Positions 1 to 64,000 of a DNA stretch of 64,000 bases are shown here, piece after piece. Under the pieces are notes generated by a model that had not been told where the DNA came from, searched no databases, and saw nothing but the letters and a program-made list of their open reading frames with translations. Position numbers and translations under genes: made by a program. The stretch covers positions 3,047,526 through 3,111,525 of the forward strand of contig OY987227.1 of NCBI GenBank assembly GCA_963920705.1, in the 5' to 3' direction. Numbering within the stretch: the stretch's first letter is position 1; each line of letters begins with the position of its first letter. This DNA comes from Odiellus spinosus. Taxonomy: Eukaryota > Arthropoda > Arachnida > Opiliones > Phalangiidae.

Positions 1-3000
1 TTTTTACCATTGCCCTTTAATCCCAATTAAAATTATTTTTTTCATTATTTTTGATGCTAATAGCTGGGGCAGCCGCACTCGATTCAGTCAAATCTCTACA
101 TTTTTACCATTGCCCTTTAATCCCAATTAAAATTAATTTTTTCATAATTTTAGATGTTAATAGCTGGGGCAGCCGCACTTGATTCAGTCAAATCTCTACA
201 TTTTTACCAGTGCCCTTTAATCCCAATTAAAATTAATTCTTTCATAATTTTAGATGTTAATAGCTGCGGCAGCCGCACTTGATTCAGTCAGATCTCTACA
301 TTTTCACCATTGCCCTTTAATCCGAATTAAAATTAATTTTTTCATTATTTTTGATGTTAATAGTTGGGGCAGCCCCACTTGATTCAGTCGGATCTCTACA
401 TTTTTACCATTGCCCTTAAAACCCAATTAAAATTAATTAAAATAAAAATTTTCATTATTTTTGATGTTAATAGCTGGGGCAGCCGCACTTGATTCAGTCG
501 GATCTCTACATTTTTACCTTTGCCCTTAAAACCCAATTAAAATGAATTTTTTCACAATTTTTGATGATAATAGCTTCGGCAGCCGCACTTGATTCAGTCA
601 GATCTCTACATTTTTACCATTGCCCTTTAAACCCAATTAAAATTAAATTTTTCACAATTTTTGATTTTATTAGCTGGGGCAGCCTCACTTGATTCAATCA
701 GATCTCTACAATTTTACCAGTGCCCTTTAATCCCAATTAAAATTAATTTTTTCATCATTTTTGATGTTAATAGCTGCGGCAGCCGCACTTGATTCAGTCA
801 AATCTCTACATTTTTACCAGTGCCCTTTAATCCCAATTAAAATTAATTCTTTCATAATTTTAGATGTTAATAGCTGCGGCAGCCGCACTTGATTCAGTCA
901 GATCTCTACATTTTTACCATTGCCCTTTAAACCCAATTAAAATAAAAAAATTGATTATTTTTGATGTTAATAGCTGGGGCAGCTGCACTTGATTCAGTCG
1001 GATCTCTACATTTTTACCATTGCCCTTTAATCCCAATTAAAATTAATTTTTTCATTATTTTTAATGTTAATAGCTGGGGCAGCCGCACTTGATTCAGTCA
1101 AATCTCTACATTTTTACCATTGCCCTTTAATCCCAATTAAAATTAATTTTTTCATTATTTTTGATGTTAATAGCTGGGGCAGCCGCACTTGATTCAGTTA
1201 AATCTCTACATTTTTACCATTGCCCTTTAATCCCAATTAAAATTATTTTTTTCATTATTTTTGATGTTAATAGCTGGGGCAGCCGCACTCGATTCAGTCA
1301 AATCTTTACATTTTTACCATTGCCCTTTAATCCCAATTAAAATTAATTTTTTCATAATTTTAGATGTTAATAGCTGGGGCAGCCGCACTTGATTCAGTCA
1401 AATCTCTACATTTTTACCAGTGCCCTTTAATCCCAATTAAAATTAATTCTTTCATAATTTTAGATGTTAATAGCTGCGGCAGCCGCACTTGATTCAGTCA
1501 GATCTCTACATTTTTACCATTGCCCTTTAAACCCAATTAAAATAAAAAAAAATGATTATTTTTGATGTTAATAGCTGGGGCAGCTGCACTTGATTCAGTC
1601 GGATCTCTACATTTTTACCATTGACCTTAAAACCCAATAAAAATTAATTTTTTCACAATTTTTGATGTTAATAGCTGCGGCAGCCGCACTTGATTCAGTC
1701 AGATCTCTACATTTTTACCATTGCCCTTTAAACCCAATTAAAATTAAATTTTTCACAATTTTTGATTTTATTAGCTGGGGCAGCCTCACTTGATTCAGTC
1801 AGATCTCTACAATTTTACCAGTGCCCTTTAATCCCAATTAAAATTTATTTTTTCATCATTTTTGATGTTAATAGCTGCGGCAGCCGCACTTGATTCAGTC
1901 AGATCTCTACATTTTCACCATTGCCCTTTAATCCCAATTAAAATTAATTTTTTCATTATTTTTGATGTTAATAGTTGGGGCAGCCCCACTTGATTCAGTC
2001 GGATCTCTACATTTTTACAATTGCCCTTAAAACCCAATTAAAATTAATTAAAATAAAAATTTTCATTATTTTTGATGTTAATAGCTGGGGCAGCCGCACT
2101 TGATTCAGTCGGATCTCTACATTTTTACCTTTGCCCTTAAAACCCAATTAAAATGAATTTTTTCACAATTTTTGATGATAATAGCTTCGGCAGCCGCACT
2201 TGATTCAGTCAGATCTCTACATTTTTACCATTGCCCTTTAAACCCAATTAAAATTAAATTTTTCACAATTTTTGATTTTATTAGCTGGGGCAGCCTCACT
2301 TGATTCAATCAGATCTCTACAATTTTACCAGTGCCCTTTAATCCCAATTAAAATTAATTTTTTCATCATTTTTGATGTTAATAGCTGCGGCAGCCGCACT
2401 TGATTCAGTCAGATCTCTACATTTTTACCATTGCCCTTTAAACCCAATTAAAATAAAAAATTTCATTATTTTTGATGTTAATAGCTGGGGCAGCCGCACT
2501 TGATTCAGTTAAATCTCTACATTTTTACCATTGCTTTTAATCCCAAATAAAATTAATTTTTTCATTATTTTTGATGTTAATAGCTGGGGCAGCCTCACTT
2601 GATTCAGTCAGATCTCTACATTTTTACCATTGCCCTTTAATCCCAATTAAAATTAATTTTTTCATCATTTTTGATGTTAATAGCTGCGGGAGCCGCACTT
2701 GATTCAGTCAGATCTCTACATTTTTACCATTGCCCTTTAAACCCATTTAAAATTAATTTTTTCACAATTTTTGATTTTAATAGCTGGGGCAGCCTCACTT
2801 GATTCAGTCAGATCTCTACATTTTTACCATTGCCCTTTAATCCCAATTAAAATTAATTTTTTCATTCTTTTTGATGTTAATAGCTGGGGCAGCCGCACTT
2901 GAATCAGTCAAATCTCTACATTTTTACCATTGCCCTTTAATCCCAATTAAAATTATTTTTTTTCAATATTTTTGATGTTAATAGCTGGGGCAGCCGCACT

Positions 3001-6000
3001 TGATTCAGTCAAATCTCTACATTTTTACCATTGCCCTTTAATCCCAATTAAAATTAATTTTTTCATTATTTTTGATGTTAATAGCTGGGGCAGCCGCACT
3101 TGATTCAGTCAAATCTCTACATTTTTACCATTGCCCTTTAATCCCAATTAAAATTATTTTTTTAATTATTTTTGATGTTAATAGCTGGGGCAGCCGCACT
3201 TGATTCAGTTAAATCTCTACATTTTTACCATTGCCCTTTAATACCAAATAAAATTATTTTTTTCATTATTTTTGATGTTAATAGCTGGGGCAGCCGCACT
3301 TGATTCAGTCAAATCTCTACATTTTTACCATTGCCCTTTAATCCCAATTAAAATTAATTTTTTCATAATTTTAGATGTTAATAGCTGGGGCAGCCGCACT
3401 TGATTCAGTCAAATCTCTACATTTTTACCAGTGCCCTTTAATCCCAATTAAAATTAATTCTTTCATAATTTTAGATGTTAATATTTGCGGCAGCCGCACT
3501 TGATTCAGTCAGATCTCTACATTTTTACCATTGCCCTTTAAACCCAATTAAAATTAATTTTTTCACAATTTTTGATTTTAATAGCTGGGGCAGCCTCACT
3601 TGATTCAGTCAGATCTCTACATTTTTACCATTGCCCTTTAATCCCAATTAAAATTAATTTTTTCATTCTTTTTGATGTTAATAGCTGGGGCAGCCGCACT
3701 TGAATCAGTCAAATCTCTACATTTTTACCATTGCCCTTTAATCCCAATTAAAATTATTTTTTTCAATATTTTTGATGTTAATAGCTGGGGCAGCCGCACT
3801 TGATTCATTCAAATCTCTACATTTTTACCATTGCCCTTTAATCCCAATTAAAATTATTTTTTTAATTATTTTTGATGTTAATAGATGGGGCAGCCGCACT
3901 TGATTCAGTTAAATCTCTACATTTTTACCATTGCCCTTTAATCCCAATTAAAATTATTTTTTTTCATTATTTTTGATGTTAATAGCTGGGGCAGCCGCAC
4001 TTGATTCAGTCAAATCTCTACATTTTTACCATTGCCCTTTAATCCCAATTAAAATTAATTTTTTCATAATTTTAGATGTTAATAGCTGGGGCAGCCGCAC
4101 TTGATTCAGTCAAATCTCTACATTTTTACCAGTGCCCTTTAATCCCAATTAAAATTAATTCTTTCATAATTTTAGATGTTAATAGCTGCGGCAGCCTCAC
4201 TTGATTCAGTCAGATCTCTACGTTTTTACCATTGCCCTTTAAACCCAATTAAAATAAAAATTTTCATTATTTTTGATGTTAATAGCTGGGGCAGCCGCAC
4301 TTGATTCAGTTAAATCTCTACATTTTTACCATTGCCCTTTAATCCCAATTAAAATTAATTTTTTCATTATTTTTGATGTTAATAGCTGGGGCAGCCTCAC
4401 TTGATTCAGTCAGATCTCTACATTTTTACCATTGCCCTTTAATCCTAATTAAAATTAATTTTTTCATCATTTTTTAAAGTTAATAGCTGCGGCAGCCGCA
4501 CTTGATTCAGTCAGATCTCTACATTTTTACCATTGCCCTTTAAACCCAATTAAAATTAATTTTTTCACAATTTTTGATTTTAATAGCTGGGGCAGCCTCA
4601 CTTGATTCAGTCAGATCTCTACATTTTTACCATTGCCCTTTAATCCCAATTAAAATTAATTTTTTCATTCTTTTTGATGTTAATAGCTGGGGCAGCCGCA
4701 CTTGAATCAGTCAAATCTCTACATTTTTACCATTGCCCTTTAATCCCAATTAAAATTAATTTTTTCAATATTTTTGATGTTAATAGCTGGGGCAGCCGCA
4801 CTTGATTCAGTCAAATCTCTACATTTTTACCATTGCCCTTTAATCCCAATTAAAATTAATTTTTTCATTATTTTTGATGTTAATAGCTGGGGCAGCCGCA
4901 CTTGATTCAGTCAAATCTCTACATTTTTACCATTGCCCTTTAATCCCAATTAAAATTATTTTTTTAATTATTTTTGATGTTAATAGCTGGGGCAGCCGCA
5001 CTTGATTCAGTTAAATCTCTACATTTTTACCATTGCCCTTTAATCCCAATTAAAATTAATTCTTTCATAATTTTAGATGTTAATAGCTGCGGCAGCCGCA
5101 CTTGATTCAGTCAGATCTCTACATTTTTACCATTGCCCTTTAAACCCAATTAAAATAAAAAAATTGATTATTTTTGATGTTAATAGCTGGGGCAGCTGCA
5201 CTTGATTCAGTCGGATCTCTACATTTTTACCATTGCCCTTAAAACCCAATAAAAATTAATTTTTTCACAATTTTTGATGTTAATAGCTGCGGCAGCCGCA
5301 CTTGATTCAGTCAGATCTCTACATTTTTACCATTGCCCTTTAAATCCAATTAAAATTAATTTTTTCACAATTCTATATTTTAATAGCTGGGGCAGCCTCA
5401 CTTGATTCAGTCAGATCTCTACATTTTTACCATTGCCCTTTAATCCCAATTAAAATTAATTTTTTCATTCTTTTTGATGTTAATAGCTGGGGCAGCCGCA
5501 CTTGAATCAGTCAAATCTCTACATTTTTTACCATTGCCCTTTAATCCCAATTAAAATTAATTTTTTCAATATTTTTGATGTTAATAGCTGGGGCAGCCGC
5601 ACTTGATTCAGTCAAATCTCTACATTTTTACCATTGCCCTTTAATCCCAATTAAAATTAATTTTTTCATTATTTTTGATGTTAATAGCTGGGGCAGCCGC
5701 ACTTGATTCAGTCAAATCTCTACATTTTTACCATTGCCCTTTAATCCCAATTAAAATTAATTTTTTCATTATTTTTGATGTTAATAGCTGGGGCAGCCGC
5801 ACTTGATTCAGTTAAATCTCTACATTTTTACCATTGCCCTTTAATCCCAATTAAAATTATTTTTTTCATTATTTTTGATGTTAATAGCTGGGGCAGCCGC
5901 ACTCGATTCAGTCAAATCTCTACATTTTTACCATTGCCCTTTAATCCCAATTAAAATTATTTTTTTCATAATTTTAGATGTTAATAGCTGGGGCAGCCGC

Positions 6001-7430
6001 ACTTGATTCAGTCAAATCTCTACATTTTTACCAGTGCCCTTTAATCCCAATTAAAATTAATTCTTTCATAATTTTAGATGTTAATAGCTGCGGCAGCCGC
6101 ACTTGATTCAGTCAGATCTCTACATTTTTACCATTGCCCTTTAATCCCAATTAAAATTAATTTTTTCATAATTTTAGATGTTAATAGCTGCGGCAGCCGC
6201 ACTTGATTCAGTCAGATCTCTACATTTTTACCATTGCCCTTTAAACCCAATTAAAATAAAAAAATGATTATTTTTGATGTTAATAGCTGGGGCAGCTGCA
6301 CTTGATTCAGTCGGATCTCTACATTTTTACCATTGCCCTTAAAACCCAATAAAAATTAATTTTTTCACAATTTTTGATGTTAATAGCTGCGGCAGCCGCA
6401 CTTGATTCAGTCAGATCTCTACATTTTTACCATTGCCCTTTAAACCCAATTAAAATTAAATTTTTCACAATTTTTGATTTTATTAGCTGGGGCAGCCTCA
6501 CTTGATTCAGTCAGATCTCTACAATTTTACCAGTGCCCTTTAATCCCAATTAAAATTAATTTTTTCATTATTTTTGATGTTAATAGCTGGGGCAGCCGCA
6601 CTTGATTCAGTCGGATCTCTACATTTTTACCTTTGCCCTTAAAACCCAATTAAAATGAATTTTTTCACAATTTTTGATGATAATAGCTTCGGCAGCCGCA
6701 CTTGATTCAGTCAGATCTCTACATTTTTACCATTATCCTTTACACCCAATTAAAATTAAATTTTTCACAATTTTTGATTTTATTAGCTGGGGCAGCCTCA
6801 CTTGATTCAGTCAGATCTCTACAATTTTACCAGTGCCCTTTAATCCCAATTAAAATTAATTTTTTAATTATTTTTGATGTTAATAGCTGGGGCAGCCGCA
6901 CTTGAATCAGTCAGATCTCTACATTTTCACCATTGCCCTTTAATCCCAATAAAAATTTTTTTTTTATTATTTTTGATGTTAATAGCTGGGGCAGCCTCAC
7001 TTGATTCAGTCAGATCTCTACATTTTTACCATTGCCCTTTAATCCCAATTAAAATTAATTTTTTCATCATTTTTGATGTTAATAGCTGCGGCAGCCGCAC
7101 TTGATTCAGTCAGATCTCTACATTTTTACCATTGCCCTTTAAACCCTATTAAAATTAATTTTTTCACAATTTTTCATTTTAATAGCTGGGGCAGCCTCAC
7201 TTGATTCAGTCAGATCTCTACATTTTTACCATTGCCCTTTAATCCCAATTAAAATTAATTTTTTCATTCTTTTTGATGTTAATAGCTGGGGCAGCCGCAC
7301 TTGAATCAGTCAAATCTCTACATTTTTACCATTGCCCTTTAATCCCAATTAAAATTTATTTTTTCATTATTTTTGATGTTAATACCTCCGACAGCCGCAG
7401 CGAAATCTTCATATTTTTCCCATTACCCTT
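1..7430. repeat. Satellite array, unit about 101 bp
   Basis: Roughly 73 head-to-tail units of about 100-101 bp run from the window edge, so the array probably continues to the left. Each unit has a GC-rich core (GCTGSGGCAGCC) followed by TTGATTCAGTCARATCTC, then a pyrimidine stretch and an AT-rich tail. Units differ by point changes and short indels. Core variants GCTGGGGCAGC and GCTGCGGCAGC (the latter a perfect 5-bp inverted repeat around one G) alternate in recurring order, which points to higher-order structure. The last units near 7380-7470 are degraded. Short open frames at 6702-7104 are read-through of the repeat and are not genes. Confidence 0.97.
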
Positions 7431-7572
7431 TAAACTAAATTAAAAAAAAAAAAATTCATTCTTTTGGATGTTAATACCTTCCTTATTGCCGTTCGAAATG
7501 CCAAGTCGTTCGGACTTTCACATTTTTAAAAAGGAGAGTACTTTTAAGTTTTAAGGCGGAGAAATTGAAACT

Positions 7573-8072
7573 TAATGTTATTCTATGGGATTTAGATTTT
7601 TTTGTACGAGACTTACCTTTCAGATTTATTTTCTAATGATTCCAGATATTTTTCGGGCTTTATTTTAAGACTAATTTCATAATTTTACACAGATTAGTTT
7701 GGCCACAGTCTATTTATAAAAAGGGCAAAAATATGAAGGAGGAGAAATTAAGTCATTAGCGTTCAATACCCAAGCGCGCTCCTGCACGTGTATTTAAAAA
7801 GCTATAGAAAACCTAAGCCTAATTTGTCAAATAAGGCTTAGGTTTTTGCCCACTCAATTTCTCCGCTTTAATTTTTCGTCCGTTTTCATAAATAGATTGT
7901 GGGCCAACTAATTGGTGTAAAATTATGAAATTAGTCTTAAAATAAAGCTCGAAACTTAATTCATACCACACGGAAAATTCAAGTTTTAAAAATATCCGGA
8001 AGTATTAGAAAATAAACCTGAAAGGTAAGCCACTTTCAAAAAACCAAATCCCATAGAATAACATTACGAATT
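7573..8072. mobile_element. Foldback element with long inverted arms
   Basis: The stretch starts with AATGTTATTCTATGGGATTT and ends with its reverse complement. The left arm (7573-7700) pairs with 7890-8072 over most of its length, including the segment around TTTTAAGACTAATTTCATAA. The interior includes a second inverted pair around 'gcctaatttgtcaaataaggctta'-type sequence near 7815-7850. No coding potential is seen. This fits a non-autonomous foldback or MITE. Partial copies occur at 8205-8333 and 19127-19672. Confidence 0.75.
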
Positions 8073-8204
8073 TGGCCATTTAAAATACTTAGACTTAATA
8101 TTTTTAAATAAAACTTGAAAAGTTCAACATTCGAACCTTCGTCTACCATTTAAAAGTGATTATAACTGTAACAAATAATTCCTCTTTTAGTTCTGCGATG
8201 CAAG

Positions 8205-8333
8205 GGATTTAGATTCTTTGAAAGAGACTTACCTTTCAGATTTATTTTCTAATGATTCCAGATATTTTTCGGGCTTTATTTTAAGACTAATTTCATAATT
8301 TTACACCGATTAGTTTGGCCACAGTCTATTTAT
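8205..8333 (+). repeat. Partial copy of foldback element arm
   Basis: This is a near copy of 7584-7706: same order of motifs from GGGATTTAGATT through the TTTAAGACTAATTTCATAA segment to TTTGGCCACAGTC. It lies in direct orientation to the left arm of the neighbouring foldback element. The following 8334-8477 shows no recognisable feature. Confidence 0.8.
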
Positions 8334-11300
8334 AACAAGATGGTCAAGCCCATAGGAATAGCTGTAAAAGAGGCTGAAAAGAATTATGCTTTAGCAGGGG
8401 CTTGTTATGCATGCATAAACCTCTTTGAATAATTTGAATGGCGTTTCGAGATTCCTTTAAACACGAAGTTGCGTAAAGTTTTTCAAATCATGTTTTTCAA
8501 ATCATGTTTTTCCAATCATGTTTTTCCAATCATGTTTTTCCAATCATGTTTTTCCAATCATGTTTTTCCAATCATGTTTTTCCAATCATGTTTTTCCAAT
8601 CAGGGTTTTTCCAATCAGGGTTTTTCCAATCAGGGTTTTTCCAATCATGTTTTTCCAATCATGTTTTTCCAATCAGGGTTTTTCCAATCAGGGTTTTTCC
8701 AATCAGGTTTTTTCCAATCAGGTTTTTTCCAATCAGGTTTTTTCCAATCAGGTTTTTTCCAATCAGGTTTTTTCCAATCAGGTTTTTTCCAATCAGGTTT
8801 TTTTCCAATCAGGTTTTTTTCCAATCAGGTTTTTTTCCAATCAGGTTTTTTTCCAATCAGGTTTTTTTCCAATCAGGTTTTTTTCCAATCAGGTTTTTTT
8901 CCAATCAGGTTTTTTTCCAATCAGGTTTTTTTCCAATCAGGTTTTTTTCCAATCAGGTTTTTTTCCAATCAGGTTTTTTTCCAATCAGGTTTTTTTCCAA
9001 TCAGGTTTTTTTCCAATCAGGTTTTTTTCCAATCAGATTTTTTTCCAATCAGATTTTTTTCCAATCAGATTTTTTTCCAATCAGGTTTTTTTCCAATCAG
9101 ATTTTTTTCCAATCAGGTTTTTTTCCAATCAGGTTTTTTTCCAATCAGGTTTTTTTCCAATCAGGTTTTTTTCCAATCAGATTTTTTTCCAATCAGATTT
9201 TTTTCCAATCAGGTTTTTTTCCAATCAGGTTTTTTTCCAATCAGGTTTTTTTCCAATCAGGTTTTTTTCCAATCAGGTTTTTTTCCAATCAGGTTTTTTT
9301 CCAATCAGGTTTTTTTCCAATCAGGTTTTTTTCCAATCAGGTTTTTTTCCAATCAGGTTTTTTTCCAATCAGGTTTTTTTCCAATCAGGTTTTTTTCCAA
9401 TCAGGTTTTTTTCCAATCAGGTTTTTTTCCAATCAGGTTTTTTTCCAATCAGGTTTTTTTCCAATCAGGTTTTTTTCCAATCAGGTTTTTTTCCAATCAG
9501 GTTTTTTTCCAATCAGGTTTTTTTCCAATCAGGTTTTTTTCCAATCAGGTTTTTTTCCAATCAGGTTTTTTTCCAATCAGGTTTTTTTCCAATCAGGTTT
9601 TTTTCCAATCAGGTTTTTTTCCAATCAGGTTTTTTTCCAATCAGGTTTTTTTCCAATCAGGTTTTTTTCCAATCAGGTTTTTTTCCAATCAGGTTTTTTT
9701 CCAATCAGGTTTTTTTCCAATCAGGTTTTTTTCCAATCAGGTTTTTTTCCAATCAGGTTTTTTTCCAATCAGGTTTTTTTCCAATCAGGTTTTTTTCCAA
9801 TCAGGTTTTTTTCCAATCAGGTTTTTTTCCAATCAGGTTTTTTTCCAATCAGGTTTTTTTCCAATCAGGTTTTTTTCCAATCAGGTTTTTTTCCAATCAG
9901 GTTTTTTTCCAATCAGGTTTTTTTCCAATCAGGTTTTTTTCCAATCAGGTTTTTTTCCAATCAGGTTTTTTTCCAATCAGGTTTTTTTCCAATCAGGTTT
10001 TTTTCCAATCAGGTTTTTTTCCAATCAGGTTTTTTTCCAATCAGGTTTTTTTCCAATCAGGTTTTTTTCCAATCAGGTTTTTTTCCAATCAGGTTTTTTT
10101 CCAATCAGGTTTTTTTCCAATCAGGTTTTTTTCCAATCAGGTTTTTTTCCAATCAGGTTTTTTTCCAATCAGGTTTTTTTCCAATCAGGTTTTTTTCCAA
10201 TCAGGTTTTTTTCCAATCAGGTTTTTTTCCAATCAGGTTTTTTTCCAATCAGGTTTTTTTCCAATCAGGTTTTTTTCCAATCAGGTTTTTTTCCAATCAG
10301 GTTTTTTTCCAATCAGGTTTTTTTCCAATCAGGTTTTTTTCCAATCAGGTTTTTTTCCAATCAGGTTTTTTTCCAATCAGGTTTTTTTCCAATCAGGTTT
10401 TTTTCCAATCAGGTTTTTTTCCAATCAGGTTTTTTTCCAATCAGGTTTTTTTCCAATCAGGTTTTTTTCCAATCAGGTTTTTTTCCAATCAGGTTTTTTT
10501 CCAATCAGGTTTTTTTCCAATCAGGTTTTTTTCCAATCAGGTTTTTTTCCAATCAGGTTTTTTTCCAATCAGGTTTTTTTCCAATCAGGTTTTTTTCCAA
10601 TCAGGTTTTTTTCCAATCAGGTTTTTTTCCAATCAGGTTTTTTTCCAATCAGGTTTTTTTCCAATCAGGTTTTTTTCCAATCAGGTTTTTTTCCAATCAG
10701 GTTTTTTTCCAATCAGGTTTTTTTCCAATCAGGTTTTTTTCCAATCAGGTTTTTTTCCAATCAGGTTTTTTTCCAATCAGGTTTTTTTCCAATCAGGTTT
10801 TTTTCCAATCAGGTTTTTTTCCAATCAGGTTTTTTTCCAATCAGGTTTTTTTCCAATCAGGTTTTTTTCCAATCAGGTTTTTTTCCAATCAGGTTTTTTT
10901 CCAATCAGGTTTTTTTCCAATCAGGTTTTTTTCCAATCAGGTTTTTTTCCAATCAGGTTTTTTTCCAATCAGGTTTTTTTCCAATCAGGTTTTTTTCCAA
11001 TCAGGTTTTTTTCCAATCAGGTTTTTTTCCAATCAGGTTTTTTTCCAATCAGGTTTTTTTCCAATCAGGTTTTTTTCCAATCAGGTTTTTTTCCAATCAG
11101 GTTTTTTTCCAATCAGGTTTTTTTCCAATCAGGTTTTTTTCCAATCAGGTTTTTTTCCAATCAGGTTTTTTTCCAATCAGGTTTTTTTCCAATCAGGTTT
11201 TTTTCCAATCAGGTTTTTTTCCAGTCAGGTTTTTTTCCAATCAGGTTTTTTTCCAATCAGGTTTTTTTCCAATCAGGTTTTTTTCCAATCAGGTTTTTTT

Positions 11301-12636
11301 CCAATCAGGTTTTTTTCCAATCAGGTTTTTTTCCAATCAGGTTTTTTTCCAATCAGGTTTTTTTCCAATCAGGTTTTTTTCCAATCAGGTTTTTTTCCAA
11401 TCAGGTTTTTTTCCAATCAGGTTTTTTTCCAATCAGGTTTTTTTCCAATCAGGTTTTTTTCCAATCAGGTTTTTTTCCAATCAGGTTTTTTTCCAATCAG
11501 GTTTTTTTCCAATCAGGTTTTTTTCCAATCAGGTTTTTTTCCAATCAGGTTTTTTTCCAATCAGGTTTTTTTCCAATCAGGTTTTTTTCCAATCAGGTTT
11601 TTTTCCAATCAGGTTTTTTTCCAATCAGGTTTTTTTCCAATCAGGTTTTTTTCCAATCAGGTTTTTTTCCAATCAGGTTTTTTTCCAATCAGGTTTTTTT
11701 CCAATCAGGTTTTTTTCCAATCAGGTTTTTTTCCAGTCAGGTTTTTTTCCAATCAGGTTTTTTTCCAATCAGGTTTTTTTCCAATCAGGTTTTTTTCCAA
11801 TCAGGTTTTTTTCCAATCAGGTTTTTTTCCAATCAGGTTTTTTTCCAATCAGGTTTTTTTCCAATCAGGTTTTTTTCCAATCAGGTTTTTTTCCAATCAG
11901 GTTTTTTTCCAATCAGGTTTTTTTCCAATCAGGTTTTTTTCCAATCAGGTTTTTTTCCAATCAGGTTTTTTTCCAATCAGGTTTTTTTCCAATCAGGTTT
12001 TTTTCCAATCAGGTTTTTTTCCAATCAGGTTTTTTTCCAATCAGGTTTTTTTCCAATCAGGTTTTTTTCCAATCAGGTTTTTTTCCAATCAGGTTTTTTT
12101 CCAATCAGGTTTTTTTCCAATCAGGTTTTTTTCCAATCAGGTTTTTTTCCAATCAGGTTTTTTTCCAATCAGGTTTTTTTCCAATCAGGTTTTTTTCCAA
12201 TCAGGTTTTTTTCCAATCAGGTTTTTTTCCAAACAGGTTTTTTTCCAATCAGGTTTTTTTCCAATCAGGTTTTTTTCCAATCAGGTTTTTTTCCAATCAG
12301 GTTTTTTTCCAATCAGGTTTTTTTCCAATCAGGTTTTTTTCCAATCAGGTTTTTTTCCAATCAGGTTTTTTTCCAATCAGGTTTTTTTCCAATCAGGTTT
12401 TTTTCCAATCAGGTTTTTTTCCAATCAGGTTTTTTTCCAATCAGGTTTTTTTCCAATCAGGTTTTTTTCCAATCAGGTTTTTTTCCAATCAGGTTTTTTT
12501 CCAATCAGGTTTTTTTCCAATCAGGTTTTTTTCCAATCAGGTTTTTTTCCAATCAGGTTTTTTTCCAATCAGGTTTTTTTCCAATCAGGTTTTTTTCCAA
12601 TCAGGTTTTTTTCCAATCAGGTTTTTTTCCAATCAG

Positions 12637-13020
12637 GCTTTTTTCCAATCAGGCTTTTTTCCAATCAGGCTTTTTTCCAATCAGGCTTTTTTCCAATCAG
12701 GCTTTTTTCCAATCAGGCTTTTTTCCAATCAGGCTTTTTTCCAATCAGGCTTTTTTCCAACCAGGCTTTTTTCCAACCAGGCTTTTTTCCAACCAGGCTT
12801 TTTTCCAACCAGGTTTTTTTCCAACCAGGTTTTTTTCCAACCAGGTTTTTTTCCAACCAGGTTTTTTTCCAACCAGGTTTTTTTCCAACCAGGTTTTTTT
12901 CCAACCAGGTTTTTTTCCAACCAGGTTTTTTTCCAACCAGGTTTTTTTCCAACCAGGTTTTTTTCCAACCAGGTTTTTTTCCAACCAGGTTTTTTTCCAA
13001 CCAGGTTTTTTTCCAACCAG
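12637..13020. repeat. Variant block inside minisatellite, copy 1
   Basis: A run of 16-mers changes first to CAGGC then to CCAACCAGG before returning to the main unit. The T-to-C change removes the TGA on the minus strand, which is why lysine-rich minus frames of 95-111 codons appear only here and in the second block. Those frames are artefacts of the variant. Confidence 0.9.
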
Positions 13021-15628
13021 GTTTTTTTCCAATCAGGTTTTTTTCCAATCAGGTTTTTTTCCAATCAGGTTTTTTTCCAATCAGGTTTTTTTCCAATCAG
13101 GTTTTTTTCCAATCAGGTTTTTTTCCAATCAGGTTTTTTTCCAATCAGGTTTTTTTCCAATCAGGTTTTTTTCCAATCAGGTTTTTTTCCAATCAGGTTT
13201 TTTTCCAATCAGGTTTTTTTCCAATCAGGTTTTTTTCCAATCAGGTTTTTTTCCAATCAGGTTTTTTTCCAATCAGGTTTTTTTCCAATCAGGTTTTTTT
13301 CCAATCAGGTTTTTTTCCAATCAGGTTTTTTTCCAATCAGGTTTTTTTCCAATCAGGTTTTTTTCCAATCAGGTTTTTTTCCAATCAGGTTTTTTTCCAA
13401 TCAGGTTTTTTTCCAATCAGGTTTTTTTCCAATCAGGTTTTTTTCCAATCAGGTTTTTTTCCAATCAGGTTTTTTTCCAATCAGGTTTTTTTCCAATCAG
13501 GTTTTTTTCCAATCAGGTTTTTTTCCAATCAGGTTTTTTTCCAATCAGGTTTTTTTCCAATCAGGTTTTTTTCCAATCAGGTTTTTTTCCAATCAGGTTT
13601 TTTTCCAATCAGGTTTTTTTCCAATCAGGTTTTTTTCCAATCAGGTTTTTTTCCAATCAGGTTTTTTTCCAATCAGGTTTTTTTCCAATCAGGTTTTTTT
13701 CCAATCAGGTTTTTTTCCAATCAGGTTTTTTTCCAATCAGGTTTTTTTCCAATCAGGTTTTTTTCCAATCAGGTTTTTTTCCAATCAGGTTTTTTTCCAA
13801 TCAGGTTTTTTTCCAATCAGGTTTTTTTCCAATCAGGTTTTTTTCCAATCAGGTTTTTTTCCAATCAGGTTTTTTTCCAATCAGGTTTTTTTCCAATCAG
13901 GTTTTTTTCCAATCAGGTTTTTTTCCAATCAGGTTTTTTTCCAATCAGGTTTTTTTCCAATCAGGTTTTTTTCCAATCAGGTTTTTTTCCAATCAGGTTT
14001 TTTTCCAATCAGGTTTTTTTCCAATCAGGTTTTTTTCCAATCAGGTTTTTTTCCAATCAGGTTTTTTTCCAATCAGGTTTTTTTCCAATCAGGTTTTTTT
14101 CCAATCAGGTTTTTTTCCAATCAGGTTTTTTTCCAATCAGGTTTTTTTCCAATCAGGTTTTTTTCCAATCAGGTTTTTTTCCAATCAGGTTTTTTTCCAA
14201 TCAGGTTTTTTTCCAATCAGGTTTTTTTCCAATCAGGTTTTTTTCCAATCAGGTTTTTTTCCAATCAGGTTTTTTTCCAATCAGGTTTTTTTCCAATCAG
14301 GTTTTTTTCCAATCAGGTTTTTTTCCAATCAGGTTTTTTTCCAATCAGGTTTTTTTCCAATCAGGTTTTTTTCCAATCAGGTTTTTTTCCAATCAGGTTT
14401 TTTTCCAATCAGGTTTTTTTCCAATCAGGTTTTTTTCCAATCAGGTTTTTTTCCAATCAGGTTTTTTTCCAATCAGGTTTTTTTCCAATCAGGTTTTTTT
14501 CCAATCAGGTTTTTTTCCAATCAGGTTTTTTTCCAATCAGGTTTTTTTCCAATCAGGTTTTTTTCCAATCAGGTTTTTTTCCAATCAGGTTTTTTTCCAA
14601 TCAGGTTTTTTTCCAATCAGGTTTTTTTCCAATCAGGTTTTTTTCCAATCAGGTTTTTTTCCAATCAGGTTTTTTTCCAATCAGGTTTTTTTCCAATCAG
14701 GTTTTTTTCCAATCAGGTTTTTTTCCAATCAGGTTTTTTTCCAATCAGGTTTTTTTCCAATCAGGTTTTTTTCCAATCAGGTTTTTTTCCAATCAGGTTT
14801 TTTTCCAATCAGGTTTTTTTCCAATCAGGTTTTTTTCCAATCAGGTTTTTTTCCAATCAGGTTTTTTTCCAATCAGGTTTTTTTCCAATCAGGTTTTTTT
14901 CCAATCAGGTTTTTTTCCAATCAGGTTTTTTTCCAATCAGGTTTTTTTCCAATCAGGTTTTTTTCCAATCAGGTTTTTTTCCAATCAGGTTTTTTTCCAA
15001 TCAGGTTTTTTTCCAATCAGGTTTTTTTCCAATCAGGTTTTTTTCCAATCAGGTTTTTTTCCAATCAGGTTTTTTTCCAATCAGGTTTTTTTCCAATCAG
15101 GTTTTTTTCCAATCAGGTTTTTTTCCAATCAGGTTTTTTTCCAATCAGGTTTTTTTCCAATCAGGTTTTTTTCCAATCAGGTTTTTTTCCAATCAGGTTT
15201 TTTTCCAATCAGGTTTTTTTCCAATCAGGTTTTTTTCCAATCAGGTTTTTTTCCAATCAGGTTTTTTTCCAATCAGGTTTTTTTCCAATCAGGTTTTTTT
15301 CCAATCAGGTTTTTTTCCAATCAGGTTTTTTTCCAATCAGGTTTTTTTCCAATCAGGTTTTTTTCCAATCAGGTTTTTTTCCAATCAGGTTTTTTTCCAA
15401 TCAGGTTTTTTTCCAATCAGGTTTTTTTCCAATCAGGTTTTTTTCCAATCAGGTTTTTTTCCAATCAGGTTTTTTTCCAATCAGGTTTTTTTCCAATCAG
15501 GTTTTTTTCCAATCAGGTTTTTTTCCAATCAGGTTTTTTTCCAATCAGGTTTTTTTCCAATCAGGTTTTTTTCCAATCAGGTTTTTTTCCAATCAGGTTT
15601 TTTTCCAATCAGGTTTTTTTCCAATCAG

Positions 15629-15980
15629 GCTTTTTTCCAATCAGGCTTTTTTCCAATCAGGCTTTTTTCCAATCAGGCTTTTTTCCAATCAGGCTTTTTT
15701 CCAATCAGGCTTTTTTCCAATCAGGCTTTTTTCCAACCAGGCTTTTTTCCAACCAGGCTTTTTTCCAACCAGGCTTTTTTCCAACCAGGTTTTTTTCCAA
15801 CCAGGTTTTTTTCCAACCAGGTTTTTTTCCAACCAGGTTTTTTTCCAACCAGGTTTTTTTCCAACCAGGTTTTTTTCCAACCAGGTTTTTTTCCAACCAG
15901 GTTTTTTTCCAACCAGGTTTTTTTCCAACCAGGTTTTTTTCCAACCAGGTTTTTTTCCAACCAGGTTTTTTTCCAACCAG
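15629..15980. repeat. Variant block inside minisatellite, copy 2
   Basis: Same succession of variants as 12637-13020, displaced by about 2976 bp (186 units) and two units shorter. This indicates a large internal duplication of the array, biological or from assembly. Confidence 0.9.
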
Positions 15981-18044
15981 GTTTTTTTCCAATCAGGTTT
16001 TTTTCCAATCAGGTTTTTTTCCAATCAGGTTTTTTTCCAATCAGGTTTTTTTCCAATCAGGTTTTTTTCCAATCAGGTTTTTTTCCAATCAGGTTTTTTT
16101 CCAATCAGGTTTTTTTCCAATCAGGTTTTTTTCCAATCAGGTTTTTTTCCAATCAGGTTTTTTTCCAATCAGGTTTTTTTCCAATCAGGTTTTTTTCCAA
16201 TCAGGTTTTTTTCCAATCAGGTTTTTTTCCAATCAGGTTTTTTTCCAATCAGGTTTTTTTCCAATCAGGTTTTTTTCCAATCAGGTTTTTTTCCAATCAG
16301 GTTTTTTTCCAATCAGGTTTTTTTCCAATCAGGTTTTTTTCCAATCAGGTTTTTTTCCAATCAGGTTTTTTTCCAATCAGGTTTTTTTCCAATCAGGTTT
16401 TTTTCCAATCAGGTTTTTTTCCAATCAGGTTTTTTTCCAATCAGGTTTTTTTCCAATCAGGTTTTTTTCCAATCAGGTTTTTTTCCAATCAGGTTTTTTT
16501 CCAATCAGGTTTTTTTCCAATCAGGTTTTTTTCCAATCAGGTTTTTTTCCAATCAGGTTTTTTTCCAATCAGGTTTTTTTCCAATCAGGTTTTTTTCCAA
16601 TCAGGTTTTTTTCCAATCAGGTTTTTTTCCAATCAGGTTTTTTTCCAATCTGGTTTTTTTCAAATCTGGTTTTTTTCCAATCAGGTTTTTTTCCAATCAG
16701 GTTTTTTTCCAATCTGGTTTTTTTCCAATCTGGTTTTTTTCCAATCAGGTTTTTTTCCAATCAGGTTTTTTTCCAATCAGGTTTTTTTCCAATCAGGTTT
16801 TTTTCCAATCAGGTTTTTTTCCAATCAGGTTTTTTTCCAATCAGGTTTTTTTCCAATCAGGTTTTTTTCCAATCAGGTTTTTTTCCAATCAGGTTTTTTT
16901 TCAATCAGGTTTTTTTCCAATCAGGTTTTTTTCCAATCAGGTTTTTTTCCAATCAGGTTTTTTTCCAATAAGGTTTTTTTCCAATCAGGTTTTTTTCCAA
17001 TCAGGTTTTTTTCCAATCAGGTTTTTTTCCAATCAGGTTTTTTTCCAATCAGGTTTTTTTCCAATCAGGTTTTTTTCCAATCAGGTTTTTTTCCAATCAG
17101 GTTTTTTTCCAATCAGGTTTTTTTCCAATCAGGTTTTTTTCCAATCAGGTTTTTTTCCAATCAGCTGTTTTTCCAATCAGGTGTTTTTCCAATCAGGTTT
17201 TTCCAATCAGGGTTTTTCCAATCAGGGTTTTTCCAATCAGGTTTTTCCAATCAGGTTTTTCCAATCAGGTTTTTCCAAATCAGGTTTTTCCAAATCAGGT
17301 TTTTCCAAATCAGGTTTTTCCAAATCAGGTTTTTCCAAATCAGGTTTTTCCAAATCAGGTTTTTCCAAATCAGGTTTTTCCAAATCAGGTTTTTCCAAAT
17401 CAGGTTTTTCCAAATCAGGTTTTTCCAAATCAGGTTTTTCCAATCAGGTTTTTCCAATCAGGTTTTTCCAATCAGGTTTTTCCAATCAGGTTTTTCCAAT
17501 CAGGTTTTTCCAATCAGGTTTTTCCAATCAGGTTTTTCCAATCAGGTTTTTCAAATCAGGTTTTTCAAATCAGGTTTTTCAAATCAGGTTTTTCAAATCA
17601 GGTTTTTCAAATCAGGTTTTTCAAATCAGGTTTTTCAAATCAGGTTTTTCAAATCAGGTTTTTCAAATCAGGTTTTTCAAATCAGGTTTTTCAAATCAGG
17701 TTTTTCAAATCAGGTTTTTCAAATCAGGTTTTTCAAATCAGGTTTTTCAAATCAGGTTTTTCAAATCAGGTTTTTCAAATCAGGTTTTTCAAATCAGGTT
17801 TTTCAAATCAGGTTTTTCAAATCAGGTTTTTCAAATCAGGTTTTTCAAATCAGGTTTTTCAAATCAGGTTTTTCAAATCAGGTTTTTCAAATCATGTTTT
17901 TCAAATCAGGTTTTTCAAATCAGGTTTTTCAAATCAGGTTTTTCAAATCAGGTTTTTCAAATCAGGTTTTTCAAATCAGGTTTTTCAAATCAGGTTTTTC
18001 AAATCATGTTTTTCAAATCATGTTTTTCAAATCATGTTTTTCAA

Positions 18045-19015
18045 CTTGGCTACCTGTGTGAATGCGTCTTTATATCTAATCTTTATTAATTTATCTTGGA
18101 TACCCGTGTGAACGCGTTTATATCTAGTCCTTTTTAATTTATCTTTATATCTAATCTTAATTTTTCTTTGATACCCGTCTGAACGCGGATTTATATCTAA
18201 TCTTTATTAATTTATCTTGGATGCCCGTGTGAACGCGGCATTATATCTTATATTTATTCATTTTAAATTTAGATACCCGTGCGAACGGGCATTTATATAT
18301 TATCTTTGTCATTTTAACTTGGATACTCGTGCGAACGAGCCTTTATATCTATTCTATATTAAGTAATTTTATCTTGGATACCCTGTGAACACGCCTTTAT
18401 ATCTAATCTTTATTAATTTTTACCTTGGATACCCGTGAAAACTCACCTTAATATCTAAAATTTATTAATTCATTTTATCTTGGACACCCGTGAAAACACG
18501 CCTTTATCTAATCAACCTACTAGAAAATATTGAATATCTTCGAAAATATCTTTTATATTAAATTTATGTTTCAGCAACATTGGTTTTTAGATTAAGTTAA
18601 ATCATTTAATCAGTTTTAATTTTAATTTAATGGAATATTACGCTTCAATTCAGTAAAAGCTATAACCTCAGAAGGCTAAAATAGACGCGAATCCAAAAGA
18701 TACTATATAAAGCGTTCGTTTATCATTATAAACTAAGAAGCGAGTAACGGTTGCTGCTCTTCAATGAGCTGTAGTGGATATACGTTTACAGCAAGGCAGA
18801 AGATATTAACTGCATATATAGTAATTTTATTGGAGAATGAAGCGCCGTGGTTGATGACGTCCTCTTCCGACGTCACACACAGACAGAACCTCTCCGCAAA
18901 CTAAAAGTTCAGTCGGAGAGGTAAGAAGACGAAAATTTTTCCAATTCGATGACGTAACAGACAGAACCTCTCCGTGAACTAAAAGTTCACTCGGAGAGGT
19001 AAGAGGACGAAATAT
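18045..19015 (+). repeat. Family X repeat, copy a, with expanded terminal array
   Basis: 18045-18515 holds about nine degenerate 50-60 bp units centred on GGATACCCGTGTGAACGCG followed by 'ttatatctaatctttatt'. The same motif occurs once at the ends of the other family X copies (32876, 36230). Downstream AT-rich sequence to about 18760 matches 33090-33280. Near 18885 and 18962 are two copies of a hairpin with arms CCTCTCCG / CGGAGAGG enclosing GAACT/AGTTC-type arms. A similar hairpin closes copies c and e. No coding sequence is seen. Confidence 0.7.
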
Positions 19016-19126
19016 TTTTCTATTCGATGACGAATTTCGTCTTCTTGTACAACGCGAACGCCCACGAGAACGCGAACGCCGCAGTGAACACAGTACCTAG
19101 ACCCTACTAGGGTTGGGTCTAGAAAA

Positions 19127-19672
19127 AGGGCAAAAATATGAAGGAGGAGAAATTAATTCATTAGCGTTCAATACCCAAGGGCGCTCCTGCACGTGAATTT
19201 AAAAAGCTATAGAAAACCTCAGCCTAATTTGTCAAATAAGGCTTAGGTTTTTGCCCACTCAATTTCTCCGCTTTAATTTTTCGTCCGTTTTCATAAATAT
19301 ATTGTGGGCCAACAAATCGGTGTAAAATTATGAAATTAGTCTTAAAATAAAGCTCGAATCTTAATTCATACCACACGGAAAATCCAAGTTTCAAAAATAT
19401 CTGGAAGTATTAGAAAATAAACCTGAAAGGTAAGCCACTTTCAAAAAACCAAATCCCATTGAATAACATTACGAATTTGGCCATGCGCGAAACCAGCTAA
19501 GTACCAAAAAAAGGTCAACTTCAGAATTAATTTTAAAATACTTAGACTTAAAATTTTTAAATGAAACTTGGAAAAGGCACACGTTCGAACCTTGCTCTAC
19601 CATTAAAAATTGGTTTTAACCGTAACAAATAATTCCTCTTTTAGTTCTGCGATGCAAGGGACATGTCCTCGA
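19127..19672 (+). repeat. Second copy of foldback-family sequence
   Basis: This matches 7718-8215 in direct orientation with point changes and one 40-50 bp stretch near 19480 absent from the left copy. The two copies flank the minisatellite and family X copy a, about 11.4 kb apart. Confidence 0.8.
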
Positions 19673-19684
19673 AAGAGTCGATTT

Positions 19685-19753
19685 TAATGTTATTTCAATG
19701 GGGAAATGGAGCGTTCTGATTGGCTAAAGGGTGAATTTGTGAAATAACATTAC
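19685..19753. repeat. Short inverted-repeat element
   Basis: Ends AATGTTATTTCA and TGAAATAACATT are exact reverse complements about 45 bp apart. The ends resemble those of the 7573-8072 foldback element. It lies directly upstream of the broken polymerase gene and may mark its truncation point. Confidence 0.55.
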
Positions 19754-20183
19754 AGATGATGATGGGCCCATAACATTGAACGCTATCGCGTTCATAGAAT
19801 TAACCGCGATAAAAGGTATCAAGTGGTACTTAGCCATCAGAGTACGTTACACGCGTGAATTAAACACGGGCGAGGAGGTAGAATTTATCGCTTACCATCA
19901 TTAGAGGAACACGTATTACATTGACTCCAGACACAATCCCAAGACAAATAGATATGTGTTGAAGCACTCAAAAAACATATTGAAGATTTTGAAAATAATG
20001 GCAGCGATTGGGTGATCGATCTGATAATTTTTTTAGCAATTAAATATTGTAGGATATTTACCATTGGTTGATGGATCGTTTATCGATCTACCTAAAGTAC
20101 TCACCGATAAAAAAGCGATTCTCAACATTAGAAGCGATGATAACCTATGCTTCTTATGGTCGATATTAGCACGCTTACATCCG

Positions 20184-21555
20184 TGACCGAAAATGGGGGC
20201 AATTCTCTAACTTTTTTATCGTTCACGCGCATACGATAACTCCGGTTTTATCGTAAATGTGATAAGTTATCAAAAAATGGTATTCTCTAACTTCCAAACG
20301 TGAAATTATCGAGCGCGAAATACGATAACCACCCGATAACTTAACAACAGGGTATTTGCTGTCGGTAACTCTTATCGAACGAAGACAAAACGGGTAGATT
20401 GTAGAATAGCTACTGAAAACATTTTGGAGGTGAGATGGCATTATTTGGAAAGAGAAAAATGAGAAAAAAATTATGGTGCAAAAATTTTTGAGCGCAAACC
20501 ATTAATTAAAAAGTTATGCACGTTTCAATTATTGTATACATTCCTAAGCAAATTAGCACCTTAGTGCTAAAAGCTCTATAGTGATTACTGAGACCTCTCC
20601 ATGGAGAAAAGAATCCCCGAGCCATTAAACAAAAATTTATTTTGTAAAATAGCAAATAATATTTAAGATTTTATTTATTTTAACTTGTTTAGGTTAGGTT
20701 AGGTTAGTTTTGGTCAGTTTTGGTTAGGTTAGGTTAGTTTTGGTTAGGTTAGTTTTGGTTAGGTTAGGTTGGGTTAGTTTTGGTTAGGTTAGGTTAGGTT
20801 AGTTTTGGTTAGGTTAGGTTAGGTTAGTTAGGAAAAATGCGTGTAATTCTCGTAATAATGGTTTGCGAAATATAATTTTGGCGTTACACGTATAAAACAT
20901 ACATTTTCCCTTCTTTCCCCTACCCCCTCCCCCAAAAAGTTAAAACCCTTGTAACTTTGTTAATAATGGTTTGCCCCAAAAAATTTTTGTACCATAAAAT
21001 TTGTCTCTTTTTTCTCCTCCCCTCCCACCCTTCCTCCCCCCCAAAAGCCTTCCAGTAGCTATTGTAAAAAACTCCCAAGGTTTTAAACTCTCCCAAGTAT
21101 CAAATTCAATAATCTGTTCGTCAAGCCAGAGCATATAGTCTTAGGAAGTCTGATCCGTGAATCGGGATCCAATTAAGGTAAGCCTTGTATCAGTTAAACT
21201 GTACCAATTTGATATTTCATATTCACTCTATTCATATGTAAACGGTAGAACGATTGCCTGAGTTTCATTTTCTTAAAGCATATTTGTGATTTAAAAGCTC
21301 AGTACGTCGCTCAACCTTTTTGATTTCTACGTAGCTAAGTAACGCACTAATCATTTTTCAGATTTGCGTACGTTTATTTTCTGCTGAATTTTATCACGAT
21401 TTACAAGTTGGATACCAGATACCGTAGGAAATTCTACTAGTACCACTGACAGTAAATTTGCTGGGAATGTGAAAGAGATCCCGCAACCAAACTGTTTCTA
21501 CGCTTAAAATTTAAAAAGCCAAGAATACCGTATAAATAACCGGGATAAAACTACA
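20184..21555. other. Insertion of unknown type in the Mav1 polymerase
   Basis: Polymerase similarity stops after the ARLHP block at about 20183 and resumes near 21560. The intervening 1.4 kb has diffuse inverted motifs (CGATAAC/GTTATCG) at 20220-20420, a TTAGG-type run at 20687-20833 and pyrimidine-rich stretches near 20910-21050. I see no clean terminal repeats, so it may be several events. Confidence 0.5.
20687..20833 (+). repeat. Interstitial TTAGG-type repeat
   Basis: Runs of GGTTAGGTTAGG interrupted by GTTTTGG or GTCAGTTTTGG. The unit equals the insect telomere repeat TTAGG, but the run is short and degenerate and lies inside other elements. Shorter runs occur at about 23813-23838, 24723-24750 and, reversed, 61456-61475. 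Confidence 0.9.
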
Positions 21556-23256
21556 GAATTCTCAGTGTATAGATCTAAAATATTTTTCATGATTTTTGGA
21601 AAGCTAAATTTCGCCAATATTACTCATGAAAAAGGAATTCTCCCTAAGTATACAAGCAAAAATAAAGTTTGCAAAGAACGTCAAGTTGATCTCCTACTCA
21701 TAATGCGAGGAGAAAGGAAACATTGTCTAATTCGAAGTTTCAGCCGTTTACTCAATAACTTCTCATAGGACGGGCACACTACATTTTATTGCTGCTACTG
21801 CCTTCATCGCTTCGTCGGACCTAACGCTGAAACCATGCAACCGTGATACACATATCGAAGATTGTAGTACGCATGGAACACAAAGTTACAATGCCGACGA
21901 AGGATCCAATACAGGAATTCAATAAACACGGATGGCATCAACCAGTGAGTACTTTGTAATCACTTTCGTAAAAAAAATATATAATCCTTAATTTTTTTTT
22001 TCCATCCCAAGGTAAAAAACATTATATTTGCCGACTTTGAGGCGATTCTACTAAAAGTATCAATCATGTCTACTGGATTCATCACTGTCATCTACCACTA
22101 CCTTGTCGCGTCACATATCTTGTGGCTTCAGCTACGTGATCGTGGGTCCGGATGGAAATCCATCCAAACCTGTAACCTATTGCGGGAAAAACACGACAGA
22201 GAAATTCTTGGAGAATCTTTTACGCGAACAAATGATATTGAAGAGCAAAAATAAGGAGAACGTCCATATGAATCTAACCCAAGCGGAGCAGGCAGACTTT
22301 GAATCTGCACAAACGTGTTATGTATGTAAAGGAGTATAAGGTTCGTGACCACGATGATACTAATTGTAATTTTCGAGGTGCTGGACACAACACATGCAAC
22401 CTAAAGTTGAAACCTCCGAAGCACATTCCCGTTTTTATTCATAATCTTTCCGGGTAAATATTTTTTCTCTCTCTCTTTTATTATTTTTATTTATTTATTT
22501 TTTTTTCAGCAAAGGCATGGTTATCTTAAAATTCACAGAATCCTGGTATTTGTGCAAGGGGCTTGGTTGAAGCCGTTCATCTACTTAAACACGGAGAAGC
22601 GCAAAATGGCCCTCAATTACTTCGAAAAAGATTTTTTCGAGCTGATGAATAACGCTGTTTATGGTACGTATATTAACCTAATCTAACCTAACCCAACCCA
22701 AATACCAATTATTGTTTCTTTTATAGGTAAGACGATGGAGATCAATTTTGACCTTGTTCAAACCCCGGAACGAGCGAATAAGAAGGCCAGTTCTCCAACC
22801 TTCCAGAAATTCACCGTTTTCAAGAACGACCTAGTAGGAATTCATCGATTGCAAAAGTCACTCACACTCAACAGACCGATCTTTACCGGCTTCGCTATTC
22901 TTGGCCTGTCCAAGCTCCTAATGTACCAATTCCATTATGATGTAATTCGAGCTCAATACGGTGACAAACCAAACTCCTTTTTACGGACACCGACTCATTG
23001 ACGTACCACATCGAAACAGACGATCTCTACAGAGATTTTGCAGCTAATAGCGATGCATATGACTTTTCCGGCTATCCTAGGGATCACCCCCTACATAGCA
23101 ATGTCAACAAGAAAACACTGGGCAAATTCAAGGACGAATTAGACGGTACACCGATTGAAGAATTTTGTGGTCTCAGACTAAAAATGTACTCGATGATCTC
23201 CGCCAAGGGTGAGAAAAGACGGCAAAGGGCATTTGTCATCGTGTCGTGAAGAAAAA

Positions 23257-24242
23257 GGTATATAGGTAGTATAGCGCTTTCCTATATTAGCGATTCTCAA
23301 AACAGCGTTGCCAAAAAAGCGTTCATGCAAAACAGGTTTATCATGAGAGCGGATTTTCAAATTAGCGATTACCGTAAGAGCAGGTATTCAAAATAACTGT
23401 ATCATATCAGCGGATCCGCATATTTAAAACGACGTTATTGTCTCCTTGTGGAATTAATAGTTTTTAAATGAATTTTACCCGCGCAACAAGAATACATAGT
23501 TTTCACTAAAGGGGGTAAGTGCCGTTCCCCCCATGTTGCCAACCACTTGTGAGTGCAGAGGGAAAGGCTAGAGTTCAGTTTTGAAACTGATCTGTTCTGA
23601 ACTGCACTCACAAGCTCCTGGCAACCTGGGAATGAAAGCAAAGCTGGGTAAGAGGGGTGGAATTATCTTTTGCCCCTTTACTGAAAACTATGTATAAAAT
23701 GGTTTCGTGTTTCTACTTTTTAGAAAAAATCCGAAAGGATTTTACTTCTTAAAATTTTAGATCAAAAGGTTTGTGTTATAAATACGACATGGATTTATTT
23801 TCCTAACGGTACGGTTAGGTTAGGTTAGGTTAGGTTACGGTTCAAGATAAGAAATCCTCTTTATTTTTAGAGTCCAATCGTGGATTCAAACTGGCAAAGG
23901 ACTGTCACTCCACCTCTATGAGGGTTGTTGAAAATTTTCAACAAGGAGTGATAGAGCTGGTCATGGAGCCGTTGCCCTAAATAATGGCAACGGTTAAGTT
24001 GTACGTCATCTAGATAATAAAACGATACAGAGAGAACCAAAGTGAGAAACCGTTTTTATGAGAAAGCGCTGATAAGAGAAACCGTTCTTATGAGAAAGCG
24101 CTGTTTTGACAATTTCCGCTGTTTTGACTACCGCTGTTATGGGAGAGTTTATTTTGACAATCGCTGTTCTGAGACACCGCGGTTTTGACACACGCTGAAC
24201 TGGGAAACGCTGTTTTGCAAACCGCTGACCCACCTAGAAACC
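23257..24242. mobile_element. 986-bp foldback-type insertion in Mav1 polymerase
   Basis: Ends GGTATATAGGTAGTATAGCG and, reversed, GGTTTCTAGGTGGGTCAGCG match at 14 of 20 positions. Both ends are followed inward by many degenerate 15-17 bp motifs of the form AACAGCG-NTT-N-CAAA, in opposite orientation at the two ends. AAGAAAAA flanks it at 23249-23256 and 24243-24250 as an 8-bp target duplication. The polymerase reading frame continues across if the insertion and one duplicate are disregarded. No transposase is seen. Confidence 0.75.
23491..23696. mobile_element. MITE-like hairpin nested in the 986-bp insertion
   Basis: Ends TACATAGTTTTCACTAAAGG and the reverse complement of CCTTTACTGAAAACTATGTA pair almost perfectly. 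A second inner pair, CTTGTGAGTGCAG near 23549 and CTGCACTCACAAG near 23602, folds the middle. About 206 bp, without coding capacity. Confidence 0.65.
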
Positions 24243-24452
24243 AAGAAAAAGGTTCGCCGTGCTCAATACCGGGAATGCTTACTTAAGAGACAACTCACCC
24301 TAGAATCCATGAAGCGAATTGTTAGCAAAAAACACGAGTTATTCACGGTTAATCAAACCAAACTTTGTCTCAATCCATGCGACGATAAACGTTCTCGACT
24401 CTTACCCACGGACACTTTAAAATTGCAAAGGAATAATGTTTTTTATTATTAA

Positions 24453-24809
24453 TTTGTAAATTGTTCAAATAATTGAATATTTTTTTAATACAATATATAA
24501 CAAACCAATGTTTAAATATTTTTAAATCAAATAATGCGAAATCAAACCTTGAAATTATTTATATTTAAGCTTATTATTCATACTTAAGCCTAAACCAGAG
24601 GTCAGGGCGGAGGGGTTGCCCCGCACCTACCGTGGCGCGACGTGTTTGAAATTAAACGCGCGCCCGCGACTACCGCACATAGCCGCCCACCCGTCAATTA
24701 TATGGATGGAACTTAGTGTAAATTAGGTTGGGTTAGGTTAGGTGAGGTTAGAGAAAATCACAAGTATTTTGGTTAAAAAAAGTTTATTGAAAATCTCTTA
24801 TACATAAAT
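24453..24809. other. Convergent intergenic region of Mav1
   Basis: Lies between the 3' end of the polymerase (+) and the 3' end of the protease (-). It is AT-rich with one GC-rich patch at about 24600-24690 and a degenerate GGTTAGG run at 24723-24750. No gene or clear terminator is seen. Confidence 0.6.
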
Positions 24810-25246
24810 TCAGAAATCATTTTTATCATTAATATTTTTATCTTTTTTAAATCTTGCACATATATTAAACATTTTAACACATCTGCATCTATACAAAGCA
24901 AAATAAACGCAGTATCCGCCACACGTCATACTAAAGTTCCCTTGTAATTGTTTGGAGTTAAATGTGACAGTTATACCCTTTTGGTTATACTGTTTCTTTC
25001 CACAAAATTGTTATTTAAACATGTCGGGAGGGTTACCGAAACTATCAAAGAACTCGGTATTTTTATTCCGAGAAAAATAAATTGTCGTCCAATGTACGCC
25101 TTCGGTGATAATCCCGTATTTACAATACCGAGTGAAGGAAAGGTTTTAACAGTTTTGGGTAATTTATCGGCTGCGAAAATACCTCGAAACAGACCTTTAG
25201 TGAACGAATATTTTTCCATTATTTTAGCTAGCTGATGAGAGTCCAT
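24810..25246 (-). pseudogene. Adenain-like capsid maturation protease (Mav1)
   Basis: Cysteine protease of the adenovirus maturation-protease type, which in this virus-like group processes capsid proteins. The start is the ATG at 25246 (MDSHQLAKIMEKYS), followed by a DKLP...VNT block as in the family. The catalytic-region His (HWTTIYF), the EFFDSFGNPP block and the C-terminal TCGGYC with an upstream LQG are all visible, giving the expected His, acidic, Gln and Cys order. However the His block lies in a different frame from the N-terminus (frameshift near 25100), and a TAA follows the PPDMFK block. The C-terminus becomes lysine-rich and stops at 24810. No stop separates it from the end of the capsid protein upstream. 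Confidence 0.85.
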
Positions 25247-25249
25247 TTT

Positions 25250-27270
25250 AAAATTGGTATAATCGTAAATAACGTTCCTGTTTTTGTCAATTTCAATTAA
25301 ATTTTGAAATTCGGCGTAGTATAATACGCTAACAGTCTTCGACAAATCTCAGGCGAACTTTAATTCTAATCGCAAATTATCATTCTTTATCAACTGAAAT
25401 TGCGAAGCTGAACAACTGAGGTCAGGACTCAAATCAAATACGAAAATCAGTTCCCACCAGGAAACTTTTCACGTGAGATAAAGTTCCCTTCGTCAATGAA
25501 CCATTGGGATGTTTGAGTGAAAAGATTAGTGTACGATCTCATGTACTGTTGTCTCTCGAAATAAGGGGTTAAAGGCTTGTGAGTAACGCTAGTTCCATCG
25601 AGGTAGAGAGTGATATGATTTAAATCAAAGTGTTGGAAATTAAAGGGCGACTGTGTATAATCTCCTAGATAGGCGTTCTGTTTTACCATAGCGAAATGGA
25701 CTCGTTTGGGTAACTGTCCCATAAAGAGATTATCTCTAACGCAGATATTTGTTCCGCTATTTATGGAAAAAGAGTTACATTCCGTTCGAGTTATTGGATA
25801 TTTCATGGTAGCTAGTTCGAGACATTTGGCGTGGGCAATTGTAATCTCGGGAGTTAATTTTACTTTCCTGATATACAGGGAAGCGAGTTCGTCCGTGTGA
25901 ACCGCCCCGATCATATCGATGGTCCCTTGTTTGGCGAAACTTGCTCTTTTCTTGAACCCTTCATTTTACGACGGGGTATTGAATTTTCCGGCGGTGTACT
26001 TGTAGTGCATGGCGGCCGCTAGAAAACTCGTTTTCGCAGGTCCACCGAAAGTCACGGTAGTTTGAATTATGGCCTTGTAGGCATAGTTCTGCGGCGATGG
26101 CGTTACCGATCTATCGCCCAAGGAAACGTGTACCAAGGAAGATGAAGGGGTATGGAACGGCCACAAGTATAGCAGAACCCGTCCGTGAAATGTCTGAAGA
26201 TGACGTAGTTTCCTCTCTCGCTTCTGTGTCCAAAGAAGCTAACTGCGCTTTTTTGGTGCGCACTCACGTGACATAAAAACATCATCTCGTATCAAATTAC
26301 AGCAGGTTATATCCTAGGCGCCTTAGCTGCACCTGAATAATTTCGGATTTTCCTGGAAGAGTGGGCTTGGGGAATGTTTTAGTCCGCTCTCTCACAGATT
26401 GTAATGGTACAAGGTCATCCTTTCATTCGCGGGTGACAAATTTCGTACAACATGAAGTTGGGGACCCTCTTTCAAAAACCCTCCCTACATTTCTAAGTAA
26501 ACAATTCTTAGAAATAAAGGAAAGAGTAGGTTTATACGCGCTGCCAAATTAAGGTGAACCACAGAGAGTGAACCAGCTGCGGGCGAATGGTCACCAAACG
26601 TGATGGTCAGCGCGCGTAAAGCGAGGAGCTCAATATCCCTATAAATAAACTATTCGTAAGGATAACGGATAAGGTAAATATTTACGCGCTGCAAACTGTG
26701 GTGGAATCGAAACCTTATTGTAAATTGGCACCCCTGCTGAGAAAATCCATAGGTCGCTCCTCTAGCAAGGAGTCACGAGTGTTACACGTAGAGTGCGCGA
26801 AAAAGGATGCGCATTAGAAAATATGTATCAGCCAAGGGGGGGGGAAGCAAAGGGGGAATTGGAAGCAGAAGCTGAGCTTGAACGACACAAGTTATAACGT
26901 GAGGCGGCAGTTCCTTACCCCTTCATCTTCCTTGCGTGTACCTCGCTAAAAAGACTCGAATGAAACAGATTCACGGGCGCTACCACGTCCGCCGGTGAGG
27001 TGATTACGCCAGCCACATCGATTACTGCCGCCGCTGGAATTGTTCTCCCGTCCATTGGGTCGACGAGTCTAACTTGAAGATGGGCAAATCAATGTACGTA
27101 TCGGAGTTTCCGGCCACGGCGAAGGTTAGAGTTGAATTTTCGTTAATGTTCGAGATGGGGCTATACTCAACCCATTCTCCACTAACTATACTAGCGTTCG
27201 TGAGTGGTACGTTGAAAAGTTCGACTTCGGAACTAACCGAACCTTGGGAATCGGGATGGATATGAGCCAT
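25250..27270 (-). pseudogene. Major capsid protein of Maverick type, broken (Mav1)
   Basis: Member of the invertebrate F54H12.2-like family, regarded as the double jelly-roll major capsid protein of Mavericks/adintoviruses. The N-terminus at 27270 (MAHIHPDS, then ELFNVPLTN, WVEYSPI) is typical. After a frameshift near 27040 a VAPVNLFHSSLFSEV block follows. An 800-bp insertion interrupts the gene. Downstream come KVKLTPEITIAHAK near 25860, the LPKRVHFAMVKQNAYLG and PFNFQHFDLN blocks, then after another frameshift near 25447 FVFDLSPDLSCSASQF and the C-terminal YYAEFQNLIEIDKNRNV. One TGA lies in frame near 25360. Several independent breaks make it non-functional. Without the insertion it would cover about 400 codons. 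Confidence 0.88.
26134..26934. mobile_element. hAT-like non-autonomous element inside capsid gene
   Basis: Terminal inverted repeats of about 28 bp with two mismatches start CAAGGAAGATGAAGGGG, fitting the hAT end rule YARNG. The sequence CGTGTACC flanks it at 26127-26134 and 26935-26942, giving an 8-bp duplication if the terminal C/G is counted as shared. It disrupts the capsid protein frame exactly there. The interior (about 800 bp) has no transposase; short open frames in it are chance. Confidence 0.82.
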
Positions 27271-27299
27271 AATATTGTAGAAAATATATCGGAGGGGTT

Positions 27300-27755
27300 T
27301 TAGAACGGTCTTCTCTTCTTCCTGTTCGTCGCGGAACTGACTAGTCTCCGACGCTTACACTTTCTTTTATGCCCATTTCCAGTCATGCTAGCGATTTCGT
27401 CCGCGGCACTGATTACGACATCTCTCGCAGCGTCTTTCCCTCGAGATTTAGCCGCGGATTTTACGGGAATTCCGCTGGCTACGTCGGTAACGATTTTAGA
27501 TCCCGTATTTAACAGTTTTTTCCCAAGATACACGGCTACGTTCTTCAAAAGTGGTACGGCTCGACGGAACGCCGAGGCGATAAAGTTTCCTAGACCGTAT
27601 CCTTGTTGAACGGGAAGATCCTGGTATACGGGTATAGAACCCTTTCCTATTTGACTTTGGAAATATTTAGCGTAGTCAACCTTAATTCCGTGCCCAATTT
27701 GATTTAAAAAGTGACGATCGTAGTTCGATTGAGTGGAGGACAGTTGTTGCTTCAT
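27300..27755 (-). CDS. Basic core-like protein with hydrophobic middle (Mav1)
   Basis: A 151-codon frame between the capsid genes, uninterrupted. It has an N-terminal HFLNQIGHGIKVDYAKYFQSQ region, a glycine-rich/hydrophobic stretch (GYGLGNFIASAFRRAVPLL...) and a highly basic C-terminus (GHKRKCKRRR...NRKKRRPF). Position and composition match the adenovirus pX/pVI-like core or minor virion proteins predicted in adintoviruses, but the assignment is by composition and context, not by catalytic motifs. It lies 29 bp upstream of the capsid start on the same strand and 56 bp after the minor capsid gene, as in a compact late-gene block. It is the most intact Mav1 gene. Confidence 0.72.
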   Translation of the reverse strand: MKQQLSSTQSNYDRHFLNQIGHGIKVDYAKYFQSQIGKGSIPVYQDLPVQQGYGLGNFIASAFRRAVPLLKNVAVYLGKKLLNTGSKIVTDVASGIPVKSAAKSRGKDAARDVVISAADEIASMTGNGHKRKCKRRRLVSSATNRKKRRPF

Positions 27756-27811
27756 GATGTGTCTCGTTTAACTCTCTCGATAAGAACGGCGAACACGTCC
27801 ATACTGTCGGC

Positions 27812-28637
27812 TTATTTATAAGGGCGACCACATTCTCGAGGTCTAAAATGTTGAGTCGCATGAACTTTACCTCTTTCGAACTTGACGGGTACACCCATTT
27901 CACTCATAATGTTAATTTCAATAGATTGAAAGGAATTGCAGGAAACTGGGAGGTAATGAGGACGAGAAAATTCTCTGTCTACCGTATCCCCTTGGACGCT
28001 CGTTATTCGTAGAAGCGGAACATGAACATCACCTACAGCCCTGCTTTCAACGATATCAGAATATATGAAGAGTGAATGAAGACCCGCGTCTAAATCCACC
28101 GGATTTATTCTCGCGTGGACGAGGGTTGTAGTTTTTGTATTGCCTTTCATACTCCCAACATGACCGCCAACTCTCCCGGTATAGTTAACGAGTGATCCGG
28201 TTTTACGGAAACTTCAACACGTCTTAATCGCGCGATATAACTAAACGTGTATTTAACATTCGTCGTCGTATCCGACTCGAACATATCACCCTCGACTGGC
28301 GTCTCCTTTTTCAGTATAGTGATGTTCGAGATATCATCTTCGTCATAATTGAGTTGCTCCAATAGGTCTTCTTTATTTCCGTAGTAGCCCGCGGGGAGTT
28401 CTACCATTCTCGAATGACTCGTGCTATTTCTATTTTCCCCGTGGGAAGTTAACGATATCCAGCACGCCGATCTCATTTGCTCCATGTGTGGGGATAGATG
28501 AATTCCACCAAAGCCACTTCGTACGGACCTTATAATTTAACCGATTACGGTAAATGTGTTCGGAATTTACTGATTGTATTCCCTGGCAAGTAACTCGTAG
28601 AACTGTCTGACGGCAGGGTGATGTAGAACGTCATCAT
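27812..28637 (-). pseudogene. Penton-like minor capsid protein, broken (Mav1)
   Basis: Minor capsid (penton-like, single jelly-roll) protein that travels with the major capsid gene in Mavericks. The start at 28637 overlaps the integrase stop (ATGA). An N-terminal FYITLPSDSSTSYLPGN block is followed by two in-frame TAA codons near 28540, then EVALVEFIYPHTW. A frameshift near 28486 leads into ELPAGYYGN, and another at 28147-28150 leads into the C-terminal IYSDIVESRAVGDVHVPLL and PHYLPVS...FQSIEINIMSE blocks, which are the most characteristic part of the family. At least four breaks are present. The gene ends 56 bp before the basic core-like gene. Confidence 0.85.
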
Positions 28638-29648
28638 GCAAGGTCAATTTCCTGCACCCAACTGTCGAATGATGGCGGGTACCCTTTCCAGCGGACGAAT
28701 CTCTCGATACTTCCGTCAGCCTTGCGTCGTTTTTTCAACACTTTTTCGATTTTAAAAACGCTGTTACTCAGGTCCTTGCCAATTTTCTGTAGTTGCTCTC
28801 GGTAGAAAATCCCAGTAATGAGCTGTTCTTTCAAGTCACGTATCTTATATACAGGAGGACTACTAGCTAATCTCTCAGAAATTTTTAAAAGTTCTTCCGA
28901 CCATGTGTATCCTTTATCAAAGAGGTTCTTGAGTTTACTTATACGAACTACGTCACCAACATCAAAGGGGAAAGAAAGCGGAGTCGAGAAATCTACGTCA
29001 CCATGTAGATTTTCCCAAACACGTTTTGATGTAGCCGACGTGACTTCGACGGGTTTGCACTTTATAGATCGATGATAACTATGTTTATAAGCTTTCACCA
29101 TCTCTTTTAGAACATGGACATATTTGAAGGTATTATTTTCCGTAAAATATCGATACATTCGAGTTTTCAAAGTCCAGTTAAATTTCTCCACTATCGTCGC
29201 TTTTAGTTCTGATTCAGGGGCGAAAAACTTTATCCCTCTACCCTTTAACTCGTTTTGTACTTCCTTGCATACAAACTCATTACCGTGATCCGATTGGATT
29301 CGTTTCGGCGTACGTCCGGAATCCAAAATGACGTTTAACGCTCCGAGAATAGTCTTTCCTTTCTTGTCCTTGATCGCAACCACGAAGGCAAACTTACGGA
29401 AACCGTTATTATATCTGGTAATGTCAAGTCGATTTGCCACTGTTCGTCGATCCCGTAGACTATAGTTTTATTTCTAGTGAAGTGTTTCCTAGCACTCCGG
29501 TGAAGTGTATAAGTATCTTGTGTTTTAAGGAAGTCGCTTATTTCTCTGACGGTAACCTTTAATCCTTAGCCGCTCGGTATAAGCCGTCAACACTACCGTA
29601 AGACCCCGGATCCGAAACCTTATTATAATTTTTTTTAAGTTTTTCCAT
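28634..29648 (-). pseudogene. Retroviral-type integrase with chromodomain, broken (Mav1)
   Basis: Maverick integrase of the rve (DDE) superfamily, which would insert the linear element and make the 6-bp target duplication. From the ATG at 29648 the N-terminal DPGSYGSVDGLYRA block is followed by a stop and frameshift near 29570, then DTYTLHRSARK and EQWQIDL with the first catalytic Asp, another frameshift near 29440, then the long frame with the second Asp (IQSDHGNEF) and the Glu (ATIVEKFN) about 34 residues later. The C-terminus carries an SH3-like segment (FDVGDVVRISK) and a chromodomain (FKIEKVLKKR...FVRWKGYPPSFDSWV). All three catalytic residues exist in the DNA, but two frameshifts separate the first from the rest. 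Confidence 0.92.
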
Positions 29649-29865
29649 TGAATGAACAGTTGTTCGAAGTGCTATAATGCAAGAATACAAAATCGCTATT
29701 TTCTATAATTATAATTATAAATACAATTAAAACTGCAGTTAATAGCTTGGGAGAATTTATAAATGACTCGAATAGAGGCGCTAAAAGTCCTACAGAGACA
29801 ACATCGACATTATCACTCTCCATGTCAAAGCCTAATTCATAAATGAATCTAGAAAATATATTCAA
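29635..29865 (-). CDS. Small possible membrane protein (Mav1), unassigned
   Basis: A 76-codon frame just upstream of and slightly overlapping the integrase start. It holds one strongly hydrophobic stretch (LLTAVLIVFIIIII) after an acidic N-terminal half. I do not recognise a family. Its location between late genes suggests an element gene, but a chance frame in AT-rich DNA is possible. Confidence 0.35.
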   Translation of the reverse strand: MNIFSRFIYELGFDMESDNVDVVSVGLLAPLFESFINSPKLLTAVLIVFIIIIIENSDFVFLHYSTSNNCSFNGKT

Positions 29866-29887
29866 GTGTATTTTATTGGTAAATATA

Positions 29888-30470
29888 TTACAATGAAATC
29901 CAATTACAGAAACCGCGACCCTTCATTGGTTCGCTATCGTCAGAATAATACTCACCCGTTTCATCTTTATATTCCCTCTTCTCGGGTGGGATGAAGTCAC
30001 GTTTGCGGATTTTTATTAGAGATCTAGGAGCGTTCACTTTATACAACAATTCGTAGAACTCTTTCGAACCCGGGACGGCGATTTTCTTTCTTGGATTTTG
30101 ATACTGAATAAGCTAATAGATCGACGATGTTCGATCCTATGACTCTACGCTTATTGTAAATCAACTCCCCGGCGTCAGTACATTTAATTTTCAATGTTAA
30201 CTCTAACCATTTGTATAAATCTAACACTCCGTAGTCATATATGACGGCAAGCCGGAAACAATCTCCGCACTTCGATCTTTTATTAATAACCCTCGAGAGC
30301 ATGTGATTATAGCGATTAATGTTGTCCGTGTTGTTCAAATTGGGATCGTCAAGAATGCCTTTAATTTGATCGATCTTTTCCAATTCCAGAGTTTTATCCA
30401 CTTTGAAATCTTTCTCCGAATTAAGTCTTTGGTACGTCTCCTCGGAGATTAATAGCATTATTTTCGCCAT
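29888..30470 (-). pseudogene. Conserved Maverick protein of unknown role, frameshifted
   Basis: Starts MAKIMLLISEETYQRL and contains NRYNHMLSRVIN and GSNIVDLLAYSV blocks, then in another frame KEFYELLYKVNAPRSLIKI and an acidic/aromatic C-terminus ending at 29888. From memory this resembles an uncharacterised protein regularly found near capsid genes in invertebrate Mavericks. A single frameshift near 30080, next to an A/G-rich stretch, separates the two parts. No catalytic motif is visible. It lies only 2 bp from the stop of the next upstream gene, which supports a compact block. Confidence 0.65.
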
Positions 30471-30472
30471 CT

Positions 30473-30811
30473 TTAATTGATAACTTTAGATAGGATAGCC
30501 CCGGCTATCGAACTGATTATCGGAAGTAATATTGGGAGAAATCCGCCTTTTTGAATTAAAATTTGTCTTCGTTTAGCAGGAGTATTTTTCTTGGCCACGC
30601 GACGTATGGAATTGCAATGCTTCTTCAGCCGCTTCTTCTTGTCATCTGTGAGAGAAACGTTACTCTGAAGTATATTTATACAACATTCAGCGATGGTTTT
30701 TAATTCTTCTTTACTCGCCTATTTAATGGCGGCGTTTCGTTGACACGCGTTACACGAACTCAGATATTTAAAAAAGTCTAAGTGCTCGTGTACTCTCTTC
30801 GGCAGAGCCAT
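30473..30811 (-). pseudogene. Small basic conserved Maverick protein, one nonsense codon
   Basis: A 112-codon frame beginning MALPKRVHEHLDFFKYLS, with one TAG at codon 31 (30719-30721). Visible: CNACQRNAA, LQSNVSLTDDKKKRLKKH, a basic middle (RRVAKKNTPAKRRQ) and a C-terminus that turns hydrophobic/glycine-rich (KGGFLPILLPIISSIAGAIL). A protein with the same basic-then-GGF-hydrophobic layout accompanies Maverick capsid genes in many invertebrates; its role is unknown to me, possibly virion core. The stop lies 2 bp from the start of the following gene. Confidence 0.65.
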
Positions 30812-31128
30812 GTAGCTAATCGACAGCTTTCACGAGCGTACAATTGTTCTCGTCTCGGTGAAACGTACAAGTTCTACGCGTTCCACAAATTATAGTTATT
30901 AGTCTCGGGCAACCAAGGTCTTCGGCGTTAGTGACTTCAGTCTTCAAAAACCTCGATAACACGATAGATTTTTATATTGCCTTTTATCCTTAGACGACAA
31001 GTTCGTAAAAGGGAATGGCGCTTTAAAGATCCAGACCTCGTGTTCGCCCGTCTCCTTCACGAATAGTGTTACTTATTTCACAATCCATTGGCCTTGGAAT
31101 CTGAAGAAGTTTGCTTCGATGATTCCGG
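30812..31128. other. Gap between Mav1 ATPase and small basic gene
   Basis: About 317 bp on the minus-strand gene block. Only short open frames are present. One minus frame carries two Cys and a His (CGTRRTCTFHRDENNC) without a recognised domain. I cannot support a gene here. Confidence 0.4.
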
Positions 31129-31440
31129 TCATTTTGGTACAAAAATGGCGGTTTGTTCTCCTGGTAATATCCCGGTCTTTAATCTTCTATCTTCCGGAGT
31201 TGTAGCTTTGAGGTCTACGAATAGATATCCGCAACTGATAGCTGTAGCTTGTCTGAACGCGACTACGACGTATTTGCTGTTGACTGGAGAAACTTGTTTC
31301 GTCAAATGTAGAATCGCAGATTGGTCTCTCGGTGTTTTGAAGATTATCAGATAATGAGCGTTGAGATTCAAGGTTCGAATTTCCTTTCCTGGGTAGTAGA
31401 GGTTTTGCATTAATATTAGCAGAAATAGATGAAGCCTTTA
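31129..31440 (-). pseudogene. Packaging ATPase C-terminal fragment (Mav1)
   Basis: C-terminal part of the FtsK/HerA-type (A32-like) DNA-packaging ATPase of Mavericks. The hallmark run is MQNLYYPGKEIRTLNLNAHY, then IIFKTPRDQSAILHL, a GYLFVDLK block and a terminal EQTAIFVPK. The Walker A and B parts, which should lie upstream (above 31440), are absent: an in-frame TAA follows after about ten further codons, and beyond that nothing matches. This marks the right limit of recognisable Mav1 sequence. The natural C-terminal stop at 31129 is preserved. Confidence 0.82.
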
Positions 31441-31627
31441 TTTTTTACGACACATTTTCTCTGTACCCCAGGGGGAGGGTGGAAAAATGAGAGTCGAAAA
31501 TTTCATCCCACCCGCCCACTTAGAAAATAGTCGAGTGCATCACGGGTAGATTAGTTCGCCATCTAGGAACGAAAATACGATCGTTTTTACTATCGTATGA
31601 CCTAGGCTAAAGTTTGTAATATGTAAT

Positions 31628-32680
31628 TTGTTAATCATGCAGAATGTACAGGCAGAAGTACATCATGATTTAGTTAGTTTTTTGAAAAATCTTAAACGGA
31701 AAGGAGAGTTATTTTTAGCATTGTTACAGTCAGAAAATGTATCAAATTATTTGTTAGAGCTCATCAAAATATATGAAAAACTAAAAGAGAAATTGCAACC
31801 CTCGATTCTCAAAAAACGTGGAAGGCCAAAGAAAAACATCCCTGGAGATTCTGAAGATGGGAAAGGAAGTGAAATTATAGATCAGACCAAAATTCGAACC
31901 AACAAATCAACGGCAGAGTTCACGGCAAATTATTATTTCCAAGCAAGGGAGTTAAGAGACCTTAACCTTACTACTTCTGGCCATGATGAAGCAATGTTGA
32001 TCAATATTGTCACTTCAGTAACATTAACCTACTGTAAAGTTCTCGAAGTTTCCTGAAAAGTTACAACCTGCACAAATTAACAGAGAAGTGAATCAAGAAG
32101 AACACATTCCAGTAAGCGTTGTAGAAGAAACTGATTCAGCTCTATATAAACTTGGAGGAGGGTGCCTTGGAGAAATTTCATCTAGGACTCGGCTAAGCAG
32201 TATTGAAAATAAACACTCTTTTAAGAAGAGAATGCATGACCAGAATCTCTTGAAGTGTACCATGAATATTCGTATGAAAGACCATGAAAAGAAAGAGTTG
32301 CCAATAGATTTAAAAATTAGGGATAATGGGAAAATGCTTTTTCCTAGAAAAAAGTCTCCTTCCATTTATTGTGTAAATGAAAAAGTTTGCGAATTTGCCA
32401 ACAGGAACTCTCTAATTAAATACGGGTCAAAGATGATAAAGGTAACATTTTAATTTTGTCAAGTGTAGTTGAAGAAAGTTCTTTAAATTTTAATTTTATT
32501 CTGGTTTTATTTTAGAAATGTGTGGAAGAAAGTTTCGCTTTGCTGCAAAAATATGAAGTGAAAAAAGAGTTTTATGAAGCGTTACATCAAGATGTAGAAT
32601 GGCATTCTCTAGAAATAGAAAATTTCTATCATAAGTGGACTCGTAAAATGATCCATGCAAGAATACAAGGTTACTACTAG
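31628..32680 (+). pseudogene. Spliced gene with AT-hook-like motif, frameshifted, role unknown
   Basis: First frame 31628-32056 has a coiled, Leu/Lys-rich N-terminus and an AT-hook-like KKRGRPKKN. A frameshift near 32040 joins it to a second frame through 32441 (ALYKLGGGCLGEI, then LPIDLKIRDNGKMLFPRKK). A 74-bp intron (32442-32515, GT-AG, phase 0) is followed by a 55-codon exon ending at 32680 with KKEFYEALHQD. The ALYKLGG-type block and the late helical exon recall C-terminal regions of uncharacterised proteins in transposon-rich invertebrate families, but I cannot name it. It lies just outside the composite inverted repeat beginning at 32735. It could be a host gene relic or the tail of a transposon gene. 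Confidence 0.5.
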
Positions 32681-32875
32681 TCTACCTATAAGAAAAAGAA
32701 AGCTTCTTTCTGAATTTAAAGTTCATGACAAAAGTTTAACATTTTGTATCAATCCGCCTCAGCTTTAAGCCTTATACACCAATTCCCCTTGAACTGGGTA
32801 AAATTGTACCGAGTATAATCGAAGTTATTATATTATATAGTATATTAGCTCTTATCTAAATTATGTCGTTTCAAT

Positions 32876-33475
32876 CTTGGGTAGCCGCGTAAACGCACCT
32901 TTATATAGATTCTTCAATCCACCCCAAGTTTGCATTAAGCCTAAACCTATACTGCCCGTTATACCTTTGCTTTTTTGACTAAATGATATATTTAGAAAAT
33001 AGCTTAGCGTGTGCTGCCAACTCAAGCTGGTATTAAACGGTCACATTTCTTTAAATTTTTGCACAATTTCTTAAATATCTTTTAAACTATCTCGAATTTT
33101 AAATTTATTTTTCAACTGAATTATTAATTAGATTAAGTTTAACCATATTGATAATTTTAATTATAATATAAATTAATATTGCGTTTCATTTCCGTAAACG
33201 ATATCACACCATAAGCCTAATTTGCATTCATTCCAAAAAGGTAGTATATAAACCCTTCGAAAGCCTTTATTAATCGAGTGATGTGGCCATGAAGTTGGGA
33301 GGAAAACCCCCTCCCTTCAATGTCTTGTTGATTCTTGATCTCTAGGCGCTTGGTTCGCAAAGCTAATTTACCCATTGGTGGGGCGATGTTTGGAGAGTGG
33401 AAGATTGATGAGGACCATATTAGTGAGGGACGCCTTGCTAGTATGGCCCGCTGAGATCGGATTTGGGTCCATCCT
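32876..33475 (+). repeat. Family X repeat, copy b
   Basis: Begins GGTAGCCGCGTAAACGCACC and follows the same order as copy c read on the minus strand: 'ttcttcaatccaccccaagtt', the 'aaagcaaaggtataac'-type segment reversed, then AT-rich sequence and a GTATATAAACCCTTCGAAAG stretch near 33245. It ends where the transposase frame begins, with GGCCCGCTGAGATCGGATTT shared with 57026-57046 in reverse. Confidence 0.75.
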
Positions 33476-34658
33476 TCCTCGATGCATAAAGTTGTCCAAT
33501 TACATTTTTCATTTGATGAGATGGACAAATTATCCAGTGTATTAGTCTTGGCTTTTCTGAAAAAGGGTTCTTAAAACTAGGGTCGATTGAAAAGTCGTAC
33601 AATCCGTCAATGTTTTTTTTTATATCCAAATGCACCATTTAATCCGATTGTAACTTTCATTCGCGCCAAATTTTCAGCTGCTCCGTCACACACAATTCCT
33701 ACACATTTGAACTGATACAATTCAAAAGCCTCGATAGTTTGATATAAAGATGTTACTAATTTTTTCTGCTGGAATGTGAACGACGAAGTGAAATAAGGTC
33801 CAATAACATCAGTTCTGGAAGTTAAATCTCTCCATAGAAATTGTAGGACATAATTAGTAGGAGAAGGCGCTTGATGTGTTGGATCCTTATAGATATCAAT
33901 CAGTTCTGGCCAGTCTTCTTGGTCCATAGCGAATCCGACAAACTCGTGGGTTTTACTGTTGCACAGTATTTTGTTTATAACTTTAACCTTATCAAAAAAT
34001 TAAAATTCCAGTACCAGTTGGAACGAGATAACCCTTAGCTTCCATGTCCATTCTAAATTTTTGATATTTAATTTTTTCTTCAGCTAAGTATTCTTCATTA
34101 TGATTTAGCTTACGTGTTTTTTCTTTCAATGTAGAAACGCTTGGTAGATTTAAAATTTTAAAGCTTCTCAATGCTTCGTAAGCAGCTGGGCTTCGGCTAG
34201 AAACAGCTAGCGCAATCCTCAGGGTGATAGCATTCCACTCTCGGATTTGAGGAGAAGTAAGAGATTTTTCTTGTAGCGGAAGGAAGTCTTTTTTTTCTTC
34301 AAGATGTTTTTGCGCTGAATCATTCTCCCATGAAGCTTTTAGAATTTCTTGAGTTTGACCACTTGTGGAATTTAATGTTTCTTCAAGTGTAGAGCTGAAT
34401 TGTTCATTAATGATTTTTACTACGTTACTCATCTCAGTTGAGTTCTCCATACTTAGATTCACTGTCCTAAGCTTTAATTCGGCATTCAACTTAGAGACCT
34501 TTCGATTCAAGAAAGAACGGTTGTTCTTTACTCACGATAAACGAACTGACTTGCTTCTTGGTGTTAAGTATTTAATCGGAAAGTTGCTTGATAGTCTTTG
34601 CCGTTTAAGTCTTCTATTTGGAGATTCTGCTGCCTTACGTTTCTTTGCAGCATACGGC
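33476..34658 (-). pseudogene. THAP/P-element-like DDE transposase, middle part only
   Basis: Reading leftward from 34658: a basic linker (AAKKRKAAESPNRRLKRQR), a coiled region, then WNAITLRIALAVSSRSPAAY, LPSVSTLKEKTRKLN and GILIF with a following Asp in the next frame (frameshift in a T run near 33990), then VLQFLWRDLTSRTDVIGPYF, VCDGAAENLA and IICPSHQMKNVI. These blocks belong to a transposase-like family widespread in insects and cnidarians, with RNase H-type Asp residues in the GILIFD and VCDG blocks. The N-terminal THAP zinc finger is missing because LINE sequence begins at 34659. The C-terminus is replaced by family X sequence at 33475. At least two frameshifts are present. Confidence 0.72.
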
Positions 34659-35401
34659 CCCTATCATGTAACCGTGACCCAACAAGACCGGCTCAATGGC
34701 AGAGGGAGCTGCCTGAGGCCGTACCCCGCAGAAACGGGTAATACGACACCCGCGAGCCGGCCGGGTGTGGGCGAGACGGCCGTGTTCCAATTCGCGGAGC
34801 TAGGACGGATCCTAGAACTCGGGCCCCCTCACCACGACAAGGATGGAACACTACCCCCACCCTGCGCACGGACAGGTGGGGGAGGGGGAGGTGAAGAAGA
34901 CTGGTGCTTCCAACTACGCCATTTATTTGACCCTAAATACGTGGCGTGACAATCGGGGTGCCTTTACCCCGGCCTTCTCAATGGACGCCGTCATTGAATT
35001 TGTAACGAAGGCTACTGCTCTCGATGGTGTGGCACAGCACGAACATACCAAACAGTACGCTCCAATTGGCACCTTAGCGGAAACTCTCACGCGCCAGATT
35101 ATGGTGTACGCATATACTGATTCCAGTATAGCCTTGATTAATCTGACAGCAGCCAGGACGGTTTACAGACGACACTTTTTCAATCTGTCACTCATCTCAG
35201 TAGGGTAAGTCAGCATCCTTTCCTCTCCATTCCCTTTACCCTTATGTTTAGTATCCTATCGCTTAATGTACGTGGTGCTGGTACTGGTGTCACGAATTCC
35301 AGGGCTTGGGACTTTGTCACGCGTCATCATCCCTTTGTTGTTTGTTCAGGAGTCGAACGTCGTCGTTTAGTAATTCTCACCTCTGGTCTCAATTGAATGG
35401 C
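34659..35401 (+). mobile_element. LINE 5' fragment with start of endonuclease
   Basis: An abrupt GC-rich segment (34659-34900), unlike its AT-rich surroundings, leads into a 121-codon frame (34843-35208) with YAIYLTLNTW and TLAETLTRQIMVYAYTD, possibly part of a first ORF. At about 35247 an endonuclease start follows (ILSLNVRG), and shortly after, in a shifted frame, the conserved VQESN block of AP-type LINE endonucleases. Similarity ends at 35401 where family X copy c begins. It may be the 5' part of the LINE at 40640-45320, split by the family X array; this is inference. Confidence 0.6.
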
Positions 35402-36235
35402 ATTTTTACCTCCCCGACTGAACTTTAGTTCAGGGGGAGGTTTTACACTGGTCTTATGTGTGTGTGTGTCTGTCACTTCCTGTGTAAGCAGATATCCTGT
35501 GTAAGCGGATATCACGAGACCTAGCTCGTGGAGCCAAAAGTCTAGAGACATTATCATACCAGTTTATCGTTAATTCCGTTTAACGGGAATTACCTCCTTT
35601 AAGCGTGGCTGCCACAATAAGTTTCAAGAGTCGAGCAATTGAACATCTCCAATTGCATATTATCACCTTCCACCATCCACTTTACGGTCGAAGCTCGATG
35701 CTGGACAGTTGAAGGCGATTATACGCAATGGGCCATATTAGCGAGGCGTCCCTTCCACTCAACTCCTCCCTCTACGGGTCTTTGTGGTACGATAAACGTC
35801 TAGACTAGTAACTCTTCTCGGTTACTCGCTCGATGAATAAAGGTCCGCGAAAGCTATATATACCCCTTTTCCCCTAACTATTTTGCCCTTATTCCGCGAT
35901 ATCTTTTAGTGAATTAAAGCGTATAATACATTTAAATATTAATTTAAAACAATAATATTGATTAACTGAATCTAATGAATAACGAAGCTGAAAAATAAAT
36001 TTAAAATTCGAGATAGTTTAGAAGATATTTTAGAAATTGTCCAAAAATTTAAAGAAATGTGACCATTTAATAGCAGCTTGAGCTGGCAGCACCCGCTAAG
36101 CTGTTTTCCATACATCATTTAGTCCAAAAAGCAAAGTTATAACGGACAGTATAGGCTTAGTCTTGCTGCAAACTTGGGGTGGATTGAAGAATCTAAATAA
36201 AAGTGCGTTTACACGGGTATCCAAGATCCACCGTC
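35402..36235 (-). repeat. Family X repeat, copy c
   Basis: The plus-strand start is a hairpin ACCTCCCCGACTGAACTTTA / AGTTCAGGGGGAGGT. It is followed by a GT-rich stretch, GATATCACGAGACCTAGCTCG, then 'ggaattacctcctt', TTCGAAGCTCGATGCTGG-type sequence, AT-rich sequence, and finally GTTTACACGGGTATCC at the far end. Copy e at 56573-57590 has the same order. No open frame of note. Confidence 0.75.
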
Positions 36236-39200
36236 CACTGAATTCGAATTAATAGAGACAAAGGTACTTTGACAAAATTTGATAGGACTTCTTTCTGGTA
36301 CGAGAGTATCTTTAGTTAAACACTGATTTAAATAATGGAATATTGATAAAATACATGAAGTAGTAGAAAGTAAGGTGCCTGAATTGGTTACAAAAGGGTG
36401 AAATCATAAGCTTAGCCGAGCTTTATTAATTGCTTCAAAATGGTAAACAAACATTTTATTTCTTAAACAGGAGAATGATAAGAAATATTCATTGAATTCT
36501 TGGTTAAACAAAGATTTCAATAATGAAAGAATGATAAGGTATATGAAGTAATAGAGAGGAAGGTGGCTGAATGGGTTACGAAAAGGTTAAAACAAAAACC
36601 TAGCCGAACTTTTGTAAGTGGTTCTAAATTGATGAACAAAAATTTAATTTATTGAACAGTAGATAAGCTATTTTTAATGGTATTTTTTTATCGATAACTG
36701 AAAATTACATTCAATGGGTTCTTTATTATATCATTATATTATATCATGAGTATCCCATTAAATTCACAGTAATTAGAAAGTAGGCACGATTTCTTATCAT
36801 TAGGTTTTTTAGCTTTAATAAATCTCTTATCGGCCTATTTAAACGAGATTTACAGATTCGGTACTCATAGATGTACTACTCCAATGGGTGGTTTACGTTA
36901 GCGTTTAGAATTGTGGTGAACCCTCTCACTTGCGCGGTGGTGTCGTCTTCGATTGTGTGGGCAATCGTTTCTCGCCTATATTTCGGTGATAAGAGGCCTC
37001 TTTCTCACGATCTTTTGGGTAGAGTACTCGAATAAACTGAGGCTATTGAATTTAAATCGCATTACTTAGAAATGTGGCTAATTTATTCTATTATGTCTCT
37101 GTAAGAACATTACACCTTGTCCAAAAATTTAAAGAAATGTGACCGTTTAATACCAGTTTGAGTTGGCAGCACACGCTAAGCGGTTTTTTATATATCATTT
37201 AGTCCAAAAAGCAAAGGTATAACGGGCAGTATAGGCTAAGGCTTGCTGCAAACTTGGGGTGGATTGAAGAATCTAAATAAAAGTGCGTTTACACGGGTAT
37301 CCAAGATCCACAGTCCACTGAATTCGAATTAATAGAGACAAAGGTACTTTGACAAAATTTGATAGGACTTCTTTCTGGTACGAGAGTATCTTTAGTTAAA
37401 CACTGATTTAAATAATGGAATATTGATAAAATACATGAAGTAGTAGAAAGTAAGGTGCCTGAATTGGTTACAAAAGGGTGAAATCATAAGCTTAGCCGAG
37501 CTTTATTAATTGCTTCAAAATGGTAAACAAACATTTTATTTCTTAAACAGGAGAATGATAAGAAATATTCATTGAATTCTTGGTTAAACAAAGATTTCAA
37601 TAATGAAAGAATGATAAGGTATATGAAGTAATAGAGAGGAAGGTGGCTGAATGGGTTACGAAAAGGTTAAAACAAAAACCTAGCCGAACTTTTGTAAGTG
37701 GTTCTAAATTGATGAACAAAAATTTAATTTATTGAACAGTAGATAAGCTATTTTTAATGGTATTTTTTTATCGATAACTGAAAATTACATTCAATGGGTT
37801 CTTTATTATATCATTATATTATATCATGAGTATCCCATTAAATTCACAGTAATTAGAAAGTAGGCACGATTTCTTATCATTAGGTTTTTTAGCTTTAATA
37901 AATCTCTTATCGGCCTATTTAAACGAGATTTACAAATTCGGTACTCATAGATGTACTACTCCAATGGGTGGTTTACGTTAGCGTTTAGAATTGTGGTGAA
38001 CCCTCTCACTTGCGCGGTGGTGTCGTCTTCGATTGTGTGGGCAATCGTTTCTCGCCTATATTTCGGTGATAAGAGGCCTCTTTCTCACGATCTTTTGGGT
38101 AGAGTACTCGAATAAACTGAGGCTATTGAATTTAAATCGCATTACTTAGAAATGTGGCTAATTTATTCTATTATGTCTCTGTAAGAACATTACACCTTGT
38201 CCAAAAATTTAAAGAAATGTGACCGTTTAATACCAGTTTGAGTTGGCAGCACACGCTAAGCGGTTTTTTATATATCATTTAGTCCAAAAAGCAAAGGTAT
38301 AACGGGCAGTATAGGCTAAGGCTTGCTGCAAACTTGGGGTGGATTGAAGAATCTAAATAAAAGTGCGTTTACACGGGTATCCAAGATCCACAGTCCACTG
38401 AATTCGAATTAATAGAGACAAAGGTACTTTGACAAAATTTGATAGGACTTCTTTCTGGTACGAGAGTATCTTTAGTTAAACACTGATTTAAATAATGGAA
38501 TATTGATAAAATACATGAAGTAGTAGAAAGTAAGGTGCCTGAATTGGTTACAAAAGGGTGAAATCATAAGCTTAGCCGAGCTTTATTAATTGCTTCAAAA
38601 TGGTAAACAAACATTTTATTTCTTAAACAGTAGAATGATAAGAAATATTCATTGAATTCTTGGTTAAACAAAGATTTCAATAATGAAAGAATGATAAGGT
38701 ATATGAAGTAATAGAGAGGAAGGTGGCTGAATGGGTTACGAAAATGTTAAAACAAAAACCTAGCCGAACTTTTTTAAGTGGTTCTAAATTGATGAACAAA
38801 AATTTAATTTATTGAACAGTAGATAAGCTATTTTTAATGGTATTTTTTTATCGATAACTGAAAATTACATTCAATGGGTTCTTTATTATATCATTATATT
38901 ATATCATGAGTATCCCATTAAATTCGCAGTAATTAGAAAGTAGGCACGATTTCTTATCATTAGGTTTTTTAGCTTTAATAAATCTCTTATCGGCCTATTT
39001 AAACGAGATTTACAGATTCGGTACTCATAGATGTACTACTCCAATGGGTGGTTTACGTTAGCGTTTAGAATTGTGGTGAACCCTCTCACTTGCGCGGTGG
39101 TGTCGTCTTCGATTGTGTGGGCAATCGTTTCTCGCCTATATTTCGGTGATAAGAGGCCTCTTTCTCATGATCTTTTGGGTAGAGTACTCGAATAAACTGA

Positions 39201-39441
39201 GGCTATTGAATTTAAATCGCATTACTTAGAAATGTGGCTAATTTATTCTTTTATGTCTCTGTAAGAACATTACACCTTGTCCAAAAATTTAAAGAAATGT
39301 GACCGTTTAATACCAGTTTGAGTTGGCAGCACACGCTAAGCGGTTTTTTATATATCATTTAGTCCAAAAAGCAAAGGTATAACGGGCAGTATAGGCTAAG
39401 GCTTGCTGCAAACTTGGGGTGGATTGAAGAATCTAAATAAA
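36038..39441. repeat. 1080-bp tandem triplication plus partial unit
   Basis: Units start at about 36038, 37118, 38198 and 39278 (partial). Each begins TGTCCAAAAATTTAAAGAAA, contains the family X end (GTTTACACGGGTATCCAAGA) and then about 850 bp of other AT-rich sequence with CACTTGCGCGGTGGTGTCGT near its end. Units 2 and 3 differ by only a few substitutions over 1080 bp; the first 170 bp of unit 1 is more diverged and matches family X copy c. No coding frame is present. Confidence 0.95.
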
Positions 39442-39517
39442 GATACGTTTACACGGGCATCCAAGATAGAAACGACATAAGATTTAAAGCTGAGGCGGAT
39501 TGATACAAAATGTTAAA

Positions 39518-40600
39518 CCTATTAAGAAAAATTATAGTCGTGAAAACTCTCCTTGGACATAAGTACAATAGGTTTCCCGTGTTTAAAAAACAACAATTTT
39601 GAATAAAAATGGACATCTGATGTTGAAAAAAAAAACAATAGGCTTCCTTTTTCTCCACTATAAAACCAAGAAACGTTTCCGAATATTTTCATAATCAAAA
39701 GCAGCCGTGTACAGTGAACTTCGTTGGCAGACGAGGCGAGACCAAACGAAAGAGAGCTATAATGACTTGAGTGAGAAAATCAACCAGCGCAGAATGTCAA
39801 CACCATTTGAAGTCAACAGAGCATCGACACGGCTTTCATTTATCACCAGAAGAGACTGCCTGGCTACGAAGAATTGAAAAATGCAAGCCGTGAGTGTTTT
39901 CGGACTCAACATATGAAATACCTACAGTCAGTAAAAGCTCGACAGTTCTTCATAGGCCTCGTTATTCTAAACATAAAAGGAGCTATTCAAGTATAAATAC
40001 TAATGGTATGGAAATTAGTCTACTTTCAGTCTTTAAGATTTTTTTTTATCATAGGAGTGGAAACTAACGTCTTGTCAGCCGGTTTGGAAAATAACCTCTC
40101 GACCAGCTCCATCCAATGACTGGGATCTCTCGTATGATGAAAATATCAGTAATGGTCCTCTCTAATAGCACGTCAAAACAAGAATTTCAGACGAAAACTG
40201 TACCGGAAGTAATTGCCAATCATCTACCGACAATGGGCTGTAAATAGAACATTCAGTATAGAGTATTTCTTGGTTTGTCCAAGAGGAACTTGCTACCATA
40301 TCTTCGTCCTTTTAATTCCTTGTCTTCCTTGCCATCCCAGACTAAATCCTTCGTTTTTATCAAATCAGTGGATTATCGAAGATAATCACACAGTACAGCC
40401 TATGCTCAAGTGTAAATTTATATTACAAGCACTTTACTTTGAAAATAAACATTTAATTTGGGGTGTCTATTAACAAATCTACGCCCTCCCGCATAATTAT
40501 GGGAAATAGAAATGTGTGATAGAAATGCACGCTGTTTCTTCTACTCTTCCAATACTCAACATTTCTTTTCATCTTTTATTTTAGGTAGGATTAGGCTAGA
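39518..40600. other. Unassigned AT-rich spacer
   Basis: No repeat unit, RNA gene or credible reading frame was recognised here. An 86-codon + frame at 40213-40473 has no known motif. The last 40 bp (GGTAGGATTAGGCTAGATTA...) together with the following CGTCGGGGAGGTTATATTTT resembles 59250-59310, so an element boundary lies near 40580. Confidence 0.5.
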
Positions 40601-40639
40601 TTATGTTACCTCAACGTCGGGGAGGTTATATTTTGGTTT

Positions 40640-42345
40640 TCCAACTTGTTTCTTTTCTGTTGGTGCGGGGTATTGTTAGGTGTGTCCCCGGCAATTCAGC
40701 CTTTTGTAGGTACTTTGGCACATTTGAGGGTAATTGTGTGTATCTACAGCTTGCCCGTGGCACTCCTACCTCCCCTTTTTTCGAACACTTGGTTGGTGTT
40801 TATCTTTCGGCCTCCGACGATGACCTGACTCTTCGTACCCTGGAGTTTATCAATTGCAAACTAGGAATGGCTACCGATGATGATAATTTATATGTGTTTG
40901 GAGACTTTAATTCCAGGCTTAACCCGGATTTGGACCGCCACGCGTGCATTGAGCGCAGATCCTGTGTTGCGCGTGCTATGGGTGGTTTTGTGAATGATCT
41001 TGGATTGATTGATGCGTATCGCTACCTCCACCCTCAATCCCGAACTTACACGTGGCGCATGCGTAAAGACCGTGTTCTGTGTTCCGCTAGATTAGATAGA
41101 CTAAATTTTCTACAGTGAATGCGTTGTTTTCCGTTAAGCACGTGCCCACGTTCTTTTCGGATCAAGACGCCGTTCTCTGTTACTTTCAAACTGAGTGTAA
41201 TATTCCTCGTGGTTCCCCGTTCTGTCGGATGAACCCAACCGATCTTGATAATGACCATTTTAGTGGAGCCCTCGGTGCTGAGATAGGACGTCTCATTGAT
41301 GAACGCCCTCCCTTAGTTACCAGGAGATATTGTTGGTTCTGTATTTTCAAGCCCGATGTTAAAATCCATGCCATGATACTCTTCAACGAGTTGCGTGTGA
41401 GAGATTATCTGGCGATATCTCTCCTTGAGTCTCGGGTATCAGCTAGTATTCCCGGTATGGTGGAACACACTCACACTGTAGATTAATTACAGTCCCTTTT
41501 ACTCAGTAGAGCTAAGGCTTCCCTCACTAGGGCTCGCGAGTCCCACTTTAAAGCCGTTTACACGTCTTCCAAGGCGTTTTATATCGGAGTCAGTAATGTC
41601 GTTACTCGCAAAAGACGGCGACTTATATCATAATTGGCGGCCTTTATCAATAACCAATTCCGACTACAAAATATACGGCAAATGTCTGGCTATCCGGCTT
41701 AAGACGGTGGCGGGTTCAGTGATTCATGAATCCAAGACCTACGGCATCCCTGGGCGAACGATTCATAATACCTTATCGACGATACGTGAGCTTTTATCGA
41801 CCGCGAATTCTACAAATGAGCCTTTGGCCCTAGTTAACATTAACTTCGAAAAGGCCTTTGACCGTGTTAATCACGATTATCTTTTTACGTGCTTCAAAGA
41901 TTTGGTATTCCACCATCTTTTATAAATCTCCTACGCGTCTTATACGATGAATCAATCTTTAGATTACGTTTTAACAATTCGGTAACTGATATTGTGCCGT
42001 TTAAACGCGGTATAAGACAGGACTTACTGTTTTCATTCGCGCTTGAACCGCTTAAGATTCGTCTCTGCGTTTCGATTGGCAATCGAGTAGGTCCTGCGCA
42101 CCACAAATAGGTCAATGCCACCTACGCTGACGATTTTGACGCCATCCTACGCGAAAACCATGAATCTGACATCTTAAAAACCAATCTTGACCTCTACTGT
42201 GATTCGACCGGTGCTAAGGTTAATTACACAAAGAGTTTTGAGTTATGCAGCGGTTCTTGGAAGTACCGCACTGACACCCCTCTCAATATTCCGTCCCGAT
42301 CGACTGGTGGTAAATTCCTGGGAATATTTCTGGGTAATACGTTGC
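40640..42345 (+). pseudogene. LINE retrotransposon, copy A: endonuclease and RT pieces
   Basis: 40675-41118 is the second half of an AP-type endonuclease (GNCVYLQL, YVFGDFNSRLNPD, RTYTWR). After a stop at 41116 the expected SDH motif appears as FFSDQD in another frame. A linker (EIGRLIDERPPLV...LLESRVSA) leads to about 41580. About 130 codons are then missing compared with copy B, and RT resumes at NWRPLSITNSDYKIYGKCLA. Visible RT motifs: NINFEKAFDRV (motif A), a damaged KRGIRQD (motif B), and an intact YADD (motif C) near 42128. Frames change several times. The family resembles L1/Tx1-type LINEs, tentatively. Confidence 0.78.
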
Positions 42346-45317
42346 TCAAAATTGGGAGGTGCTGCTTCTACGTTTTCGCAAGGTTCTGGGGCGGTCTGAG
42401 TGCTGAGATAGGTCGTCTCATTCTGGAGCACCCTCTCTTTGTTACCTGGAGCTATTGGTGGCTCAATATATTTAAACCTGCTATTAAGTTTCATGCCATG
42501 ACGCTCTCTCTCATGAGTATCGTGTGCGTGATTCTATAGCGATTTCCCTGCTTGAGTCACGGGTGTCGACGGCTGCGCCAGGCACGGTAGATCACACTCG
42601 CAATTTAGAGGAGTTACAATCTCTTTTATTAGGTAGAGCTAAGGCTACCCTCACCAAAGCACGTGAATCTCACTTCAATGCTGTAGATACGCCATCTAAA
42701 ACCTTCTATAGTCTAGATAAGAAGACACGATCTTCCTTGGTCATAAATGGTCTTTATGATAACACTGGCGTTTTGGTTCGTGACCCCGGCGCCATTCGTA
42801 CACACCTTGTATCCTTTTACTCCTCCCTATACTCCATTTCCACTCCTCCCTATACTCCATTTCCACTCCTCCCTATACTCCATTTCCACTCCTCCCTATA
42901 CTCCATTTCCACTCCTCCCTATACTCCATTTCCACTCCTCCCTATACTCCATTTCCACTCCTCCCTGTGCTGGCTTGCCTAATACTGGTTTGTTTCATGG
43001 TCTTCCTCACCTGGACGATGCTCAATATAAGTCTCTGGAAGGACGGCTCACGGCCAATGAGATTGCTGTTGCGTTACGCTCTCTCCCTCTCGGTAAAGCC
43101 TCTGGCATCGACGGCCTACCGATTGAATTCTACCTCAAGTTCTTGGACATCCTTCAGCCTATAGTTACAAACGTTTTCGGTGATCTTGCCCAGAATAGTG
43201 CTTATCACGGCACTTTCTCAGAATCTGTGATGTCGCTCCTTCCAAAGTCAGGTGACTTATACGATATCAGAAATTGGCGCCCTTTATCTATGGTAAATGT
43301 CTAGCTCTCCGGCTTAAAACGGTGGCCATTTCTTTCATACATGAAACTCAATCATACGGTATACCTGGCCGTATGATTCATAACACTTCATCTACACTTC
43401 GCGATCTACTTCTAACTGCGAACATCACCAACGAGCCTTTAGCCTTAGCCAACATAGACTTTGAGAAAGCGTTTGACAGCGTTGAACACGATTACCTGTT
43501 TCAGGTGCTTGTACGGTTCGGCATCCCCCGCGCTTTTCTACGCCACTTGCGCGTTTTATACAATTAGTCTATGTTTCGGTAGCGATTTAGTACCGAAACT
43601 GACGTTATACCGTTTAATCGCGGTATCTGCCAAGGCTGTCCACTTTCGGCTCTTTATACTTTGCCAATGATTCTACTACGTTCGTCGATTATGAATCGAG
43701 TAGGCCTCCCTCATTATCGCTTGGTCAATGCCACTTACGCGGTGATCATGAGTTTTCCTATTAAAACGCTGTATAGACCTTTATCGCGCCACGTCTGGTA
43801 CCAAGGGCAACTGTGCCAAAAGCTTCATATCATGGAGTGGGTCTTGGAAAGGACGTACTGATACACCTCTTGGCATTAACTCCAGCTCGGATGGTGACAA
43901 ATTTCTTGGTGTTTCCCTCGGGAACACACCTGAATATACAGCCCACAACTGGGACCCGATTATTACGCAAAGTGCTTGGTCGCTGGTTTCGCTACCGTCA
44001 TCTCTGTTCGGTCACGGGTAGAGTTTTAGTGGTCAATAACCTAACGGCGTTTCGGTGGTATTGGTCTTATGGCATTGTTTTAAGGTTTTACAGCCACCTG
44101 CACAATTTCTACAAGCTGCTCAGGCTCTTATTCTGAGTTTTATTTGGGACGGCATTCACTGGATTGATGCCCCTACCTTATATCAAGAGCGGCGTTTCGG
44201 TGGTATTGGTCTTGTTAATTTGTCGAGTAAAGCTAGTGCGTTTCGCGTTGTGGCTGCCTATACTTTACTCGATAATGACATTTCGACTTGTCCTCATACA
44301 ATTATGGCTGGGGCAGCTCTTAGTGCTATGTCGTGATTTCTTTCTTAACTACGCGCTTTAAAGACTCATTTTACCAATCGCTTTTTTATCATGGTATTCG
44401 CTACCTTTCCGGGTACTACCAAAATTTATTAATCGCGATGTTTTTTTGTCACTTCCGGTGTTTGATGTATCTTATATTACGAACGTTCATGGACAGAGCT
44501 TACCTGCCATAGGACATGGTTTCTATGTTCGTGCTGGACTAGTTCGTGTAAGGGACTTTATAGGACAATTTGGTCTTTTCGTAACCGATCAATCTATGTT
44601 TGGTGATACACGCCCTTTTCGTTTGATGGTGCTTCAGCACCGTTCGATTATTAGCTCCCTTATACGGGTTTTTCCACGCGTTTTTAACAACCAAAGACTG
44701 ATATCCGACAATCTATTTGGAATATCGGAGCATCCAGTATTTGAAGTCGAATGTTCAACCCCTCAAGGTGTTGTGCGCCTAACGCTTAACCAAAAATTGT
44801 CCTCGCGTTCTATATATAATTTTCTGATCTCTAAAGGTTTTCGTCAGAAAACTTCAGTGCGGTAAAAGAAGGTACAACACCAGCAGTGGTTTCAAAGCCC
44901 GACATGGGGCTTTGCCCACTCCAAATCGTCTTAATCACATCATCCGTGATGTATCTCACCCCTGTCCTTTTTTGTTCCGAAATTGGAACCTTTACACACG
45001 TTTATTTTGACTGCCCGTTTGTATCCCTTATTTACGCATCATTGTTAAACTGGTTTGCAAGACTGACAGGGCATAATCATGAGCTCTTCAATGTTTTCTA
45101 CTTAGTAAATGAGTATTTATCACATGGATTTTTCAACCTGGTTTTTTTGATGTCGAAGGTCATTATTCAAGATATTTTTATGAATATGACTTTAGAGGAT
45201 TATGTCGCGCATAAAGTTTATCAATGTAAATCACGTGTAATTTCTCGTTACAGAGCCAGGCGTAGTTTCGTACTTCTGGCTAATCTTAGTGGACTAGAAG
45301 CTTTTGACGGTTTGTGA
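42346..45317 (+). pseudogene. LINE retrotransposon, copy B: linker, RT and C-terminal zinc region
   Basis: Starts by repeating the linker of copy A (EIGRLILEHPL...LLESRVS), continues through AKATLTKARESHF to a 23-bp tandem insertion, then RT (ANEIAVALRSLPLGKASGID, SVMSLLPKSGDLY, IDFEKAFDSV, RGICQGCPLS). Where copy A has YADD, copy B goes from NATYA to unrelated residues, so the catalytic aspartates are deleted. A later FIWDGIHWIDAPTLYQERR block is followed by a 143-codon C-terminal frame with the Cys/His knuckle CSEIGTFTHVYFDC, usual for the LINE C-terminus. It ends at 45317. Non-functional. Confidence 0.78.
42825..42967. repeat. 23-bp tandem repeat inside LINE copy B
   Basis: About six perfect units containing CTCCCTATACTCCATTTCC. 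The unit length shifts the reading frame at every repeat, so all three frames read the same peptide period and the LINE frame is lost. Confidence 0.9.
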
Positions 45318-45807
45318 GGTATACCACCTATATGACCTTTTTATTATTTCATTACTAATTATTTACTTTTAAAATTCTCAAGTGTAATATTTAATGTTTC
45401 TTCCCTTATTTAAAGTAATTTGATTTATTTTGACGCCAATTAATGATCTCTTCTCTCTCTCCTCTCTCTCTCGAGAGAGACAGTTTTACGCTTATTTTTG
45501 CGCTCCGCGAATTTATCATGTTTTCGCGATTTTTCGGTCGTTTTTTGTGATTTTTGTTTTAACGCAGCGCTAAAGGTATTTACGTTAATTTGCGGTATTT
45601 TCGTTTATTTTTGGCGTTTCGGAAGTTTAAAGTTTTTCGTGTTTGGCGTTAAGCCTAATTTTATTTGGGCTTTAGAGCCTTTTTTAAATTTTATTAAAAG
45701 TCGCGAGTTTTACTATATTTTATTTCCTCGTGCGCCGTTTTCCAAAGTCGCGTGTTTTACACGCGCCGTTTTATACTATTTTGGATTTTAACATCGCTTC
45801 CTACATC
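45318..45807. other. LINE 3' side and spacer before Mav2
   Basis: AT-rich sequence with a CT/GA dinucleotide stretch (CTCTCTCTCGAGAGAGA) near 45465. A 97-codon + frame at 45498-45791 has Phe-rich composition and no motif. Probably LINE 3' UTR followed by unknown sequence. The target duplication of Mav2 occupies 45802-45807. Confidence 0.45.
45802..45807. other. Left target-site duplication of Mav2
   Basis: TACATC immediately outside the AG terminus; its partner is GACATC at 63944-63949 (5 of 6 identical). Confidence 0.75.
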
Positions 45808-46941
45808 AGTAGGGTATAAAGGCGCGGACTGGCACAGCCTGCCGCTATACATTTAACATAGCGGCAGCCTGCCGCTATACTTTAACATAGCGGCAGCGGC
45901 AGTCCTCGAAATCAAGAACAGGCTGCCGCAGCAGAGGCAGTTCCTTATCTTCACTGTGTGATATTATAATTTTGTTTATTTAGATAAGTACGTCATCATC
46001 ACGTGACTTTCAGTTACACAATTAGGTTTTTAACCAATCACGTTGGCTTAGGTACCTTGAATTCATGAAAAAATTGCTCGTCGGAATACACATAAAGCTT
46101 TTGATAGTTAAATTTTTTTTTTTTTTGTATTTTGTGAGCCCGGGAGTCGAACCCGAACCCTCCTGAATGTAAGAATTACATGCTAACCACTAAACCATTT
46201 TCTCTTATCGATAATTTGTCTAAAATGCTGTAGCTTTAACACTTATCACTTATTTGAAACACCATCTACTTCATTATCGTACTAACGCTTAATTCAAAGA
46301 AAGGTTGAGACAGCATCTTATCTCTTTGCTTACACATAGAGACCATTATCTATACTTTTGGTTGGTACCACTAACAAAGGCAAGATTATACTTTTATATC
46401 TTTACTCCTATTATCAAGTGTGGAATGAATGTACGCTATCTCATGATTGGAAATTTAAATTTTAAAGCGCCAAATTATTAGCGTAACTAAAAGCTCTAAA
46501 GAGACCCCACTGTCATGCGTTCAAGTTCGTAGTTTTATCGTAATTTCCGTCATCCTCTTATATGTGGATAATAACAATATCCCGTTATCGTTGTTAGCGA
46601 ACCGTTTTATCAACATGCCCAATCAATCAGTTTAAAAGAGATTTTTAATAATGTTTGGTTTTATAACGTTTATTTCATATTTATTATCTCAGAAGTAATA
46701 TATTTATACACAATTTCAATCAAAATTTTAATTATTAATACAAGTTACATAATTTTATAATGTCCGTGAGCGAGAGTGGCTATCCCATCATCCAACACGT
46801 AGCGTTTATCGTCACATGGGTTTAAACATAGTTTGCTCTGCTGAACTGTCATCAACTCATGCTTTTTGCTCACGATTCTCTTCATTACCGCCACGGTAAC
46901 CCGTCTGTTGAGCAGACAGTCCCGATAATGTTCGTGGAGTA
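45808..46941. repeat. Left terminal inverted repeat of Mav2
   Basis: Reverse complement of 62764-63943 with few substitutions and small indels (for example a 12-bp stretch TCTGGCACAGCC present only on the right). Near the end it contains repeated GCCGCTATA / TATAGCGGC palindromic motifs (45840-45900). Toward its inner end it carries, on the minus strand, the last part of the polymerase gene (46745-46941). Confidence 0.93.
46134..46204 (-). tRNA. tRNA-like sequence in left Mav2 repeat
   Basis: On the minus strand it shows an A-box-like TGGTTTAGTGGTTAGCA and a perfect B box GGTTCGACTCC inside a T-arm (GGGTTCGACTCCC). The acceptor stem does not pair (GAGAAAA against GCTCACA), and the anticodon arm is irregular. 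More likely a tRNA pseudogene or a tRNA-derived SINE head than a working tRNA. It is followed by an A-rich tail. Confidence 0.45.
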
Positions 46942-47096
46942 AAGAGGATAAAAAGGGGAATCCAAATTAATTTAAAAAAAGGGGGAAGGAGGGGGTCGTC
47001 CCTTTGTTCGCCGAGGCGAACATCAAAAAGGGGCAGACGACCCCCTCCTTCCCCATTTTTTTAAATTAATTTGGATTCCCCTTTTTATCCTCTTTA
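46940..47096. repeat. Long near-perfect palindrome next to left Mav2 repeat
   Basis: Two arms of about 61 bp starting TAAAGAGGATAAAAAGGGGA are inverted with about one mismatch around a 35-bp centre. The centre holds a further perfect 8-bp pair (TGTTCGCC / GGCGAACA). It abuts the inner edge of the left terminal repeat exactly, suggesting a fold-back or end-healing event. Confidence 0.9.
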
Positions 47097-48140
47097 TAGA
47101 TAAGAGATATCTCTTATCAGAGATTTTTTCAAGTGTTTATCTACGATTAAGATAAGACAGTCTGCAAAGCGTCGAGAAATGAGCTTATCTGTGAATTTCT
47201 CCTCTCTTTTTATTCTAATATTTGATACTTACTTGGAAAAACCACCTCTTTGATTTAAGTTTAGTGAATTGGGGTTTTCCCCTTTATTTGCAAGATTCCC
47301 CTTTTTATCTTGTTTATAGATAAGAGATATCTCTTGTGTGTTTATCCTAATATAGCGATCCTTAGGTTCTAGTTTCATTGTGCAATGTCGACTCTGGTTT
47401 TATCACAAGTTCAATCATACCGTTTTCGCAATATTTACTCGGAAAAACCATCTCTTTGGTTTAAGTTTAGTTATATAGACACCATGAATTGGGTTTTTCC
47501 ATACTTACAATGACGATATAGGATTTTCCCCGTTATTGTAGTATTTGAAATTATCAACATCGATAAGATAAGACTGATGTTTTTCCCTAAACGATCTCCC
47601 CCCTCCCTCTTCAACCCTTTTTTCTAAATTTATTCGTGGGATTCCCCTTTTTATCTGGGTTATAGATAAGAGATAACTCTTATCAGAGGGTTTTCAAGTG
47701 TTTATCTACGATTGAGATGAGACAGGTTGCAAAGCGTCGAGAAATGAGCTTATCTGTGAATTTCTCCTCTCTTTATCCTAATATTTGTAATATTTACTTG
47801 GAAAAACCACCGCTTTGGTGAATTGGGGTTTTCCCTTTTTTATTGCGGGTTTCCCCCTTTTACCTTGTTTATAGATAACAGATATCTCTTATCAGAGGTT
47901 TTTCCATGTGTTTATCCTAAATATAGCGATCCTTAGGTTCTAGTTCCATTTTGTAATGTCGATTCGCAATATTTACTTGGAAAAACCACCTCTTTGGATT
48001 AAGTATAGTGATATAGACACCAGGAATTGGGGTTTTCCGTATTTACAATGACGAAATAGGATTTTCCCGTTATTGCTGTATTTGAAATTTTCAACATCGA
48101 TAAGATAAGGTTGATGTTTTTTCCCTATGCGATCTAGTAT
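47080..48140. repeat. Degenerate local repeats, Mav2 left interior
   Basis: Segments recur at about 47083, 47285, 47640 and 47850 (CCCCTTTTTATCYTGTTTAT, ATAGATAAGAGATATCTCTT) and at 47230, 47440, 47800 and 47975 (GGAAAAACCACCTCTTTG...TTGGGGTTTTCC). Units of roughly 200-560 bp have diverged by indels. GATAAGAGATATCTCTTATC is itself a palindrome. Confidence 0.75.
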
Positions 48141-48272
48141 TAAAATTCGGGTTGGTTTTAGCATTGACTCGTAAATTAATTTTATCGCATAGTCCTGCTT
48201 ATCTCGGTATATGTCTAGCGTCGGTCCATATTTAAATTCATTGTATGCCTGATCTTTGAAGAGTGAAGTCAT
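47973..48272 (-). CDS. Hypothetical protein, 99 codons
   Basis: Open frame diverging from the polymerase gene, with an N-terminal FKDQAYNEFKYGPTLDIYRD region and YLIDVENFKYSNNGKILF later. Its C-terminal third overlaps the degenerate local repeat (47973-48060), which argues for caution. Composition is protein-like (mixed charged and hydrophobic), unlike chance frames nearby. I do not recognise a family. It could be a remnant of a Maverick gene that once lay left of the polymerase. Confidence 0.35.
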   Translation of the reverse strand: MTSLFKDQAYNEFKYGPTLDIYRDKQDYAIKLIYESMLKPTRILILDRIGKKHQPYLIDVENFKYSNNGKILFRHCKYGKPQFLVSISLYLIQRGGFSK

Positions 48273-51200
48273 CTCGATTTTATTCTCCCGATCCTGGATA
48301 TTTTACGTGTCATATCCTTCCAATTCACCATCGCTTGGTAAGTAATTTCTTCGCATCTCACAATTTTTATTTTCTCCGGTTTGGGGTTTGATGGTAGATT
48401 TGTAAATTCCAGCTTCTCCGTCCTTTTAATTCACTTGTTTCAATGTGATAAATGTACCGCTACGTACACCACACAACGAGATTTGGTACAACATAGCCGT
48501 TCGTGCGGAGCATCATTTACTCGGAAAACTAATTTAAATAAACATTTGACTAAACAACACGTCAATGATAACAACCGCGATCACAACCTTGGCGTGCCCT
48601 CAGCAACGGGGACACCACCATCTAACACAGATAACTCGCCAAGTAACCCAAGAAAACGGCAGCGTTCGTCTTCGGACAACGAATCGCAGCCTCTGAAACG
48701 TGTTTCTACACACCAAACTTCAACCGAAGATGAAAATATAGCTAGCCCTCTCGATGAGTGAGAGGAAGTTGAGGCGATTGGTGATGTTGTGTTCGCTGCT
48801 AGGTTAACCCCAACATCAGTAGAAACTGCCCCCTTGGAATTTATCAGTAGACATAGACAGGTTATTTGCGAATATATTAAAAATCGCCTCCAATCAAAGA
48901 AAGGTATTAAGTGGTATATTATCATTCGCGCACGTTAAAACCCGCCCCCTAGCGAATGCAGGATCGATTTGCGAAGTTCTACCATATTTTCGAGGTTTTA
49001 CTAACGCTACTTTAACTCCTGACGTCATCCACGATCAGATTGACTCTAACATCGATAAAATCGAACAATCAATGTCTGAGTTTGAAGCTACAGGAAGTGG
49101 ATGGGTGCTAGATCGGCTTTTATTCGTGCAACTAGGCATTGTTATGTATACCCCACTCCTCGGAGGTTCATATATTGAATTGCCGAGCAAATTAGCAAAC
49201 AAGGAGGCTATCGTTAATGTCAAAAACTCTGACGATCGCTGCTTTATATACTCTATTTTAGCGAAATTGCATCCCGCGGAAACGAACCCCCAACGCGTCA
49301 CTAATTACCTCGCATTTGTCGACGAACTTAATCTTTGTTTATTAACATTTCCATATCAACATGAATCGAAAAAACTACGTACATTTGAAAATGTAAACGA
49401 AATTTCAGTGAATATTTTCGCGTATGAAGATGTCATTTTTCCTATTCACGTGAGTCAAAACCGGGTTGTCGAAGAACGAGAAATAGATCTTTTCCTAATA
49501 AGTCGAGGCGAAAAGAAGCATTTTTGTCTAATCAAGAATCTAAGTCGACTTTTGAGTGGTGATTTTTCTAATCATCATTGTACAATGTGGTACTGCCGCT
49601 ACTGTCTACATAGATTTTCCGGTGAAAACGCGAAACATAATCATAGTCAGCATGTTAAAGAGTGCAGTTTTCATGGACCTCAGCTTACTTCGATGCCAAT
49701 CGATGATTCCATTTGTAAGTTCAAGAAGTTCGCCTGGCGGCAGAGAGTCCCGTACGTAATATATGCGGACTTTGAGGCTATAATGCCAAAGGTTAATACA
49801 TGTATGCCGGATTCTTCGTTATCTTCAACAACTACATTGGCTTTACACAAATCATGTGGGTTTTCGTACGTCGTTGTTGGACCAGATGGTAAGCTAAAAT
49901 ATTTCTTAATCACCCCCCCCCCCTTGTCTTTACTTAAAATTAATTTTATAGGTACAAACGGGAAACCGGTCACATACAGAGGTGACGATGCTACTTCAGT
50001 ATTTCTCAAAAGCCTATTATATGAATCGGATATCATCTTGAAGAAAATCAAGGAAAACATACCAATGGAGTTAACGAAGTTAGAGACGAACTCGTGGTTA
50101 CAGGCTGACATCTGCTATCTCTGTGGTAGTGCTTTTACCTCGAGGGATTATAAAGTGCGGGATCATGACCATTACTCTGGAGCGCATCGGGGAGCTGCAC
50201 ACAACACCTGCAATCTCCAAATACACGCACCAAATTATGTTCCTGTATTTTTTCACAATTTGTCTGGATATGACTCCCATCTAATTATGCAGCGAATTGG
50301 ATTGATCAAGGATAAGGATATAGGGTATTCCATCCAATAGTGAAAAATTCGTATCATTTTCGTTAGGTCGGCTACGTTTCGTAGATTCACTTAGATTTCT
50401 ACCCGCCTCACTAGAAACCCTCGTAGAAAACTTAGCCAAAGAAGGATCGGATAAATTTCCGATTTTAAAATCTATCTACTCCCCTAACGAAATCGCGGTT
50501 CTCTTACGTAAAGGGCTGTATCCGTATGATTATATGGACACTGAAGAAAAATTTGAGGAGAAGAAACTACCTCCTAAAGAGGCGTTCTTCAATATTCTTA
50601 CTGACTCGCACATCAGTGATTCTGACTACGAACACGCTCAGAATGTCTGGAAAACCTTTAATATCCAAAATATGGGTAAGATTATTTTATTTGTGAAAAC
50701 CTTTCACATACTAATCACATTTATTACAGGCGAGTATCATGATCTGTACGTAACCACTGACACCCTTCAACTTGCTGATGTTTTCGAGTCATTCCGGGCA
50801 ATTTGTAAGAGTTATTATAAGTTGGACAGCGCTCACGCTTATACGGGACCCGGTTTCGCATGGGAAAGTGCTCTACATATGACAAAGGTAGAGTTGGATC
50901 TACTTTTAGATCCTGATATGCACCTGATGATAGAACGAGGAATTCGTGGTGGAGTATCTATTATTAGCCACCGTTTCGCAACCGCCAATAATAATCTTAT
51001 TCGCGAGACATACGACGCGGAGAAATCTAATAGTTTCATCACATATTTAGGTAAATTTCCGTAATTTGAGGGTTCCGTAAATTCAAAGTTTTAAGATCGA
51101 TTTCCCATCTCGTAGATTGTCACAACCTATATGGAACAGTCATGAGAGACCTCATGCCGATGAAAAACTTCAAATGGGATGATTCCATCTCTACCGAGGA

Positions 51201-51386
51201 AATTCTCCGTCATCCGGATGATGATAAAGTTGGCTTTATCGTTGAAGTAGACCTTATCTATCCCGCAGAACTTCACGCCAATCATAATGATCTACCACTA
51301 GCACCTGAAAAACGCATCATCAAGAGCGACGAATTTTCTGAATTCTCCAAGGAGCAGTTAAAGCATCTGAACATCCCGTTGAAAGA

Positions 51387-51391
51387 CTCTC
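51387..51391. other. Target duplication of LTR element, left
   Basis: CTCTC, repeated at 55672-55676. The match can be extended by neighbouring A and T, so the exact boundary is uncertain by 1-2 bp. Confidence 0.7.
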
Positions 51392-51847
51392 TTTTATTTT
51401 CCACCAAGCGAATTATTTAAGTAACTAATTCATTTAGACACCAATTTCGATTCCAAATATCTTTATTCATTTCTCTGACTATGTCGTCCTTCTTTCGAGT
51501 TCCTTTTAGGAGTGGCAGAAAACAAACGCTTTCTCCTTTACATTTTCACTCTAACATGCTAACCATTACAATCACCCGAACATCGGCTTCGGCTTCAAAA
51601 AAGCCCCCGTCTTGCTCTCCGATCTTCGCTATCACCGCGTTCTTTCGCTCCATGGGGGTTAAAGTTCGTAAATGCAGCTGAAGATACTATATGGCTATAT
51701 AGCCCTCCACACAAGCCCCAAGGCCAACATATATATAACATTATTCGTCCCATACATACATAAGTAAACAACCCTATAAGTATAATGACCAGAACTGTAC
51801 ACCCACAAGTCACATCTCCTTATAAGTATGAATCACCAGAAATGACA
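51392..51847 (-). repeat. 3' LTR (left copy)
   Basis: 456 bp, identical to 55216-55671 except one base (GAGTGGCAG here, GAGAGGCAG there, near 51513). The near identity indicates a recent insertion. Confidence 0.92.
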
Positions 51848-51857
51848 TTCCCCCGCC
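51848..51857 (-). promoter_or_regulatory. Polypurine tract
   Basis: Minus-strand GGCGGGGGAA immediately before the 3' LTR, in the place expected for plus-strand priming. One C interrupts it. Confidence 0.65.
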
Positions 51858-52382
51858 ATGAGCATTGCTCATAACAACACACTTAACCAATTTAATAACA
51901 ACATAAATTCATACTGCAGAATTTCATGACTCGACTCAAGTTAACATTGCTATTAGTAAACACTTCACAGTTAATCTCAACATTTAATCATTTATAACAA
52001 TACTAATCACTTAATAGTTTCATGCGTTTAGATCCGTTAATATCGGATTTACACATTAAATTTTATTATCTTTTCCACTCAACACATAGATTCTCGTTCT
52101 ATAATGAACATCTCTTCACGCGCAGCTAATTTGAACTACAAAAAACCCATCATTATGGGAAAAGTAGTTCAGGGAAAACCCACTACTTGGGCAAAAACCT
52201 TTTTCGTATATTACTCCGATTCATAACATTTTTACAGTCAAAGTCACCGAATCACTCTTTTTGTTCACAATTAGTAAATTCCACAATGGCTAATATATTT
52301 CAACATTTATTTCTTTTTTCTAACAGTTACTTTATACAATAATTAATATTTTAATTTCATATGTATATTTATCATAAATCCC

Positions 52383-53395
52383 TCATCATGATTAGTCTCT
52401 CCATCACGATTAATTTCTCGTCACGATAACCAATCTCTCATCACGATGATCAATCTCTCATCACGACGATCAACCTCTCATCACGACGATCAATCTCTCA
52501 TCACGACGATCAATCTCTCATCACGACGATCAATCTCTCATCACGACGATCAATCTCTCATCACGACGATCAATCTCTCATCACGACGAGCAATCTCTCA
52601 TCACGACGATCAATCTCTCGTCACGACGATCAATCTCTCGTCACGACGACCAATCTCTCATCATAACGACTAATCTCTCATCGCGACAATTATCTCTCAT
52701 CGTGACAATTATCTCTCATCGTGACAATTATCTCTCATCGTCACAATTATCTCTCATCGTGACAATTATCTCTCATCGTGACAATTATCTCTCATCGCGA
52801 CAATTATCTCTCATCGCGACAATTATCTCTCATCGTGACAATTATCTCTCATCGTGACAATTATCTCTCATCGTGACAATTATCTCTCATCGTGACAATT
52901 ATCTCTCATCGTGACAATTATCTCTCATCGTGACAATTATCTCTCATCGTGACAATTATCTCTCATCGTGACAATTATCTCTCATCGTGACAATTATCTC
53001 TCATCGTGACAATTATATCTCATCGTGACAATTATATCTCATCGTGACAATTATATCTCATCGTGACAATCATCTCTCATCGTGACAATCATCTCTCATC
53101 GTGACAATCATCTCTCATCGTGACCATTCTCTCATCATGACCATTCTCTCATCATGACCATTCTTTCATCATGACCATTCTCTCATCATGAACATTTTCT
53201 CTCATCATGAACATTTTCTCTCATCATGAACATTTTCTCTCATCATGAACATTCTCTCATCGTGATCAATTTCTCTCATCATGATCAATTTCTCTCATCA
53301 TGATCAATTTCTCTCATCATGATCAATTTCTCTCATCATGATCAATTTCTCTCATCATTATCATTTTCTCTCATCATGATCGTTTTCTCTTGTTT
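52383..53395. repeat. Evolving 17-22 bp tandem array in LTR element
   Basis: Units change gradually from CATCACGACGATCAATCTCT (20 bp) to CATCGTGACAATTATCTCT (19 bp), then CATCATGACCATTCTCT and CATGATCAATTTCTCTCAT forms. All keep CTCATC followed by RTGA or ACGA. A 75-codon frame at 52446-52673 is read-through of the array. Confidence 0.93.
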
Positions 53396-53396
53396 C

Positions 53397-53860
53397 CTTA
53401 GTAACGCGATAGTTCCTCTAGTAACGCGATAGTTCCTCTAGTAACGCGATAGTTCCTCTAGTAACGCGATAGTTCCTCTAGTAACGCGATAGTTCCTCTA
53501 GTAACGCGATAGTTCCTCTAGTAACGCGATAGTTCCTCTAGTAACGCGATAGTTCCTCTAGTAACGCGATAGTTCCTCTAGTAACGCGATAGTTCCTCTA
53601 GTAACGCGATAGTTCCTCTAGTAACGCGATAGTTCCTCTAGTAACGCGATAGTTCCTCTAGTAACGCGATAGTTCCTCTAGTAACGCGATAGTTCCTCTA
53701 GTAACGCGATAGTTCCTCTAGTAACGCGATAGTTCCTCTAGTAACGCGATAGTTCCTCTAGTAACGCGATAGTTCCTCTAGTAACGCGATAGTTCCTCTA
53801 GTAACGCGATAGTTCCTCTAACAACGCGATAGTTCCTCTAACAACGCGATAGTTCCTCTA
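53397..53860. repeat. 20-bp tandem array in LTR element
   Basis: About 23 units of GTAACGCGATAGTTCCTCTA, nearly identical; the last two carry ACAACGCG instead. Confidence 0.97.
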
Positions 53861-55197
53861 ACTTCAACTTCGTACGTACTTTCAACTTCGTATTCTGATA
53901 ATGTTGTTTTAAGCAACTAGTATTTTTGGTAATTTTGTTTTATATTTAGAGTAATTTTTGTTTCATCTCTATTTATTTGCTTCTCTTATTGTTACTTTCC
54001 TTTTGTTAATTGTTTCTCTTAATATATTGTTATGTTTAGTTTCGTATCCAGAGCTCTGGCCAATTCATTTCGCTTTTTGCATTCTATTCGTTAGTTGTTC
54101 GATCGATCGATTTCTTCGCTCGCTCTCTTACAATATCCCGTATCCAACGGACGCTAAACGCTCCCTTCCCATTGCCGTAACGGGCGATACTTCATTCTCC
54201 CTTTACCCGTTTTCATCCCCTTTCGTCTCCTAATTTCAAGGGCGCTAGAAAGGACCATTAGCGCTGAGCATTGGACATTGGGACGCGGACCCCTCTTTGG
54301 TCGCTAACCAATGTCTTCCCCCCTTGGGAGGAAATGGGGGAAGAACAATTTAAGTACCTTTCAATTCATTTTCAAGCAAAAGAGTCGCCACCATCTTTTA
54401 CAAGCACGAAATTGTTAAGGAACTCGTTAGGCTTAGCAACCAAGTATTTAATACATTCTTTATGAGTTTCAACTCCTAAGTATTAATTGTTTATTAGTCA
54501 TTACAATTAATCTAATGTATTGTAGAATAGAAATACTATCTTGGTCTACTTTACATTTATTTTTTCAACTCCTAAGTATTAATTGATTAGTTTCATTACA
54601 ATTAATCTAATATAGGTGTAGAATAGAAATACTATCCTGGTCTACTTTACACCTATTTCGTAGTACCTTAACAATTCCAATTACGTACATTCTACTTGTA
54701 CTGCCCTTCCATCCCAATTTCGTACTTATAATTATAAGCCTTCTACGGCCCGATTCCAATGACTATACTCCACTTACTCTACCCCAGCTAGGTACCGTCA
54801 ATTAGGTACCGTAATATGAATACCGTGTACCTATAGGCGTAGCTAACAGGATTAACTAAATATCCCAGCAATTTTAACTTTCGACAACTTATTGTGATAT
54901 GACATTATTTAAAATCAAAAGGAAAACATCAAACCCATTATAGCCATCCAACACGAACGGAGACTATATTCATTCAATTTCGTTAACTTTAGCCGCTTGC
55001 CTCTCTGTCCGGGCGGCGTCCAATCTCGACCTTTCTTAGGCGTCTGTTCTCTTCCTCTTTCGTCAATCGCCGCCATACTGAAAAAGGCGTCTTTTTTCCG
55101 AAAACGTTATCTGGATTTCAACTTACAATATTTTGATTTCTTCACTCTAATTCCACATTCTTAATCCATCCAAAGGCTCCTGGCTGATACGTTCAAC

Positions 55198-55215
55198 TCC
55201 CGGGTTTCGGCACCA
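55198..55215 (-). promoter_or_regulatory. Primer binding site for tRNA-Phe
   Basis: Minus-strand TGGTGCCGAAACCCGGGA is complementary to the 3' end of animal tRNA-Phe (...CCCGGGTTTCGGCACCA), 18 of 18 from memory, and starts at the first base after the LTR. Confidence 0.82.
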
Positions 55216-55671
55216 TTTTATTTTCCACCAAGCGAATTATTTAAGTAACTAATTCATTTAGACACCAATTTCGATTCCAAATATCTTTATTCATTTCTCT
55301 GACTATGTCGTCCTTCTTTCGAGTTCCTTTTAGGAGAGGCAGAAAACAAACGCTTTCTCCTTTACATTTTCACTCTAACATGCTAACCATTACAATCACC
55401 CGAACATCGGCTTCGGCTTCAAAAAAGCCCCCGTCTTGCTCTCCGATCTTCGCTATCACCGCGTTCTTTCGCTCCATGGGGGTTAAAGTTCGTAAATGCA
55501 GCTGAAGATACTATATGGCTATATAGCCCTCCACACAAGCCCCAAGGCCAACATATATATAACATTATTCGTCCCATACATACATAAGTAAACAACCCTA
55601 TAAGTATAATGACCAGAACTGTACACCCACAAGTCACATCTCCTTATAAGTATGAATCACCAGAAATGACA
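55216..55671 (-). repeat. 5' LTR (right copy)
   Basis: 456-bp partner of 51392-51847. On the minus strand it starts TGTCATTTCTGG and ends GGAAAATAAAA directly before the primer binding site. Confidence 0.92.
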
Positions 55672-55699
55672 CTCTCTACCCAAACTTGTACCGGATCTT

Positions 55700-55707
55700 A
55701 ACCCGAA
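55700..55707. other. Target duplication of hAT element, left
   Basis: AACCCGAA, identical to 61863-61870. Confidence 0.9.
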
Positions 55708-56572
55708 CAGTAGCGCCGCCAGCAGTAGGCACGTGCCTACGTTTAAAAATTTAGAGCCTAATTAGGGGGCCTCCAAAATTTGAAATTAGTGCCTATGGGG
55801 GCCTCGGAATTTTGAAACAGGTGCCTAAAGGGCCTTTAAATTTTTAGTGCTTAAGTGGGCTTTTTTAAATAAATTTATATTTCTTGTAAATAATCATCTG
55901 TAAAAGGGTGCTTTGACTGTAGAGACAGCTACAGAAGTTAAAAAGACTGAAGTGTAAAGATCGCTGCCACCTTCTTACTTCCCTCCTTATAGTGTCAAGT
56001 GACAAAAACATGAATATTAGTCTCACCATAGGGGGCGTTTAACGGCATCTCTTCATTCCTTAATAGGACTAAAATATTTACTGATCCACTCTAAATTTTA
56101 AGCAAGCACAAAGAAAGGCTCCCTATACCTTAAAGTAAAAAAAAGGTCTGGAGATAACGAATAAGATAGCTTTGTACGTGCTGCCTATTTAAGGTGGGAT
56201 ATAATAAAAAGGTTTGCCACCTGGTAAAATGTTTTCAAGAGGAAAAACAGCATAATATTGTGCTCATAGCCATGGGATTCCTTTTAATTTTTGATAATTC
56301 TAACCTTTGTGCACACTATTGTAGTAAGGAATTTGTGGCAAGCACTGGTTTTGGCACTCTATAGGGGGTGATTTGGGTTTGTTGACTTTTTCCAAGAAGG
56401 CGGAATGGCACCCGGAAAAGTCTATATGCTTTCCAGTGCTATTATACCGCTGAGATCTGCTTGTGAAAGATAGTTGTTTAACTTCGCCCATGGTGAAATC
56501 TCTGGGTGGATTTTATATTATTTGGAGTATTTATTTTTATGAAAAGTACTTGTGATTCTGAAAATTCTTTTT

Positions 56573-56670
56573 ACCTCCCCGACTGAACTTTAGTTCAGGG
56601 GGAGGTTTTACACTGGTCGTCTCTCTCTGTCTGTCTGTGTGTGTGTGTGCGTGTGCGTGTGCGTGTGCGT

Positions 56671-56706
<36 letters not shown>

Positions 56707-57590
56707 CCCTTCCTGTGTAACCGGATATCACGTGACCTAGCTCGTGGAGCAAAAATCTTGGGTAACAAGACGTAATCATGCCGTCATATCGTTCAATTCC
56801 GTTCAACGGGAATTCCTATAATCAGGCTGCCACATTAATGAGCTTCAAGTGTCGTGCAATATTATGCAACCGGACGTCTCCCATTGCATATTATCGCCTT
56901 CCACCATCAGCATCATAGTCGAACCTCGATGCTGGACAGTTGAAGGCGATTATAGCCAATGGGACGTCTCCCACTGTCATAATCACCTCCGACCATCCTC
57001 ACGCGCCAAGGTCCAACCTCCAGTTTCCGATCTCAGCGGGCCATACTAGCGAGGCGTCCCTCACTAATATGGTCCACATCAACCTTCCACTCTCCAAACA
57101 TCGCCCCCCAAGGGTAAATTGGCCGACAGTGGCACCCAGGGTTACGAGAAACGTCTGAGCATTTATCAGGTGAGAACTTCACAAGATTTTATCACAATCG
57201 GTTACTATATAATGCTAGTCGAACCCCTTATATAACCCTTTTTGGAAGTGTAGTATCATTTGGCGTTATGGCGTGATATCTTTTAGTAAATTTAAACGTA
57301 ATAATTATTTAAGGTATAATTAAAAATATTCAAATTGTTTCACTTAATCTAATTAAAAATGTAGCTGAAAATTAAATTTGAAATTGGAAATAGTTTAGAA
57401 GATATTTAAGAAATTGTCTAAGAATTTTGAGAAATTTGACTGTTTAATACCAGCTAGAGTTGGCAGGACGCGCTAAGCTATTTTCCATACATCATTTATT
57501 CAAAAAAGCAAAGGTATCACTGGCCGTATATGCTTAGGCTTGCTGCAAACTCGGGGTGGATTGAAGAATCTTAATAACAGTTCTACGCCA
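56573..57590 (-). repeat. Family X repeat, copy e
   Basis: Begins with the same hairpin as copy c (ACCTCCCCGACTGAACTTTA), then a GT/GC dinucleotide tract, GATATCACGTGACCTAGCTCG, the cluster AACCTCGATGCTGGACAGTT, and the AT-rich part ending TTGAAGAATCT. About 180 bp longer than copy c through extra internal sequence near 56960-57130. Confidence 0.75.
56624..56706. repeat. GT/GTGTGC microsatellite
   Basis: TCTGTCTGTCTGTG followed by GTGTGCGTGTGC and GTGTGT repeats. A minus frame with His-Ala runs here is spurious. Confidence 0.95.
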
Positions 57591-59367
57591 ATTTCTATAA
57601 ACTTGTTTTTTATCTATTTTAATTGATTGATTTAATTTTTTAGCTTAGCCTCAGTTATTAAAATGTGTAGGTGTTTTTTTTTATTTTGTTTATCGCATAT
57701 ATAAAAGCGTGAAATACTATTTCGGCCGTCAGAGAAAAAGCTGGGATCGAAGAGCTGGTTACCTTTTCGCTCGCCGTACCAATTCACTAGTGTGATGGTA
57801 ATTCGACAGCGGCTCTTAGCTGCTTCGACTGGCGTTTCTCTCCGTGGAGTGATACCTCCTTTACCTCGGTGTCGAGGAGAGCTAATACACGTGTGTTTGG
57901 GCTTCGTACTTGTACATAACCTTAAGGCCTGCGTAAAAGCCTCATATAATGTAAGGTCTAATGGGTGATTTGCACTTGACTTTTGGAGCGAATGTACCCG
58001 TATATCTAACTTAAACTTCTCCATTACCTACTTTGATTTCCGTGACTGGAATGTGCTTTAAACCCAATCTTTAATAATTCGCCATTGAATAACAAACCAA
58101 CTATTACCACGTAGGATAGGAGACATGATAATTGAGGTCTACATGTTGAATAACCTGCCACAAACTTGTTAATGCCTACTGTCGTTTATTTTCGGTGACG
58201 TTTTAGCTAGTGTGTAATCACGTAAAATAACGTTTGTTTCACAACTTGTGTTGTACACTAAAGCCATGTATTGGTTCAATTTGATATAACATTTTGCCTT
58301 TTCACGTTACTTGGTCTACAAATACTCTACAACCGTCAAAATTCTGATATGGTTTTAAAAGAAGAACCTTGACCTTGTGTATTTAATCTCATATCGAGAT
58401 TAAATGTTTTTCGCATCTAATTTTAATTGGTTTATCAATATGTTATTTGTATAGATATTTTTTTAAGATTTTATATTTTTTAGATTAAAATAAATTTATT
58501 ATTCAGGAAGATTTTGTAGAATCTAGTTCTCAGGATTACCGGTGTTGAAAATTTATTTTGCTAATGTTATCTTGATGTCTGTGTTTTCTGCCCGCTATTT
58601 GGTAGTGGTAAGATTAATATTTTTCATTTTAATTAATTGACTTATTTGGCGTTTATTGATAATTTGCTTTACTTAAATTGTTCGTGTAAGGGCTATTTTA
58701 CATATTACCAAAGATTGCTAATTTCAGTTGTCTTAATTCTGATTTTTTTGTTTTAATACTGAATTATGGACTGGATTATTTATCTTGAAATCTATGTGGT
58801 TATATCTTATTTATTTTCCTTTTTTTCTCTAGTTAGGTTTGGTTTTAAGTAGAGAATTATTTAGGGTTTTGTTGGTATACTGAAGAAATGCATATAGGTT
58901 CAATGTGATATAATATTTTGCCTATTGGCGTTACTTGGTCTGCAAATACTCTAGAGCCTTCAAAATTATTATATGGTTTTAAAAGAAGAACATTGACCTT
59001 GCTTATTTTACTCGATACGCATTTATATTAAAATTAATTCATTATTCAGCAAATTTTTTTTCCGACTCTGGTTCTCAAAATTTTATTTTGAATTAAGTTT
59101 GATTCTTTTGCATTCAAATTTATCTTGATAAGAAGTATATTTTTGATCTGAATTATTGGTTTAATATTTTTAGTGTTTAATTGAGATATTATTTCTTTTT
59201 GCTTTCAATCTTCGTCTTCCACAAATGCCATAAATTTTAATATTTTAGGTAAGGTTAGGTTAGTTAACATCACGTGGTTGTCGGGGAGGTATTATTTTGG
59301 TTTCCCAACTTGTTTTCCATATCATGATTTATCATCTTGTAGAGCAGAGGGAACAAGTCACTACTAC
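57591..59367. other. AT-rich interior of hAT element
   Basis: A 130-codon minus frame (57632-58024) includes RHRGKGGITPRRETPVEAAK and VNWYGERKGNQLFDPSFFSD, protein-like but without a domain I can name. Segments near 58270-58385 and 58905-59005 are diverged copies of each other (TTACTTGGTCTRCAAATACT, TATGGTTTTAAAAGAAGAAC). A short piece at 59250-59310 matches 40580-40650. Confidence 0.45.
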
Positions 59368-61041
59368 GGTTACATTGGGCTCTGAACGTCGACGTAAGGG
59401 AACGTGGACGCTCATTTTTTCCATGTAAACGGACGAACGTCGACGTTCGAGGAGATACGTCGACTTAACGAAAACTACCTCGAACCGTCGATTTAAGGAC
59501 TTACGTCGACGTTCGAGGTGGCATGTAACCCGTGAAAGTCGTTGTTCGCCGCATAGTAGAATTTTTCTTACTATATAAATGCTACTATTTTTTTGATATT
59601 GCATTTTATTTTCTGAACTATTTTATACTCAAGCGTAATAACGATTTTTTTAATATATTTAAATTATTGAACTAAGTAGCCAGCTACTGACAAATTCTTT
59701 AATAGCAGAGGTTTGATTTTCAAAATTTAAAAGAAATTAACTGATATTATTTAAGATAAGCGTATATAATTTAGTACATACAATTAATATTATACTATAT
59801 AAAAAATACTATATTATATTAATATTATTTAAAAAAAATCAGATGCAACCAGTTATACCGAAATAATTTCCAAAAGATTTATTGATTTTATCTAATTTTA
59901 AAGTCTACAAATTACCAATCTATTTTTTGATCTACTACATTTTTTAGTTCTTGTTGTCGGAAACTTCATGTAGCATTTTTATTTACAGGGTAAAGTATGC
60001 TTAGGGGAGGAGGGCGATCTTTAAAATTAAAATCGGGATCCTTAAAAATAAATAAGATCCCGATTTAATTTTAAAGATCCCGATTTAATTTTAAAGATCC
60101 CGATTTAATTTTAAAGATCCCGATTTAATTTTAAAGATCCCGATTTAATTTTAAAGATCCCGATTTAATTTTAAAGATCCCGATTTAATTTTAAAGATCC
60201 CGATTTAATTTTAAAGATCCCGATTTAATTTTAAAGATCCCGATTTAATTTTAAAGATCCCGATTTAATTTTAAAGATCCCGATTTAATTTTAAAGATCC
60301 CGATTTAATTTTAAAGATCCCGATTTAATTTTAAAGATCCCGATTTAATTTTAAAGATCCCGATTTAATTTTAAAGATCCCGATTTAATTTTAAAGATCC
60401 CGATTTAATTTTAAAGATCCCGATTTAATTTTAAAGATCCCGATTTAATTTTAAAGATCCCGATTTAATTTTAAAGATCCCGATTTAATTTTAAAGATCC
60501 CGATTTAATTTTAAAGATCCCGATTTAATTTTAAAGATCCCGATTTAATTTTAAAGATCCCGATTTAATTTTAAAGATCCCGATTTAATTTTAAAGATCC
60601 CGATTTAATTTTAAAGATCCCGATTTAATTTTAAAGATCCCGATTTAATTTTAAAGATCCCGATTTAATTTTAAAGATCCCGATTTAATTTTAAAGATCC
60701 CGATTTAATTTTAAAGATCCCGATTTAATTTTAAAGATCCCGATTTAATTTTAAAGATCCCGATTTAATTTTAAAGATCCCGATTTAATTTTAAAGATCC
60801 AGATTTAATTTTAAAGATCCCCATTCAATTTTAAAGATCCCCATTCAATTTTAAAGACCCTGAATTAATTTTATAGATCGCGCTCCACCCTTTTCTAACA
60901 TTCCATACCAGAAAAACCCCTTTAGGAGGAAATATTCTACAAGGGTACATTCAAACGACGACAATGTAACCGCTCCCTTTTTCCGAATGTCGACGTTCAC
61001 GAGCGTCGACGAAACGTCGACGTTCAGAGCCCAATGTAACC
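59368..61041. mobile_element. 1.67-kb element with 28-bp inverted ends
   Basis: Both ends read inward GGTTACATTGGGCTCTGAAC and continue CGTCGACGT, 28 of 28 identical. Sub-terminal regions are dense in CGTCGACG/ACGTCGACGTTC motifs. The centre is a 20-bp tandem array. A TA lies close to both ends, but the exact target duplication is unclear. No transposase. Confidence 0.75.
60045..60872. repeat. 20-bp tandem array
   Basis: About 41 units of GATCCCGATTTAATTTTAAA, almost perfect, degenerating in the last four. An inverted related piece (TTTAAAATTAAAATCGGGAT) precedes it at about 60020-60040. Confidence 0.97.
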
Positions 61042-61108
61042 TAGCAACTATCTCCTTACAACCTTTTTTATAACATAACATTAGCTTGAAAATGACAAGG
61101 AAAAACCA

Positions 61109-61815
61109 ATGAGGGGGGCCTCTAAATCGGTCTACCCCCATTTCGCCCAATTTATTTTCGCCCAATTTCATTTCGCCCAATTCCCATTTCGCCCAGTTTC
61201 TTTTCGCACAATTTCATTTCGCCCAATTCCCATTTCGCCCAATTTCTTTTCGCCCAAATCCCATTTGGCCCAATTTCTTTTCGCCCAATTTCTTTTCGCC
61301 CAATTCCCGTTGGCCCAATTCCCATTTGGCCCCATTCCCATTTGGCCCCATTCCCATTTGGCCTAATGTCTTCTCGCCCAATCTCGTTTCGCCCAATTGT
61401 GATTTGGACCAATCTCATTTTGCCCAAGTCACATTTTTCCACTTTTTTTCCCCCCAACCTAACCTAACCTAACCTAAATTAAATAAAAGTCACTTTTTTG
61501 GCCTACTAAGACTTTAAATTTTAAAAGATTTAAGCTTTAATCGTTTTAGGCGAAAAGGGAAGAGAAATTTTTGGGTTGGGCGAAATGGGAATAGATAATT
61601 CTAGGCTAACTGATAAAACGATTGGGCAAATTGGGATTGGGCGAATTGAGAAAAGGAATTTTTAGTTTGGGCAAAATGGGAAGAGATAATTTAGGGCCAA
61701 ATGATAAAGCGATTGGGCAAAGTAGGATTGGGCGAAATGGGAATAGATAATTTTGGGCAAAAAATGCCTTGGGCGAAATGGGAATAGATCATTTTGGGCG
61801 AAATGGGTACATACC
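61109..61815. repeat. Mirrored array of 14-18 bp CGCCCAATT units
   Basis: 61136-61440 has degenerate units TTTCGCCCAATTYC and TTTGGCCCAATTCCCA on the plus strand. 61555-61810 has the reverse orientation (TTGGGCGAAATGGGAATAGA). Between them lies CCTAACCTAACCTAACCTAA at 61456-61475. Open frames of 85-109 codons across it are repeat read-through. Confidence 0.88.
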
Positions 61816-62763
61816 TCTAAATCACGGTGCCTACTTAGAGTAAAATCCTGGCGGCGCTACTGAACCCGAAAACAAAATACGTAGTTCATTATAGGAACTT
61901 AAAATATTATGTGGAAGAAGGTCTTGTGGTAGGAAAGCTTCATCGTGTTGTATCGTTCGAGCAGGGAGCTTTACTCGCAGACTACATAAACTTCAATACG
62001 GAAAAGCGTAAATTAGCAACCAATGATTTTGAGAAAGATTTTTTTAAATTAATGAATAATGCAGTTTTCGGTGAGTGCGCGTACACACATAAGTAAATAC
62101 ACACGCAGCAATTTGAATGTTTATCTTATCTTTCTACGTAGGTAAAACAATGGAAAATCTACGGAATCGGATTGAATTCCATTTAGCACAAACACCTAGG
62201 AAAGTGATTAAGAAGGTAAATTCACCGGCATTCGAAAAATTGTCGATTTTTCAAAACGATCTGGTTGGGATTCACATGAAGAAAAAGAAAATCGTTCTGA
62301 ACCGTCCTATATATAGGGGTTTTACCATACTTGATCTGTCAAAGTTATTGATGTACAACTTTCATTATGGTGTGTTATAAGAGCGCAGTATGGAGATAAG
62401 GCAAAACTTCTGTTTACAGATACTGGTAATTATTTTATTTGTTCGATATGACCCGATATAGGCTGTATATTTAATATATTTTCATTTCTCTTTGCAGACA
62501 GTCTTACAAACTTCATTGAAACAGATGACCTCTACGCCGACTTTGCCAAACAAGCCGAGCATTACGACTTCTCTGGCTACCCTATCGTACATCCACTCTT
62601 CAGCGACGAGAACAAAAAAGTTCTCGGAAAATTCAAAGACGAACTAAACGGTATTCCTATTAAGGAATTCTGTGGGTTACGCCCTAAGATGTACTCTATC
62701 CTCTCGACGGTGGGTAAAAAAAGATCGCGAAGGGGGTGTGCAAGCGTGTGGTGAAGAAAACCA

Positions 62764-63943
62764 TACTCCACGAACATTATCGGGACTGTCTGCTCAACAG
62801 ACGGGTTACCGTGGCGGTAATGAAGAGAATCGTGAGCAAAAAAGCATGAGTTGACGACAGTTCAGCAGAGCAAACTATGTTTAAACCCATGTGACGATAA
62901 ACGCTACGTGTTGGATGATGGGATAGCCACTCTCGCTCACGGACATTATAAAATTATGTAACTTGAATTAATAATTAAAATTTTGATTGAAATTGTGTAT
63001 AAATATATTACTTCTGAGATAATAAATATGAAATAAACGTTATAAAACCAAACATTATTGAAAATCTCTTTTAAACTGATTGATTGGGCATGTTGACTTT
63101 AAGTATATCATTGATAAAACGGTTCGCTAACAACGATAACGGGATATTGTTATTATCCACATATAAGAGGATGACGGAAATTACGATAAAACTACGAACT
63201 TGAACGCATGACAGTGGGGTCTCTTTAGAGCTTTTAGTTACGCTAATAATTTGGCGATTAAAAATTTAAATTTCCAATCATGAGATAGCGTACATTCATT
63301 CCACACTTGATAATAGGAGTAAAGATATAAAAGTATAATCTTGCCTTTGTTAGTGGTACCAACCAAAAGTATAGATAATGGTGAAAGATATATTCTACCT
63401 CGTCTCTATGTGTAAGCAAAGAGATAAGATGCTGTCTCAACCTTTCTTTGAATTAAGCGTTAGTACGATAATGAAGTAGATGGTGTTTCAAATAAGTGAT
63501 AAGTGTTAAAGCTACAGCATTTTAGACAAATTATCGATAAGAGAAAATGGTTTAGTGGTTAGCATGTAATTCTTACATTCAGGAGGGTTCGGGTTCGACT
63601 CCCGGGCTCACAAAATACAAAAAAAAAATTTAACTATCAAAAGCTTTATGTGTATTCCGACGAGCAATTTTTTCATGAATTCAAGGTACCTAAGCCAACG
63701 TGATTGGTTAAAAACCTAATTGTGTAACTGAAAGTCACGTGATGATGACGTACTTATCTAAATAAACAAAATTATAATATCACACAGTGAAGATAAGGAA
63801 CTGCCTCTGCCGCGGCAGCCTGTTCTTGATTTCGAGGACTGCCGCTGCCGCTATGTTAAAGTATAGCGGCAGGCTGTGCCAGACTGCCGCTATGTTAAAT
63901 GTATAGCGGCAGGCTGTGCCAGTCCGCCCCTTTATACCCTACT
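62764..63943. repeat. Right terminal inverted repeat of Mav2
   Basis: Its inner end (62764) lies within the polymerase coding region, so the final 65 or so codons of the gene are inside the repeat. Further out come an AT-rich section, a tRNA-like segment (63541-63611) and GC-rich AGCGGCAGGC palindromes near the tip. Confidence 0.93.
63541..63611 (+). tRNA. tRNA-like sequence in right Mav2 repeat
   Basis: Identical inverted partner of 46134-46204. Promoter-type A and B boxes are intact and the acceptor stem is not. Followed by ACAAAATACAAAAAAAAAAT, which resembles a retroposed tail. Confidence 0.45.
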
Positions 63944-63949
63944 GACATC
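63944..63949. other. Right target-site duplication of Mav2
   Basis: GACATC directly after the terminal ...CCCTACT. It pairs with TACATC at 45802-45807. The remaining bases to 64000 show no feature. Confidence 0.75.
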
Positions 63950-64000
63950 TTCAACCGTAACTATTACGCCATCAACTAACTCTCCGTCTTCGCATATTTT

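What the first reader, a model, noticed from the sequence alone, without database searches (positions are those of the whole stretch)
45808..63943. A Maverick with intact ends that carries only its DNA polymerase
The ends are clear: long inverted repeats, 5'-AG tips and a 6-bp duplication (TACATC/GACATC). The only recognisable gene is type B polymerase. Canonical Mavericks need integrase, ATPase and capsid genes, so this looks like a derivative mobilised in trans, about 7.7 kb before later insertions. A polymerase-plus-terminal-repeat unit is what a replicative satellite of a virus-like transposon would look like.
Basis: partly seen in the sequence, partly recalled or inferred. Interest (0 to 1): 0.85.

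Follow-up and report, generated by a model that had tools for sequence, protein, structure and literature searches.

The report
Palindromic polymerase-only relatives of Mavericks
The window holds a broken copy of a jumping element that carries nothing recognisable but a virus-type DNA polymerase and moves as a two-armed mirror-image unit of about 12 kb, probably using the integrase of full Maverick transposons in the same genome.

Summary
In detail: 45808-63943 has 1.13/1.18-kb inverted repeats, AG tips, a 5/6 target duplication and one recognisable gene, a broken type B polymerase. The host assembly could be searched, and it changes the picture. This tip has 20 exact matches, at 10 loci, all polymerase-only when read. 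A second tip has 28, forming 13 two-tip elements. The mobile form is not the 7.7-kb unit but a near-perfect palindrome, mostly 11.5-12.9 kb, with two outward-ending polB genes around a hairpin centre: 15 loci at 14 sites, all 14 with a perfect 6-bp duplication. The window copy, like five other 5-8-kb copies, is such a palindrome with much of one arm lost, which explains why its terminal repeat contains the end of polB. The centre was found only in these elements; polB of the two intact families is under purifying selection. Mavericks with an intact integrase frame and related tips are present as candidate helpers. Inferred, not shown: replication by fold-back of the displaced strand, integration in trans. 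Eight searches of an open library listed no description.

The parts
45802..45807 (.). left target-site duplication TACATC
   Evidence: sequence; right partner GACATC at 63944-63949; 5 of 6 identical
45808..46941 (+). left terminal inverted repeat = remnant of the deleted left arm, tip AGTAGGGTATAAAGG
   Evidence: maps to positions 1-1179 of the arm of palindrome C13
46748..46938 (-). 3' end of a second polB copy kept inside the left repeat (about 63 codons)
   Evidence: translation of the minus strand; boundaries by eye
46940..47096 (.). centre of the ancestral palindrome: imperfect hairpin with a 4-nt and a 5-nt bulge and a 7-bp tip
   Evidence: inverted pair I7; 96% identical to the centre of C169; fold z = -16.1
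47041..48135 (.). non-coding centre module 5' of polB, internally duplicated (about 79% identical halves)
48342..51391 (+). polB, 5' part (C2H2 finger, weak Endonuclease VII match, pol motif A); reading frame broken in places; short GT-AG introns inferred by eye
51392..55671 (-). later insertion: LTR element with minisatellite arrays, flanked by CTCTC
   Evidence: LTRs 99.6% identical; flanks read; absent from the second copy of this site (L009)
55708..61862 (.). later insertion: 6.2-kb element with CAGTAGCGCCGCCAG ends, 8-bp duplication AACCCGAA
   Evidence: sequence; class (hAT-like) recalled, not tested
61863..62960 (+). polB, 3' part (pol motif B and C region, conserved C-terminus); reading frame broken in places
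62764..63943 (-). right terminal inverted repeat, overlapping the 3' end of polB
63944..63949 (.). right target-site duplication GACATC

Best explanation
The window element is a decayed copy, with much of one arm deleted, of a polymerase-only Maverick satellite whose mobile form is a palindrome of about 12 kb: tip - ~1 kb - polB (3' end outward) - ~1 kb - hairpin centre - the same again inverted. Shown here: the palindromic architecture, repeated insertion with 6-bp duplications, absence of the other Maverick genes in the 12 elements read, a centre module found only in these elements, purifying selection on polB between the two intact families, and the deletion origin of the short copies. Inferred: integration is done in trans by the integrase of full Mavericks, whose tips share the AGTAG core. 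Also inferred: PolB starts at the tips and displaces a full-length single strand; because the strand is self-complementary it folds at the centre into a 6-kb hairpin duplex with one open end. Starting again at that end and copying round the hairpin restores the 12-kb linear duplex, the only form with two tips for the integrase. A palindrome would thus let a replicon keep only its polymerase gene.
For: All 10 loci with the exact first tip carry polB and none of 7 other Maverick proteins. The second tip has 28 exact matches, 13 pairs and 2 orphans; 2 of the 13 elements were read in full and carry polB alone, 10 others have polB and 1 (C137) has no polB match; none has an integrase match within 15 kb by eye (a capped list). 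15 of 21 inverted polB pairs are divergent; they occupy 14 sites, all 14 with perfect 6-bp duplications. Arms are 99.0-100% identical in the 6 elements compared over their length and in the outer 1.5 kb of 5 more. Open polB frames of 1212 and 1231 aa with DANNLYG and DTDS; dN/dS between them 0.05-0.145. The centre module matches 20 loci, none a full Maverick; 4 of 5 folds show the same two bulges, C5 less regular. 374-aa integrase frames in elements with AGTAGTATG tips. The short copies map as one-arm deletions.
Against: No extrachromosomal form, transcript or transposition was observed. Arms of the 1212-aa family are not always freshly copied: at 2 of 3 variable sites in 6 elements the arms of one element differ, with an allele also seen in other elements. 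The first tip family shares only AGTAG with Maverick tips. In the window's family 9 of 14 polB rows carry stops. The C2 copy has inverted flanks instead of a duplication. Other palindromes (integrase-integrase, convergent polB) exist in this genome, so palindrome formation is not unique to this class. polB and integrase counts are lower bounds.
Confidence: 0.7

Rival explanations
1. The palindromes are by-products, like defective interfering genomes: full Mavericks now and then copy back on themselves, and the products are integrated but do not propagate as a lineage of their own.
For: An integrase-integrase element with 4.7-kb arms (99.7%) and only a polB fragment exists at C2, with same-length, same-tip counterparts at C232 and C11; 6 convergent polB pairs exist. 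Snapback genomes are reported for AAV (PMC8235507, abstract).
Against: The centre module was found only in polymerase-only elements. polB points the other way relative to the tips than in the full Maverick read here. Two families have several near-identical copies at different sites, and polB between them is under purifying selection.
Confidence: 0.17
2. One reading: a family whose mobile unit is 7-8 kb, one polB between ~1-kb repeats.
For: Five further copies of 5.2-7.8 kb with both tips exist, 3 of them with perfect duplications of their own.
Against: No two independent short copies share the same structure; each is a different deletion of one arm. The two that match (window and L009) lie in copies of one site.
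Confidence: 0.04
3. The palindromes are assembly artefacts from fold-back reads.
For: One locus (C14:18918568-18932206) has a second tip and a 100% palindrome that includes about 0.4 kb of flank; C2:28647396 has inverted flanks.
Against: 14 of 14 palindromic sites have direct 6-bp duplications at the outer ends; arms differ by 0.3-1% in C13, C169, C8, C5 and C11; C8 and C169 hold the same palindrome at copies of one site. No raw reads were available.
Confidence: 0.03
4. The elements integrate with an activity of their own (for example the Endonuclease VII-like part of PolB) or of the host, not with Maverick integrase.
For: An Endonuclease VII match lies in all 4 PolB examined, above the curated cut-off in 2.
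Against: The same match is present in PolB of a full Maverick that has an integrase; the 6-bp duplication and AG tips equal those of the full Maverick C3.
Confidence: 0.06

Closest known systems
Polinton/Maverick transposons (polintoviruses, adintoviruses)
   Same: PolB of the same kind (Endonuclease VII-like, DNA_pol_B_2; C2H2 finger in the window copy), AG..CT tips, 6-bp target duplication as in the full Maverick C3 of this genome
   Different: No integrase, ATPase or other Maverick protein found; palindromic; polB 3' end outward; 15-20 kb and a conserved gene set define Polintons (PMC4028283, passages)
AAV snapback genomes / parvovirus rolling-hairpin intermediates
   Same: Self-complementary genome with a hairpin at the fold
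   Different: Those are products of a parvovirus replicated by host polymerase and Rep (recalled); here the unit encodes its own PolB and is a chromosomal multicopy element (PMC8235507, abstract and outline only)
Bidnaviruses
   Same: PolB derived from polintoviruses combined with a small genome (PMC4061559, passages)
   Different: Have capsid and helicase genes, ITRs without hairpins (same passages); palindromy not reported in what I saw
Tlr elements
   Same: Show that PolB and integrase can be separated among Maverick relatives
   Different: Tlr keep integrase and ATPase and lack PolB (PMC4028283, passages): the opposite loss

Membership tests
Polinton/Maverick (autonomous) | protein-primed-type PolB | tested here: met
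   DNA_pol_B_2 E 1.5e-9 and 2.2e-9 in the two intact families; the tree joins the window clade to polB of integrase-bearing loci with support 1.00; protein priming itself not testable
Polinton/Maverick (autonomous) | RVE integrase | tested here: not met
   no integrase match in 12 elements; no match within 15 kb of any of 23 loci by eye, in a capped list
Polinton/Maverick (autonomous) | FtsK-type ATPase, protease, capsid genes | tested here: not met
   ATPase and five other proteins of the full Maverick C3 not found in 12 elements; which of those five are protease or capsid was not established
Polinton/Maverick (autonomous) | terminal inverted repeats with AG tips and 6-bp target duplication | tested here: met
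   19 of 21 sites with perfect 6-bp duplication; that this is the Polinton hallmark is recalled, and seen here in C3
Polinton/Maverick (autonomous) | length 15-20 kb | tested here: not met
   11,543-11,728 bp in 10 uninterrupted members
Non-autonomous Maverick satellite mobilised in trans | several insertions of one form at different sites with target duplications | tested here: met
   14 palindromic sites
Non-autonomous Maverick satellite mobilised in trans | helper integrase present and tips shared with the helper | tested here: inconclusive
   candidate helpers present; tips share AGTAGTA.G (second family) or AGTAG (first); action in trans not testable
Hairpin-ended (rolling-hairpin) replicon | one-ended hairpin DNA molecule in the cell | not testable with these tools
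   only the integrated palindrome and its folded centre are seen

The most novel reading that the evidence does not exclude
A self-replicating, polymerase-only hairpin replicon of animal chromosomes: its only gene is PolB, its displaced strand folds into a one-ended duplex, copying round the conserved hairpin makes the integrating palindrome, and it parasitises the integrase (perhaps the capsids) of Mavericks. It would be a eukaryotic counterpart of satellite phages, and its centre module can be exchanged between lineages with different polymerases.
Probability: 0.42. Interest if true: 0.9.

Novelty: new variant of a known kind. Interest (0 to 1): 0.78.

Why it matters
It is a mobile element that kept only the replication enzyme of a virus-like transposon and did so by becoming a palindrome. 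If right, it shows how little a self-synthesising element needs. It makes the long-standing question of how Mavericks replicate testable: tips, centre and expected fold-back products are defined here. It also gives a natural pair of satellite and candidate helper in one animal genome.

Tried and rejected
A scan of bacterial and archaeal species genomes gave 9 contigs of 3.6-6.6 kb filed as bacterial or archaeal MAGs, some with a long polB and little else; they show no long inverted arms (longest 304 bp). I take them as stray eukaryotic DNA and did not use them. ARAGORN found no tRNA in the window, although a stretch of the repeat near 46138-46210 looks tRNA-like to the eye. The terminal repeat of the nearest integrase-bearing clade (C8:4281985) was sought in two flanking stretches without success, so its tips are unknown. 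The test whether arms are freshly copied each cycle was inconclusive: 3 variable sites. PHROGs gave nothing for three Maverick proteins; a PDB sequence search with the polymerase core gave one chance-level match. The prior-description question was searched, of which I saw listings; the library lacks most subscription journals, and Repbase is not in it. Passages of PMC11071296 were seen and not used; PMC3671162 held none of the terms asked. Counts of polB and integrase are lower bounds: 85 of 379 and 140 of 715 candidates were scored. Of 134 polB matches I entered 85 rows in the pair count and left out 49 that I took for further fragments of the same genes.
Full report
What is in the window. 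The element at 45808-63943 has inverted repeats of 1134 and 1180 bp, tips AGTAGGGTATAAAGG and flanks TACATC/GACATC. Its only recognisable gene is a type B DNA polymerase with an N-terminal C2H2 finger and a weak Endonuclease VII match, broken in several places. An LTR element and a 6.2-kb element inserted later account for all but about 7.7 kb of the length. Directly inside it, at 46940-47096, lies a long imperfect hairpin.

The assembly. The host was not identified; a TTAGG-like repeat in the window (by eye) and spider, planthopper, mollusc and cnidarian protein relatives suggest an arthropod, which is inference. The tip has 20 exact matches and 0 for the reversed control. They mark 10 loci: C2, C3 (twice), C8, C9, C11, C13, C14, C149, C169. 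A second tip, AGTAGTAGGTGAAAGG, has 28 exact matches and 0 in the control, forming 13 pairs and 2 orphans.

Palindromes. The first polB piece of the window has 134 matches in the genome. Of these I entered 85 rows, leaving out 49 that looked like further fragments of the same genes: 21 inverted pairs within 15 kb, 15 divergent and 6 convergent, and 43 single. The divergent pairs are elements of 11.5-12.9 kb, except C14:18918568-18932206 (13.6 kb, irregular) and C72 (14.0 kb). Six were compared from tip to centre and are inverted repeats throughout: arms 99.3-99.5% identical in C13, 99.3-99.7% in C169, 99.0-99.1% in C8, 99.0-100% in C14, 99.7% in C5:9443277, 99.6% in C11:14332904. In five more only the outer 1.5 kb was compared. 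For the last four (C1, C4, C5:4983112, C72) paired polB, tips and a centre match stand in for it. The two families with the second tip have open polB frames of 1212 and 1231 aa. In the three half-elements listed (L022, L024, L025) no other frame of 120 aa or more lies inside the element; a 580-aa frame in the flank of C5 runs 71 bp into its tip. DNA_pol_B_2 is found in both families, with the motifs DANNLYG, NNSVFG and TDTDS.

They move. Perfect 6-bp duplications, different at each site, flank C13, C8, C14, C9, C11 and C149 of the first family and all 13 two-tip members of the second: 19 of 21 sites. The 21 sites are 23 loci less two: C169 shares its flanks with C8, and L009 on C3 lies in an inverted copy of the window's own site and lacks the two later insertions. 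The two exceptions are the window's site (5 of 6) and C2, whose flanks are inverted copies of each other for at least 619 bp. All 14 sites with a palindrome are among the 19.

The short copies are deletions. Mapped on one arm of a palindrome, L018 is one arm (1-6300) plus the last 137 bp of the other, L019 1-5108 plus 107, L011 and L010 are more rearranged, and the window and L009 have one arm plus about 0.8-1.2 kb of the other. Each break is different. This, with the second polB end and the two-sided centre kept in the window copy, points from palindrome to short form.

The centre. A 241-bp centre query has 100 matches at 20 loci, every one a locus with these tips; 19 of the 20 also have a polB match and one (C137) does not. 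No match lies at a full Maverick. Of five folded centres, four show the same parts: long stem, a 4-nt and a 5-nt bulge on one strand, a 7-8-bp tip; C5 is less regular. z is -12.8 to -16.7 against shuffles; since the stretch is a palindrome a low energy is expected, and the shared bulges are the notable part. The half centre of the 1231-aa family is 94-95% identical to that of C169, while the polymerases are about 44% identical: the module has been exchanged between lineages.

polB. In a tree of 52 sequences over 269 columns the window clade (0.94) joins polB of integrase-bearing loci of this genome (C8, C282; join 1.00), while the 1212/1231 clade lies outside that group. Those loci were judged integrase-bearing by the distance of about 7 kb between polB and integrase matches, not by reading them. 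The architecture thus sits on two polymerase lineages. dN/dS between the 1212 and 1231 genes is 0.13, 0.15 and 0.05 in three pieces, which speaks for a gene that works for its element. In the window's own family 9 of 14 polB rows carry stops.

Helpers. C3:19064989-19079578 is a full Maverick: ~0.4-kb repeats, tip AGTAGTATG, duplication AACATA, PC4-like protein, polB, 374-aa integrase with chromodomain, ATPase; its capsid genes were not identified by name. Integrase matches number 140, many in open 374-aa frames. The tip AGTAGTATGAAAATGAGC bounds elements of about 14.6 kb at C2, C5 and C11 (twice), each with one integrase match in an open frame of 374-377 aa. These four were not read, and none is in the capped polB list. 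None of 7 other proteins of the C3 Maverick matches the 12 polymerase-only elements read. I saw no integrase match within 15 kb of the 23 loci when comparing by eye; the integrase list scored 140 of 715 candidates.

How it probably works. Shown: the palindromic unit inserts with a 6-bp duplication, codes for a polymerase under selection, and has no integrase of its own in the elements read. Inferred: integrase in trans; start of replication at the tips; fold-back of the displaced strand at the centre; restoration of the palindrome by copying round the hairpin. The model explains why two tips, an imperfect centre and near-identical arms go together and why the polymerase alone can suffice. Against a strict version, at 2 of 3 variable sites in six members the arms of one element differ; mismatched arms that persist or recombine would fit a milder one.

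What is known. In passages I saw, Polintons are defined as 15-20 kb with PolB, integrase, ATPase and protease (PMC4028283) or as typically 15-25 kb (PMC6431247). The listings of eight searches of the open library showed no polymerase-only or palindromic Maverick. AAV snapback genomes (PMC8235507, abstract) are the nearest structural parallel. I file the class as a new variant of Mavericks and not as a Maverick proper, because integrase and gene set were tested and not met.

Noticed in passing
window 21500-31440: A decayed full Maverick: polB remains on +, integrase with chromodomain (28634-29565), other Maverick genes and ATPase remains on -; most pieces are 72-93% identical to proteins of the full Maverick C3:19064989, the polB N-terminal part 42%.
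   Followed up: partly
L046/L047 (C2:11935003-11947855); C11:9368752-9381604; C232:84681-97533: Elements of 12.85 kb; at C2, read in full, integrase, ATPase and other genes are doubled in 4.7-kb arms and only ~176 codons of the 3' part of polB are found; C11 and C232 match in tips, length and integrase pair. The reverse of the polymerase-only form. C11 has duplication TATAAG; C2 and C232 carry each other's flanks crosswise (CGCGGT/CTTGTG).
   Followed up: partly
C47:123951/131882, C17:4921599/4929508, C12:8007859/8015643, C5:5283418/5289506, C1:10314299/10319887, C183:70191/80281: Convergent polB pairs 5-9 kb apart, perhaps doubled halves of full Mavericks.
   Followed up: no
C3:3458262-3465557 (L009): Inverted copy of the window's site about 350 kb away on the same contig, without the two later insertions.
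   Followed up: partly
C2:28647396-28655169 (L010): Polymerase-only copy whose two flanks are inverted copies of each other for at least 619 bp, 98.6-99.1% identical.
   Followed up: partly
window 8433-18111: A 9.7-kb tandem array that stays open in all three forward frames (3218 aa in one), made of a short F/S/N/Q/I/R-rich unit.
   Followed up: no
window 52377-53860, 60054-60879, 61137-61754: Minisatellite arrays with 19-20-bp, 15-bp and longer units inside the two later insertions.
   Followed up: no
window 46138-46210 and its right-hand copy: A tRNA-like stretch in both terminal repeats, seen by eye; ARAGORN does not call it.
   Followed up: partly
L079-L087: Contigs of 3.6-6.6 kb in bacterial or archaeal MAGs that encode relatives of this polymerase, some with little else.
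   Followed up: partly
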